64,000 nt of DNA from Diabrotica undecimpunctata (taxonomy: Eukaryota > Arthropoda > Insecta > Coleoptera > Chrysomelidae). Within the stretch, counting starts at the first letter, position 1, and every line of letters begins with the position of its first letter. Below, one piece after another: positions 1-64,000 of this stretch. The notes below the pieces were generated by a model. That model searched no databases. It worked only from the letters and a program-made list of their open reading frames with translations, and was not told where the DNA came from. The stretch covers positions 95,296,862 to 95,360,861 of the forward strand of contig NC_092804.1 in NCBI RefSeq assembly GCF_040954645.1, given 5' to 3'. The position numbers were made by a program, and so were the translations under genes.

Positions 1-1841
1 CCATATCATATAGATGTTTAGGTTTGTAGTAATATAGTTTCAACTAGTCCTAATAAATTAAGCCCTCATTGAACTCTTGAGTGATTAATAGAATCTGTTC
101 GCTCTAGTGCCAACGTTGGGTAAACTTGATAGGACTTTGTTTGAGTTTGTGTTGTGAATGGTTCTTGGTCGTATCTTTTAGAGGTTGTTAACACACCTCA
201 GTAGCGTAGTTTATTTATAGTTTTACTAATACTTGGAAATATAGAATTTAAGTATTGTTGAAGGTTAATTTACTCTATATAAGGTTGAATTGAATTATAT
301 TGAATATATTGGTATTGAGATTGATATTGCTATAAGGTTATTGAATTATATTTAGAAATTACCTAAGTGATTGGGTTATATGTTTTTTTTTTACTCTTCT
401 TAATACTTTGTCTAAATAAATTAAATTATTTTAATTTTTTTGGTAAATTACGCATTATTAAATAGATCACATGCTGTCTGTCTACTGTACGTCTGTCAGT
501 GTCATTACTTTTATCCCATCTCCTGAGTAAACAGTGTGGCTGATAAGCTCAAAATCCTTGTGGTTGACACCACAACGTTTCGGCTTCATCATATTCATCG
601 TCTGGTTTGTCTTTAAGGCTAGATTGTCCTAGACAATAAAAAAAAAGGAAACTTCTGGTAAGTGGAAAGTTTTCCTTTTTTTTTCTGGAGTTGAGGGAGG
701 ATGTAGCAGTCACAACTGCTAACATATAATTAATTAATATAATTTATTATTAAAATCCTAAAACCCCTCAGAATCCCGTTTATGAAACGTTTATGGGCAA
801 TAGACGAGAACGATGCGCAAGTGTAACAACTACAGGTCAAGAGGTGCTCAGCTAAGGTCAGTTTTGGCCAACAACTCACACTGAGAGGTTTATTTCTCCA
901 AGCCTTTACCGGCACTTTTCGTCTTAAAACCGGGTAGAAAATCTGGGATTGGATTTAATATTTTCCCCGAACATCAAGGGAGAAATTGGAACAAATGATA
1001 AAAATCTTGATTGAAAAAAAACCGGCTTCCAAATCTACTGAAATAATTATTTAAAACCCAGGTGAGCAATTAAATCATTTAGTTTTATAGGCCTATCATT
1101 TTATTGATATTTTCATTGTCTTTTGAAATATTAAAAGTGTAAAATCCGAGTTTTCTCATATGTATCATGTGGCCTTGAGCCTAGATCATAAATTTATCGG
1201 ACACCTAATTAGTTTTTCTGTTTTTTTTTGTATACCTACTCGGTATAAAAACTTTCATGCCTAATTTACTAGATATTCTTTAAATGCGCAGACGCAATAA
1301 ATAGACAGGATGACAGTCAGCTGATAAAATAAAATGTTTGTTTATTGTGGTAATTCGATGTAAGAGTATGTGTTGACAGTCATCTTTGGGTGCCTTGATG
1401 TTTCTCTAAATGTTATTTTTTGTAGATTTCACCCGATTAGGATAACGTTTAATATTAGAATTAGTTTAACCGAACACCTACTTCAACCCATTGGTAACCA
1501 GGAACCGATTGTCTCCAGAACCACAGCGTTCTTCTTCATTCGTTTTTTTCGGAGCCTCAAGGATCGTCAGAGTCTTAAGGGGACTTATCCAGGACCGCTG
1601 TAGTGTTGTGACAGACATTAACAACTAGTTTCTCAGGGTTAAGGTTTTTTCTTGTAATTTACAACTTTGTATATGCATATACCAAGGTTAGTACTTATTA
1701 CAGTTTTTGTAACATCTATAAAAAGTTAGGTAAATAGTTATTAATTAATTAAACTAGATTCATTGATAGGGAAGGGGTTCATGATTTTTGTATAGCGGTT
1801 TTTAAAAGGGAAGGGAAGAAATTTATGTATCAGGGTTTTTA

Positions 1842-1927
<86 letters not shown>

Positions 1928-2590
1928 CCGAGTCTGTTGACCATACTTTTGTTCCACCATCAGTTTTGTTAGTTGTTAATATTATAAATATATTTGTTAC
2001 AAGTAGTTTTGCTTTTATTTCAGTTCCTGCTTACAGTTATAATATAGCAGAACAAGGTCAATAGTGTCTTTTCGGTTTTTAAACATTACTGCAGGGTATT
2101 AAATCAATAGTACTTTATTCCTTGTTGTTCATAACTTCATTTAGTTTTTTTTCGTTAATTTCCTTCAGAAATTAGCTGGCGCCCATATCAGTATTTTCCT
2201 AGGCATCTCCGTATATTCTCTTATCTTACCCCTTTTATAGTTCCAGATTTTCCGGTGCATTATTATATTGTATTCTTTTGGATAAAAAGATCTCTTTTCC
2301 ACTTATCTCAAAGCCAAATTCTAGTGTAATGAGGCTAGCCCAAATTCGTGCTTGAGGTTTTGTGTCTCTGTGTTCTTTTGAGCTAAGCCATTCTTTTTAT
2401 TATAACTTCTTTGCTAGTTCTTCTCTAATTGATCATCTCCTTCTCCATATACCACCCCTAAATTTTATTTAGGTTTCAATTGGCGCTTTTGCGTTTGAAA
2501 TTTGGTTAGGTTTCAATTGGCGCTTTTGCGTTTGCAATTTGAATAGGTTTCAAAAGGGAAGTCAACAAATCGGTACTAAGTTTTACTCTA
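1..2590. other. AT-rich stretch without a recognisable gene
   Basis: No open frame here looks like a protein. What can be seen is a long (TA)n tract (1847-1925), a perfect 7-bp hairpin near 559-576 (TTGTGGT/ACCACAA), and a direct duplication of about 41 bp near 2468-2550 around the phrase GGTTTCAATTGGCGC. Probably intergenic or ancient repeat sequence. Confidence 0.6.
1847..1925. repeat. (TA)n microsatellite
   Basis: Uninterrupted TA dinucleotides for about 79 bp. Similar tracts border most mobile elements in this window. Confidence 0.97.
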
Positions 2591-4050
2591 TATTCAGAAC
2601 GAATCATAACAATCCAACTAAAGTCGAACAAAGGAAAAATCGAACAAAGGAAAAATTAGCATTATTCAAGTCTATGCACCGACAGCAGAGAAAGAGGATG
2701 AGGAAATAGAATAATTCTACAAACAACTTGAATACATTCTGGAGTCGACCAAAAAAGAAGAGGTCACCGTAATCATGGGCGACTTCAACGCTAAAGTTGG
2801 TAAGGTGAAAACTGATGGATGCACTGGTGAATTTGGACTTGGACAACGAAATGACCGAGGTGAACGTCTCATACAATTTTGCTAAGAAAAATAATTTGTA
2901 GTAATGAACACAATGTTCAGATTACCAAACCGTAGATTGTACACGTGGACATCACCAAGGGATAATGCAGACAACATCGTCAGGAATCAAATCGATTATA
3001 TACTAATCAGAAGCCGGTTTAAAAACTCCATCACGTCTACAAAAACCTATCCAGGCACTGATATAGAATCGGATCACAATCCGGTGGTGGCTGTAGTAAA
3101 TATAAGATTCAAGAAACTACAGAAAAGTGCAGTTAAACAAAAAATAGACGTTAAGCAACTGAAAAACGCAACTATACTGGAAAGGACAAGAGAACATGTA
3201 AACAACAATCTTAGAAACATCGCTGCAAAAAATAGGAACACAGGCAATGTAGAGAATAAATGGATGGAGATAGAAAAGGCCCTTATGACAGCTGGTGAAG
3301 GCTCCTTGGCTCCAAGCAAAATTAAGAAAAAAGAATGGATGACAAACGAAATTTTGCATCTCATGGAGGAAAGGCGAAGAAATAAAACCAACAAGACAAA
3401 ATACAAAGAAGTGAACCGTGAAATTAAGAGAAAAATTAGAGAAGCCAAAGAGAACTGGGTTCTAGACAACTGCAGGGAAATATAGAAGAATATGATAGAA
3501 AGTACGATAGCTTTAACATGATAGCCCGAAACAAATAAACAGCACTATCATGAAATAAATGAACCAACAAAAAGAATAATTGAAGAAAAAAAGCAACTAT
3601 ACAGAAAATGGCTGACTACAAACAACGATGAAGTTTATAAAGAATATAGAGAAAAAGATAGAGAAGTGAAAAACAAATAACACAGCAAAAGAATGAAGAA
3701 TGGGAAAGAATCTGCTTAAATATTGAAACATATATAGGAGGTACAAGAACTTCGGAGTCATGGAAAGTACTGAGAGGATTGAAGCAAAACTCGAAAGAAA
3801 AAATTAAATTGGGAAATATACAGGACAAAGAATGGAAGGACTAACTACAAGGAACTATTAACAAAACAAAGACCACAATTCATTGGAAAAGAAAACAGGC
3901 GAAGACGAAGCATATTCCCACAACAAGAAACAGAAATAACAGATAGGGAAATGAGAACGGCCATAAAAGCAATCAAAAATAAGAAAGCACCGGGACCTGG
4001 AGGCATCTCACCTGAGCTTATAACATACGGATCAAAAAAATTACACCGGA
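2590..4050 (+). pseudogene. LINE A, 5' part: APE-type endonuclease and start of RT (degenerate)
   Basis: Part of the ORF2 protein of a non-LTR retrotransposon. The frame carries the exonuclease/endonuclease/phosphatase signatures IIQVYAPTA, VTVIMGDFNAKVG and SDHNPVV, then a basic linker, then the RT entry motif KNKKAPGPGGISPELI. Such proteins nick target DNA and prime reverse transcription there. It is dead: in-frame stops lie near 2711 and 2881-2895, several more fall between 3486 and 3850, and a 16-bp tandem duplication sits near 2625-2656. The longest open part is 2904-3485. The 5' end of the element is missing. The frame stops at the Polinton junction (4050) and resumes without loss at 40017. 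Clade not determined (RTE/Jockey-like). Confidence 0.9.
4045..4050. repeat. Left target-site duplication of the Polinton (ACCGGA)
   Basis: Six bases ACCGGA immediately before the element's terminal AGTAGAATAT. The same six bases follow the right end at 40017-40022. A 6-bp duplication is diagnostic for Polinton/Maverick integration. Confidence 0.95.
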
Positions 4051-4319
4051 AGTAGAATATGGGGCACTCAAACCAGACAGACAGACTGCGCATGCGTCGA
4101 CATTGACCAGACACAGCGTCGGTAAGCATTGGATCTGCATTACCGGCCAACGTGGTAACTTAGCATAGTTCCGAACCTTTTAGTCATGACCAAAACCATT
4201 TCAATTCTTTTAATTATATTTTAACTGTTTAATATTTTAATTTCTGTTAACCATTGTTTTATTCTTAGAATAATATTTTAAAATTAATTAATTTTTTTTT
4301 AATTAAAGAAAAAGTCATC

Positions 4320-4391
4320 CAGAGGTAGGATTTGAACCCGAATGAAATATTTACTAGACCAGCATACTGCACGCGACACCACGAGCTATTA
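4320..4391 (-). other. tRNA-like module with pol III B box inside left TIR
   Basis: On the minus strand a tRNA-like segment has a good B box (GGTTCAAATCC, complement of 4328-4338) and a weak A-box-like stretch GTGGTGTCGCGTGC. It does not fold into a proper cloverleaf with a paired acceptor stem, so it is a tRNA-derived relic rather than a tRNA gene. The mirror copy is at 39835-39905. Confidence 0.5.
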
Positions 4392-5769
4392 ATGTTATGC
4401 GCTTAAAAGAGTATAATAATATAATCCGGTTACCAGCTGTGTAGGAATTTAAAACATAGGTACTCCTCGTTTTTATTGCTGACAAATTAAGTGACTAAGA
4501 TGAATTATACTAAGAGATAGAAAAAAAAAAATTAGCAGGTTAGGTTCACGAAATAAATCAGTGCATTAACAACTCATTTATATTTTTTAAATAAAAATTA
4601 TCTATTATGAAAGAAAGTTATTAATTAGCACTAATAAACAAAAACTCTCATTGACCCAGCAATATTAATTTGATATAAAACGGTAAACCATGGTACAGGA
4701 TTTTAAATGGATAACTTAGAGAAATATCAGTCTCTAGCTGTTGGATATTTAATAAGATAACCCCATTGGTTGACTTTAAATGAATTTTAATATATATACT
4801 ACCCCTACAATTCATTGAACGTCTGCTGCTTGACAAAGGCGTACATTGACCTTTAATGCACACTGGTTGACACAGTTCTCTCATGCACACATATCTCGTA
4901 CACTGCTCAATATAGACATACAGTTTTAATGTTAACAATAATTTTAGGAATTTATTCAAAACGGGGTACTCAGAAACTTCATTTGCCTAATACACTTTTG
5001 CTATTCTAAAGCATTGTCCTTTTAAATGCAGCACAGATAAATGTCGTTTCAACCTTTCAATAAAACTTCTTACTTTCTCTCTCTCATACTTTAACTTATT
5101 GGTAAAAAAAACTTAAATTTAAAAAAAAAAGTATTCGGAATTTAATAACATTCATTCAATCTTGCAATTGGAATAATACCAGAAATAATTTTTGTGCACA
5201 GGGTTTTCAGAACTTTCATTTGTCTTTGGTATTCTAAACAATTGTCATTTTAAATACAGCACACACATGTGCGCGCGCGCGACGACCATCGCATCAACCT
5301 TTCAATGAACGATTCTTACTCTACTACTTAATCGTGTTACCAATAAAAATCGCCCGTGCAAGACGGAATAAGAACAGAGATGGTAAAAAGTTGGATAACT
5401 CTAGAATCAATAAAAATCCTTAATAGATGCCTAACAAATTATAATCGTGGCACAACACACAAAAAGAAAGATCGAATAAACATGAACCGGCCAATTAGTC
5501 TTTGACCACACCCATAGAAATTGTTAACAAAGGTTATAACAAATTAGATTTATACCAAAGACGAACTCCACCAAGGATAGAATACAAACGATCATCACAC
5601 ATACTTGGAAAAATGCAAAAATTCCACTTAAGTCGGCATTTTTAATAAAGCTTGCGATTTTATAGAACAATGGGTAATGGGTAGTTCATGCATTAGATAA
5701 CGGCAAACGTTTTTTTAAAAACATTTACAGTAAAGCAAAATTTAAAATAAGTGAAAAATTAATATTACA

Positions 5770-6500
5770 AGTTAATGAGGAGTCAGACAAGGAGCCACGA
5801 TATGTTCCAAGTTATTTACAAGTGATTTAAAGGATATTTAAAAAAAAAGTGGAATGGGAACAAAAAAGTTACTTAACGCAGTATTTGCGATTTGCAGATG
5901 ACATTGTACTAATTACTAGTACTTGTGTACAGGAGATATAAGAAACGTTAAAATGCTTAAGCATCGGGGATAGTAGGACTAACATATTGAGAAAATTAAC
6001 GTAATGTTACCTGAAGAAGTAGACTCTTGACGATAGGGAAATTAATATAATAAAAAAAAGAAAATCAAATTGCAAAATGACCAAAAGAACGAAAGGGATA
6101 ATAGTAGATAAACTCAGCTTTATTATAAAAGATCCAGTTAATTTAAAACGAGGTTTTTGGCACATGTATCCTCCCTGTTATGACCTGAGACCATGACAAT
6201 TAATTGTCAGACTTAAAGAGCTATTGAGAGACATGATAAAATGTAAGCTTAAGAGATCATTTGAGAATCGAAGATATAAGAACAAAACAGATTAAAGCTA
6301 TCGCAAAATCTAAATGACATGTGGTAAGTGGGGAAATACCACATAAACAATAGGAAGACCACGAAAATGGATCGAGGATATTAAAGAAAAGAGAGAGGAA
6401 GAAACCGGATAACTCAAGAATATGGAAAACACATGGTCCAGGACTCGACCAGAAGAAGCTGCTAAAGACCAATAAACGGCCCCAAATATTTCGACCCTTC
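5770..6500 (+). pseudogene. Decayed LINE RT fragment inside left TIR
   Basis: Degenerate plus-strand coding traces of a non-LTR reverse transcriptase: the palm motif LRFADDIVLIT near 5885-5920, and the C-terminal stretch with an RKWIEDIKE-like phrase near 6345-6395, with many stops and frameshifts between them. The same fragment is present in reverse complement in the right TIR (about 37830-38560), so this insertion predates the duplication or last homogenisation of the arms. Long antisense open frames here are shadows. Confidence 0.75.
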
Positions 6501-7349
6501 CAACAAAAGAAAAAAAAAATGAATTACAACTAAAAATATCAATATGATACATTTCATCGGTCATAGATTCCAAAGACTTAAAAACGGGAAAAATTATAAG
6601 TAAAAATAACATCTCTATTGTTTAATCAAAAATACTTTAAGATCACACAAGTTCTGACCAAATCAGTCGATTCGCTACCAAAAATTTGATTTACGAATAA
6701 AAACATTAGTGACGATTGACTGCAGATTTACACAATAATGGATCAACCTCCTTTGTTTTTAGAAATTTAAGGCGTAGAGCTGGAAAGGCTTGAAATAAAA
6801 AAAAAACATACAAAAATGTGTTTTATTTAAAAAGTAATTAACATACAATTTTATTATAATATTATGTAATAGGTTGTCAGCATAGTCTGTATACGGTCTA
6901 TCAAGCCATACATTATTCAACTTTTTTTGGTTGATAGATATCCATTGAATAGTGACAAGTAACCTAAAATCATTACAATAGCAATTAAATGTGATTTTGC
7001 ACTTTTACAATTTTACAAATTATACAACAGTTACATGTTTAGAAAAAGATATAATTCCTTAGAGAAAAATCATCTATGTCCAGAGGTTCTCAACCACTGG
7101 TGGTATATATCATTATTTTGCGTTGGTACGCAAAAACAGCTAAAATCAACACCACATAAAATAACACAAAAAATAATAATATTTTACGTTACAAGTTTAG
7201 TAGGTGACTCTAAAATTAACACTCGGGGCATTGTTAAAATACTGTTTTATTTAAGTTAGGTAGTACCAAAACTAAAAAAAAAAGAGTACATTACTCAAAA
7301 AGGTTGAGAACCACTGATCTATGTGATTTTACATAATTATATAATATGA

Positions 7350-7641
7350 GGGCCTGCGTAGCGCAAGCGGTAGGATGCTTGACTCGCAAGCCGGTGGTCC
7401 GGGGTTCGAATCCCACCGCCGGCAAGAACATCTAGACATTTTAAAAATGTCTATAGGCCCCAGGTCGACTCAGCCTGAATAAAAATGAGTACCTTGGGTA
7501 AAACCAGGGGTAATAATAGACGGTTGAAGCGTAGCACTAGCCATGTTACCTTCCTTGTATACCTTAGGCCCTAGATATAGCAGACTACCCTGCTATACTC
7601 CCAAAGCCGCGACAGCGGTATAAAACGGGAGACTATTATTA
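7350..7641 (+). mobile_element. tRNA-derived SINE in left TIR only
   Basis: About 292 bp flanked by a 12-bp duplication TATATAATATGA (7338-7349 and 7642-7653). The head is tRNA-like with a pol III A box (TAGCGCAAGCGGTAGG, near 7359-7374) and B box (GGTTCGAATCC, near 7401-7412). The body is unrelated to tRNA and the tail is an ATT-rich repeat. The right TIR has the empty site (around 36990-37010), so the SINE inserted after the arms were last alike. Confidence 0.9.
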
Positions 7642-8229
7642 TATATAATATGAAAAATATTATAGGCAACTTACATTCTACCAGCTTTTGTGTGCTGGGG
7701 TATTAGACACATAAATCGTCTCTATATTTGTTTACGGCTTGGCTATACTGAAAAAAAAGCAATCTATTTTGGCTATATGTAGTGTCTGTAAAGATAAGGT
7801 TTAAATATTAAGTGTTTCTGTCTTATAATAAACTGTACTCTGGTTGTTAAATTTAATTGTTACGTTCAGTAGTGGTTCCTAGCTATTGAAGTATACCTAT
7901 AACAAAAAAAATGTACGCAAAAGTGCAAGGGCTCGGACTTTTAATCAATTTGGTTCAAGCAAAATTCATTTGTTATAATTAGTTTCTCACTCTGTGTAAG
8001 CTTTTCCATAAAAATGTTAAATTTTCAGAGACAATAATTATTTCTAAAATAACTAAATTTTGCTTTTAACAGTAGTCGCCACGAGAAGGCATGATTTAGT
8101 GACTACCGGGAAGGGGTAATATTAGTATGGGACAAACAGTTAGTATGGAGGTGAAGGTATGCTTATCTGTTATCCGATACATAATTTAATGAGCAAAAAA
8201 AAACAGTATTGAAATAATATTACAAAAAT

Positions 8230-8860
8230 AAGGGTTCAGTAAACATCTTTTTATGACCTGTTGAACATCGTTTATTAGTTTTTGGATCATTTAGTATACA
8301 TTTTAGGTTCCAAAAGTAAAAAAATTTGAGTGGTTCAGAACAGATTCTTTTTGTGGCTTATTTGACCATCTTTTTTTAAATTATACAAAATATGGGCCAG
8401 TAAGCATCTTTTTATGGTCTGTTGAACATCTTTTATTAGATTTGTGCTTATTTTAGTATACATTTTAGGATCCAAAATATAAATAATTTGAGTGGTCCAT
8501 ACAGACATCTTTTTATGGCTTGTCATGACCATCTTTTTTTTAAATTATACAAAATATGGGTCAGTAAGCATCTTTTTATGGTCTGTTGAACATCTTTTAT
8601 TAAATTTGCGATTATTTTAGTATACCTTTTGGGATCCAAAATGTAAATAATTTGAGTGTTCCATACAGACATCTTTTTTTATGACTTGTGCTGACCATCT
8701 TTTTTTTTAATTATGTAAAATATTGGGTCAGTAAGCATCTTTTTATGATCTGTTGAACATCTTTTATTATAGTTTGGATTATTTTAGTATACATTTAGGT
8801 TCCAAAAATAAATAATTTAAGTAATCTATAACAGATTATTTTGACATCTTTTAAATTTTG
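8230..8860. repeat. 165-bp tandem repeat in left TIR, about 3.8 copies
   Basis: Units start near 8230, 8395, 8560 and 8725 with a regular 165-bp period. Each contains CAGTAAGCATCTTTTTATG, GTTGAACATCTTTTATTA and TAGTATACATTTTAGG. Within each unit ACATCTTTTT-like phrases recur as half-repeats. Mirrored at about 35815-36425. Confidence 0.85.
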
Positions 8861-9055
8861 GTATCTTATTTAAAACTTTGATTTGAGCTATTTTGAAAAT
8901 AATATTAGAAAACAGATAAGCGCTTATACCATAAGGATAAGAAAAGTAAATTAATTTAATCTGAAAAATAAAAAATAATAATACGTTAATACTATAATTT
9001 ACTAAAACTCTTATTATCTATATAAAATATTCTAAATTAAAAAAAAAAACAAATA

Positions 9056-9289
9056 TTAAATTTTGAGTTTTTTGTAACCGTAAGGTACCGATGTGAAATT
9101 TTCGGAAAATTTTCTCTTGGTAGAGTTAGGTCTATATATCTTTTCAAGAGTTTTTGTAATGGCACAATGATCTTGGGTCCTTTGTATCTGTTTAGTAACG
9201 ATAGAAACAGGATCAGCCTTTTCGAGAACCATTTCTTTAATTTTATCAAAGTTTATGGTTTTAGATGCTGCATTAAGTAATATTCTCAA
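9056..9289 (-). pseudogene. 3' end of Polinton polB duplicated in left TIR
   Basis: About 70 codons matching the last part of the DNA polymerase B gene of the right arm (35370-35584), ending at the same YKKLKI terminus. This copy keeps a glutamine codon (CAG) where the right arm has TAG (35450-35452). It has no upstream polymerase sequence; the similarity stops near 9275, which marks the inner end of the inverted repeat. Confidence 0.88.
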
Positions 9290-9700
9290 TCATCTACATA
9301 TTTCATTTACACTACAAGTAAAATATTAAACACCCCGTATAAACGTCTTAACGATTTCAACTGTTATTGCCCTCAAAATTCTTGTTAAGTTAATCAAGGT
9401 CGACAAGAACCAAGTTCAAAATACCAACGAATATAGGCGGGGCGTTAACCACGTACTCGTTTTCATAAAGGTTCGTGGTGAGGCCGGTCAGTGCTGTATA
9501 TATTCTACTTCACTTTGTGTTGGGTTGAAGTGTAACGGTGCTCAACATTTTTATTTAGGTAGGTACAGATCAAATTTTTAATTAAGATTAAGAAACTTTT
9601 TAATTTTATGTAATACTGATTTCTTTTTTAAAAACGTTTTAATTTAATAACATTTTGTATATTTATTTCAAAAAGGTTAATCATAAAATTAACAGATTAT

Positions 9701-9702
<2 letters not shown>
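9276..9702. other. Polinton interior, no gene seen
   Basis: Between the left TIR and the PLE1 cluster. No coding frame or family recognised. Contains a small GC-richer patch (GGCGGGGCG near 9437). Confidence 0.5.

Positions 9703-9774
<72 letters not shown>
9703..9774. repeat. (TA)n tract at the left edge of PLE1
   Basis: TA dinucleotides directly abutting the 3' end of PLE1 copy A. A short TA run also lies at the other end of the cluster (19424-19437). Confidence 0.95.
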
Positions 9775-9777
<3 letters not shown>

Positions 9778-9880
9778 AATAAGAAAAAAGAAGTACTTGT
9801 GACTCGTTTGGAACAAATATATAACTGTTTTGGATGGGTTGGAGTCAATAATAGGGCTATTGGTTAACTATTTTTTTAAT

Positions 9881-9918
9881 CTCGAGCTTTCAATTGTGTT
9901 TACAATTATTATCAAGAG
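9881..9918 (-). ncRNA. Variant hammerhead ribozyme, PLE1 copy A
   Basis: Same element as at 16290-16327, on the minus strand: CTC, UUGAUAA, U, stem AAUUGU-AAAC-ACAAUU, GAAA, GC, UC, GAG. Confidence 0.6.
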
Positions 9919-9977
9919 CTAAAAAAGACAAAATACTTACAAGGTTGAACTAAAAAGAAAAAACAATTTTTGTTAAC

Positions 9978-10241
9978 TTACCAAATAAAAATTAGTTTGG
10001 TAAGTAAAAAATCACTGCTTACATGTTCAAAATATTTTATATAAAAATGTTTTGATCTAAAAAATGTTTCTCCGAAAATTTCTATAATTTTGAAAACATT
10101 TTTTTTAATATAAAAATAATTGAATTTATAAATAAGTTCAAATAGCAACCAATTACAAATAGCCTCAATGTCATAAATGCCAACATAAAATTTTTTATTT
10201 TTGACAATTATATTGTCAAAAGTAAAACTTCGTTTAAACAT
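9978..10241 (-). CDS. 87-aa open frame in PLE1 3' region, copy A
   Basis: Lys/Phe/Ile-rich frame beginning MFKRSFTFDN, located between the RT-endonuclease stop and the hammerhead. It is open in all four PLE1 copies, but the copies are too similar for this to show selection. No domain recognised. Its 3' end coincides with a 10-bp inverted repeat and a splice-donor-like GGTAAGT. Could be chance in AT-rich DNA. Confidence 0.25.
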   Translation of the reverse strand: MFKRSFTFDNIIVKNKKFYVGIYDIEAICNWLLFELIYKFNYFYIKKNVFKIIEIFGETFFRSKHFYIKYFEHVSSDFLLTKLIFIW

Positions 10242-10357
10242 TCTTTTTTGTTTAGTAACAAAAAGAAGAAGATTTATTCACCCTTGACAGATGTCTGAAA
10301 GAATGTGATAGATATATGGAGAATTGAATATGACATTTTACAATTTTTATATATAAA

Positions 10358-12442
10358 TTATAAAGAAAGAATATAATTATATATTTTACTTAAATTTTGA
10401 ATCTCAGATCTTTTGTTTAAACTCTTATCATTTTTGCTAATACAAACCATTTCCAAAAAAGTCCTTTTAAATTTATTACTTTCACTACATAAAATTTTAA
10501 TGTTATCAAAATCCATAATATGGTCTTTATCGATTACATGTTCTGCCAAAGCACAAGATGGTTTTTTAATTCTGCAATCACTTTTGTGAGAAATAATGCG
10601 ATTTGAAAGATTTCTTCCGGTCTCACCAACATATTCAGCCTCACACTGAGTACAACTAATGCTGTATACTAAATTCGTTTTTTCAAATTTGTCTATAGGA
10701 TATTTAGTTTTAGAATATAAAGATGAAATAGTTTTGATGTTCTTTGTTGCTATTTTTATATTGTCAATAACCTTTAGTGTTTGTATTAATTTAGGTGTTA
10801 ATGATGGTATAAAAGGTAGTGAATGATAATAGATGTTCTGATTGTTAGATACAATGTTTTGAGATTGAGCAAAAAATGGTGTTAAATTATTTATATTACC
10901 AATATTAGAAAAAAGCATCCTATGTAGCATATCTGGAGGATAAGAGTTTTCAATTAGAATATTTTTTAATAACTGAAGATCTTCCTGTAGATAATCTGGA
11001 TGAGAAAGTTTTAAAACACGTTCTTTTAATCCTGTTATAAGGTTCATTTTCATCTTATTTGGATGGTGAGAGTAATAGCTTATAAATCTATTACTACATA
11101 TGGGTTTTCTGAACCATTTGGTTTTCAACATATTGTCTGTATTTCTTACAATTCTCATGTCAAGGAATGGTAGAGAATTATCCACCTCTTCCTCAACTGT
11201 GAATTGTATATGCTGATTATGACTGTTGAAAATGTTGACTGTTTCATGAATTTTGTGTTTAGGAAGTGCCAAAACTAAATCATCTACATATCTCTTAATA
11301 AAAGGAATGAAAAAAGTGCAATTACTGATACAATCACTGATAACATCATCCATGACATAGCTACTTAGAATGGGTGAAAGACTAGATCCCATAGGACTAC
11401 CAAAAATTTGTTTATAAAATACACCATTAAATATAAAAATATTAGAATCAAAAACAAAGTTGATAAGTGTTTTGAAATGTAATAAGTCAATATTAGTGTG
11501 TTGTGAAATCTCATTCCAATGTTTTTCAACACTACTTATGATTAAATCTAAAGGCAAATTAGTAAAAAGAGATGTTACATCAAAACTAACTAAAACATAA
11601 TTTTGTGGTAATTGGAAATTATTAATGAAAGAACTAAAATCAAATGAATCTTTAATGTAAAAATTGTTGTTTAAATTATAAGCATTAGTTAAGATGTCAG
11701 TGAGGAGCTGTGCTATTGGTCCATTAGGAGGGCATAAAGATGAAACAATTGGTCTCATAGATAAAGTTGGTTTATGTATTTTTGGCAGAGCATAGAACCG
11801 TGGAGCAATAGAATTATAAATTTTGAGCTCTTTTGCTTTTTTATTATCAATAAATTTCTTTATGTTTAATTTAGATACTAGACAATTTGCTTTTTGTTGC
11901 AAAGTACAAACAGGACTCCTTCTAAGTGTAGTGTAATACTTAGTATCATTTAAGAGTTCTCCAGTTTTTTGTAGATAATCCTCTTTGTACATTACAACAG
12001 TTACGTTACCTTTATCGCTTTTAACAATATAAATTTCAGGATGGTTTTTAAGAAAAAGTTTAGTTTGCATATAGTATTTATTTAAAAAATGATCTTTGAC
12101 TTCTTTATGCAAAAAGTTTGTAATAACGTTTGTACATTTAGATCTAACAACATCCTTTTGACTATCATTAAGTGGTCTGATTATTGATTCAATATCAGAA
12201 AGTAAATTAGGAACTCTAATATCTGATTTGGAAGGACATAAAGAAAATTTAGGTCCTAATGCTAAAAATTTTTTAATTTCAAAAGGAAAATGAATAGATG
12301 TTAGATTTTTAAACCATTTTTCTTGAAATTTTATCTTATCAAAAGCTTCTATTTTTAATTTATTGAACTTATTAATTTGTATTTTTTTTGATTTTATGAA
12401 ATTCTGTGTTGTATTTAATTCTTTGTCTACGATTAAATTCAT
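10358..12442 (-). CDS. PLE1 copy A reverse transcriptase with GIY-YIG endonuclease
   Basis: 694 codons from the first ATG. RT motifs in order: PKIHKPTLSMRPIVSS (about residue 216), SFDVTSLFTNLP (about 285), GSPMGSSLSP, and the catalytic YVDD (about 385). A C-terminal GIY-YIG nuclease follows, with CTQC, YVGETGR (about 603) and a downstream Glu in FLEMV. This combination defines Penelope-like elements: the nuclease nicks the target and the RT copies the RNA. The frame is displaced by one base from the N-terminal frame (12372-12803) because of an 8-A run in the overlap, so the complete protein is broken unless slippage occurs. The start shown is just the first ATG after the shift. Confidence 0.92.
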   Translation of the reverse strand: MNLIVDKELNTTQNFIKSKKIQINKFNKLKIEAFDKIKFQEKWFKNLTSIHFPFEIKKFLALGPKFSLCPSKSDIRVPNLLSDIESIIRPLNDSQKDVVRSKCTNVITNFLHKEVKDHFLNKYYMQTKLFLKNHPEIYIVKSDKGNVTVVMYKEDYLQKTGELLNDTKYYTTLRRSPVCTLQQKANCLVSKLNIKKFIDNKKAKELKIYNSIAPRFYALPKIHKPTLSMRPIVSSLCPPNGPIAQLLTDILTNAYNLNNNFYIKDSFDFSSFINNFQLPQNYVLVSFDVTSLFTNLPLDLIISSVEKHWNEISQHTNIDLLHFKTLINFVFDSNIFIFNGVFYKQIFGSPMGSSLSPILSSYVMDDVISDCISNCTFFIPFIKRYVDDLVLALPKHKIHETVNIFNSHNQHIQFTVEEEVDNSLPFLDMRIVRNTDNMLKTKWFRKPICSNRFISYYSHHPNKMKMNLITGLKERVLKLSHPDYLQEDLQLLKNILIENSYPPDMLHRMLFSNIGNINNLTPFFAQSQNIVSNNQNIYYHSLPFIPSLTPKLIQTLKVIDNIKIATKNIKTISSLYSKTKYPIDKFEKTNLVYSISCTQCEAEYVGETGRNLSNRIISHKSDCRIKKPSCALAEHVIDKDHIMDFDNIKILCSESNKFKRTFLEMVCISKNDKSLNKRSEIQNLSKIYNYILSL

Positions 12443-12803
12443 TAAATGTGTGGAAATTTAAGATATTGTAGGCCTTGGTACGTAACTCATGTAATTTTCT
12501 TTCAAAAAAGTTTATATCAGCAAAAGCGATTTTAATTTCTAAATTAATAATATTTCTTCCAAACCTGTCACATAATTTCCAAGCATCATGGTGAATATTC
12601 CCAGTCCGATGATGTAAAAGGGAATTTACATTAACTAGGCCATTTGTAACATGTCCAGGGAAACATCCATTAGATCTACACTTCAACAAAAAAGTCTTCT
12701 GATTTTGTAAAGCAGCAAGTTTGATGGTAATTCTAGTCCAATCCTTCAGAATTCTGACTGTAGATTGCCCATAATCGTTTCGGATGTCATCGAAAAAACC
12801 CAT
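12372..12803 (-). CDS. PLE1 copy A N-terminal region
   Basis: 143 codons beginning MGFFDDIRNDYGQ, corresponding to the N-terminal part of a Penelope protein (before the RT). It contains a basic KDWTRITIKL segment and a CRSNGC pair. The ATG is 7 bases after a splice-acceptor-like TTATTCTTGTAG. It overlaps the RT frame by 71 nt in a different frame; seven instead of eight A residues in the run would make one continuous frame. Copy D has the same lesion. Confidence 0.8.
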   Translation of the reverse strand: MGFFDDIRNDYGQSTVRILKDWTRITIKLAALQNQKTFLLKCRSNGCFPGHVTNGLVNVNSLLHHRTGNIHHDAWKLCDRFGRNIINLEIKIAFADINFFERKLHELRTKAYNILNFHTFNEFNRRQRIKYNTEFHKIKKNTN

Positions 12804-12919
12804 ATTTTTCTACAAGAATAAGAAAAAAGAAGTACTTGTGACTCGTTTGGAACAAATATATAACTGTTTTGGATGGGTTGGAGTCAATAATAGGGCTATT
12901 GGTTAACTATTTTTTTAAT

Positions 12920-12957
12920 CTCGAGCTTTCAATTGTGTTTACAATTATTATCAAGAG
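12920..12957 (-). ncRNA. Variant hammerhead ribozyme, PLE1 copy B/A junction
   Basis: Same sequence and fold as the copy at 16290-16327, minus strand. Lies in the pseudo-LTR between copy B and copy A, where cleavage would release a unit-length RNA. Confidence 0.6.
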
Positions 12958-13396
12958 CTAAAAAAGACAAAATACTTACAAGGTTGAACTAAAAAGAAAA
13001 AACAATTTTTGTTAACTTACCAAATAAAAATTAGTTTGGTAAGTAAAAAATCACTGCTTACATGTTCAAAATATTTTATATAAAAATGTTTTGATCTAAA
13101 AAATGTTTCTCCGAAAATTTCTATAATTTTGAAAACATTTTTTTTAATATAAAAATAATTGAATTTATAAATAAGTTCAAATAGCAACCAATTACAAATA
13201 GCCTCAATGTCATAAATGCCAACATAAAATTTTTTATTTTTGACAATTATATTGTCAAAAGTAAAACTTCGTTTAAACATTCTTTTTTGTTTAGTAACAA
13301 AAAGAAGAAGATTTATTCACCCTTGACAGATGTCTGAAAGAATGTGATAGATATATGGAGAATTGAATATGACATTTTACAATTTTTATATATAAA

Positions 13397-14224
13397 TTAT
13401 AAAGAAAGAATATAATTATATATTTTACTTAAATTTTGAATCTCAGATCTTTTGTTTAAACTCTTATCATTTTTGCTAATACAAACCATTTCCAAAAAAG
13501 TCCTTTTAAATTTATTACTTTCACTACATAAAATTTTAATGTTATCAAAATCCATAATATGGTCTTTATCGATTACATGTTCTGCCAAAGCACAAGATGG
13601 TTTTTTAATTCTGCAATCACTTTTGTGAGAAATAATGCGATTTGAAAGATTTCTTCCGGTCTCACCAACATATTCAGCCTCACACTGAGTACAACTAATG
13701 CTGTATACTAAATTCGTTTTTTCAAATTTGTCTATAGGATATTTAGTTTTAGAATATAAAGATGAAATAGTTTTGATGTTCTTTGTTGCTATTTTTATAT
13801 TGTCAATAACCTTTAGTGTTTGTATTAATTTAGGTGTTAATGATGGTATAAAAGGTAGTGAATGATAATAGATGTTCTGATTGTTAGATACAATGTTTTG
13901 AGATTGAGCAAAAAATGGTGTTAAATTATTTATATTACCAATATTAGAAAAAAGCATCCTATGTAGCATATCTGGAGGATAAGAGTTTTCAATTAGAATA
14001 TTTTTTAATAACTGAAGATCTTCCTGTAGATAATCTGGATGAGAAAGTTTTAAAACACGTTCTTTTAATCCTGTTATAAGGTTCATTTTCATCTTATTTG
14101 GATGGTGAGAGTAATAGCTTATAAATCTATTACTACATATGGGTTTTCTGAACCATTTGGTTTTCAACATATTGTCTGTATTTCTTACAATTCTCATGTC
14201 AAGGAATGGTAGAGAATTATCCAC
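13397..14224 (-). CDS. PLE1 copy B: truncated RT-GIY-YIG
   Basis: C-terminal part of the PLE1 polyprotein. It starts downstream of the YVDD catalytic motif and keeps the connector and GIY-YIG nuclease (CTQC, YVGETGR, FLEMV), so it cannot reverse-transcribe. The first Met is an accident of the truncation: the full copy has Val at this codon. Identical by eye to the same part of copies A, C and D. Confidence 0.85.
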   Translation of the reverse strand: MDNSLPFLDMRIVRNTDNMLKTKWFRKPICSNRFISYYSHHPNKMKMNLITGLKERVLKLSHPDYLQEDLQLLKNILIENSYPPDMLHRMLFSNIGNINNLTPFFAQSQNIVSNNQNIYYHSLPFIPSLTPKLIQTLKVIDNIKIATKNIKTISSLYSKTKYPIDKFEKTNLVYSISCTQCEAEYVGETGRNLSNRIISHKSDCRIKKPSCALAEHVIDKDHIMDFDNIKILCSESNKFKRTFLEMVCISKNDKSLNKRSEIQNLSKIYNYILSL

Positions 14225-14266
14225 CTCTTCCTCAACTGTGAATTGTATATGCTGATTATGACTGTT

Positions 14267-14371
14267 TTATGTATTATTGTATTATGATTTAGTTTTGGCA
14301 CTTCCTAAACACAAAATTCATGAAACAGTCAACATTTTCAACAGTCATAAAAAAAAAAAAAAAAAAAAAAA
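14267..14371. other. Head-to-head centre of PLE1 with snap-back fragment and A23 tract
   Basis: Copy B ends at 14266 at element sequence AACAGTCAT. Then come 19 bp of filler (14267-14285), a 63-bp plus-strand piece of the RT (14286-14348, matching 17966-18028) ending at the same AACAGTCAT, 23 A residues (14349-14371), and then plus-strand copy C. Looks like template switching during insertion. Confidence 0.85.
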
Positions 14372-15850
14372 GCAAAAGAGCTCAAAATTTATAATTCTAT
14401 TGCTCCACGGTTCTATGCTCTGCCAAAAATACATAAACCAACTTTATCTATGAGACCAATTGTTTCATCTTTATGCCCTCCTAATGGACCAATAGCACAG
14501 CTCCTCACTGACATCTTAACTAATGCTTATAATTTAAACAACAATTTTTACATTAAAGATTCATTTGATTTTAGTTCTTTCATTAATAATTTCCAATTAC
14601 CACAAAATTATGTTTTAGTTAGTTTTGATGTAACATCTCTTTTTACTAATTTGCCTTTAGATTTAATCATAAGTAGTGTTGAAAAACATTGGAATGAGAT
14701 TTCACAACACACTAATATTGACTTATTACATTTCAAAACACTTATCAACTTTGTTTTTGATTCTAATATTTTTATATTTAATGGTGTATTTTATAAACAA
14801 ATTTTTGGTAGTCCTATGGGATCTAGTCTTTCACCCATTCTAAGTAGCTATGTCATGGATGATGTTATCAGTGATTGTATCAGTAATTGCACTTTTTTCA
14901 TTCCTTTTATTAAGAGATATGTAGATGATTTAGTTTTGGCACTTCCTAAACACAAAATTCATGAAACAGTCAACATTTTCAACAGTCATAATCAGCATAT
15001 ACAATTCACAGTTGAGGAAGAGGTGGATAATTCTCTACCATTCCTTGACATGAGAATTGTAAGAAATACAGACAATATGTTGAAAACCAAATGGTTCAGA
15101 AAACCCATATGTAGTAATAGATTTATAAGCTATTACTCTCACCATCCAAATAAGATGAAAATGAACCTTATAACAGGATTAAAAGAACGTGTTTTAAAAC
15201 TTTCTCATCCAGATTATCTACAGGAAGATCTTCAGTTATTAAAAAATATTCTAATTGAAAACTCTTATCCTCCAGATATGCTACATAGGATGCTTTTTTC
15301 TAATATTGGTAATATAAATAATTTAACACCATTTTTTGCTCAATCTCAAAACATTGTATCTAACAATCAGAACATCTATTATCATTCACTACCTTTTATA
15401 CCATCATTAACACCTAAATTAATACAAACACTAAAGGTTATTGACAATATAAAAATAGCAACAAAGAACATCAAAACTATTTCATCTTTATATTCTAAAA
15501 CTAAATATCCTATAGACAAATTTGAAAAAACGAATTTAGTATACAGCATTAGTTGTACTCAGTGTGAGGCTGAATATGTTGGTGAGACCGGAAGAAATCT
15601 TTCAAATCGCATTATTTCTCACAAAAGTGATTGCAGAATTAAAAAACCATCTTGTGCTTTGGCAGAACATGTAATCGATAAAGACCATATTATGGATTTT
15701 GATAACATTAAAATTTTATGTAGTGAAAGTAATAAATTTAAAAGGACTTTTTTGGAAATGGTTTGTATTAGCAAAAATGATAAGAGTTTAAACAAAAGAT
15801 CTGAGATTCAAAATTTAAGTAAAATATATAATTATATTCTTTCTTTATAA
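14366..15850 (+). CDS. PLE1 copy C: 5'-truncated RT-GIY-YIG
   Basis: Plus-strand partial copy. The reading frame enters just before FYALPKIHKP and runs to the normal stop. From the first internal Met (14450) it has 466 codons with all later RT motifs (SFDVTSLFTNLP, GSPMGSSLSP, YVDD) and the complete GIY-YIG domain. It lacks the N-terminal region. Its 3' region runs in tandem into full copy D. Confidence 0.88.
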   Translation, partial: KKAKELKIYNSIAPRFYALPKIHKPTLSMRPIVSSLCPPNGPIAQLLTDILTNAYNLNNNFYIKDSFDFSSFINNFQLPQNYVLVSFDVTSLFTNLPLDLIISSVEKHWNEISQHTNIDLLHFKTLINFVFDSNIFIFNGVFYKQIFGSPMGSSLSPILSSYVMDDVISDCISNCTFFIPFIKRYVDDLVLALPKHKIHETVNIFNSHNQHIQFTVEEEVDNSLPFLDMRIVRNTDNMLKTKWFRKPICSNRFISYYSHHPNKMKMNLITGLKERVLKLSHPDYLQEDLQLLKNILIENSYPPDMLHRMLFSNIGNINNLTPFFAQSQNIVSNNQNIYYHSLPFIPSLTPKLIQTLKVIDNIKIATKNIKTISSLYSKTKYPIDKFEKTNLVYSISCTQCEAEYVGETGRNLSNRIISHKSDCRIKKPSCALAEHVIDKDHIMDFDNIKILCSESNKFKRTFLEMVCISKNDKSLNKRSEIQNLSKIYNYILSL

Positions 15851-15966
15851 TTTATATATAAAAATTGTAAAATGTCATATTCAATTCTCCATATATCTAT
15901 CACATTCTTTCAGACATCTGTCAAGGGTGAATAAATCTTCTTCTTTTTGTTACTAAACAAAAAAGA

Positions 15967-16230
15967 ATGTTTAAACGAAGTTTTACTTTTGACAATATAA
16001 TTGTCAAAAATAAAAAATTTTATGTTGGCATTTATGACATTGAGGCTATTTGTAATTGGTTGCTATTTGAACTTATTTATAAATTCAATTATTTTTATAT
16101 TAAAAAAAATGTTTTCAAAATTATAGAAATTTTCGGAGAAACATTTTTTAGATCAAAACATTTTTATATAAAATATTTTGAACATGTAAGCAGTGATTTT
16201 TTACTTACCAAACTAATTTTTATTTGGTAA
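15967..16230 (+). CDS. 87-aa open frame in PLE1 3' region, copy C
   Basis: Same frame as in copies A and B. It contains a perfect hairpin TTTTGACAAT-ATA-ATTGTCAAAA (15987-16009), and its last codons overlap the inverted repeat ACTTACCAAA/TTTGGTAAGT (16203-16232). The DNA may therefore matter more as structure than as protein. Confidence 0.25.
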   Translation: MFKRSFTFDNIIVKNKKFYVGIYDIEAICNWLLFELIYKFNYFYIKKNVFKIIEIFGETFFRSKHFYIKYFEHVSSDFLLTKLIFIW

Positions 16231-16437
16231 GTTAACAAAAATTGTTTTTTCTTTTTAGTTCAACCTTGTAAGTATTTTGTCTTTTTTAGCTCTTGATAAT
16301 AATTGTAAACACAATTGAAAGCTCGAGATTAAAAAAATAGTTAACCAATAGCCCCATTATTGACTCCAACCCATCCAAAACAGTTATATATTTGTTCCAA
16401 ACGAGTCACAAGTACTTCTTTTTTCTTATTCTTGTAG
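16227..16437 (+). other. Candidate 5' leader intron of PLE1 copy D
   Basis: Consensus-like donor G|GTAAGT at 16227 and a pyrimidine-rich acceptor TTTTTTCTTATTCTTGTAG ending at 16437, 7 bases before the start codon at 16444. Two other acceptor-like TTTTTAG sites lie inside. An intron in the pseudo-LTR/leader is known for Penelope. Splicing here is an inference. Confidence 0.4.
16290..16327 (+). ncRNA. Variant hammerhead ribozyme, PLE1 copy C/D junction
   Basis: Order: stem I CTC (16290-16292), core UUGAUAA (16293-16299), an extra U, stem II AAUUGU-AAAC-ACAAUU (16301-16316), GAAA (16317-16320), GC, UC (predicted cleavage after 16324), stem I GAG (16325-16327). The canonical core is CUGAUGA; here C3 and G8, which pair with each other, are U and A. 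Stem III (A-U, G-C) has no loop and is self-complementary, so only a dimer could fold. Hammerheads are known in Penelope elements; this variant is an inference. Confidence 0.6.
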
Positions 16438-16443
16438 AAAAAT

Positions 16444-16875
16444 ATGGGTTTTTTCGATGACATCCGAAACGATTATGGGCAATCTACAGTCAGAATTCTG
16501 AAGGATTGGACTAGAATTACCATCAAACTTGCTGCTTTACAAAATCAGAAGACTTTTTTGTTGAAGTGTAGATCTAATGGATGTTTCCCTGGACATGTTA
16601 CAAATGGCCTAGTTAATGTAAATTCCCTTTTACATCATCGGACTGGGAATATTCACCATGATGCTTGGAAATTATGTGACAGGTTTGGAAGAAATATTAT
16701 TAATTTAGAAATTAAAATCGCTTTTGCTGATATAAACTTTTTTGAAAGAAAATTACATGAGTTACGTACCAAGGCCTACAATATCTTAAATTTCCACACA
16801 TTTAATGAATTTAATCGTAGACAAAGAATTAAATACAACACAGAATTTCATAAAATCAAAAAAAATACAAATTAA
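16444..16875 (+). CDS. PLE1 copy D N-terminal region
   Basis: 143 codons identical by eye to the copy A N-terminal frame. Starts at ATG 16444 after the acceptor-like TTCTTGTAG. Ends out of frame with the RT because of the 8-A run at 16858-16865; one A fewer would continue into the RT. Confidence 0.8.
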   Translation: MGFFDDIRNDYGQSTVRILKDWTRITIKLAALQNQKTFLLKCRSNGCFPGHVTNGLVNVNSLLHHRTGNIHHDAWKLCDRFGRNIINLEIKIAFADINFFERKLHELRTKAYNILNFHTFNEFNRRQRIKYNTEFHKIKKNTN

Positions 16876-18889
16876 TAAGTTCAATAAATTAAAAATAGAA
16901 GCTTTTGATAAGATAAAATTTCAAGAAAAATGGTTTAAAAATCTAACATCTATTCATTTTCCTTTTGAAATTAAAAAATTTTTAGCATTAGGACCTAAAT
17001 TTTCTTTATGTCCTTCCAAATCTGATATTAGAGTTCCTAATTTACTTTCTGATATTGAATCAATAATCAGACCACTTAATGATAGTCAAAAGGATGTTGT
17101 TAGATCTAAATGTACAAACGTTATTACAAACTTTTTGCATAAAGAAGTCAAAGATCATTTTTTAAATAAATACTATATGCAAACTAAACTTTTTCTTAAA
17201 AACCATCCTGAAATTTATATTGTTAAAAGCGATAAAGGTAACGTAACTGTTGTAATGTACAAAGAGGATTATCTACAAAAAACTGGAGAACTCTTAAATG
17301 ATACTAAGTATTACACTACACTTAGAAGGAGTCCTGTTTGTACTTTGCAACAAAAAGCAAATTGTCTAGTATCTAAATTAAACATAAAGAAATTTATTGA
17401 TAATAAAAAAGCAAAAGAGCTCAAAATTTATAATTCTATTGCTCCACGGTTCTATGCTCTGCCAAAAATACATAAACCAACTTTATCTATGAGACCAATT
17501 GTTTCATCTTTATGCCCTCCTAATGGACCAATAGCACAGCTCCTCACTGACATCTTAACTAATGCTTATAATTTAAACAACAATTTTTACATTAAAGATT
17601 CATTTGATTTTAGTTCTTTCATTAATAATTTCCAATTACCACAAAATTATGTTTTAGTTAGTTTTGATGTAACATCTCTTTTTACTAATTTGCCTTTAGA
17701 TTTAATCATAAGTAGTGTTGAAAAACATTGGAATGAGATTTCACAACACACTAATATTGACTTATTACATTTCAAAACACTTATCAACTTTGTTTTTGAT
17801 TCTAATATTTTTATATTTAATGGTGTATTTTATAAACAAATTTTTGGTAGTCCTATGGGATCTAGTCTTTCACCCATTCTAAGTAGCTATGTCATGGATG
17901 ATGTTATCAGTGATTGTATCAGTAATTGCACTTTTTTCATTCCTTTTATTAAGAGATATGTAGATGATTTAGTTTTGGCACTTCCTAAACACAAAATTCA
18001 TGAAACAGTCAACATTTTCAACAGTCATAATCAGCATATACAATTCACAGTTGAGGAAGAGGTGGATAATTCTCTACCATTCCTTGACATGAGAATTGTA
18101 AGAAATACAGACAATATGTTGAAAACCAAATGGTTCAGAAAACCCATATGTAGTAATAGATTTATAAGCTATTACTCTCACCATCCAAATAAGATGAAAA
18201 TGAACCTTATAACAGGATTAAAAGAACGTGTTTTAAAACTTTCTCATCCAGATTATCTACAGGAAGATCTTCAGTTATTAAAAAATATTCTAATTGAAAA
18301 CTCTTATCCTCCAGATATGCTACATAGGATGCTTTTTTCTAATATTGGTAATATAAATAATTTAACACCATTTTTTGCTCAATCTCAAAACATTGTATCT
18401 AACAATCAGAACATCTATTATCATTCACTACCTTTTATACCATCATTAACACCTAAATTAATACAAACACTAAAGGTTATTGACAATATAAAAATAGCAA
18501 CAAAGAACATCAAAACTATTTCATCTTTATATTCTAAAACTAAATATCCTATAGACAAATTTGAAAAAACGAATTTAGTATACAGCATTAGTTGTACTCA
18601 GTGTGAGGCTGAATATGTTGGTGAGACCGGAAGAAATCTTTCAAATCGCATTATTTCTCACAAAAGTGATTGCAGAATTAAAAAACCATCTTGTGCTTTG
18701 GCAGAACATGTAATCGATAAAGACCATATTATGGATTTTGATAACATTAAAATTTTATGTAGTGAAAGTAATAAATTTAAAAGGACTTTTTTGGAAATGG
18801 TTTGTATTAGCAAAAATGATAAGAGTTTAAACAAAAGATCTGAGATTCAAAATTTAAGTAAAATATATAATTATATTCTTTCTTTATAA
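16805..18889 (+). CDS. PLE1 copy D reverse transcriptase with GIY-YIG endonuclease
   Basis: 694-codon frame, the plus-strand counterpart of copy A. RT motifs PKIHKP, SFDVTSLFTNLP, GSPMGSSLSP and YVDD (near 17957) are followed by GIY-YIG (YVGETGR near 18613) and the catalytic-type Glu in FLEMV. It lies in the tandem pair C-D, so its RNA would start from the pseudo-LTR of copy C. Apart from the shared one-base frame displacement near 16858, no lesion is visible. Confidence 0.92.
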   Translation: MNLIVDKELNTTQNFIKSKKIQINKFNKLKIEAFDKIKFQEKWFKNLTSIHFPFEIKKFLALGPKFSLCPSKSDIRVPNLLSDIESIIRPLNDSQKDVVRSKCTNVITNFLHKEVKDHFLNKYYMQTKLFLKNHPEIYIVKSDKGNVTVVMYKEDYLQKTGELLNDTKYYTTLRRSPVCTLQQKANCLVSKLNIKKFIDNKKAKELKIYNSIAPRFYALPKIHKPTLSMRPIVSSLCPPNGPIAQLLTDILTNAYNLNNNFYIKDSFDFSSFINNFQLPQNYVLVSFDVTSLFTNLPLDLIISSVEKHWNEISQHTNIDLLHFKTLINFVFDSNIFIFNGVFYKQIFGSPMGSSLSPILSSYVMDDVISDCISNCTFFIPFIKRYVDDLVLALPKHKIHETVNIFNSHNQHIQFTVEEEVDNSLPFLDMRIVRNTDNMLKTKWFRKPICSNRFISYYSHHPNKMKMNLITGLKERVLKLSHPDYLQEDLQLLKNILIENSYPPDMLHRMLFSNIGNINNLTPFFAQSQNIVSNNQNIYYHSLPFIPSLTPKLIQTLKVIDNIKIATKNIKTISSLYSKTKYPIDKFEKTNLVYSISCTQCEAEYVGETGRNLSNRIISHKSDCRIKKPSCALAEHVIDKDHIMDFDNIKILCSESNKFKRTFLEMVCISKNDKSLNKRSEIQNLSKIYNYILSL

Positions 18890-19005
18890 TTTATATATAA
18901 AAATTGTAAAATGTCATATTCAATTCTCCATATATCTATCACATTCTTTCAGACATCTGTCAAGGGTGAATAAATCTTCTTCTTTTTGTTACTAAACAAA
19001 AAAGA

Positions 19006-19269
19006 ATGTTTAAACGAAGTTTTACTTTTGACAATATAATTGTCAAAAATAAAAAATTTTATGTTGGCATTTATGACATTGAGGCTATTTGTAATTGGTT
19101 GCTATTTAAACTTATTTATAAATTCAATTATTTTTATATTAAAAAAAATGTTTTCAAAATTATAGAAATTTTCGGAGAAACATTTTTTAGATCAAAACAT
19201 TTTTATATAAAATATTTTGAACATGTAAGCAGTGATTTTTTACTTACCAAACTAATTTTTATTTGGTAA
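19006..19269 (+). CDS. 87-aa open frame in PLE1 3' region, copy D
   Basis: As the other three copies but with one Glu-to-Lys change (LLFKLIYK instead of LLFELIYK), one of the few differences seen among PLE1 copies. Confidence 0.25.
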   Translation: MFKRSFTFDNIIVKNKKFYVGIYDIEAICNWLLFKLIYKFNYFYIKKNVFKIIEIFGETFFRSKHFYIKYFEHVSSDFLLTKLIFIW

Positions 19270-19328
19270 GTTAACAAAAATTGTTTTTTCTTTTTAGTTC
19301 AACCTTGTAAGTATTTTGTCTTTTTTAG

Positions 19329-19366
19329 CTCTTGATAATAATTGTAAACACAATTGAAAGCTCGAG
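19329..19366 (+). ncRNA. Variant hammerhead ribozyme, PLE1 copy D 3' region
   Basis: Fourth copy of the PLE1 hammerhead-like motif, same bases as at 16290-16327. Confidence 0.6.
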
Positions 19367-19437
19367 ATTAAAAAAATAGTTAACCAATAGCCCTATTATT
19401 GACTCCAACCCATCCAAAACAGTTATATATATATATA

Positions 19438-19990
19438 TTGTTGTATTCCTGCTAGGAATGAACGAGAGGCGTGTTTTGCTGTCACCAGGGCACCTTTTGT
19501 AGAAGGTCCGTAACTGAATTAAGACACTTGTTGCTTAATAAAACATCAAAAATACTATTATGTTGTTTTATTTGCACCTTCTAGTGCACTAGAACATACT
19601 GCAACTAAAGTAAGTCTACAATTAAATTGTTTACAAAGAGATTTAGTTTATATAGAAACAGCCCAGAAGCTCAAATCTTTCAGTTATTTAGGAAGGAGTT
19701 GTTTACTACTTTTATTCTAATTAAATAGTTCTAGAATATTTACTTTGTCAAAAATAATGAATTTTAATAAACAAAATATTTCCAAAAGTGAAAAATATTG
19801 AAAAATAGGAAAAAACCTTATTCTAGAACGGGAATATTTCGATACTTTATGAATATGGAACAACTTGTTTACTGATTTTAATTGCGTTTGGAAAATTTAT
19901 AAATTATTATTTATGTGTCGGAAAACAATATTTGAAATAAGTTTATACAGTGTGAATAATAAGTATCTAATGTAAAAATATGAGGTATAC

Positions 19991-19993
<3 letters not shown>
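19438..19993. other. Polinton interior without a gene
   Basis: No coding frame. Contains a 16-bp perfect palindrome TTCTAGTGCACTAGAA (19579-19594) and an AATAAA-containing stretch. No family recognised. Confidence 0.5.

Positions 19994-20055
<62 letters not shown>
19994..20055. repeat. (TA)n tract, insertion site of gypsy-A
   Basis: TA dinucleotides interrupted by the LTR retrotransposon; TA sequence resumes at 25083. Confidence 0.95.
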
Positions 20056-20059
<4 letters not shown>

Positions 20060-20405
20060 AAGAAAAACTATTGTTTTGTTTTCCTTTAATAATATTTCTA
20101 TTTATATTCTCATTTTGTTACGCCACTGTCAAAACATTAAGTTCTTCTTTTTGTTTTTATGTTAGACATACTTGTGAGGTGTTTTGACAGTGACAATTCA
20201 TTAATCTTACGATTGTCAATTGTCTGGCCATTATTACTTTTGCCTGTAATTTGTAAAATTAGAATATAAGCTTTAAATGTTGTTTCTTTTTTACAGGTAA
20301 TGTATTTATTAATAATTATTATTGTACAAAAAATAATAAAGTTTACTTTTTTACAGAGAAACGCAGTTGAGTTTATTTTAAAGTTTGCTGATAAAAAACC
20401 TTACA
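20056..20405 (+). repeat. 5' LTR of gypsy-A
   Basis: 350 bp, TG...CA. Contains a 13-bp inverted repeat CACTGTCAAAACA/TGTTTTGACAGTG and an AATAAA near 20335. The sequence just after it (AAACAACATTTTTGC) is not a standard TGG-starting primer-binding site. Confidence 0.95.
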
Positions 20406-20456
20406 AAACAACATTTTTGCTAACAGAAAAAGGTATAATAATTTTTAATTATCAAA

Positions 20457-21578
20457 ATGGCAAAACTGAGATTTGAATTTACTGTTAAATCATTGCAAAC
20501 AGATACTAAAACAAATATTATTAGCATAACCACAATTGAGAATGAAGAAAATGAAATTTTTGCAATGCCCCATGATATGCAAAATATTTCCTATCATGAA
20601 AAAATCCAGACGACAGTAGCTTTTCAGAAAGTAAAAAGGGCTCTAACAAAACGGAGTACTACAAGAAAAGTTTGGATTGCAGATGAAAATATTTTAAAAG
20701 TTTATATGGATAAAGATGGGAATATACAATTCAATGATTTTCTTTTAGAACAACAAGATATTCAAAGGAAAGAATCTCTAACATCCACAACTGGTATCCC
20801 ACTAGATGCATTAGAACAGATCTTGGAGAGAGTTACAAAATCAAATGAAAAACAATGTATTGAATCCTTTAATAAAAACAAAGTATCCGAACAATTTGTG
20901 ATAGAAAAATATACAGGTAAAAATGTGAACGTTTTACAATGGATGGAAACATTTGAAAATGAGTGCACAAGATTACATATAGATCAAAATACAGAAAAAA
21001 TTGAACTTCTAAGATTATTTTTAGAAGGATCATGTGTGGATTGGTATAGGTCAATGCTTATAAAATATTCAATAAATTCTAATTGGGATGAATGGAAAAA
21101 CAAATTTTGTGACACATATGCAGACAAAGGGTGGACTCCAGTGAGGTATGCTTTTCAGTTCAAATACAAAAATGGTTCCTTATTAGAATATGCTCTTAAA
21201 AAGGAAAGACTCATACTACAAATAAACAAATCATTAGATAAAAAAAGTATGATTGATTTAATAGCTATTGGACTTCCAAATTATATAGCTGATAGAATTG
21301 ATCGAGACACTTTGAAAGAAACGGAAGATCTCTTCAATGAAATTAGAGGTTTAGAACACTTAATCAAAATTAAGACTTCAAAAACAAACGAAAAATGTTA
21401 CTTTGAGAAAAAACAAGCCTGCAAAATTTGTGAAAAAGAAGGAAAAGGTTTACGCTACCACCTGGAATCAAGTTGCTGGTTCAGAAGCAAAAGTGATATT
21501 TCGAAAAATCAGCTAAGAACTGTCAACAACCATAAATTAGAAATAGAATTAAATGAAACAAATCCAAAAAACTGTTAA
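20457..21578 (+). CDS. gag: gypsy-A Gag
   Basis: 373 codons, starting at the first ATG after the 5' LTR. Structural protein that packages element RNA. The middle carries a retrotransposon-gag-like region (WMETFENECTRLHI, LFLEGSCVDWY, WDEWKNKFCDTYADKGW), and the C-terminus has one Cys-rich cluster (CKICEKEGKGLRYHLESSC) in place of a standard CCHC knuckle. It ends at TAA 21576-21578, four bases after the slippery heptamer A AAA AAC (21566-21572). The pol frame is -1 relative to gag and opens at 21557, so Gag-Pol is most likely made by -1 ribosomal frameshifting. Confidence 0.92.
   Translation: MAKLRFEFTVKSLQTDTKTNIISITTIENEENEIFAMPHDMQNISYHEKIQTTVAFQKVKRALTKRSTTRKVWIADENILKVYMDKDGNIQFNDFLLEQQDIQRKESLTSTTGIPLDALEQILERVTKSNEKQCIESFNKNKVSEQFVIEKYTGKNVNVLQWMETFENECTRLHIDQNTEKIELLRLFLEGSCVDWYRSMLIKYSINSNWDEWKNKFCDTYADKGWTPVRYAFQFKYKNGSLLEYALKKERLILQINKSLDKKSMIDLIAIGLPNYIADRIDRDTLKETEDLFNEIRGLEHLIKIKTSKTNEKCYFEKKQACKICEKEGKGLRYHLESSCWFRSKSDISKNQLRTVNNHKLEIELNETNPKNC
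21566..21572 (+). promoter_or_regulatory. -1 ribosomal frameshift heptamer A AAA AAC
   Basis: In the gag frame the codons read CCA AAA AAC TGT TAA, so the heptamer has the canonical X XXY YYZ phasing. After a -1 shift the ribosome reads AAA AAA CTG into the open pol frame. The next in-frame pol stop upstream is at 21554-21556, so the overlap is very short and lies exactly here. I cannot see a clear downstream pseudoknot. Confidence 0.8.
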
Positions 21579-24500
21579 TACCACCACTAATTAGAATCAA
21601 GTTACTATTGAATGACACTTTAGAGATCTATGGAGTATATGATTCAGGAGCAAATGTGTCATTGATTAATGCAAAATTATTACAGATAAAAGCACATAAT
21701 AGAGGTGATCTTCAAATAGTAAACTTGAGGACAATTAATGGTGTTAAAAAAACAAATGGTATAGTAACACTTAAGATAAAAATCTATGATATTGAAAAAG
21801 AAATGGATGTATTTATTGTAGATAATGAAAATTTCAATTATGATTTTTTAGTTGGGTTAGATTGTATTAAGAATTTCAGATTAATTCAAAATGAAGATCT
21901 AAGAATCACACAATACAACAACTCAAAAGAATTTGAAAATTTGTCAATTATTGATAATATGAGTATTCCTGAGTTTCCAGGTAACATATATTTAAATGCA
22001 TCTAAAGAAAATATTAGTGATATATACAAATATGAAATAAATTTTAATGAGAGTATAAATACTGACAATTTTGAAATAGCAATTAACCATTTAGATTTAA
22101 ATCAGCAATCAGAAATTGAACAACTGATTAATAAATATAAATCAGCATTTGCTAAAGACAAATATGATGTAGGTACTATAAGAGAGTATGAAGCTCATAT
22201 TGACTTAATTGTAGATAAATACTGCTCCAAACGTCCATATAGATGTACCATTGAAGATAGAAAGGAGATAGAAAGTCAGATAGCAGAACTTTTAAAGAAT
22301 AATTTAATTGAAGAGTCATATAGTCCATTTGCGGCTCCAGTGACACTAGCATACAAAAAAGGAGAGGACAAAAAGACAAGACTGTGCATAGATTTCAGGG
22401 AACTAAATAAAATCGTTGTTCCTCAATCACAACCTTTTCCATTGATCGAGGACTTAATGTTAAAAACTAACAATTGTAAATATTTTTCTACTTTAGACAT
22501 AAATTCAGCATTTTGGTCAATTCCAATGAGAGTACAAGATAAAGAAAAAACAGCATTTGTGACACAAGAAGGTCATTTCCAGTGGACTTGTCTCCCATTT
22601 GGTTTGAAGACGGCTCCAGCAATTTTTCAACGGATTTTAAGCAGCCTTATAAGAAAATATAAACTCTCAGACTTTACAGTCAATTATATAGATGATATCC
22701 TAATTTTTTCAAAAACCTTTGATGAACATATATTACACTTGTCCAAGTTATTTGATGCAATATTAAATGAAGGTTTCAGACTAAAATTTTCTAAATGTAC
22801 CTTTGCAGAACAATCAGTAAAATACTTAGGACACATAATAGAAAATAGTTCCATAAAACCTTTAAAAGACTACTTGATTGCTGTGAAAAATTTCCCTGTT
22901 CCAGAAACTAGAAAGAATGTACGTCAATTCTTAGGAAAAATCAATTATTATCATAAGTTTGTCCAAGATATTGCAATAATTTTAGACCCTCTGCACAACT
23001 TATTAAGAAAAGATGTTGATTTTATTTGGTCTAAGGAGTGTCAAGAATCTTTCGATAAAATAAAGTCATTACTTTGTTCAGAACCAATATTAAGGATTTT
23101 CAACCCTGATTTACCAATTAATATATATACAGATGCCAGCATAAAAGGAGTAGGAGCTGTATTAAAACAAATTGATGAACACGGATGTAGCAAGCCAGTG
23201 GCATATTTTTCAAAAAAATTAATGGAAAATCAAAAGAAAAAGAAGGCAATATATTTAGAATGTCTAGCGATAAAAGAAGCTATAAAATATTGGCAACATC
23301 TGCTCATTGGAAAAGAGTTTATAGTATATTCAGATCACAAACCTTTAGAAAATTTAAACATAAAAGCTAGAACAGATGAAGAATTGGGAGACTTGACATT
23401 TTACTTATCTCAATATAATTTTAAAGTAAAGTATAATCCAGGAAAATATAACCAGGAAGCAGACTGTTTAAGCAGAAATCCAGTTTTAGAATCTCAAGAA
23501 AATACAGATGAAGTATTAAAAATAGTAAACCTGATCAATCTGGAAGATATAAAAATTGACCAACTCTCAAATATTGATTTGCAAAATAATAAAAGTAAAT
23601 ACAGTTTCAAAAATGATATATATTATAAAAAGTCAAACAGAAAAGACAAAATTATTTTATCTGAAGCTTTAAGTAAAACATTGATAAAAAATGTACACAA
23701 TACTTACTGTCACTTAGGAACAAACCAGATGTTAAATAAAATATCACCATTTTATACAGCCAAAAATATGACTACAAACATTAAGAAAATATGTGATAAC
23801 TGTGATATCTGCATTAAAAATAAATCAAGACGGAAACCTAACTATGGTTTAATGTCACAATTAGGACCAGCTACATATCCATTTGAAATTGTCTCCATTG
23901 ACACCATTGGTGGTTTTGGAGGATCTCATTCAACAAAAAAATATCTTCATCTATTAGTAGACCATTTCTCAAGATATGCCTATTGTTTGACATCAAAAAC
24001 ACAAAACTCTGATGACTTCATAAAGATAATTAAAATGGTAACACAAGATCACAAAATTAAAACTGTTATGACTGATTAATATCCTGGAGTCAACTCAAAA
24101 GAATTCAAAGATTTCCTACAGATCAATAATATCAAAATGATATTTACTGCTGTTGATGCACCATTTTCAAACGGTATCAATGAAAGATTAAATCAAACAT
24201 TGGTTAATAAAATTAGATGCAAAATAAATGAAGGTGGCAGGAAAACAGCATGGACAACAATTGCTCAAAAATGTGTAGAGAAATATAATGAAACTGAACA
24301 TACCATCACAAAATTTGCACCAAAATATTTAATAGAAGGAGAAAATATAAGCATCCTGCCACATGAATTATCATCTAAAGTCGCACATGCTGATCTCGAA
24401 CTAGATAGAACAATTGCCTTAGAAAATACAAAAAAATCACATAATTATAATAAAAAGCAGTTCGATTTACATAGGAAGGAAATTGATTTAAACATTGGGG

Positions 24501-24685
24501 ATTTAGTATATGTGGAGAACGGTAACCGCCTAAATAGAAAGAAGTTAGATGAATTAAGGATTGGACCATACAAAATATTAAAGATTTCCAATTCAATTTA
24601 TGAAATCGATACTGGGCATAGGAAAACAGAATCAAACTTCTTTCATATCACTAAGCTTACTCCAGTATTGAAAACAAATATTTAG
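21573..24685 (+). pseudogene. pol: gypsy-A Pol (PR-RT-RNaseH-IN) with one nonsense codon in integrase
   Basis: Frame -1 to gag, open from 21557. Counting from codon 21608: aspartic protease YDSGANVSL (D about 12); RT with LDINSAF and the catalytic YIDDI (about 360); RNase H TDASIKGVG (about 507); integrase HHCC zinc finger (H...H about 697-701, C...C about 728-731); first catalytic Asp in SIDTIGG (about 763); second Asp in MTD (822), immediately followed by TAA at 24077-24079. The same frame continues from 24080 through the catalytic Glu (NGINERLNQ, near 24180) and a GPY/F-like module (RIGPYKILKI, NFFHITKL) to the stop at 24683-24685. One nonsense substitution is the only lesion seen; it removes DDE integrase activity. 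Confidence 0.93.
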
Positions 24686-24732
24686 TGAACGTTCAATATT
24701 TGTTTTAAAATTTCTTCTCCAAGGGGGGGAGA

Positions 24733-25082
24733 TGTAAAGAAAAACTATTGTTTTGTTTTCCTTTAATAATATTTCTATTTATATTCTCATTTTGTTACGC
24801 CACTGTCAAAACATTAAGTTCTTCTTTTTGTTTTTATGTTAGACATACTTGTGAGGTGTTTTGACAGTGACAATTCATTAATCTTACGATTGTCAATTGT
24901 CTGGCCATTATTACTTTTGCCTGTAATTTGTAAAATTAGAATATAAGCTTTAAATGTTGTTTCTTTTTTACAGGTAATGTATTTATTAATAATTATTATT
25001 GTACAAAAAATAATAAAGTTTACTTTTTTACAGAGAAACGCAGTTGAGTTTATTTTAAAGTTTGCTGATAAAAAACCTTACA
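24733..25082 (+). repeat. 3' LTR of gypsy-A
   Basis: 350 bp, apparently identical to the 5' LTR, directly preceded by the G-rich polypurine tract at 24719-24732. Confidence 0.95.
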
Positions 25083-25850
25083 TATATATTCTCTAATGTA
25101 AATATACGCAAAAATACATGCATTTTTAAAGGTTTGCTTATAATGATAGAATGAACAGATTATGTTAATAAATACATTTTCTAATGAACGAAAGAATATA
25201 TCGTTTAAAAATTAGCGTATACGGGGCTCCAAAAAAAAATGTCTCTTTTTTTTTCTACTATAAAGGTATTCTTTTATATTATTAAAGGTGTTAGTAAATA
25301 TGTTTTCTAATATACGAAAAAATATATATATATATATATAGTTTTTAAAAAATTAGCGTTTACCAAACTAAATTCAATTTAGTCTCTCCTCCACTTTACC
25401 GTAAAATTTTCCAACATTTCAGCACCTGTTTAAAATAAACACCACAGGATATTTTCTTGAATATCACCCGTAATCTAATCCAGAACCAACAATAATAAAT
25501 ATGTATGCTGATTGTCCTTTTGTCATAATCTCGTTCTAAACATATAGTTTTTTTCGTTCACAATTTTCACATATTCATCCGGGGTTTATTTGTTACTTAA
25601 TCCTCAGCAAACTTGGTCATGTATTTTTTTTGTGAAAAGTTCAGCGTAAGTTTTTAAGAAGGTTAGTTATAATCATTGCCTCAAATTGTTTAGCTAAGAT
25701 ATGCGTCATCGGTCTATGCTTCTTCTGCCTAGTATCTTGGGTATAATAAACTTATTGTAGAATAATCTACAGCAACGCATATCTCTCACGTCTCATGACA
25801 GATACTAAAATTAAAATTATTAAAATTAAATTTCATTTTAATCGTATTTA
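25083..25850. other. Polinton interior, short degenerate direct repeats only
   Basis: No gene. Two related segments at about 25172-25230 and 25297-25365 share TTTTCTAAT, ACGAAA and AAAATTAGCGT, the second expanded by a TA run (25321-25341). Confidence 0.5.
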
Positions 25851-26260
25851 ATATCTCCTTTTCTTGTTTTACTCTTTTTAAAACGTCGTTTTTGGCAATC
25901 TTCTCCATCCAACTTATTTTTAAAATGTTTCTATAACCCCAATAATTTAAATGCTTCTATTCCGTTACTTATATCCTTCTTTTTTACCGTCAAAACCTCA
26001 GTTCCATATTACAGAAAATATATAACACCTCAGTATTCATACTATGAGATGCAAACTCATATCATTGCTGCACAGTACTTTTCCCTCTTTTTGAATGCTG
26101 ATCAGGCTATACATGATTTGATCTCCTGTTCTCGGTTACAATTGTTCCCAAGTATGTATATCTGCTCACCTTTTGAATGAGCTCATCTTTAACCCATAAC
26201 GTCTGTGCCTTTGCAATGGTCATGCATTTCGTCTTTTTTTTTTATATTTTAAGTAAGTAC
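25850..26260 (-). pseudogene. Decayed LINE RT C-terminal fragment
   Basis: Minus-strand translation shows, with many stops and frameshifts, phrases of a non-LTR RT tail: KCMTIAKAQ, WVKDELIQKVSRYTYLGTIV, GIEAFKL. It resembles the region just after the palm domain in LINE C (43640-43960). Very old. Confidence 0.6.
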
Positions 26261-27209
26261 GGCCTTTTTGCTACAATCTTATTTATCAATACCAGCAATT
26301 CTTTAACCGACTCTGCGACGTATCATCATTTGATAGCATTTACAGGTTCTCTGTTGAAGGTAATTCAACTTGCTGTCTCCTAAGGACTTTCTGAACTTCC
26401 GGCCATACATATTTGCTTTAATACATTAAGGGCAAACAAGACTGTTCTTATATCTATTCATTGCGTTTCTGAAGCCAAAACTGAGTATTATCTTGCTCCA
26501 GTTTTTTTTTTTTAAATCCTTTGATGTTTTTTTTTTCTTTAGAGTGTGGTTTATTTACCTTAAGTCACTGTCGCTCGATTTGTGTGCACCGATAGTGGCT
26601 GCGGACTATGAGCCCGCATACTTTTTTTTTGCATGTGCAAAGCGTCATATATATTACACATGACTTTTTTTATAAACAAGCATTGTAAATTATTATTATA
26701 TTTTAATTTACTAAAAATATACAAAAGAAGAATGTAAATATACAAAAAGAAATAAAAAATATAATTTAGGTATTTCTTTAAACAATATTATCAGAATAAC
26801 ATTTTACACATGTATTTAAAATCTGCCTCTAAGTATAAAATGGTGTCTCCAAATTTTACGACCACTTTAGCAGCCAGCATATAAGTTATCAAGTTTACTA
26901 CACTCGTTCGTGATGTAAGGAGTAGGTGCCTACTTAATGTTTTCATCTTTTCTAACTAAGAAAAGGTACTACTTGTGTCTCTACTATATCCTCTTTGCTG
27001 CCTTCGTTGTTATTTTTCACCCTCTTTCTATTGCTCTATACCCCAAGTCAGGCCCTGGCCTTAGTATATATTTGATCTGATTAATTTATTAATTTCTGAT
27101 AGTATTTCGTCAGAACCTGTACCCTATTATCTTTTGCCGATTTTACTGCATGCATACCTTCTTCTTTTGTTATTACAGTTTCTATGTTTGCTTCTTGCCT
27201 GTCATTTTT

Positions 27210-27660
27210 AAATAATTTTTGTATGCATCTTCTTCTTTAGCCTTAAATAATCCAACTTTGGACATAGGTATCCTCTAAATCAATCAAGGGTTTTCTATTT
27301 TGCGCCACTTGCTTCTAGTTGTGTCCTCCGATCTTTTTGATGTCATTAGCCCATATTATTAGTTGTTTTCCTTCGCTCCTCTTTTTTAATCATGGTCTCC
27401 ATTGTTGTATTTTGTGGTTCCATCTTTTATTCTTCAGTCGGGCATTGTGTCCTGCGAAACTCCATTTTAATTTAGCAGCCTGTTCTCCTGCGTTTTTACG
27501 TTTGGTTTTGCTTCTAATTCATTTGTTTTTTTTGTCCGGGCTCAGTCTCAGTCCGAGCATTGATCTTTCCATTACTCTTTGTGCCTTTACTATTTTAGTC
27601 ATATTAGACTTGGTGAGTGTCCACGTCTGTTAACCATACGTAAGTGTAGAGAGAATACAC
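27210..27660 (-). pseudogene. Decayed LINE 3' end
   Basis: Minus-strand traces of a LINE ORF2 C-terminus: WTLTK, IVKAQRVMERSMLGLRLS, LKWSFAGHNARLKNKRWNHK, QQWRP, then WANDIKKIGG. The arrangement matches the C-terminal part of LINE B (41384-41700). Stops and frameshifts throughout; plus-strand open frames here are shadows. Confidence 0.7.
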
Positions 27661-28279
27661 TGATCGTAAATTCTGGTTTTCAAATATTGTTCTATGTTAG
27701 TGCTTTTCAAGATCCAACTCAGTTTTCCAAATCCTGCCCACACCTGTATGCATAGTTTCCATATAATCTCGTGCTATTCTTTTTTTGTGTAGACATTACT
27801 CTGTCTGTTTGTTCAATGTGCCTCCAGTTGTCATTCCATCGTTTTTGTGGTCTTCCCACTGATCGATTTTTATTGTAGAACCGTCTCTTTTACCACTCTA
27901 TTTGGTGTCATTTGGCTTATATGGTCGTTTTAGTCTGTTTTGTTTTTTGTTTTACCCAGTTATTAATGCATGTCAAATAGTGCCTTACCATCGATTTTTT
28001 CGAAGGGTTTTCGTCTCTGCTGTTTCACCTCTCTCTACCAAGTTAAGTTTCTGCCGTGTACGTCAAGTGTTCTGATGACTGTTTTCTGCCTTTTTTTTTC
28101 CGATATTTTATTGGCCCATATTTTTTATTTTAGCAACCTGCGACTTTTTTCTATTTATTTGTTTTTCAACTTTTGCTTCAAACTTTCCGTACCCGTATTA
28201 TGTAAAGATATTTAAACTCCATCACTTATCTGACCCTCCAGCACTAATTTACTAATAAATTTGCTGTTATAACCATGCA

Positions 28280-28400
28280 TTTCGTCTTTTTTTTTATTTT
28301 CTGGCAGCATATGTTGTAAATCATCTTCGCTTTGAGAGATTAGCATCGTCTGCAGATTATCGTAAGTTTTTCCCCATTTATTGCTTTTTTTTTTTCGTTG
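28280..28400 (-). pseudogene. Decayed LINE RT palm fragment
   Basis: On the minus strand a short stretch reads as SADDANLS-like palm sequence followed by a SEDDLQHML-like phrase in a shifted frame. Typical of the region after the YADD/FADD motif of LINE RTs. Confidence 0.5.
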
Positions 28401-28429
28401 TAATAATTTCTTGTTTTTTTTTTTAATTT

Positions 28430-28990
28430 CACCTTTATCTAATAGGATAGTATGGTTTTGTTTTTCAGATTCGACCAGTTCTTTTCTACATAGATTGAAG
28501 TTATCATGTAAATAGTACTTATATTTTCAATTGTTTAAGTAGCATTCTTCTTTGACTTCTCATATTTTCTAAATACACTATATATAACCTTATACTTTTT
28601 AATGTCTACGCTCTTGTACAATCTTCACTTTTTGACAACTTAAGTGTAATTTTTTTCTATCATCGGTCTAATAATGAAAAGTCTTTCGAACCGCTACCTG
28701 TGTTCTGATTCACAATTCAGCTTCAATTGGGTCAGTTAGTTAAGGATAATTTCACCTTTTTCATCCAATAGTACACTGTGATTTATTTTTCGGATACCGA
28801 CCAGTTGTTTCCTATGTAGATTCAGGTCATCATGTCTTTCCAATAGTACTTATACTTTCACTTGTTTGATTACCATTGTTCCTTGGCTTGTCTTATTTTC
28901 TAAATATACTATATATGCCTTTACATTTTTCAATGTCCAAGCTCTTGTATAATCTTCATTTTCGATCATCTGGCTCAAATTTTTGAAGTC
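28430..28990. repeat. Diverged direct repeat of about 260 bp, two copies
   Basis: 28430-28690 and 28740-28990 are related copies. Shared phrases include CGACCAGTT, TACTTATA, TTTTCTAAATA, ACTATATAT and CTCTTGTA(C/T)AATCTTCA. Roughly four bases in five match by eye. Family unknown. Confidence 0.7.
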
Positions 28991-30310
28991 GAATCGCTAC
29001 CTGTTGTTATGATCTCGTAATCAGTTGGTGTCATCATCTGCTAGATATATATTTTTCTAGTGCAAACCATTGCATTTTATCTTTGACATTTCTACAAATT
29101 TCTTACTATATCTTCGAGGGGTATTACTACTTTTACTCGTTTTATGTTAGGTCCCCTTTCAACATTTTATGTCATCTTTGTGTGCCATTAGGGTTACCCG
29201 ACCCGATGAAATTCTGATTTATGAAAATTCTATAGAATTTTAGTCCTTATCATCCAACATTTGGGTCTTTGCTTGATTACATTGTTGATAGGCTTTCCTT
29301 TATAAGTATATCAAGCCGTCTGCTCTTAGAGTATTTTTACTTAAAGGTTTAAGTTATACACAACACTTATTCCAAATTCGTGTACTCCTAAATTTATCAT
29401 ACATTTGCTTTAGACCGTTATAGTAACTAGTTTTGATAACCGGCTGTTTTTAAATATTCCTTTTTATCCCTGCTTCTTATCGCGCAGTCTTATTTTGAAG
29501 ATTTTTGATGAGTGGACAAACCATCTTCACAGGTCTTTCACTCATGGGGCGGGGCTGTCTTCCCACTGATAATTTGACCTATACTTTACCTTCCAATATG
29601 CTTTGCAGAAGTTCATATCTTTCACCTCTCAACTCATACCCCTAGTATTGTATTTTTTTTTTGATTATTCTTATCTAATTTCCTCTTTTTTCTTACTAGT
29701 TTACCTGTTTATTCCTGTTGATTATGCCTTTATGTTACAGTTTCTTCGTAATTGACCCACATTTCTACCTAATGGTAATTTGTTATCATTCAGTATATAT
29801 TATTGTTGCATTCCTGTTAATTTCGCATTCTCTCATTTCTTCATTCACAGTGTTCTACCCTCATTTCCGTTGTGTATGTTTTTTAATCGTATAACGGCTT
29901 CTTGACGTGATTTTAATCCTAACGTGTTTGTTTCTCCATATTGAATTGTTTAGACATTTCTGTCTCTAGATTTCCATAAGCGGTTTAATGCTGATGACGA
30001 GTGTTTTCAGGTGTGATAAAGTGTGTTTGGTGATTAAATTAGTGGGTACCTGATTATTTTTATTATAAAAAAAATGTGTTGTTATTTCTAACTTCCGTTA
30101 TGAACTTCGAATTAAACTTACTTCAATTCCTTCACTTCAATGTGATTAAACACATTTTCTGCTTTTAAGCAAGTTTTTGGTGAAATGGCAACATAATGTG
30201 CGTGTTAAAGAATGATGGTAGTAAGAGATAACAAGAATTTGACGAAAAAAATAGAGAATAAAACTTTCTCTTTTTTAAAACCGTTTAGTTTTCCGTCCGA
30301 TTAAAGTTTT
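28991..30310. other. T-rich Polinton interior without a recognised gene
   Basis: No convincing frame on either strand. Composition is strongly T over A on the plus strand. If Polinton structural genes were once here, they are no longer recognisable. Confidence 0.5.
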
Positions 30311-30332
30311 CCTTATATATATATATATAATG

Positions 30333-30422
30333 TCCTCGACGCATCAAGGAATTTGGATATCGGTTAAAATACTTGGGAATTCCAAGGTTGGCCAAATCCA
30401 AATTTCTAATTGATTCGATGCA
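30333..30422. other. Long imperfect hairpin upstream of the hairpin array
   Basis: Outer arms GCATC...GAATTTGGAT (about 30341-30359) and ATCCAAATTTC...GATGC (about 30396-30422) are complementary with bulges. Inner palindromic pieces are GGGAATTCC and TTGGCCAA. Role unknown. Confidence 0.55.
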
Positions 30423-30721
30423 GGGAAATTCCACTTTCGCTACGTAAAACAAAGGATTTGTTTTACATAAAAGCAGGTAGATTTTCTCTCACCGGTCAGT
30501 CGAGCTTGCCTCTTCTACTGTAGACCTAGTCGGTGCTATTATTGTTCCTACTAAGTTATTGTTTTATTTCTGATTTCTTATATACCATTTTTATTTTAGC
30601 ATTATTGTATATTCAGACCTTTTCAGGTTAGAATATTACTATGATCTATATTTGTTCATATACTGATTGTTTGATATTTTAATTGGTTATTTTGATTGTT
30701 TATTTTTCTTGTATTTTGTGT

Positions 30722-31530
30722 CTAAGTTGTTCTTCCGTAAGTTAAGAACACTTAGAAATATTTATCTTGCTTTTTCTATTTTATATTTTGATTTGTACTT
30801 TGTCTAAGTAGTTCTTTCCGGTAAGTCAAAGAACTCTTAGAAATATTTCTCTGAATATTTGACTTGTTATTTTAATTGTTTGTCTAAGCCGTTCTTTTCC
30901 GGTAAGTCAAAGAACTCTTAGAAATATTTTCATAATCATTGTTGCATTATTATTTCCGATATTTTATCTAAGATATTTTCTTTCTTAAGTTAAGAAAATA
31001 CTTAATACATTTGTTTCTTTCATTTTCTATTTTATGCTAAGTTGTTTCTTCCGTAAGTCAAGAAACACTTAGCAATATTTTCACATCTTTTCTATATTTG
31101 ATTTTTCTTATTTTCTTTTATAAGTCGTTTCTTCCGTAAGTCAAGAAACACTTATAAATATTTGTGCATTTATTTTACTATATTTGATTCTCTTGTTTAT
31201 TTTCTATTCTAAGTTGTTTCTTCCGTAAGTCAAGAAACACTTAGACATATTTCTATAATCTGTTTCATTTTTGCATTTCTCGTTTTATATTTTGAGTATT
31301 TTATTTTTCCACTCTAAGTCGTTTCTTCCGTAAGTTAAGAAACACTTAGAAATATTTCCATATTTTACTCTCACATTTACATATTTCATTTATCTATATT
31401 TCTGTCCTAAGTTGTTTCTTCCGTAAGTCAAGAAACACTTAGAAACATTTTTTTCTTTGCATTATATTTTTATACCATTTAATTTAATTGTTTACTAAGT
31501 TATTCCTTCCGTAAGTCAAGGAATACTTAG
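30722..31530. repeat. Array of ten covarying hairpins
   Basis: Ten hairpins at 30722-30755, 30804-30840, 30884-30921, 30968-31004, 31037-31072, 31121-31154, 31209-31244, 31314-31349, 31407-31442 and 31495-31530. Consensus: CTAAGT, one bulged base, GTTTCTT, loop CCGTAAGTC, AAGAAAC, ACTTAG, then AAATATTT. Starts are 69-105 bp apart, with T-rich unrelated spacers. Stem substitutions are compensated: GTTCTT/AAGAAC, GTTTCTT/AAGAAAC, ATTTTCTT/AAGAAAAT, ATTCCTT/AAGGAAT, and an outer C-G that becomes A-T in copy 6. The conserved element is therefore the stem and the GTAAGT-bearing loop. Confidence 0.88.
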
Positions 31531-31573
31531 ATCATTTTTACCTATCTGTTTTCCATTTTTGCTCTGTTACTTT

Positions 31574-31638
31574 GTAACTGTTCCTTGGAACCGTTACATA
31601 TAACAGATATTTGTCACTGGAACTGTTATTTATAACAG
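31574..31638. other. Two further, different hairpins before the polB leader
   Basis: GTAAC-T-GTTCC-TT-GGAAC-C-GTTAC (31574-31597) and the perfect CTGTTAT-TT-ATAACAG (31623-31638). They follow the ten-member array but do not share its loop. Confidence 0.6.
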
Positions 31639-31676
31639 CGGTAGTATTTAACCTTTCTACCAGCGACAAACCAAAG

Positions 31677-31772
31677 ATGGTGAATACCCGATCCAATTCC
31701 GGGGATAGGAAGAAGCCCGAAGAGCCGGCGATGGGTCCTACAGGCCCAAATGCCCCCTCTCGGCAACAATAA
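31677..31772 (+). CDS. Small 31-aa frame beginning MVNTRSNSG
   Basis: Arg/Lys/Pro-rich, ends SRQQ-stop, 119 bases before the polB ATG. Codon composition is GC-richer than its surroundings. A pyrimidine-rich TTTTTCTTCATTCCGTTTCAG (AG at 31806-31807) follows, so this could be the first exon of the polymerase or another Polinton transcript. I cannot show that it is expressed. Confidence 0.35.
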   Translation: MVNTRSNSGDRKKPEEPAMGPTGPNAPSRQQ

Positions 31773-31891
31773 CATCATTACAACTATTTTTCTTCATTCC
31801 GTTTCAGGTATTCTTAGTGATCGGACGTGCTTTGGTGAGTTTTGTAATATTTATAAACTCTAATTTTTAATAATTTTATAAGATTTAAAAT

Positions 31892-34800
31892 ATGGAAAAT
31901 TTTTTAATTGTTAGAGATCAAGTTAAAAAAATTCATAAATTCGGAGTTCAGGGGAGAACTCTGGAATTTAAAATAAAAAATGTGCCTGAGGGATCAGACC
32001 CGGTTAAATGGACCAAAATGGCAATAGAACAAATTGTGATGAAGGGAACAGAGAACATTAAACCGCAGGATCAGGTTGGTTTCACGTTCTGTAGCAAAGA
32101 TTTTTTAAGAGGACAGGGGTGGATGCGATTTAGACCGGCTGCCGATGTAACTGTGGACGATGTTTTTAACAAAATATCATCAATTTATCAGTCCAATTCT
32201 ACAGGTCTTAACACCGAGACATTTTGTCTAGGGATTACAATCGTTAAGATGCCTAAAGGTCAAGGGAAGACCACGCAAGTTTAATACGTTTGATGAGGAG
32301 TGTACAAAAAGACAAAGTATAATGGTCATTAAAAATAAGGATAACCTCTGCCTTCCTCGAGCTTTGATTGTAGCTAAAGCGTACGTAGACAAAAATCCTA
32401 AACTTTTAAAAATTCGTCAAGATGTAGGTAAAATGCAAGAAATAGAAGCAATAAAATTGACAACGGATGCGGGTGTTATTATTCCTATTGACGGCGCTGG
32501 CATCCCAGAATTACAACAATTTCAATCGTATCTCAATAATTACAAGATTGTTGTATACGGTTATGGAAGTAAGGGCCGTGATGTGGTTTTTGAAGGATTT
32601 GGTGATGGACCGAAATTGAATCTTCTGTTTCATGAAGGTCATTATAACGCAATCAGTTCTATGACTGGTGCTTTTTCATGCAGCTATTATTGAGTGGCGT
32701 GTCATACACCTTATAATAATAAAAACGAGCACAGGTGTGGTGGGACATGCTTTGCTTGTTGTCGTTCACCGGCTTGTTCTAAAGATACTTTGAAAATTCC
32801 CTGTTGCAAATGTGGACGAAGCTTTTACGGTGAAGCGTGTTTCAATGCCCATATTTCATCTATCTGTGAGAAAATTAAAAGATGTAGGGATTGTTTCAAG
32901 ATCTACACGAAAAACCATGTGTGTGGAGAGATATTCTGCAAAACTTGCGGAAAAAATTGTCCTAATGATCATCTTTGTTATATGCAAGCAGATTTCGGTA
33001 CTCCTCCATTAAACGATTTTCTTTTCATTTTTTACGATCTGGAGACAATCCAGGAAACGGTAATGCCTGATGGTTCGGTTCTTCAAGAACCTAATCTGTG
33101 TGTTTTTAAACAGTGCTGCGACAAATGTTTGGAATCCGATACCAGCATGTGTATAAAATGTGGTGTTCGTCTACAGGTTTTAAAAAAAAACCCAATTGAA
33201 CGGTTAATGGAGTTTGTATCGAATCAACGTAAACTTTTTAAAAGAGTAGTTGTTACGGCCCATAACGGCTCTGGTTTCGATCACCAGTTTGTATTAAATT
33301 ATATTCTAACAAAAACTGATATTACTCCTGATCTGATTATGCGTGGTACAAAGTTGGTGTCTATGAGTGTTGGGAATGTTAGGTTTCTCGACAGTCTTAT
33401 TTTCCTATGGCTTTATCAGCTTTACCTAAAGCTTTCGGTTTAACTCGATTGAAGAAAGGCTACTTTCCCCATCTGTTTAATAAGGTAGAAAACCAAAATT
33501 ATGTCGGGGTTGTTCCTCCTCTACAGTACTACGATCCAGATAATTTGAAGGAGGATGCACGAGAGAGGTTGATAAGCTGGCATGCTGAAAGAGTTAATGA
33601 AGGATATGTCTTTGATTTTAGAAAGGAAATCGAAGAGTACTGTATATCTGATGTTGAAATATTAGCACAGTCTTGCTTAAGTTTTAGGAAACAGTTGCTT
33701 GACACGTCAAATGTTTGCCCTTTTTTGGAAGCTACAACTATAGCCTCGACTTGCAATAAGGTATATAGACGTAATTTCCTACAGCCTAACACTATAGGTC
33801 TTATTCCTAAAGGTGGTTATCGTTTTAAAGACAATCAGTCAAAAATAGCTCTGCAGTGGCTACTGTGGGAAGAGAAGCAGCGTGGAATTAAAATACAACA
33901 TGCTGCAAGGGGATCAGAGGCTTTGATAGGAAATCTCAAGGTAGATGGTCTTCACGATAAGACCATTTTTGAATTTCAGGGCTGTTATTATCATGGATGT
34001 CCTAGCTGTTACCCCGAAAAGAGAACGTCTCCTCTTCACGACGACCCTTCGGATTGTATGGAGAATCGTTATGACAAGACAAATCTTAAAAACCAATATT
34101 TGCAGTCTCAAGGTTATGAAGTAGTGGAAATGTGGGAATGCACTTTTAGAAAAATAATAACGCCAGAAATAGCATTATACACCGAAAACCACTATCTTAT
34201 GATGACTTTACCTCTAAATCCTAGAGATGCTCTCTACGGTGGCAGAACCGGTAATACTGTTGAATATTTTACTTTTAGTAAGGATGAAAAGATAAAATAT
34301 GTTGACGTTTGCTCACTTTATCCGTTTATTTGTAAATATGGAAAGTTTCCTATCGGACACCCAAAGAAAATATATGTTGGAGAGAAATGCAATGCTGTCG
34401 ACATTACTGAGTTGTCTGGATTGATAAAGTGTAAAGTATTACCACCTACAACTCTTTACCACCCTGTTTTACCAGCAAAGATGAATAGTAAATGTATGTT
34501 TGTTCTCTGTCGTAAATGCGGTGAGGATTTTGTACAAACCGACTGTGAGCATTCAGATGAAGAACGAGCTCTCACAGGAACATGGGTAATTGAAGAAGTT
34601 GTGAAGGCTTTAACGAAGGGTTATAAGTTATTGGATGTGTATGAGATATGGTCGTACGACAGTTTAGAGTTATCGAAATCTCAGAAAGGTCTTTTTTCCG
34701 ATATGATGAACAAATTCATCAAACTCAAACAACAAGCTTCTGGTTGGCCTCGTGGATGTGAATCTGATGAGCAGAAAAATCATTATATTGAAGAGTTTTT

Positions 34801-35584
34801 TCAACGAGAAGATGTAAGATTGGACTTTTCTAAAATATCGGAGAATCCTGGTCTTAGATCTTTGGCAAAGTTAATGTTGAATTCTTTTTGGGGAAAGTTC
34901 GCTCAGCGTGAAAATCTTCCTAAAACCTCCATCATAAAACAGCCAAATGAATTTTTTTCTATGTTGGTGAACCCTTCGCTTTATGTCAACAACGTAATTC
35001 CTGTAAACGATGAGACACTTGTTGTAACTTGGGAATACGTTGAAGAAGCGGCTTCAATGTCTCCCACAGTAAATGTGGTTCTTGCCTCTTATGTGACAGC
35101 TTTGGCTCGTCTTAAATTATACTCCTATTTAGATTTGGTGGCGGATAGGGCCTTTTATTATGACACTGATTCAATTATATACATGACAAAGCCAGGTTTA
35201 AAGGACCTTCCTACCGGCCAGTGTATTGGTGATCTTACGGATGAGTTAGGTGGTGGATCTATCTCTGAATTCGTTTCTGGAGGACCTAAAAATTATGCCT
35301 ATAAATGTATTCTTCCTGATGGTCAGCAGAAAATTTGCTGTAAAGTTACGGGGATATCACTTAACTATGCAGTATCTAAAACCATAAACTTTGATAAAAT
35401 TAAAGAAATGGTTCTCGAAAAGGCTGATCCTGTTTCTATCGTTACTAAATAGATACAAAGGACCCAAGATCATTGTGTCATTACAAAAACTCTTGAAAAG
35501 ATATATAGACCTAACTCTACCAAGAGAAAATTTTCCGAAAATTTCACATCGGTACCTTACGGTTACAAAAAACTCAAAATTTAA
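31892..35584 (+). pseudogene. Polinton protein-primed DNA polymerase B, disrupted
   Basis: Family B polymerase of the protein-primed (DNA_pol_B_2) type. Pieces in order: N-terminal part (31892-32284); next segment (32322-32693); Cys-rich zinc-like region and 3'-5' exonuclease (32694-33443) with FYDLETI (Exo I) and AHNGSGFD (Exo II); then 33407-35452 with YCISDVEI (Exo III), a nuclease-like insert (VDGLHDKTIFEFQGCYYHGC), motif A DVCSLYP, motif B LMLNSFWGKFAQ and motif C YYDTDS. Lesions: frameshift near 32265-32290, TGA at 32691-32693, frameshift near 33400, TAG at 35450-35452; the end of the frame is TAA 35582-35584. All polymerase catalytic motifs remain visible. It would have replicated the element from protein-primed ends. 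Confidence 0.92.
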
Positions 35585-35814
35585 TATTTGTTTTTTTTTT
35601 TTAATTTAGAATATTTTTATATAGATAATAAGAGTTTTAGTAAATGATAGTATTAACGTATTATTATTTTTTATTTTTCAGATTAAATTAATTTACTTTT
35701 CTTATCCTTATGGTATAAGCGCTTATCTGTTTTCTAATATTATTTTCAAAATAGCTCAAATCAAAGTTTTAAATCAGATACCAAAATTTAAAGGATGTCA
35801 AAATAATCTGTTAT

Positions 35815-36425
35815 AGATTACTTAAATTATTTATTTTTGGAACCTAAATGTATACTAAAATAATCCAAACTATAATAAAATATGTTCAACAGATCATAAA
35901 AAGATGCTTACTGACCCAATATTTTACATAATTAAAAAAAGATGGTCAGCACAAGTCATAAAAAAAGATGTCTGTATGGAACACTCAAATTATTTACATT
36001 TTGGATCCTAAAAGGTATACTAAAATAATCGCAAATTTAATAAAAGATGTTCAACAGACCATAAAAAGATGCTTACTGACCCATATTTTGTATAATTTAA
36101 AAAAAGATGGTCAGGACAAGCCATAAAAAGATGTCTGTATGGACCACTCAAATTATTTATATTTTGGATCCTAAAATGTATACTAAAATAAGCACAAATC
36201 TAATAAAAGATGTTCAACAGACCATAAAAAGATGCTTACTGGCCCATATTTTGTATAATTTAAAAAAAGATGGTCAAATAAGCCACAAAAAGAATCTGTT
36301 CTGAACCACTCAAATTTTTTTACTTTTGGAACCTAAAATGTATATTAAATGATCCAAAAACTAATAAACGATGTTCAACAGGTCATAAAAAGATGTTTAC
36401 TGAACCCTTATTTTTGTAATATTAT
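35815..36425. repeat. 165-bp tandem repeat in right TIR
   Basis: Mirror of 8230-8860; units share CATAAAAAGATGCTTACTG and TAATAAAAGATGTTCAACAG. Confidence 0.85.
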
Positions 36426-37829
36426 TTCAATACTGTTTTTTTTTTTGCTCATTAAATTATGTATCGGATAACAGATAAGCATACATTCACCTCCATACTA
36501 ACTGTTTGTCCCATACTAATATTACCCCTTCCCGGTAGTCACTAAATCATGCCTTCTCGTGGCGACTACTGTTAAAAGCAAAATTTAGTTATTTTAGAAA
36601 TAATTATTGTCTCTGAAAATTTAACATTTTTATGGAAAAAAGCTTACACAGAGTGAGAAACTAACTATAACAAATGAATTTTGCTTGAACCAAATTGATT
36701 AAAAGTCCGAGCCCTTGCACTTTTGCGTACATTTTTTTTGTTATAGGTATACTTCAATAGCTAGGAACCACTACTGAACGTAACAATTAAATTTAACAAC
36801 CAGAGTACAGTTTATTATAAGACAGAAACACTTAATATTTAAACCTTATCTTTACAGACACTACATATAGCCAAAATAGATTGATTTTTTTTCAGTATAG
36901 CCAAGCCGTAAACAAATATAGAGACGATTTATGTGTCTAATACCCCAGCACACAAAAGCTGGTAGAATGTAAGTTGCCTATAATATTTTTCATATTATAT
37001 AATTATGTAAAATCACATAGATCAGTGGTTCTCAACCTTTTTGAGTAATGTACTCTTTTTTTTTAGTTTTGGTACTACCTAACTTAAATAAAACAGTATT
37101 TTAACAATGCCCCGAGTGTTAATTTTAGAGTCACCTACTAAACTTGTAACGTAAAATATTATTATTTTTTGTGTTATTTTATGTGGTGTTGATTTTAGCT
37201 GTTTTTGCGTACCAACGCAAAATAATGATATATACCACCAGTGGTTGGGAACCTCTGGACATAGATGATTTTTCTCTATGGAATTATATCTTTTTCTAAA
37301 CATGTAACTGTTGTATAATTTGTAAAATTGTAAAAGTGCAAAATCACATTTAATTGCTATTGTAATGATTTTAGGTTACTTGTCACTATTGAATGGATAT
37401 CTATCAACCAAAAAAAGTTGAATAATGTATGGCTTGATAGACCGTATATAGACTATGCTGACAACCTATTACATAATATTATAATAAAATTGTATGTTAA
37501 TTACTTTTTAAATAAAACACATTTTTGTATGTTTTTTTTTTATTTCAAGCCTTTCCAGCTCTACGCCTTAAATTTCTAAAAACAAAGGAGGTTGATCCAT
37601 TATTGTGTAAATCTGCAGTCAATCGTCACTAATGTTTTTATTCGTAAATCAAATTTTTGGTAGCGAATCGACTGATTTGGCCAGAACTTGTGTGATCTTA
37701 AAGTATTTTTGATTAAACAATAGAGATGTTATTTTTACTTATAATTTTTCCCGTTTTTAAGTCTTTGGAATCTATGACCGATGAAATGTATCATATTGAT
37801 ATTTTTAGTTGTAATTCATTTTTTTTTTC

Positions 37830-38560
37830 TTTTGTTGGAAGGGTCGAAATATTTGGGGCCGTTTATTGGTCTTTAGCAGCTTCTTCTGGTCGAGTCCTGG
37901 ACCATGTGTTTTCCATATTCTTGAGTTATCCGGTTTCTTCCTCTCTCTTTTCTTTAATATCCTCGATCCATTTTCGTGGTCTTCCTATTGTTTATGTGGT
38001 ATTTCCCCACTTACCACATGTCATTTAGATTTTGCGATAGCTTTAATCTGTTTTGTTCTTATATCTTCGATTCTCAAATGATCTCTTAAGCTTACATTTT
38101 ATCATGTCTCTCAATAGCTCTTTAAGTCTGACAATTAATTGTCATGGTCTCAGGTCATAACAGGGAGGATACATGTGCCAAAAACCTCGTTTTAAATTAA
38201 CTGGATCTTTTATAATAAAGCTGAGTTTATCTACTATTATCCCTTTCGTTCTTTTGGTTATTTTGCAATTTGATTTTCTTTTTTTTATTATATTAATTTC
38301 CCTATCGTCAAGAGTCTACTTCTTCAGGTAACATTACGTTAATTTTCTCAATATGTTAGTCCTACTATCCCCGATGCTTAAGCATTTTAACGTTTCTTAT
38401 ATCTCCTGTACACAAGTACTAGTAATTAGTACAATGTCATCTGCAAATCGCAAATACTGCGTTAAGTAACTTTTTTGTTCCCATTCCACTTTTTTTTTTT
38501 AAATATCCTTTAAATCACTTGTAAATAACTTGGAACATATCGTGGCTCCTTGTCTGACTC
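37830..38560 (-). pseudogene. Decayed LINE RT fragment inside right TIR
   Basis: Mirror of 5770-6500, with the same degenerate RFADDIVL palm motif on the minus strand. Long plus-strand open frames here (37726-38081) are antisense shadows. Confidence 0.72.
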
Positions 38561-39834
38561 CTCATTAACTTAAGTGCCGACTAATTATGCCGACTTAAGT
38601 GGAATTTTTGCATTTTTCCAAGTATGTGTGATGATCGTATGTATTCTATCCTTGGTGGAGTTCGTCTTTGGTATAAATCTAATTTGTTAAACCTTTGTTA
38701 ACAATTTCTATCGGTGTGGTCAAAGACTAATTGGCCGGTTCATGTTTATTCGATCTTTCTTTTTGTGTGTTGTGCCACGATTATAATTTGTTAGGCATCT
38801 ATTAAGGATTTTTATTGATTCTAGAGTTATCCACCTTTTTACCATCTCTGTTCTTATTCCGTCTTGCACGGGCGATTTTTATTGGTAACACGATTAAATA
38901 GTAGAGTAAGAATCGTTCATTGAAAGGTTGATGCGATGGTCGTCGCGCGCGCACATGTGTGTGCTGTATTTAAAATGACAATTGTTTAGAATAACAAAGA
39001 CAAATGAAAGTTCTGAAAACCCTGTGCACAAAAATTATTTCTGGTATTATTCCAATTGCAAGATTGAATGAATGTTATTAAATTCCGAATACTTTTTTTT
39101 TTAAATTTAAGTTTTTTTTACCAATAAGTTAAAGTATGAGAGAGAGAAAGTAAGAAGTTTTATTGAAAGGTTGAAACGACATTTATCTGTGCTGCATTTA
39201 AAAGGACAATGCTTTAGAATAGCAAAAGTGTATTAGGCAAATGAAGTTTCTGAGTACCCCGTTTTGAACAAATTCCTAAAATTATTGTTAACATTAAAAC
39301 TGTATGTCTATATTGAGCAGTGTGCGAGATATGTGTGCATGAGAGAACTGTGTCAACCAGTGTGCATTAAAGGTCAATGTACGCCTTTGTCAAGCAGCAG
39401 ACGTTCAATGAATTGTAGGGGTAGTATATATATATTAAAATTCATTTAAAGTCAACCAATGGGGTTATCTCATTAAATATCCAACAGCTAGAGACTGATA
39501 TTTCTCTAAGTTATCCATTTAAAATCCTGTACCATGGTTTACCGTTTTATATCAAATTAATATTGCTGGGTCAATGAGAGTTTTTGTTTATTAGTACTAA
39601 TTAATAACTTTCTTTCATAATAGATAATTTTTATTTAAAAAATATAAATGAGTTGTTAATGCACTGATTTATTTCGCGAACCTAACCTGCTAATTTTTTT
39701 TTCTATCTCTTAGTATAATTCATCTTATTCACTTAATTTGTCAGCAATAAAAACGAGGAGTACCTATGTTTTAAATTCCTACACAGCTGGTAACCGGATT
39801 ATATTATTATTCTCTTTTAAGCGCATAACATTAA

Positions 39835-39905
39835 TAGCTCGTGGTGTCGCGTGCAGTATGCTGGTCTAGTAAATATTTCATACGGGTTCAAATCCTACCT
39901 CTGGA
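39835..39905 (+). other. tRNA-like module with pol III B box inside right TIR
   Basis: Mirror of 4320-4391; B box GGTTCAAATCC at 39885-39895. About 110-180 bp from the element's end. Confidence 0.5.
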
Positions 39906-40016
39906 TGACTTTTTCTTTGGCCGGTAATGCAGATCCAATGCTTACCGACGCTGTGTCTGGTCAATGTCGACGCATGCGCAGTCTGTCTGTCTGGTTTGAG
40001 TGCCCCATATTCTACT

Positions 40017-40022
40017 ACCGGA
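40017..40022. repeat. Right target-site duplication of the Polinton (ACCGGA)
   Basis: Matches 4045-4050 exactly. Confidence 0.95.
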
Positions 40023-41242
40023 TGATACAATGGATATTTCAAAAAGCCATAAATGGAGAACAGCTCCCAAAGGAATGGACGGCGGCATATATGACATCTA
40101 TATTTAAGAAAGGAGATAGAAAACGATGCGAAAACTACAGAGGAATAAGCGTAATATCATCAATAGGAAGATTATATGGGAAGATACTGCGAGAAAAGAT
40201 AGAGCAAGCGATAAAAGGCAAAATCGGGGAGGATCAGGCAGGCTTCACGGCAGGAAGATCATGCATAGACCACATATACACACCGGAACAACTGTTGGAA
40301 AATAGAGATATACACTTGGCATTTGTGGACCTGAGAAAGGCGTATGACTCTGTACTAAGGTCAGAACTATGGGAGACAATGTACAAATTAGAAATACAGA
40401 CGGAACTCATAGAAGCTACAACAGCTCTGTATAAAGAAAATAAAGTGTCCATTAAAATGGGTACAAGAATCATAGGAGACTTCACCACAACAAAAGGGCT
40501 CCTACAGGGTTGTTCCACATCTCCAACCCTATTCAAAATATACTTAGAGAAAGCCTTGACTACATGGAAAAGAAAATGCGAAGGCATGGGAGTACCGGTA
40601 CGGAACGAATACCTATACACGTTAAGTTTTGCAGACGATCAAGTAGTGATTGCACAAGACCAATACGACCTCAGCTATATGATGAAGAAACTACAAGAAG
40701 AATATACCAAGGCTGGCCTAGATATTAACCTCGCGAAAACAGAGTACCTATCTACAAGTGAAGAAGACATAGAAGATCTACAGATTGATGACAACGTAAC
40801 AATCAAAGGAAAGGATAAATTCAAATACCTGGGGTTTATAATCACGAAAAAGGCAACAACAGAGTAAGAAATTACACAAAGATTAGGACAAACAAAAACA
40901 GCAATCCGACAACTTAACTCAGTATGGTGGGATAGACACCTAAATATGAAGACAAAAACGCAGATTTATAAAACATTAGTGCGAAGTATTATGACATATG
41001 GGGCTGAAAATTGGATCATAAACAAGAAAAACAGCAGTAAGATAGTAGCAACAGAGATGGAATGCCTGCGAAGATGCTGCAGAGTAACAAGAATGGATAT
41101 GAGAAGTAATGACGAAATAAAGCAAAGAACATCAGAAACAGACATACTAACATATATAGAACAAAAAAGACTAAAGTGGTATGGACATGTAAGAAGAACT
41201 AGCGACAGCAGATCGATAAAGAGAATAACCGAATGGAGCCCC
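40017..41242 (+). pseudogene. LINE A, middle part: reverse transcriptase
   Basis: Continues the frame broken at 4050, beginning RMIQWIFQKAINGEQLPKEW. RT motifs follow: FKKGDRKRCENYRGISV, DQAGFTAGRSC, FVDLRKAYDSV, GLLQGCSTSP and the catalytic LSFADDQVV. A single in-frame TAA at 40865-40867 splits the open part; the same frame continues with QIYKTLVRSIMTYGAENW and RRLKWYGHVRR-like sequence. Upstream bases 39851-40016 read open only by chance; they belong to the Polinton. Interrupted at 41242 by LINE B. Confidence 0.9.
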
Positions 41243-42736
41243 ATCATCATTCAATCTTCGCTTATCCACTGCTGGACATAGATCTCCCTCATAATTTTCC
41301 GTCTATTTCGATCTTGTGCCTCTTGCATCCAATTCCTATGACAACGTTTTAGATCGTCAGTCCAACGTGTTGGTGGACGACCTCTACTCTCTTGGTCTCC
41401 ATTCCAGTATCCGCTTTGTCCATCTATTGTCTGTCATTCGAGCCACGTGACCTGCCCAGTTCCATTTTAGTGTTGCTACTCTCTCTACTGCATCAGCCAC
41501 TCCTGTTCTTTGTCGTAGCTGGCGATTTGGGATCTTGTCTCGTAGTGAAACGCCCAACATAGCACGCTCCATCGCCCTTTGACACACACGGATCTTTTGA
41601 ACTGTTCTCCTTGTCATGGTCAACGTTTCGGCACCGTAAGTTAACACTGGCAAAACACACTGATTAAACGTTTTTCTTTTAAGGCATATTGGTATATAAG
41701 ACGATTTGAAAATATGGTTCAGCTTGCCGAAGGCTGCCCAAGTCAGTCTTATACGACGGAGAAGCTCAACGGTTTGGTTATCTTTTCCTATGCGAATCTC
41801 ATGACCTAGGTATTTATAGGCCATTACCTGGTCTATGGATCTTGTTCCTACGCATATATCTTCGCTGACTACAAGATTTGTCATCATCTGGGTTTTAGAT
41901 ATATTTATTTTCAATCCCCCTTCTAGCGAGGAAAGGTAGAGCTGATTTAAAAGTTCTTTGGCCTCATCTATCCTATTAGCTATTAGTACAATATCATCTG
42001 CAAACCTTAGATGGCTAAGCTTTTCTCCGTTTATGTTAATACCCTTGTCGGTCAGTTTTGCCCTTTTACATATATATTCCAAAAGCGTAGTGAACAGTTT
42101 CGGCGATATGGTGTCCCCCTGGCGTACTCCACGTTGTATCGGGAATTTCTGGGTTTGACGATCACCCACTCTAACACTGGCTGTTGCGTTTTGGTATATA
42201 TGTTTAATTATATTTATATACCGATAGTCAATTCGGCATTCTGTCAAGGCTTCCAACATTTTTTGTTGATTTACGGTGTCGAATGCCTTTTCATAGTCGA
42301 CATATATTAAAGCTAGTGGTTTATTATATTCAGTGCATTTTTCTATAAGATTTTTTATTACCAGTAGGTGATCGTTTGTTCCATAGCCTTTTCTAAAACC
42401 CGCCTGTTCTATGGGCTGATAAAATTCCAATTTATTTTCTAGTCGTTTCGTAATTATTGTTGTAAATAGTTTATAAATATGTGAAAGTAGACTTATGGGC
42501 CTGTAATTCCTGAGGTCGGTAGCATCCCCCTTTTTTTTTATGAAGTATGATAATTTCTGCGGTATACCACTGGGTTGGTGTTATTGCTTCCTGCAAACAT
42601 CTAGTGAATAGTTTGGCAAGGACCTGCCATAATCTTTTTCCAGCCACCTTCAAGGCATCTGCCACTATTTCATCGCCTCCGGGGGACTTATTGTTTTTCA
42701 TTTCTTGCACTGACCTTCGAACTTCATTGGGTGTTA
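41243..42736 (-). pseudogene. LINE B, 5'-truncated, inserted in LINE A
   Basis: Minus-strand non-LTR retrotransposon. RT frame 41384-42430 (348 codons) has EQAGFRKGYGTNDHL, YVDYEKAFDTV, RGVRQGDTISP, the catalytic LRFADDIVLIA and the tail WNWAGHVARMTDNRWTKR. The upstream frame 42471-42710 has NNKSPGGDEIVADAL. The two are offset by a frameshift at the homopolymer C5T9 (42527-42540). The endonuclease domain is missing by 5' truncation. The 3' end has a short (ATG)n tail. Resembles the debris at 27210-27660. Confidence 0.9.
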
Positions 42737-44292
<1,556 letters not shown>

Positions 44293-45921
44293 AATCTCTG
44301 GCCATTTTGGATTACATGTGAACGTGATAAATAAACACGGTCGTCCATATTCGCGCACGTAAGCCATAGCATCCCGTATATATTCTTGCATATGACGTGG
44401 ACTCCCTATATACGATGATGGTAAAATGACAGAGTTACCAATTTCGGCGACGTCGGCGTTGTTGTTAATAGCGTCTCGTTAGTGAATGTACTCTTCCGCA
44501 CGCAGCTTGAGTTGATTATATCGTAAGTATCGTAGTCGTTCGCCCTCTATCTTCGCGTACATGTAGACAATGAATTGTTGACAAAGCTCACGACATCGTA
44601 GAATGACGTTGTCTAGGCCGCGCCAAATCATTAATCGGTACGCATAATAATCATTCGAGCTAACGTTCTTGTTTGTTTCAGCTCCTGTAATAATATATTT
44701 ATGATTATTAATTTAAATTAATTCCGTTCAATAATTTAATTGTTTTGTTAAATGGCTAATGATAAATGAAGTACCTGATACAGGATCTCGTTTTTTTTTA
44801 TGTTTATGAAATATCCGTCTTGCCTCTTCCAGAATATTAGCGGATATTGGAGAGCATTATATGAACGATGTGTATCAGCAATGAACTGAAGATTATTATT
44901 TCTACGAATCACTTTTTCTCGTGTACCTGTACGATCGCCAACCATGATTCCAGCAACGTCTCAACAACAGGTGCATTGAATCTACGAATATGTTCTCCAG
45001 CTGGTGTTTTATCAGAGTTAATGACAATAGCGTGATTATCGCTTTGTAATTTGTGCATGTGTGATTTGAATATTTTCAACAATTCATTGTGCTCGTTCAA
45101 TAGAGCGTCCAAGTCGCTGACAATGCGCCTGGCAAAAAATGAATCAAGGTTATTATAGTCACAACGTGCATTCACACGATTAGCAAGTGCGCTTCCGGAA
45201 TCCTCGCCACCCATAAAGTAGATTTGTAAAAATTTATGTGGTTCGTCTGGCATTGGCAGCAATGAGCCCATTTTATGATAAACTTGGCCTCTGATTTTGA
45301 ATGTAGAATTGTATTGTTGACCATTAGCATTAGTATTTCGAACTAGTTCTGTTGCTCCAAACGATGTCATTTGAAAGCAGGAACTGAATGTTCGAATTAA
45401 CTTCAGGAATACGTTAGAATCTGGATCCGTGCCGATAAGTAAACCATTCAATGGTTTAGGTGTTGTTTCAATTTTAGGTAGTTGCACTTTTCCTGACGCG
45501 CAACACATCCCAGATGGCTCAGTTTTGAATTTGAGAGCTGACAATGCGGACATTCCTTATCCATAGCACCAATTACCACTTTTGAATGAGCATAATATTC
45601 AATATCGGGCTCGTACTGGAATGCTAGACGCAAAAATGAATCAGATGTAAATGCACGATGTACCTGTTGTCGTTGTTGGTCATTCGTTCTGCGTCTATTA
45701 ACCGTAAAACGGCGTGATTGTCGTTGTTCTAAACGTATAACTTCATTGCGATCAGCTCGTGTATCTTCTGATTGTTCTTAACGCAATTGCTGAATGCTCA
45801 AACGTGCATCAGCATTTTGTTGCTGGACTTGTTCTTCGGTTCTTTGGGATCTTTTATCTCTCATACTTCTGGACCTACTTGTATTACGGCTCAAATCAGC
45901 CCCTTTGCGTTTTCTTGGCAT
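44293..45921 (-). pseudogene. Helitron Rep/helicase N-terminal region, fragment with intron
   Basis: Minus-strand fragment of a Helitron transposase. It begins MPRKRKGADLSRNTS (ATG 45919-45921), then LAFQYEPDIEYYAHSKVVIG, CASGKVQLPK, SCFQMTSFGAT, KMGSLLPMPDEPHKFLQIYF, INSDKTPAGEHIRRFNAPVV, DTHRSYNALQYPLIFW, and finally AYGRPCLFITFTCNPKWPE at the LINE C junction. This is the Helitron_like_N region that precedes the HUH nuclease; the nuclease motifs and the helicase are absent. Lesions: TAA at 45778-45780 and a frameshift near 45540. A 90-bp GT-AG gap (44685-44774) interrupts the frame after DPVSG and looks like a real intron. Confidence 0.88.
44685..44774 (-). other. Probable intron in the Helitron gene
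   Basis: On the minus strand the coding sequence ends CAG, then GTACTTCATTTATC...ATATTATTACAG, and coding resumes GAGCTGAAACAAAC. AT-rich, 90 bp, standard GT-AG ends, and it restores the frame between the two parts. Confidence 0.65.
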
Positions 45922-46776
45922 TGCTCACTGCACAAAACACATATAAATAGAATTAATGAAATTACTTGATGATGGAAAACTTAAACTTAAAATATTAGTT
46001 TTATAAAAAAAAATTGAAACAATAGTTGTAAAAAATTCACATAATTATATAAAAAAAGTATACTTACAACACAAAAGCCGTTGTTGGTTGGAGCTCGTGA
46101 CACGTGTTGAGTACTTTTAAGGTTATGTAAATCACTTGTTTAAATAAAACTTCATTAACTGATCTAATCGTGCCAAATACACTTAAAATTAATAATTTTA
46201 TTATTATGAATAAAATAGTAGTAATTAATAGTTATTATGAGAGTTACACAGAAATAGAAAATTGATAATTGTGAACGTTACTACTACACTTGGTGCATAA
46301 ACAATAATCATGGATGGCCGAAAACTGTGTAGGGAGTGAGAGAAGTCTTGTGTGAGTGAAACAGGAGACCGGCTTCAGTTTATGGTATAGTGTGGCATTT
46401 CACTCACCAGTAAAGGTGCGACAAATTTGAAGAATCTAAGATTAGTAACACTAAGCATATATCAGGATTAAACTTTAATAATAAAAATAAATGTTTATTT
46501 TTTTAAAAAACATTTTAGATTTTTAATCGAAGTAAAAAATAGGGGTTGATGATAAAAAAGTAAAAGTTTAGGGTTGTATGTATTTTTTAATGCAACATTA
46601 TAAAAAACAAAAATAAAAAATTTCGTCGAAAAATTAAGAGTGAACAACCCTTATCACTTAGGGGTATGAAAAATAGATAGTAGCCGATTCTCACACCTAT
46701 TGAATGCGCATATAAAATTTGGTAAAGATCGGTAAAGCCGTTTCGGAGGAGTACGGTAACTAACATTGTGACAGGG

Positions 46777-46780
<4 letters not shown>
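45922..46780. other. No gene recognised
   Basis: Upstream flank of the Helitron fragment; AT-rich. I could not find a TC-type Helitron start. Confidence 0.5.

Positions 46781-46842
<62 letters not shown>
46781..46842. repeat. (TA)n microsatellite
   Basis: About 62 bp of TA dinucleotides. Confidence 0.95.
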
Positions 46843-46844
<2 letters not shown>

Positions 46845-47215
46845 CTCCGAAATATTTGTAAGCGTATAACTTTAGCACCACTGCACGAAATTAGATAATT
46901 ATTTTTTGTTGTGTTTTTTATTATCAGAAGGTTTGTGTAAACGACAATTTTCAAAAAAACGTAAAAGCGATTTTTCTGTCATTTTAAATCTCAATATCAC
47001 GAATAGATGGCGCCATGCTACGATTAACAAAGGAAGCTATGATTACCAATCTAAATGTCAGTATCGATAGATTGACATTGAGATATAGCTGTACTTGATA
47101 TTTTGGCTGCAAATAATAACAATGAAGTTTAAACATATCAGATGGGAAGACATGTCAATGAGGCAGTTTGGAGAATCTCTTCATTTTCCATACACACACG
47201 TCATTCCACTGTAGT
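46843..47215. other. No gene recognised
   Basis: Contains only a small inverted repeat AATGTCA...TGACATT near 47054-47080. Confidence 0.5.
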
Positions 47216-47700
47216 TAATTTAATAAAATAAAACTAAAATAAAAAAATAGAATAAAATCAAATAAAGTAGAGTAAAATAAAATGAAACAAAATAAAATTG
47301 AATTAAAATTAAATAAAAGAAAATAGAATAAAATAAAGAAAATAGAATACAATAGAATAAAACAGAATCAAATGGAATAAAGTAGAATAAATTAGAAGGA
47401 AATAGAATAAAATAAATCAAAATAAAATTAAACCAAAATAAAATAATATAAAATAAAATTTTATATTATTAGAAAAATAATTTAAAAGAAGAATATTGAA
47501 AAAAAAAATAACAGAGTAAAATAGAATAAGATAAACTAAAATTAAATTAAAATAAAGTAAATTAGAATAAAATAAAATGCAATAACATCAAATAGAGTAA
47601 AAGAAAATAAAATAAAAAAAAATTAAATAAAATAAAATTAAAATAAAATAGATTAAAATAGAATAAAATTCAATAAAATAAAATACAATATAATAAATCC
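47216..47700. repeat. Degenerate AAAAT/AATAG-type low-complexity repeat
   Basis: About 480 bp of AATAAA, TAAAAT and AATAG words with almost no T runs on the plus strand, a decayed pentanucleotide microsatellite. The long minus-strand Phe/Leu/Tyr-rich frame is an artefact. Confidence 0.9.
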
Positions 47701-48584
47701 AAATCTTAAATTTGACGAATATAGACCCGCAGTATGCTAATTTAATTGTTTGGTCAGTCTTTTATTTTATTTTTGTTTATTTTAGTTTATAATGCGGACT
47801 AACTAAATACTTGGTACACATTTCCTAGCTCTTGACAGTCGATAGTTAAAGGCAGCGTGTTCTGATGTTATCTCATTTTGAGGCAAATTGAAAAACAGAC
47901 ATAGTCATATCTGCATAAAAATAAGGAGAAGTCGTTCTGGTGTTATCTAATTTCGAAGATATGGCCTGATAAGTTAACTTTTCAATGGGTACACTTCACC
48001 GTCTTCCAAAACATTTGGAACCTTTGTCACAGAATTTAGTAGGTAGTCATCATAGGGAACATTGAACTGATTAGGTACTTTCCAACAAATTATATAGTGT
48101 GGAAGAATTCAATGTTTCTCATCGCTCTATCTTCCTGCTTCTCCAACTTCAATCACAGCCAATTTTTAATCGCTTGTAACACTATAGAGAAATATTTTTT
48201 ATAATTGTAATACATCCAACTGGAATTTGAAGGGCATTTAATCTTACAATGCTTCCTATCAATTGCTACGAAAGCAAATTGGAAAATTCCAACGTCTGTA
48301 ATACTGGTTTATTATTTAAGGTATTTTGAGAAAGATTTCCGAAGTGGAAATTGAAACGTGAATAAACTTATTTTAACCTTCAATTGTGGCTTATTCCCAA
48401 TAAAATAGTAATTGGTTTATTACAGTTCTTAATTGCTCCTGTGTCGGAATTTGCATACATGTAGGCGGCAACTCATCAAAAAATAATTTGGTATATACTA
48501 TTAATAGGAATAATATGCACAAAATAATTTAACAAAATCATAAACTTTGAAGTATGCCATATGCAATTAATTTTTTTATTTCAG
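47701..48584. other. No gene recognised
   Basis: AT-rich. A 16-bp phrase TTGTGGCTTATTCCCA near 48388 also occurs in the PLE2 pseudo-LTR (55036 region), possibly a PLE2 relic. Confidence 0.45.
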
Positions 48585-49102
48585 TAAAAGAAATTAGACA
48601 GAAATGGAATATAGGTCCAGCATATGAACCAACTTGGACATATTACCATTTACTGTTATTTTTAAAGGACCAAAGACGCCAAATAAAATGAGTAGCGATG
48701 TATCAAGTTGTTCGTCTAAAGCAACTGCTAAGATATATTACAAGAGTCACAAGAACATGAAAAAAAACAAACAGTGGAGATGATCAGGAAGACTCGCTGC
48801 ATTCACTTAATACGCAAGCACGTGTCCCGCAACAGCCTACGAAATCATCGGCCCCCAAAAGAGTTAATTCTGGCATAAGTACGAATGCAATGAATGCTAA
48901 ACCATCAAAACTTAAAGAACGAAAGATAGAGTTACTTAACGCACAAAAAATCTCTGATCAGGAAGAGAAATCTGATGACTACCATTTTTTAATGAGCCTT
49001 CTTCCTGTAATGAAGAAATTCAGTGATTTTCAGAAATATAAAATCTGTACTAAATTTCAAAAATTCATTATAAATGAAATGAACAATTCTTCTAATTTAT
49101 GA
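48585..49102 (+). pseudogene. MADF-BESS protein remnant
   Basis: After an acceptor-like TTTTTTTATTTCAG (48571-48584) a frame reads KEIRQKWNIGPAYEPTWTYYHLLLFLKDQ, typical of the second half of a MADF domain, and stops after QIK. About 100 bases later another frame is open (about 48760-49102): it starts with a Ser/Thr/Gln-rich linker and ends in a BESS-like motif DDYHFLMSLLPVMKKFSDF. MADF-BESS proteins are insect transcription regulators, often amplified and domesticated from PIF/Harbinger elements. The internal break suggests a pseudogene or a last exon carrying one frameshift. Confidence 0.7.
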
Positions 49103-49949
49103 TCTGCAACTTCAACTCCAATGTCATATAATAAATCATGACTAGTGTCAAGGACTTCATTACATTACTTGGTGCAAGATGTTGGAGAATTTTTTTATAA
49201 AACATCAAAACCCTACATTGGTATCCGGTCAAGTCATGCTCTATAATATGCAGCCCACAACATGAATTGAATAAAATTCAGGTTTTTTTTATAAATACCA
49301 CAATGCTTCAGTTAATACATTAAATAATAACTGTTATAATATATTATATTCTATTATGTAACTACATTATTTTATGACGAATTAATAGATACTTTTTTTA
49401 AGTTCACAGTTGAAATATTTTAATCAGTCCACTTACCTTAAACACACAATTGTTGTTTCTGTTGGTGCTATGGGACTTCTACATCCTGTGCTTTGTTTAA
49501 CTAATTTGTTCTCTACTTTGGATGATAATAAATTAAAAGTACTTATAGATATCCTAGTATATTAAAAAAAAATGGAGATACTTTCTCATTTTTTCGTAAA
49601 GGTGGTTCTCATTAGGTTTCCCTTGATTTGTTTACTTCCTTTACCAATACTTTCCGTTTTGTTTGTAAGATTCGAAATTTCAATAATGAATTTTTATACA
49701 GAAACAAATTTGAAGTAGACTTCGGCAGCAAACTTTTTCTTGAATGACCACGGTTTTGTTATCCTATTGTTTTATTATAGTACTCTTTACCCATACTAAA
49801 GAATACGCCATGCAAGTTACACTTTAGTCATTCAGATGTCCGCTGCTCGTTTCATGCTAAGCTCTACTATATGCTCTTCTCTCAGCTAGCCGTGATATGT
49901 GTGGCCGTACAATAAGGCGGTACCAAGTTTCGCCAGGTCAACGTATATT
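49103..49949. other. No gene recognised
   Basis: AT-rich sequence between the MADF-BESS remnant and the gypsy-B LTR. Confidence 0.5.
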
Positions 49950-51334
49950 GTAACGAAATAGCCCACCTCCGATGCGTGGTACGTGTCACAATTTCTAAGC
50001 TGGATTTATAGTTTGACGGACTGTAAACGTAGACGCACTGGAAAAAGATCAACATAGAATTCTGTGTACTCTTATTTATAGATGAACGTAAACGCATGGC
50101 GGAACGTAAGTGAGACGGACTGGAACGGAAGAGTTGGCCAACTTTCATCTCTTACAGTGCATTACTTGCGTCTGACCAATCATAAGGAAGAATTTTGTGC
50201 TGTCAATCAAAGTGGCCCGCCCTCCATTTTGTAAAGTTGTTTATTAACATATTCGAATTTTGTTATTTATTACAATGGACGGTAAGTTAATAATTTATAA
50301 AATATTATTAATAAATAATAAAAGGATATCAAAGTATCATGGTCACCAACTCTAGCTACTGTTTCTACTCATGCGCAAAAATTTGACTCCGTCGATTTAT
50401 AAATTGAGATAATATTTACAGTCCATTTGTTACATCTCCAGTGCGTCTACATCTACATTGAAAAGATTCGTGTTCCCTCCAATAATAAATACTGGCAGAA
50501 CCCTGGTCTTCCTGGCCTTTCGGCATACGACCGTAAGCGGAACCGCTACCCCTACGAGTCCGACACCATTTGAGGGTGGCGTGATTACATAAAGTAACAC
50601 GGGGCTCCACCCTCCCCGTAGTACCTGTGTTGCGGTACGCACACCTTGCACACCTTCCGTTAATCCCCCCCGGGGCAAATAGGTGAACGCCGGTCGAGAC
50701 TCGACCTCGCACGTTTGACAGGTCGCCGCCGAGGAGCTCTCCTCTAACCACTCACAAATCTCCCAGGTGGGTACGTGCCATAACCACTCCCTTAATGGGG
50801 AAAGGGCGTGTCAGGGACGCAGCACGTTCAACCTCACCTGGTTCTGTGGAATGAGAGTAGAGTGGTCCCACGAGAGACTCGTCTTGGATACTAGGAGTGT
50901 AGACCGGTGACCGTAACGCCTAAGCGCCCTGCGTGCGTTTCTACAAACCCGACACCTCGAGCGACGGCTCTCTAGCTTTTCATTCCTTCCCAATAGTCGC
51001 CTCTTACGACAGGAAGGAAAAATCGTCCGTATTCTTATCTCCGCGAGCCGAACGTCTACGTCTACAGTCCGTCAAACTATAAATCCAGCTTTACAAGGAT
51101 GAATCTAGAATATTCAATCGATGACGTTCTTAATAGCGCCAGACTTCTTGGCACTTCCGACTAGGAGAATAGAGATGGACTACTCCAGATGATTCTTGAA
51201 TAATACTTTTGGTATATATATGTAGCGCTGTTATTAGTTAAGTTAGTTGATAAGATATTATCGTTCTGTAAACTTATAAATAAATATTATATTTACATAA
51301 ATTAGAACTGCTCGTTTTATTTAAACACGCTACA
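49950..51334 (+). repeat. 5' LTR of gypsy-B, split by a TIR element
   Basis: Starts TGTAACGAAATAGCCC, ends GCTACA. About 290 bp of LTR remain once the insertion 49997-51091 is ignored. The match to the 3' LTR of copy 2 (59245-59429, reverse complement) proves the insertion. Confidence 0.85.
49997..51091. mobile_element. 1.1-kb element with 39-bp terminal inverted repeats
   Basis: Termini AAGCTGGATTTATAGTTTG... (49997-50035) and its reverse complement (51053-51091) match over 39 bp with one mismatch. A second inverted pair lies inside (CGTAGACGCACTGG near 50027, CCAGTGCGTCTAC near 50439). The interior 50460-51050 is strikingly GC-rich for this window; its minus strand has open frames (50416-50751, 50811-50993) without recognised domains. 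Flanks are CT...TA with no clear duplication. No transposase seen; non-autonomous, superfamily unknown. Confidence 0.75.
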
Positions 51335-51411
51335 GTTGGTGTTACACGCTATAGTTCGGTAGTGATATTTGTAAGAAACAACATTTAAAAAGTACGTGTG
51401 TACCTGACCAA

Positions 51412-52670
51412 AGATGCGGCTTGCAGAACTATCAGTAAAATAGTTACTTGAACGACTAGAAGAACGGGATGAAGACTGCAGCGAATCCAAGAAGATCCTT
51501 CAACAACGACTAAAGGATCTTCTCAACAAGAATAGAGACGACCCAGATATATTCCATTTTTAATCAGCAAAAGAAGCAGTTTTAACAAAAATTGAAGAAG
51601 CCTCTAAAAAAAGTGATAATGATTCGAAAATGTTTCTAAAAGATTCAACGAGAAATTTAAAAATGTTTCTCAAATTTTCGAAGAAACTTCTAGAAAAAAT
51701 GATGATAGATTCGAAAACGTTTTCAAAAGATTCGATGAAACGTCTCAAATTATTAAAGAAGCAGCTAGACAAAACGACGAGAAATTCGAAAATGTTTCTA
51801 GAAGATTCGACGAATTATGTAATCAGAACAATGAGAAATTTAAAGAAGTTTCCAGTCTAAAACATTTATTAAGGTATAACAAAAGATCAAACAGTTAGAG
51901 AGCATGAGAACTAATAAGAAACTGCTACCATCAGTTAATGCAGTAGTTTTAGATCCTGCAGTAAAAGAAGAATCACCGAGAGACGAAACGACACCTTCAA
52001 GATTCAAATTGCCACCATTTGATGGGAAGTCTTCTTGGTCCATATAACTAAGACAATTTGAAGCTATTGCGACAGCCAATCATTAGACAGAACAAGAAAA
52101 GGTTGTTTCCTTGACTGCTGCTTTACGAGGCGATGCTGCGGATATCATAAGATCGATTCCTAAGGGCCAAGAAAAATGTTACCAGACCTTGTTCGACCCG
52201 ACTAGACAAACGTTACGAAGATGCCCATCTACAACAAGTCTACAAGGCACAACTAAGAAATAGAATTCAAAGAGCAAGTGAAAAGTTGCAAGAGTTTGAA
52301 GCAGATGTTGCTCGTATAGTGCAGTTAGCTTATCCAGAGACACCAGACATGGAAGAAATTGCTGTAGATATCTTTGTCAATGGATTAAAAGACAGTGAAT
52401 TACGGAAAGCTTTACGACTAGCAAGACCGAAAGTTCTAAATAAAGCGCTCGCTATTGCCTTCGAACATGAAACAGCTAGTCAAACTTCATGGAGCCATCG
52501 AGTAAGAACCATTGAAGAAGGCGACGAACCAAACGATGAACGTATGGAAGAAATGGTACGAAAAGTAAATCGTAACATGATGCCGAAGAGACGCGAGCCC
52601 AGATGTTGGAATTGTGGTGACGTATGCCATATTCGCCGTAATTACAAGAAAATGATGTAACTGATGATGA
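51412..52670 (+). pseudogene. gag: gypsy-B gag, degenerate
   Basis: Gag remnant. The N-terminal part starts MRLAELSVK and meets a TAG after 9 codons. It is followed by a repeated coiled-coil-like stretch (about 51620-51850) of roughly 60-nt units with recurring phrases such as RFDE and KFENVS in one frame. Then FKLPPFDGKSSW, a typical gag entry, and an open segment 52286-52660 with EFEADVARIVQLAYPETP and a zinc knuckle CWNCGDVCHIRRNY whose last Cys is Tyr. Several frameshifts; not functional. Confidence 0.8.
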
Positions 52671-52679
52671 TGTAATGAT

Positions 52680-54535
52680 GATTGATGACAACAGTCAGAA
52701 AACTAGAACGGGTCGACACCAAGGGGCAACTGCCGACCTCGAGAAACACAGTCCCCATAGTAACTGTTAACATTACGTCCTCCGGTGGAATTCATAGCTT
52801 GTACATCGAGGGTAGTATCAATAATAAATGTAGATCATTTTTGGTAGATACAGGTAAAACAAGAACCATTGCACGTCCAGAATTAATACGAGGCCATTTT
52901 AAATTATCGGCTGCGAAGGTTTAGAACAGCAACTGGTGAGATAATTAATACATATGGCGAAGTTAATATGTCAGTATCCATTGGTCAGACTACAGTGAAA
53001 AACAGAATTTTATTTGCAGAGATCTCCGACGAGTTCATATTGGAGATGGATTAACTAAGAAAAGTTGGGGCTGTATTGAATGTCAAAAATGGAGTTATCG
53101 AGAGCAGTGGTGAAAAGTTCCCGTTTCACGAAGAGAAAGAAGATGTTATCAGCTTACTAACTACTTGTGACGTAACAATATCCGGTAATAGTGAGAAAAT
53201 TCTGATGACCAGACTTGATGGTCACTGCCGAGAGGGAAGTTTAAGGATGGTCGAAGATGTGGACAATGCCGAGTTCCTGCAACAGTACAAGCTTTGGTGA
53301 CAGTTCGAGATGTCGTTCCTGTAAGAGTTATGAATTTACAGAAAACTGCTATTAAGTTAAGTAAATGAATTTTGATCGGACAGTGTGTTCCCGTGGCTTC
53401 GATTTGTATAAGAATACTAATGAGAAATCATCGATATCTAAGTATCCAAAGGAGCTTGTTGAGATGGTGAATAAAACATGCCAAGATCTTGATGATAAAC
53501 GAACGAAAAAAGTGAAGTCTATGTTGATAGAATTTCAAGATGTTTTTGCCATTGGTGAGAAGGATAAAGGCAAAACAAGCATAGTAAAGCATAAAATTAA
53601 TACCAGAGACGCTCAGCCAATCAGACAACAATTTAGAAGACTTCTATTTGCGAAAAGAGATGAAGCCAAAGACATCATCAAAGATATGAACAAACAAGGA
53701 GTAATTGAACCATCAAAAAGTCCATGGACATCACCAGTAGTTCTAGTAAAGAAGAAATATGGTTCAACGAACGCGTTTTTGTATTGATGCCGCCAACTCA
53801 ATGCGATAACTAAGATAGTTATCCTTTGCCCAGAATAGACGATACATTGGATACTCACTCCGATTCTTGTTGGTTCTCCACACTCGATCTAAAAAGTGGG
53901 TATTGGCAAGTAGACATGGAACCAGCTGATCGGGAGAAAACCGCATTTTCGATAGGATCAGAGTTTTGGTAGTTTACGGTTATGCCCTTTGGTTTATGTA
54001 ATCCCACATTTGAAAGATTAATGGAGGCAGTTTTAAAAGGTCTAACATGGAAAACATGACTGGTTTATTTCGACGATGTAATTGTGGTTGGAAGATCCTT
54101 CGATGAACATGCCAACAATCTGACAGAAGTCTTTTAACGATTACGGGCAGCGAATTTAAAGTTAAGTCCGAAGAAATGTCACAAGTTTCGACGAGAAGTG
54201 AAGTACTTGGGACATATTGTAGCGAGTAATGGTGTAACAGCTAATCCTGAAAAACTTGCAGCAATTAAGGATTGGCCAGTACCAAGAGACAAACACGAAA
54301 TTAGAAGTTTCCTTGGTTTATGTACATATAACCGACGTTTTGTCAAAGAGTTTGCCAACATCTCCAAGCCATTAACACAGTTGACAGAATAAGGTAAAGA
54401 ATATACATGGGTGAAGAGTGTCAAAAAGCTTTCGAAGAACTACAAATGGCTCTGATCAGTGCACCGATTTTAAGCTACCCTAGACAGGCAGGAAAATTTG
54501 TGTTGGACACCGAAGTCAGAAACAGTGCAATATGA
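52680..54535 (+). pseudogene. pol: gypsy-B pol (PR and RT part), degenerate, truncated
   Basis: Protease region near 52780-52930 (SLYIEGSINNKCRSFLVDTGKTRTI). The linker at 53365-53787 is open and reads into the RT: KHKINTRDAQPIRQ, MNKQGVIEPSKSPWTSPVVLVKKK. The RT continues with frameshifts, with palm sequence near 53880-54080 and KYLGHIVASNGVTANPEKL at 54198-54392, to the RNase H start. Stops abruptly at 54535. Confidence 0.82.
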
Positions 54536-54539
54536 GCTG

Positions 54540-54540
<1 letters not shown>

Positions 54541-54591
<51 letters not shown>

Positions 54592-54606
54592 TACATATTT
54601 GGTATA

Positions 54607-54656
<50 letters not shown>
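54541..54656. repeat. (TA)n tracts between gypsy-B and PLE2
   Basis: Two TA tracts (54541-54588, 54610-54656) around GGTACATATTTGG. Confidence 0.95.
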
Positions 54657-54660
<4 letters not shown>

Positions 54661-54779
54661 GAAAAGGAGTACGACCGTCAATCCAATATAAATTAAGGAT
54701 CACTCAGAAGAGTGGTGGGTTTTTTCGGTCAAAAGGTGGAGAAAAAAAAACAAAGATGACGGCTACTTCATCTATTTAT

Positions 54780-54822
54780 TGAAGACGTTTCGCTTTCTTA
54801 ATCAGAAAGCATCATCAGTTCA
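54780..54822 (-). ncRNA. Hammerhead ribozyme of PLE2 copy 1
   Basis: Minus strand: stem I UGAA, core CUGAUGA, extra U, stem II GCUUUC-UGAUUAA-GAAAGC, GAAA, CG, UC, stem I UUCA. Full canonical core. Stem III is just A-U and C-G without a loop (ACGU palindrome), so a dimeric fold is expected. Confidence 0.85.
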
Positions 54823-56080
54823 TCTAAAAAGAACAATATGAAAAAACCACACAAGCATGGAAAAGTTGTTACATGTGTTACCTTAAAAAGATATGTAGCA
54901 GTCAGTGATATTAAAATTGTAAAGACGCTTAAGTAAATGGACATTCTACGATTACGATGTATAAACAATAAATTGAACTAAATAATGTTCTGAAGCTATT
55001 TTCTTGTGGCATTTTAAATTAATTTATATTTAAATTGTGGCTTATTCCCATTTAAATATAAATTGAACTAAATAAAGTTAACAATTTGTTCAAACTAAGC
55101 ACAGCAAAAAGAACATGTGTTTTTTTATACATGTATAAGTAAAACAAAACATTGTAAAAGAGAATGAATAACTAAGAAAATCATAGATGCACTTCCAACA
55201 ATATAGCAATAGTTATGATTTAATTTTAACTTTAGGTAGCATTATTAGAGTAATTAATATTGAAATTGAATAATTTAATGTATAATGAAATTACCACTCC
55301 TGGCTTCTTGAATGCTGCCGGTAAAATGGTGTTATATTAAAACAAACGTACCAACAACGTGAAAAGACAGTAAACCTTGAGGTCATTAATTATGACAGAA
55401 CAACAAGGTGAAATACCAACCCTAATAATAGAGCGGATTATTTAAATGATAAGATGAGTTTGGGTGACAACCTGCTTGTAAGGAACCAATAAATGAAAGG
55501 AAAGGTGGTTAATAACACCAAATTTCCCCCAGTGATCGGTTAAGAAAAACAAACAAACAAGTGAGGTCAATCCAAAAACTCATATATAAATCGTCAACGT
55601 TGTGGCTGGTTAATCAGCCACAGGTGAAGAACAATTATAATTTCCAACAGTCCAAGGTTCATACACTTGGAGCTGCAAATGATAAAGGATTCTATGTATC
55701 AAATCAATTAGGTATATAACTGTATTAAACTATTTGATTAAAAACAATTAATACAAATCTGAGTATATGCAACACGTGACTAGGTCAAAAGTAATGCAAG
55801 TTGCATAAGTGTAAGCTAATATAAGTAAGAAATATTTCTTATATTCTATTTTATATTTAAATTTATTTTATATGTTTATATGTATGTGTGTATATGTAAC
55901 GAGTGACTATGTCAAAAGTTACATAAGTGTTAGTTAATATAAGTAAGAAATATTTCTTTGTTTTTTATTTTATTTAAATTTATTTTAATATGTTTATATT
56001 GTATTTAAATTATTTAATAAGAAAATATGGTAAACCTGTACACCTTAAAGGACAATGATAAAGTAAATAGCTGATTAAGC

Positions 56081-56357
56081 CTAATTCTGCAATATTAAAG
56101 CATGATATATTTGGCTCAAGTTACTGATGTCTGTTCTTTTATTAAGAGCATTAGGGTGTTTAAGTATTGAACACATTTCCAAAAACTGTCTTTTGACGAG
56201 ATTGCGTTCTGTGCCAAGAATCTTAACTTCATTAAAGTCTATCTTATGCTTGGTATTGATAGCATGCTGGGCAAGAGCACAAGTATGTTTAGATAAATTG
56301 ATGTCACTACGATGAGTAGTAAGGCGCCCTTTCAATGATCTCCCAGTCTGACCGATG
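56081..56357 (-). pseudogene. PLE2 copy 1 GIY-YIG nuclease, truncated
   Basis: About 90 codons of the Penelope C-terminal nuclease: IGQTGRSLKGRLTTHRSD, CALAQHAINTKHKIDF, EVKILGTERN, FLEMCSILKH. RT domain absent, and the first Tyr of the GIY-YIG core is lost by truncation. Confidence 0.85.
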
Positions 56358-56362
56358 ATACT

Positions 56363-57920
56363 ACACATCGTAGTGATATCAATTTATCTAAACATACTTG
56401 TGCTGATGCTATCAATACCAAGCATAAGATAGACTTTAATGAAGTTAAGATTCTTGGCACAGAACGCAATCTCGTCAAAAGACAGTTTTTGGAAATGTGT
56501 TCAATACTTAAACACCCTAATGCTCTTAATAAAAGAACAGACATCAGTAACTTGAGCCAAATATATCATGCTTTAATATTGCAGAATTAGGCTTAATCAG
56601 CTATTTACTTTATCATTGTCCTTTAAGGTGTACAGGTTTACCATATTTTCTTATTAAATAATTTAAATACAATATAAACATATTAAAATAAATTTAAATA
56701 AAATAAAAAACAAAGAAATATTTCTTACTTATATTAACTTACACTTATGTAACTTTTGACATAGTCACTCGTTACATATACACACATACATATAAACATA
56801 TAAAATAAATTTAAATATAAAATAGAATATAAGAAATATTTCTTACTTATATTAGCTTACACTTATGCAACTTGCATTACTTTTGACCTAGTCACGTGTT
56901 GCATATACTCAGATTTGTATTAATTGTTTTTAATCAAATAGTTTAATACAGTTATATAATTGATGTGATTCATAGAATCCTTTATCATTTGCAGCTACAA
57001 GTGTATGAACCTTGGACTGTTGGAAATTATAATTGATCTTCACAGGTGGCTGATTAACCAGCCACAACGTTTACGATTTATATATGAGTTTTTGGATTGA
57101 CCTCACTTGTTTGTTTGTTTTTCTTAACCGATCACTGGCGGAAATTTGGTGTTATTAACCACCTTTCCTTTCATTTATTGGTTCCTTACAAGCAGGTTCT
57201 CACCCAAACTCATCTTATCATTTAAATAAACCGCTCTATTATTAGGGTTGGTATTTCACCTTGTTGTTCTGTCATAATTAATGACCTCAAGGTTTACTGT
57301 CTTTTCACGTTGTTGGCGCGTTTGTTTTAATATAACACCATTTTACCGGCAGCATTCAAGAAGCCAGGAGTGGTAATTTCATTATACATTAAATTATTCA
57401 ATTTCAATATTAATTACTCTAATAATGCTACCTAAAGTTAAAATTAAATCATAACTATTGCTATATTGTTGGAAGTGCATCTATGATTTTCTTAGTTCTT
57501 CATTCTCTTTTTCAATGTTTTTTTTTTTACTTATACATGTATAAAAAACCACATGTTCTTTTTGCTGTGCTTAGTTTGAACAAATTGTTAACTTTATTTA
57601 GTTAAATTTATTGTTTATACATCGTAATCGTATAATGTCCATTTACTTAAGCGTCTTTACAATTTTAATATCACTGACTGCTACATATCTTTTTAAGGTA
57701 ACACATGTAACAACTTTTCCATGCTTGTGTGGTTTTTTCATATTGTTCTTTTTAGATGAACTGATGATGATTTCTGATTAAGAAAGCGAAACGTCTTCAA
57801 TAAATAGATGAAGTAGCCATCATCTTTGTCGTTTTTCTCCACCTTTTGACCGAAAAAACCCACCACTCTTCCGAGTGATCCTTAATTTATATTGGATTGA
57901 CGGTCGTACTCCTTTTCTCG
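56363..57920 (+). mobile_element. PLE2 copy 2 (plus): GIY-YIG end plus pseudo-LTR
   Basis: Mirror of copy 1, truncated slightly further in (starts RSDINLSKHTCA; a small deletion follows). Coding ends at the stop near 56588, then the pseudo-LTR runs to 57920 and leads straight into the next coding body, as in PLE1. It lacks about 91 bp present in copies 1 and 4 (near 57600). Confidence 0.9.
57757..57799 (+). ncRNA. Hammerhead ribozyme of PLE2 copy 2/3 junction
   Basis: UGAA, CUGAUGA, U, GAUUUC-UGAUUAA-GAAAGC, GAAA, CG, UC, UUCA. Same as 54780-54822, but one stem II base is changed (GCTTTC to GATTTC), breaking one pair. Confidence 0.8.
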
Positions 57921-59241
57921 ATGCTTTCTGTTACAGAGAGGTTTTATGCCACCACCAGGCACATCCATGCAGAACAAGCAGTGAAGAAGCTGAAGAGATG
58001 GACCAACCTTACTGAAAAACTAGCAACAGCAGAAGCCAGAAGATCCTTCCTTCTAGAGTGTAGCAGAACTAAGAAGATCCCAAGATTCATCTTAGACATC
58101 ACTTCCAACATACTTTCATCTACATCTGGTTCCACAGAGAACACACTATACCGCAGAAGCCAACCTTTAAACAGACAGGTGAGGGTACGATTACTTAATT
58201 TCCATAAATCTAAGGTTCACACTGACATTAAATTTATCATTTCTCAAATCAATAACGTCACTTCTTTCCTTGATAATCACCTACCTGGCAATTTGTTGGA
58301 CACTTTTGAGTCATCTTTACATAAGAAATTTAATTTTATATATCATAAATCCATGGCACGCCTTCGTAAGAAACTAAATAATTTAGACAATCCCCAGTTT
58401 AAGAAAATCCCATTTAATCCTAAATGGATTAAAAACTTATCCAATATTGAGGTTCCGCAGGACATACTCAAGTTGTTATCTTTGGGTCCTAAATTTGGCC
58501 TTCAACCAACTTTCAGAGACTACTCTGTGAGTAGAATCTTAGCAGATGTGGAAAATATTTTGTCACATGCTGACAACTCTGACCTTCTATCTCTTAGGTC
58601 TTCTTCCAACAACATTTTGTTGAATTTTACCAAACGCCCTAGACAACCCATATCGGAGTTAGATAAGATTTACAGGGAAACGGTATCGTATTTAAAAACC
58701 CACCCCAATCTTCTCGTTCTCACGAGCGATAAAGGTAATGCTACTGTCCTTATGGATAGAGATCAATATTCCAGTCTGAGCAAATCGTTGTTAGATGATG
58801 ATAGATACTATCAACTTCTTTCTACCAACCCTTGTTCTAAATTCACTAATAAAATGAATAAATTTATAACTTACTTAAAAAACTTAAAGATCATAGATAA
58901 ACCACTTGCTAAATATTTACGTAATTATGATGGATATGCTCCCAGATTTTATTGTCTACCAAAAATACATAAGCCAACGCTGAGCATGAGACCTATTGTA
59001 TCATCCATCAATTCACCAAATATTAATATTTCTAAATTTCTAACGGACATCTTATCTAAATCATATAATTACAATAACAACTTCAATATTGTTGATTCTT
59101 TTCACTTTAGTGAATTTATCAACAACTTCAAACTTCCACAAGGATACATTTTAGTGAGTTTTGATGTAGTGTCTCTTTTCACTAACTTACCTCTATCTAG
59201 TGTTATTACCTCCTTAAGAAATCATTGGAACTTCATATATA
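57921..59241 (+). pseudogene. PLE2 copy 3: N-terminal region and RT part, 3'-truncated
   Basis: About 440 codons from ATG 57921 (MLSVTERF), the first base after the pseudo-LTR; an acceptor-like TTTCTGTTACAG (57925-57936) overlaps the start. N-terminal part LKRWTNLTEKLATAEARRSF is homologous to PLE1 KDWTRITIKL; then LTSDKGNATVLMD, PKIHKPTLSMRPIVSS and SFDVVSLFTNLPLSSVI. The frame is cut after RNHWNF by the gypsy-B LTR, so the YVDD motif and nuclease are missing. Uninterrupted by stops up to the junction. Confidence 0.88.
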
Positions 59242-59244
59242 TAC

Positions 59245-62200
59245 TTATATTTATATATACACCAAAAATAATATTCGAGAATCATCTGGAGTAGTCCATC
59301 TCTATTCTTCTACTCGGAAGTGCCACGAAGCCAGGCGCTATTGAGAATGCCATCGATTGAATATTCTATATTCATCCTTTTAAGAATTGTGACACGTACC
59401 ATGCATCGGAGGTGGGATGTTTCGTTACACTGCTCCCCTCTTAGATCTGAACGTCCCGATTAGCAACTTTACATGAAGGCCGAGTATGGCTGAATCTACA
59501 GGACTCTCCAGCTCTGCATAAACCCCTCAGAAAGAAATAACAGTCTACTGTCTTTAAGGGACACGATCTCTTCGGATTAATGCAATACATTCGTACGCCG
59601 GTTTTTCAGAAGATCACTTCAAGCATGCTTCTGTAATCTTCCAATCCAGATTTTCTAGTGCATGGCCTATCTTAGATAAGGCCAAATTCTGGATGTCATA
59701 ATTGCACACGATTTTCTTCAAATTAGTTAGAGCACGCTATATATCCTCGTAGCTTGCATTGTCTGTATACGACTTCCTGGTCACCAGATACAGCAAAGAT
59801 CGAGGACCATCTTCTTATCTCAGTACTCTTCCAACTTTAGGCTGCTGACTTTTTAACTCGTCCAAACGACCGAACTTCTTATAAAATACGGACGAGATTC
59901 CTTTAGTTATCACAAGATCTTTGGCAACACAGTGGGCTAAAGAGACGTTATGCGGAACCCTAAAAAGATCCTGCTGAACTTCTGTGGTCACGCCGAATCT
60001 AGCACTATTTCTCTCTACGTAATTGAATATAAATTCATTAAAGCTTGGTAGCCGGTCATCTTTGATCTTATGTTGAAGGGTTCGTGCTTCTTCTGTTTCA
60101 TTTGAGCCAGCATAAGGTACAAGACGATTTATGTGAAATACTCTTGGTTTACCTTTCGGCAACTTCTTAATTCGGTATGTTACGTCATTTATTCTCTTTT
60201 TAATTTCATACGGACCTTCCGATTGTCTTCACAGTTTAGGAGACAAGCGTCGACGACGTTGTGGATTATAAAGCCAAACAAGATCACCTACTTCATAGCT
60301 TTCAGTCTTGCACCGAGAATCATATTGATCTTTCATTCTGTCACTGGCTAACTGGATGTGTTGTCAGGCAAGTTCATGAATGTTGTTCATTCTTAACTTC
60401 AGGCGGTCGACAGATTCTTCGCTTGCAACATGTTTTTCGGAAGATATGCAGCCAAACTCTAGGTCGCAGTAAACGAACTTCACGACCTAACATCAGGCAG
60501 GTTGGAGTCTGGCCTGTAGTTTCATTCACGGCCGAGCGGTAGGCCATTAAGAATAAATGAATGTGCTGGTCCCAATCTCTTTGATGTTCTGATAGAACTT
60601 TGGATAGGTGTTTACCCATCGTTCGGTTCATCCTCTCGACCATTTCATCTGATTGAGGATGCGGGGATGTCGTTCTGGTCTTATCGACACCAATCAATTT
60701 ACAAACGTTTTGGAAGAGGGTTGACTCAAAGTTTCGCACGGTCGGAGTGGATTTGCAAGGGAACACCGAATCGGCTAAAGAATTCTTTAACGAGTACCTC
60801 TGCAACGGTAACAGCTTCTTGATTTGGTATCGCCTCAGTCCATTTCGTAAAATAATCCATGGCTACCAGGATATATTTATTTCCATCATCCGTTTCTGAA
60901 AATGGACCAGCAAGTGTCGATTGCTACTCTTTCCATAGGACTACCTACATTGTACTGTTTCATGCGCCCTCTTTTTACCAACTGGACCATTACTGGTGGC
61001 ACACAATTCAGATTTCCGGCACCAGTTTCATACATCATCTTTACAGTTCACCTAATAGAACCGTTCTCGAACCTTTTGCAGAGTCTTCGTAATACCAAAG
61101 GGTCCACCTGATGCACTGTCATGCAACTGACGCAATACTTCTGACACTTTACTTTTAGGTACAATCAACTGAAGCTTAGTTTCTGTACCATCATCGTTCT
61201 CAAAGGTTCTATACAGAAGATCATCTTTTAGCACTAGGCAATTCCATTGGCTCCAGTAACACTTGACTTCGGGACTACATGCAATAATGTCTTGCCAATT
61301 AGGTCTCTTACTTCGACGCATTCAATCCAATATTCTTTTTATACATGGATCATCTGCTTGGGCGTCTTGTAGCTGTTGAGGCTGCCTTTGATCATTAATG
61401 ACGGTGGATCGTCTAAAGAGCATCAGCATTTAAATGAACTCTTCTAGCCCTATGTTCGATCTCGTAATCATTTTCTTGTAATCGTTCTAACCATCTTGCA
61501 TTCGGCCCTCTGAATTACAGAATTGTAGGAGCCATTTTAGAGCGGCGTGATCCCTACGAAGAAGGAACTTTGTGCCAGTATTTATGGAAATGCTCGCAAG
61601 CCTTCACTACGCCTAGCAATTCTCTCTTGGTAACGCAATAGTTTCTTCCTGGTTTCGACAAGACTTTGCTTAAGTAAGCGATAACTTTTTCCTGTCCATC
61701 TTGGATTTGGGGGACTGTTTCTGGCATCGGTGTCCAACACAAATTTTCCTGACTGTCTAGGGTAGCTTAAAATCGGTGCACTGATCAGAGCCATTTGGAG
61801 TTCTTCGAAAGCTTTTTGACACTGTTCACTCCATGTATATTCTTTACCTTATAATGTCAACTGTGTTATTGGCTTGGAGATGTTGGCAAACTCTTTGACA
61901 AAACGTCGGATATATGTACATAAACCAAGGAAACTTCTAATTTCGTGTTTGTCTCTTGGTACTGGCCAATCCTTAATTGCTGCAAGTTTTTCAGGATCAG
62001 CTGTTACACCATTACTCGCTGCAATATGTCCCAAGTACTTCACTTCTCGTCGAAACTTGTAACATTTCTTCGGACTTAACTTTAAATTCGCTGCCCGTAA
62101 TCATTGAAAGACTTCTGACAGATTGTTGGCATGTTCATCGAAGGATCTTCCAACTACAATTACATCGTCCAAACAAACCAGTCATGTTTTCCATGTTAGA

Positions 62201-62535
62201 CCTTTTAAAACTGCCTCCATTATTCTTTCAAATGTGGCATTACATAAACCAAAGGGCATAACCGTAAACTACCAAAGCCCTGATCCTATCGAGAATGCGG
62301 TTTTCTCCCGATCAGCTTGTTCCATGTCTACTTGCCAATACCCACTTTTTAGATCGAGTGTGGAGAACCAACGAGAACCGGAGTGAGTATCCAATGTATC
62401 GTCTATTCTGGGCAAAGGATAACTATCTTAGTTATCGCATTGAGTTGGCATCAATACAAAAACGCGTTCATTGAACCATATTTCTTCTTTACTAGAACTA
62501 CTGGTGATGTCCATGGACTTTTTGATGGATCAATA
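59245..62535 (-). mobile_element. gypsy-B copy 2: 3' half, minus strand
   Basis: From the RT (62535) through RNase H and integrase to the polypurine tract (GAGGGGAGCAG, 59430-59440) and a partial 3' LTR (59245-59429). Overlaps copy 1 by about 840 bp of RT, near-identically. Confidence 0.9.
59790..62535 (-). pseudogene. pol: gypsy-B pol (RT-RNaseH-IN), degenerate
   Basis: Reading the minus strand downward: RT remnant 62535-61850 (YLGHIAASNGVTADPEKL near 62000); RNase H pieces 61794-61554 (LDTDARNS, KRELLGVVKACEHFHKYW); integrase N-terminal finger region 61321-61052 (LIVPKSKVSEVLRQLHDSASG with a broken HHCC); integrase core and end 60805-60374 (TSPHPQSDEMVERMNRT, LFLMAYRSAVNETTGQTP); C-terminal region 60162-59815 (PRVFHINRLVPYAG). 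Catalytic Glu region present, but several frameshifts and stops. Confidence 0.85.
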
Positions 62536-64000
62536 CCAAGCATAAGATAGACTTTAATGAAGTTAAGATTCTTGGCACAGAACGCAATCTCGTCAAAAGA
62601 CAGTTTTTGGAAATGTGTTCAATACTTAAACACCCTAATGCTCTTAATAAAAGAACAAACATCAGTAACTTGAGCCAAATATATCATGCTTTAATATTGC
62701 AGAATTAGGCTTAATCAGCTATTTACTTTATCATTGTCCTTTAAGGTGTACAGGTTTACCATATTTTCTTATTAAATAATTTAAATACAATATAAACATA
62801 TTAAAATAAATTTAAATAAAATAAAAAACAAAGAAATATTTCTTACTTATATTAACTAACACTTATGTAACTTTTGACATAGTCACTCGTTACATATACA
62901 CACATACATATAAACATATAAAATAAATTTAAATATAAAATAGAATATAAGAAATATTTCTTACTTATATTAGCTTACACTTATGCAACTTGCATTACTT
63001 TTGACCTAGTCACGTGTTGCATATACTCAGATTTGTATTAATTGTTTTTAATCAAATAGTTTAATACAGTTATATACCTAATTGATTTGATACATAGAAT
63101 CCTTTATCATTTGCAGCTCCAAGTGTATGAACCTTGGACTGTTGGAAATTATAATTGTTCTTCACCTGTGGCTGATTAACCAGCCACAACGTTGACGATT
63201 TATATATGAGTTTTTGGATTGACCTCACTTGTTTGTTTGTTTTTCTTAACCGATCACTGGGGGAAATTTGGTGTTATTAACCACCTTTCCTTTCATTTAT
63301 TGGTTCCTTACAAGCAGGTTGTCACCCAAACTCATCTTATCATTTAAATAATCCGCTCTATTATTAGGGTTGGTATTTCACCTTGTTGTTCTGTCATAAT
63401 TAATGACCTCAAGGTTTACTGTCTTTTCACGTTGTTGGTACGTTTGTTTTAATATAACACCATTTTACCGGCAGCATTCAAGAAGCCAGGAGTGGTAATT
63501 TCATTATACATTAAATTATTCAATTTCAATATTAATTACTCTAATAATGCTACCTAAAGTTAAAATTAAATCATAACTATTGCTATATTGTTGGAAGTGC
63601 ATCTATGATTTTCTTAGTTATTCATTCTCTTTTACAATGATTTGTTTTACTTATACATGTATAAAAAAACACATGTTCTTTTTGCTGTGCTTAGTTTGAA
63701 CAAATTGTTAACTTTATTTAGTTCAATTTATATTTAAATGGGAATAAGCCACAATTTAAATATAAATTAATTTAAAATGCCACAAGAAAATAGCTTCAGA
63801 ACATTATTTAGTTCAATTTATTGTTTATACATCGTAATCGTAGAATGTCCATTTACTTAAGCGTCTTTACAATTTTAATATCACTGACTGCTACATATCT
63901 TTTTAAGGTAACACATGTAACAACTTTTCCATGCTTGTGTGGTTTTTTCATATTGTTCTTTTTAGATGAACTGATGATGCTTTCTGATTAAGAAAGCGAA
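62531..64000 (+). mobile_element. PLE2 copy 4: GIY-YIG end plus pseudo-LTR, runs off the window
   Basis: Starts inside the nuclease domain (INTKHKIDFNEVKILGTERN) with a TCAAT microhomology to the gypsy-B end, stops near 62706, then the pseudo-LTR with a canonical hammerhead cut by the window edge. Probably followed by another PLE2 body outside the window. Confidence 0.88.
63967..64000 (+). ncRNA. Hammerhead ribozyme of PLE2 copy 4 (partial)
   Basis: UGAA, CUGAUGA, U, GCUUUC-UGAUUAA-GAAAGC, GAA, then the window ends. Stem II is fully paired. Confidence 0.8.

Follow-up and report, generated by a model that had tools for sequence, protein, structure and literature searches.

The hairpin array analyzed here occupies positions 30722..31530, on the plus strand, of a 64,000-nucleotide stretch of the Diabrotica undecimpunctata genome (NC_092804.1; hereafter, the window) and consists of ten bulged hairpins of 34–38 nt separated by T-rich spacers. 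Each unit is comprised of an outer stem (CTAAGT/ACTTAG) and an inner stem (GTTTCTT/AAGAAAC), with a one-base bulge, mostly T or C, between CTAAGT and GTTTCTT and a loop, mostly of 9 nt, with the sequence CCGTAAGTC; most units are trailed by a AAATATTT-like tail. The original prediction, made from the sequence alone, described the stems and the loop correctly and missed the bulge, the tail and the length variation. Unit 1 (30722..30755) is followed by unit 2 (30804..30840), with A-T in place of T-A and a shifted bulge, unit 3 (30884..30921), with a C.T mismatch, and unit 4 (30968..31004), the most divergent, in which an inner G-C is replaced by T-A and a C.A mismatch is located at the tip. Unit 5 (31037..31072), unit 6 (31120..31155; outer pair C-G replaced by A-T), unit 7 (31209..31244), unit 8 (31314..31349), unit 9 (31407..31442) and unit 10 (31495..31530; two compensated inner pairs, G-C to A-T and T-A to C-G) complete the array, all in the same orientation. 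The two-sided stem changes that had been claimed are thus present in units 2, 4, 6 and 10.

A covariance model built on six of the units gave 16 matches in the 64-kb window at E ≤ 5, namely, all ten units and six antisense readings of units. Compared with dinucleotide shuffles (100 per strand), the array folds with z scores of –6.1 on the plus strand and –7.7 on the minus strand, better than shuffled sequence in either case and slightly more so on the minus strand; the ten-hairpin array is confirmed. In the global minimum-energy fold, seven of the ten units form their own hairpin, and units 3, 7 and 9 pair elsewhere. The motif GTAAGT is found in the loops of nine of the ten window units. No Rfam family matched the window at the gathering score. 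Loop-loop kissing by exact match was considered and dropped, as the complement ACTTAC is absent from the plus strand of the surrounding long terminal repeat (LTR).

The sequence that contains the array is a solo LTR from a Ty3/gypsy retrotransposon (30331..31768, plus strand, 1438 bp, TG...CA ends), flanked by identical copies of the target-site duplication ATAA at 30327..30330, within a TA repeat, and at 31769..31772. This assignment rests on the LTR ends, the duplication and the complete copies of the element found elsewhere in the genome. In a DNA search of the beetle's own genome, the best 40 of 1,123 candidates were all 99–100% identical to the query. Most of 30 excised loci match the window from 30327–30338 through 31768–31775; with the LTR itself as the query, 21 of the 30 loci (the window included) align from 30331, and all 30 reach 31768. 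In two loci (L093 and L094), the LTR is present twice, with a primer-binding site (PBS; TGGCGCCCAAC) after the first copy, a polypurine tract (PPT; GAGGAGGGGGGA) before the second, and a gag frame and a pol frame in between. The L094 gag contains the Ty3_capsid domain (PF19259), and its pol encodes, in this order, aspartyl protease, RVT_1, RNase H, Integrase_H2C2 and rve; the closest relative of Pol among the matches listed is 56% identical. The TG..CA ends with a short duplication, the PBS and PPT, the Ty3-type capsid and the order of the Pol domains are those of Ty3/gypsy elements. In L092 and similar loci, with 3.6 kb between LTR starts, the interior is shortened and has no pol-length frame. 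The owner of the array is a young, high-copy retrotransposon, represented at this locus by a solo LTR that has inserted into a Polinton. Gypsy-like elements have been reported in quantity in Diabrotica, amounting to 0.19 Gb in D. undecimpunctata (PMC8982398).

Hairpin units occur across the genome. The pattern AAGTNGTTTCTTCCGTAAGTNAAGAAACACTT has 3,307 exact matches (1,577 on one strand and 1,730 on the other) and its reversed control has none, the figure being a count of pattern matches and not of units each placed in an LTR; the first matches, which were listed, form clusters, with a spacing of mostly ~77–180 bp. The number of units differs between copies: five in L129, nine in L128, ten in the window and 13 in L134; L131 has nine, eight detected by the pattern and one by the covariance model. 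A compensated variant, TAAGTNGTTV..BAACACTTA, has no match in the genome. Relatives of the array in viral contigs were sought in IMG/VR and dropped: the 14-mer TTCCGTAAGTCAAG occurs there in 61 stretches with one match apiece, and the covariance model gave only partial matches (21 at E ≤ 1, the best at 0.017, covering model positions 11–27).

The neighbor on the 3′ side, separate from the element that carries the array, is the polB region of a Polinton (31892..35452, plus strand), which is open in several frames. A DNA_pol_B_2 domain is located in 33407–35452, and the three ORFs ahead of it have no Pfam match. The original prediction placed the array upstream of polB and regarded it as a Polinton feature, possibly a structured leader RNA or a replication or packaging signal. 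The position is correct, 362 bp separating the array from the first polB-region ORF, but the array belongs to another element. A search with 31769–32700 yielded 44 rows of 99 candidates, from which 20 loci, including the window's own, were excised. Three of these (L109, L110 and L111) contain both Polinton flanks and lack the LTR; at these empty sites, the TA repeat, longest in L110, directly joins the sequence located 3′ of the LTR in the window. The array is not a Polinton feature because a solo LTR bounded by a target-site duplication encloses it, because Polinton copies exist without it, and because it occurs genome-wide in the LTRs of another element; the empty sites rule out a Polinton-specific signal. 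Both observations that the prediction itself had named as speaking against it, Polinton copies without the array and hairpins spread over the genome, were thus made, and a role as a leader, replication or packaging signal of polB retains virtually no probability. The idea of a structured leader RNA, untenable for polB, is plausible for the retrotransposon gag.

Several other features were noted in the window and in related loci. In two of the 20 Polinton loci (L113 and L126), a member of this LTR family has inserted independently within a few hundred bases of the polB region, both times in the orientation opposite to polB; an insertion preference of the family for this neighborhood is possible. 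Inverted repeats of ~1.6 kb, each containing ~164-bp tandem repeats, are located at 7642–9273 and 35367–37001, the polB ORF extending slightly into the right one. Nested between the ends of the Polinton are a near-perfect inverted repeat (9763–19430, with 4.45-kb arms at 9817–14266 and 14981–19430) that is Penelope-like and contains ORFs for reverse transcriptase along with a GIY-YIG match below threshold, and a second Gypsy-type element (20055–25031), which has ORFs for gag and pol and identical end repeats of at least 300 bp. Between 25300 and 30000, in the part of the window where one might look for other Polinton genes, the plus strand is strongly C+T-rich and has no recognizable long ORFs.

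The LTRs of this family fall into three subfamilies, A (that of the window), B and C, in which the hairpins are retained and the spacers diverge, in line with the predicted variability of the spacers. Subfamily B, defined by L113 and L128, is young (40 of 43 rows at 98–100%), and its LTR is 79–87% identical to that of the window. Its nine units all carry GTAAGT in the loop. The L128 copy has the target-site duplication TAAT; at L128:5117–5157, TAAT after the 3′ LTR is followed directly by the reverse complement of an LTR end, as would be seen if a second copy had inserted tail to tail.

Within this one genome, units of A and B were paired by order and flanks. The comparison covered eight of the ten A units; units 1 and 4 of A and unit 4 of B lack a clear partner and were omitted. 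Over 292 columns, the eight orthologous units show 280 matches, 11 mismatches and one gap column (96% identity), whereas five spacers show 211 matches, 28 mismatches and 84 gap columns. Seven of the 11 mismatches lie in stems, and six of these are the two sides of three pairs: T-A to C-G in unit 6 and C-G to T-A in unit 8, both of which keep Watson-Crick pairing, and unit 3, where a C.T mismatch in A corresponds to T-A in B. The seventh, in unit 10, is one-sided and uncompensated. When seven changes were placed at random in 400,000 trials, exactly two compensated pairs arose in 0.0635% and three in none; the simulation scores the unit 3 pair as T-A, and strict pair-to-pair compensations number two.

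Covariation was assessed on 111 units, 40 of them distinct, from 12 of 76 own-genome loci at E ≤ 1e-6, a threshold at which weak units are lost, including unit 4 in most of its copies. GTAAGT is present in the loop in 104 of the 111 rows and in 33 of the 40 distinct ones. Among the distinct units, 96.3% of cells are paired; two-sided changes occupy 32 cells, compared with 7.8 in shuffles (reached in none of 500) and at most three with the partner slid, which bears out the predicted covariation of the stems. The covariation score was 0.210, compared with 0.104 in shuffles and at most 0.081 with the partner slid. Two of the five measures were weaker: pairs with a two-sided change numbered five versus 3.4 (47 of 500 shuffles as high) and further pair types 13 versus 10.6 (21 of 500). 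The stem-keeping compensatory changes expected of a structured leader are thus found, with these two measures only weakly above shuffles. The bulge column is filled in all 40 distinct rows (23 T, 12 C, 4 A and 1 G), in an alignment fitted to a bulge-bearing model. Together, the compensations between A and B and the covariation across units support selection on pairing as the process that has kept the hairpins.

The gag frame begins inside the LTR (first codons at 31677..31768, plus strand) and, in L093 and L094, crosses the LTR end and the PBS; its ATG, at 31677, lies 146 nt past the end of the array. Upstream of the array is an initiator-like TCAGTC (30496..30501, plus strand), the sole TCAGT in the LTR and a putative transcription start, with the A at 30498. 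The sequence TCAGTCGAGC is found in all ten further loci (L128–L137), and positions 30373–30497 are identical between A and B at 123 of 125 sites. From TCAGT (30496) to the gag ATG, there are only two ATG triplets versus 12.0 expected (none of 1,000 shuffles as low), whereas CAT is not depleted over the same stretch (23 versus 19.0). Of these two ATGs, one is confined to the window copy, 38 of 40 others having T. The leaders of five further LTRs contain 0, 1, 1, 1 and 2 ATGs versus 8.2–12.8 expected, these being the five of ten loci in which the gag pattern was matched. Among the 64 trinucleotides in the window leader, AAT is the most depleted and ATG the second; ATC and TAG also occur less often than expected. 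A leader ATG is followed by a frame of 12 codons (31034–31072) whose end coincides exactly with that of unit 5; this frame is absent in subfamily B.

Because gag starts within the LTR, an initiator-like site lies upstream and upstream ATGs are avoided, the array most likely belongs to a 1.2-kb 5′ leader RNA. Transcription may alternatively start after the array, which is conceivable because a TATAA at 31599, before gag, is present in A and C; it is absent in B, where the TATA-like words at 31599, 31631 and 31645 are not kept. The stretch between the array and gag (31531–31676) folds with a z score of –4.0. A predicted structure at 31564..31670 (plus strand), with a stem CTGTTA..TAACAG followed by a branched stem TTTGTC..GACAAA, has 88–97% of cells paired per helix in A, B and C; its two covarying pairs in these subfamilies do not exceed shuffles.

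We considered how else the array could have arisen and been retained. A plain functionless tandem repeat, its copies alike merely through the youth of the element, would agree with copies that are mostly 95–100% alike, with a varying number of units and with the young copies, where stems are as variable as spacers (variable sites among 40 copies: 27 of 256 in stems, 43 of 447 in spacers and 25 of 106 in loop and bulge). The 40 copies scored per query are the best matches to that query, so that low diversity within a query is partly due to the search. Variation among young copies shows no constraint after insertion, which is expected if copies are neutral once inserted and is not itself support for constraint; the differences between A and B in spacers and indels, next to units that are 96% identical with paired changes, make a functionless repeat very improbable. 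An origin by mutation is less improbable but still far from likely: a template switch within an imperfect palindrome, whether in reverse transcription or in replication, would copy one arm onto the other, with tandem duplication besides and no selection. Template-switch mutations associated with quasipalindromes are known (PMC7202029), and the change in unit 3 from C.T in A to T-A in B fits arm correction, but the bulge persists where copying of one arm onto the other would be expected to remove it. None of the 40 young copies shows a two-sided change, and the spacers diverge much faster than the units, loops included.

The most serious rival acts at the DNA level. Each unit would be a palindromic site for a host factor, with enhancer, insulator or repressor activity, and paired changes would follow from the need for both half-sites to match. 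Covariation alone does not separate an RNA from a DNA reading. One-sided changes comprise 10 G-U, 8 A-C and 8 other distinct events in the 40 young copies, and 8 G-U and 6 A-C cells in the 40 distinct units, and thus show no RNA-strand bias in either set, which is why the DNA-level array has to be taken seriously. Most two-sided states are Watson-Crick with no G-U excess, palindromic repeat arrays have been described in Sirevirus LTR control regions (PMC2829016), and unit numbers from five (L129) to 13 (L134) are enhancer-array-like. However, the one-base bulge and the asymmetric 9-nt center are odd for a dimer site, the avoidance of ATG on the plus strand across the array is left unexplained, and the array is preceded by the initiator-like site. 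We consider a DNA-level role possible, if on the unlikely side.

LTR control regions with palindromic or tandem repeats are already known, and the beetle array resembles several such cases and fits none. The LTRs of Sireviruses, Ty1/copia elements of plants, contain many copies of a palindromic motif (PMC2829016), with strong predicted secondary structure and an excess of small RNAs (PMC10760457, PMC5311732). The likeness is a palindromic motif repeated within the LTR; but, in the available portions of these sources, the motifs belong to copia elements, measure 11–17 bp among those listed, mostly have a CGG-CCG core and lie upstream of the TATA box, whereas the beetle units are bulged hairpins of 34–38 nt with a CCGTAAGT loop, in a gypsy element and probably downstream of the start. 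An identity with the Sirevirus motif was rejected, the element being Ty3/gypsy and its units having no CGG-CCG core. Insect gypsy-group elements with tandem repeats ahead of gag include ZAM (2.3 repeats of 307 bp) and Tirant (2–6 of 102 bp) (PMC5408687); their repeats lie in the 5′ UTR and are tied to chromatin localization, with no hairpins mentioned in the available part of that source, while the beetle repeats lie in the LTR itself. For Ty3, a leader palindrome has been proposed to function in RNA dimerization, and in Ty3 and retroviruses short palindromes at the RNA 5′ end act in this process (PMC11381356); these are, as far as the same source describes them, single and short, in contrast to the many covarying units of the beetle array.

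Three further systems offer partial parallels. In Ty1, gag begins within the LTR and the PBS lies in coding sequence, as here, but Ty1 is a copia element with a short leader. Baculovirus hr regions, which are enhancers and origins in viral DNA, are built of tandem repeats around imperfect palindromes of ~30 bp, and in this the beetle units are similar. The Su(Hw) insulator of gypsy is a host-factor array of the DNA-level kind. The papers listed for the Woot retrotransposon offered no useful parallel, and among the open-licence papers listed none described long bulged hairpins that covary and are arrayed within an LTR ahead of gag.

On balance, we think it somewhat probable that the array forms a multi-hairpin leader in a retrotransposon LTR and that selection acts on its RNA structure. 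In such a leader, with the start site and strand deduced from sequence, transcription would begin near 30498, upstream of the array, and place the bulged hairpins in a 5′ leader (R-U5) of 1.2 kb, poor in ATG and rich in U, ahead of the gag start at 31677. The repeated hairpins, with their CCGUAAGU loop, would then act in cis on the element's own RNA, as a multivalent Gag-binding packaging or dimerization signal, by helping ribosomes to reach the gag AUG, or both. If the leader reading is correct, we would give packaging or dimerization about one half of the likelihood, a role in translation one quarter, and some other role of the RNA, such as the binding of U1 by the GUAAGU loops, the remaining quarter; the GTAAGT (GUAAGU) of the loops is the 5′ splice-site core, complementary to U1.

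More speculatively, and with considerable doubt, the array may represent a class of LTR-retrotransposon leader in which a long U-rich strand carries 5–13 exchangeable bulged hairpins with GUAAGU loops, the number of units changing as in a repeat while the RNA shape is held, to provide a tunable multivalent platform for Gag packaging or for U1 recruitment; in the latter case, U1 would shield the promoter-proximal leader from cleavage and splicing. The locus illustrates that a nested insertion can make the signal of one element pass for that of another. If the leader is confirmed, the many young natural copies with differing unit numbers would constitute a ready experiment on repeated leader hairpins.
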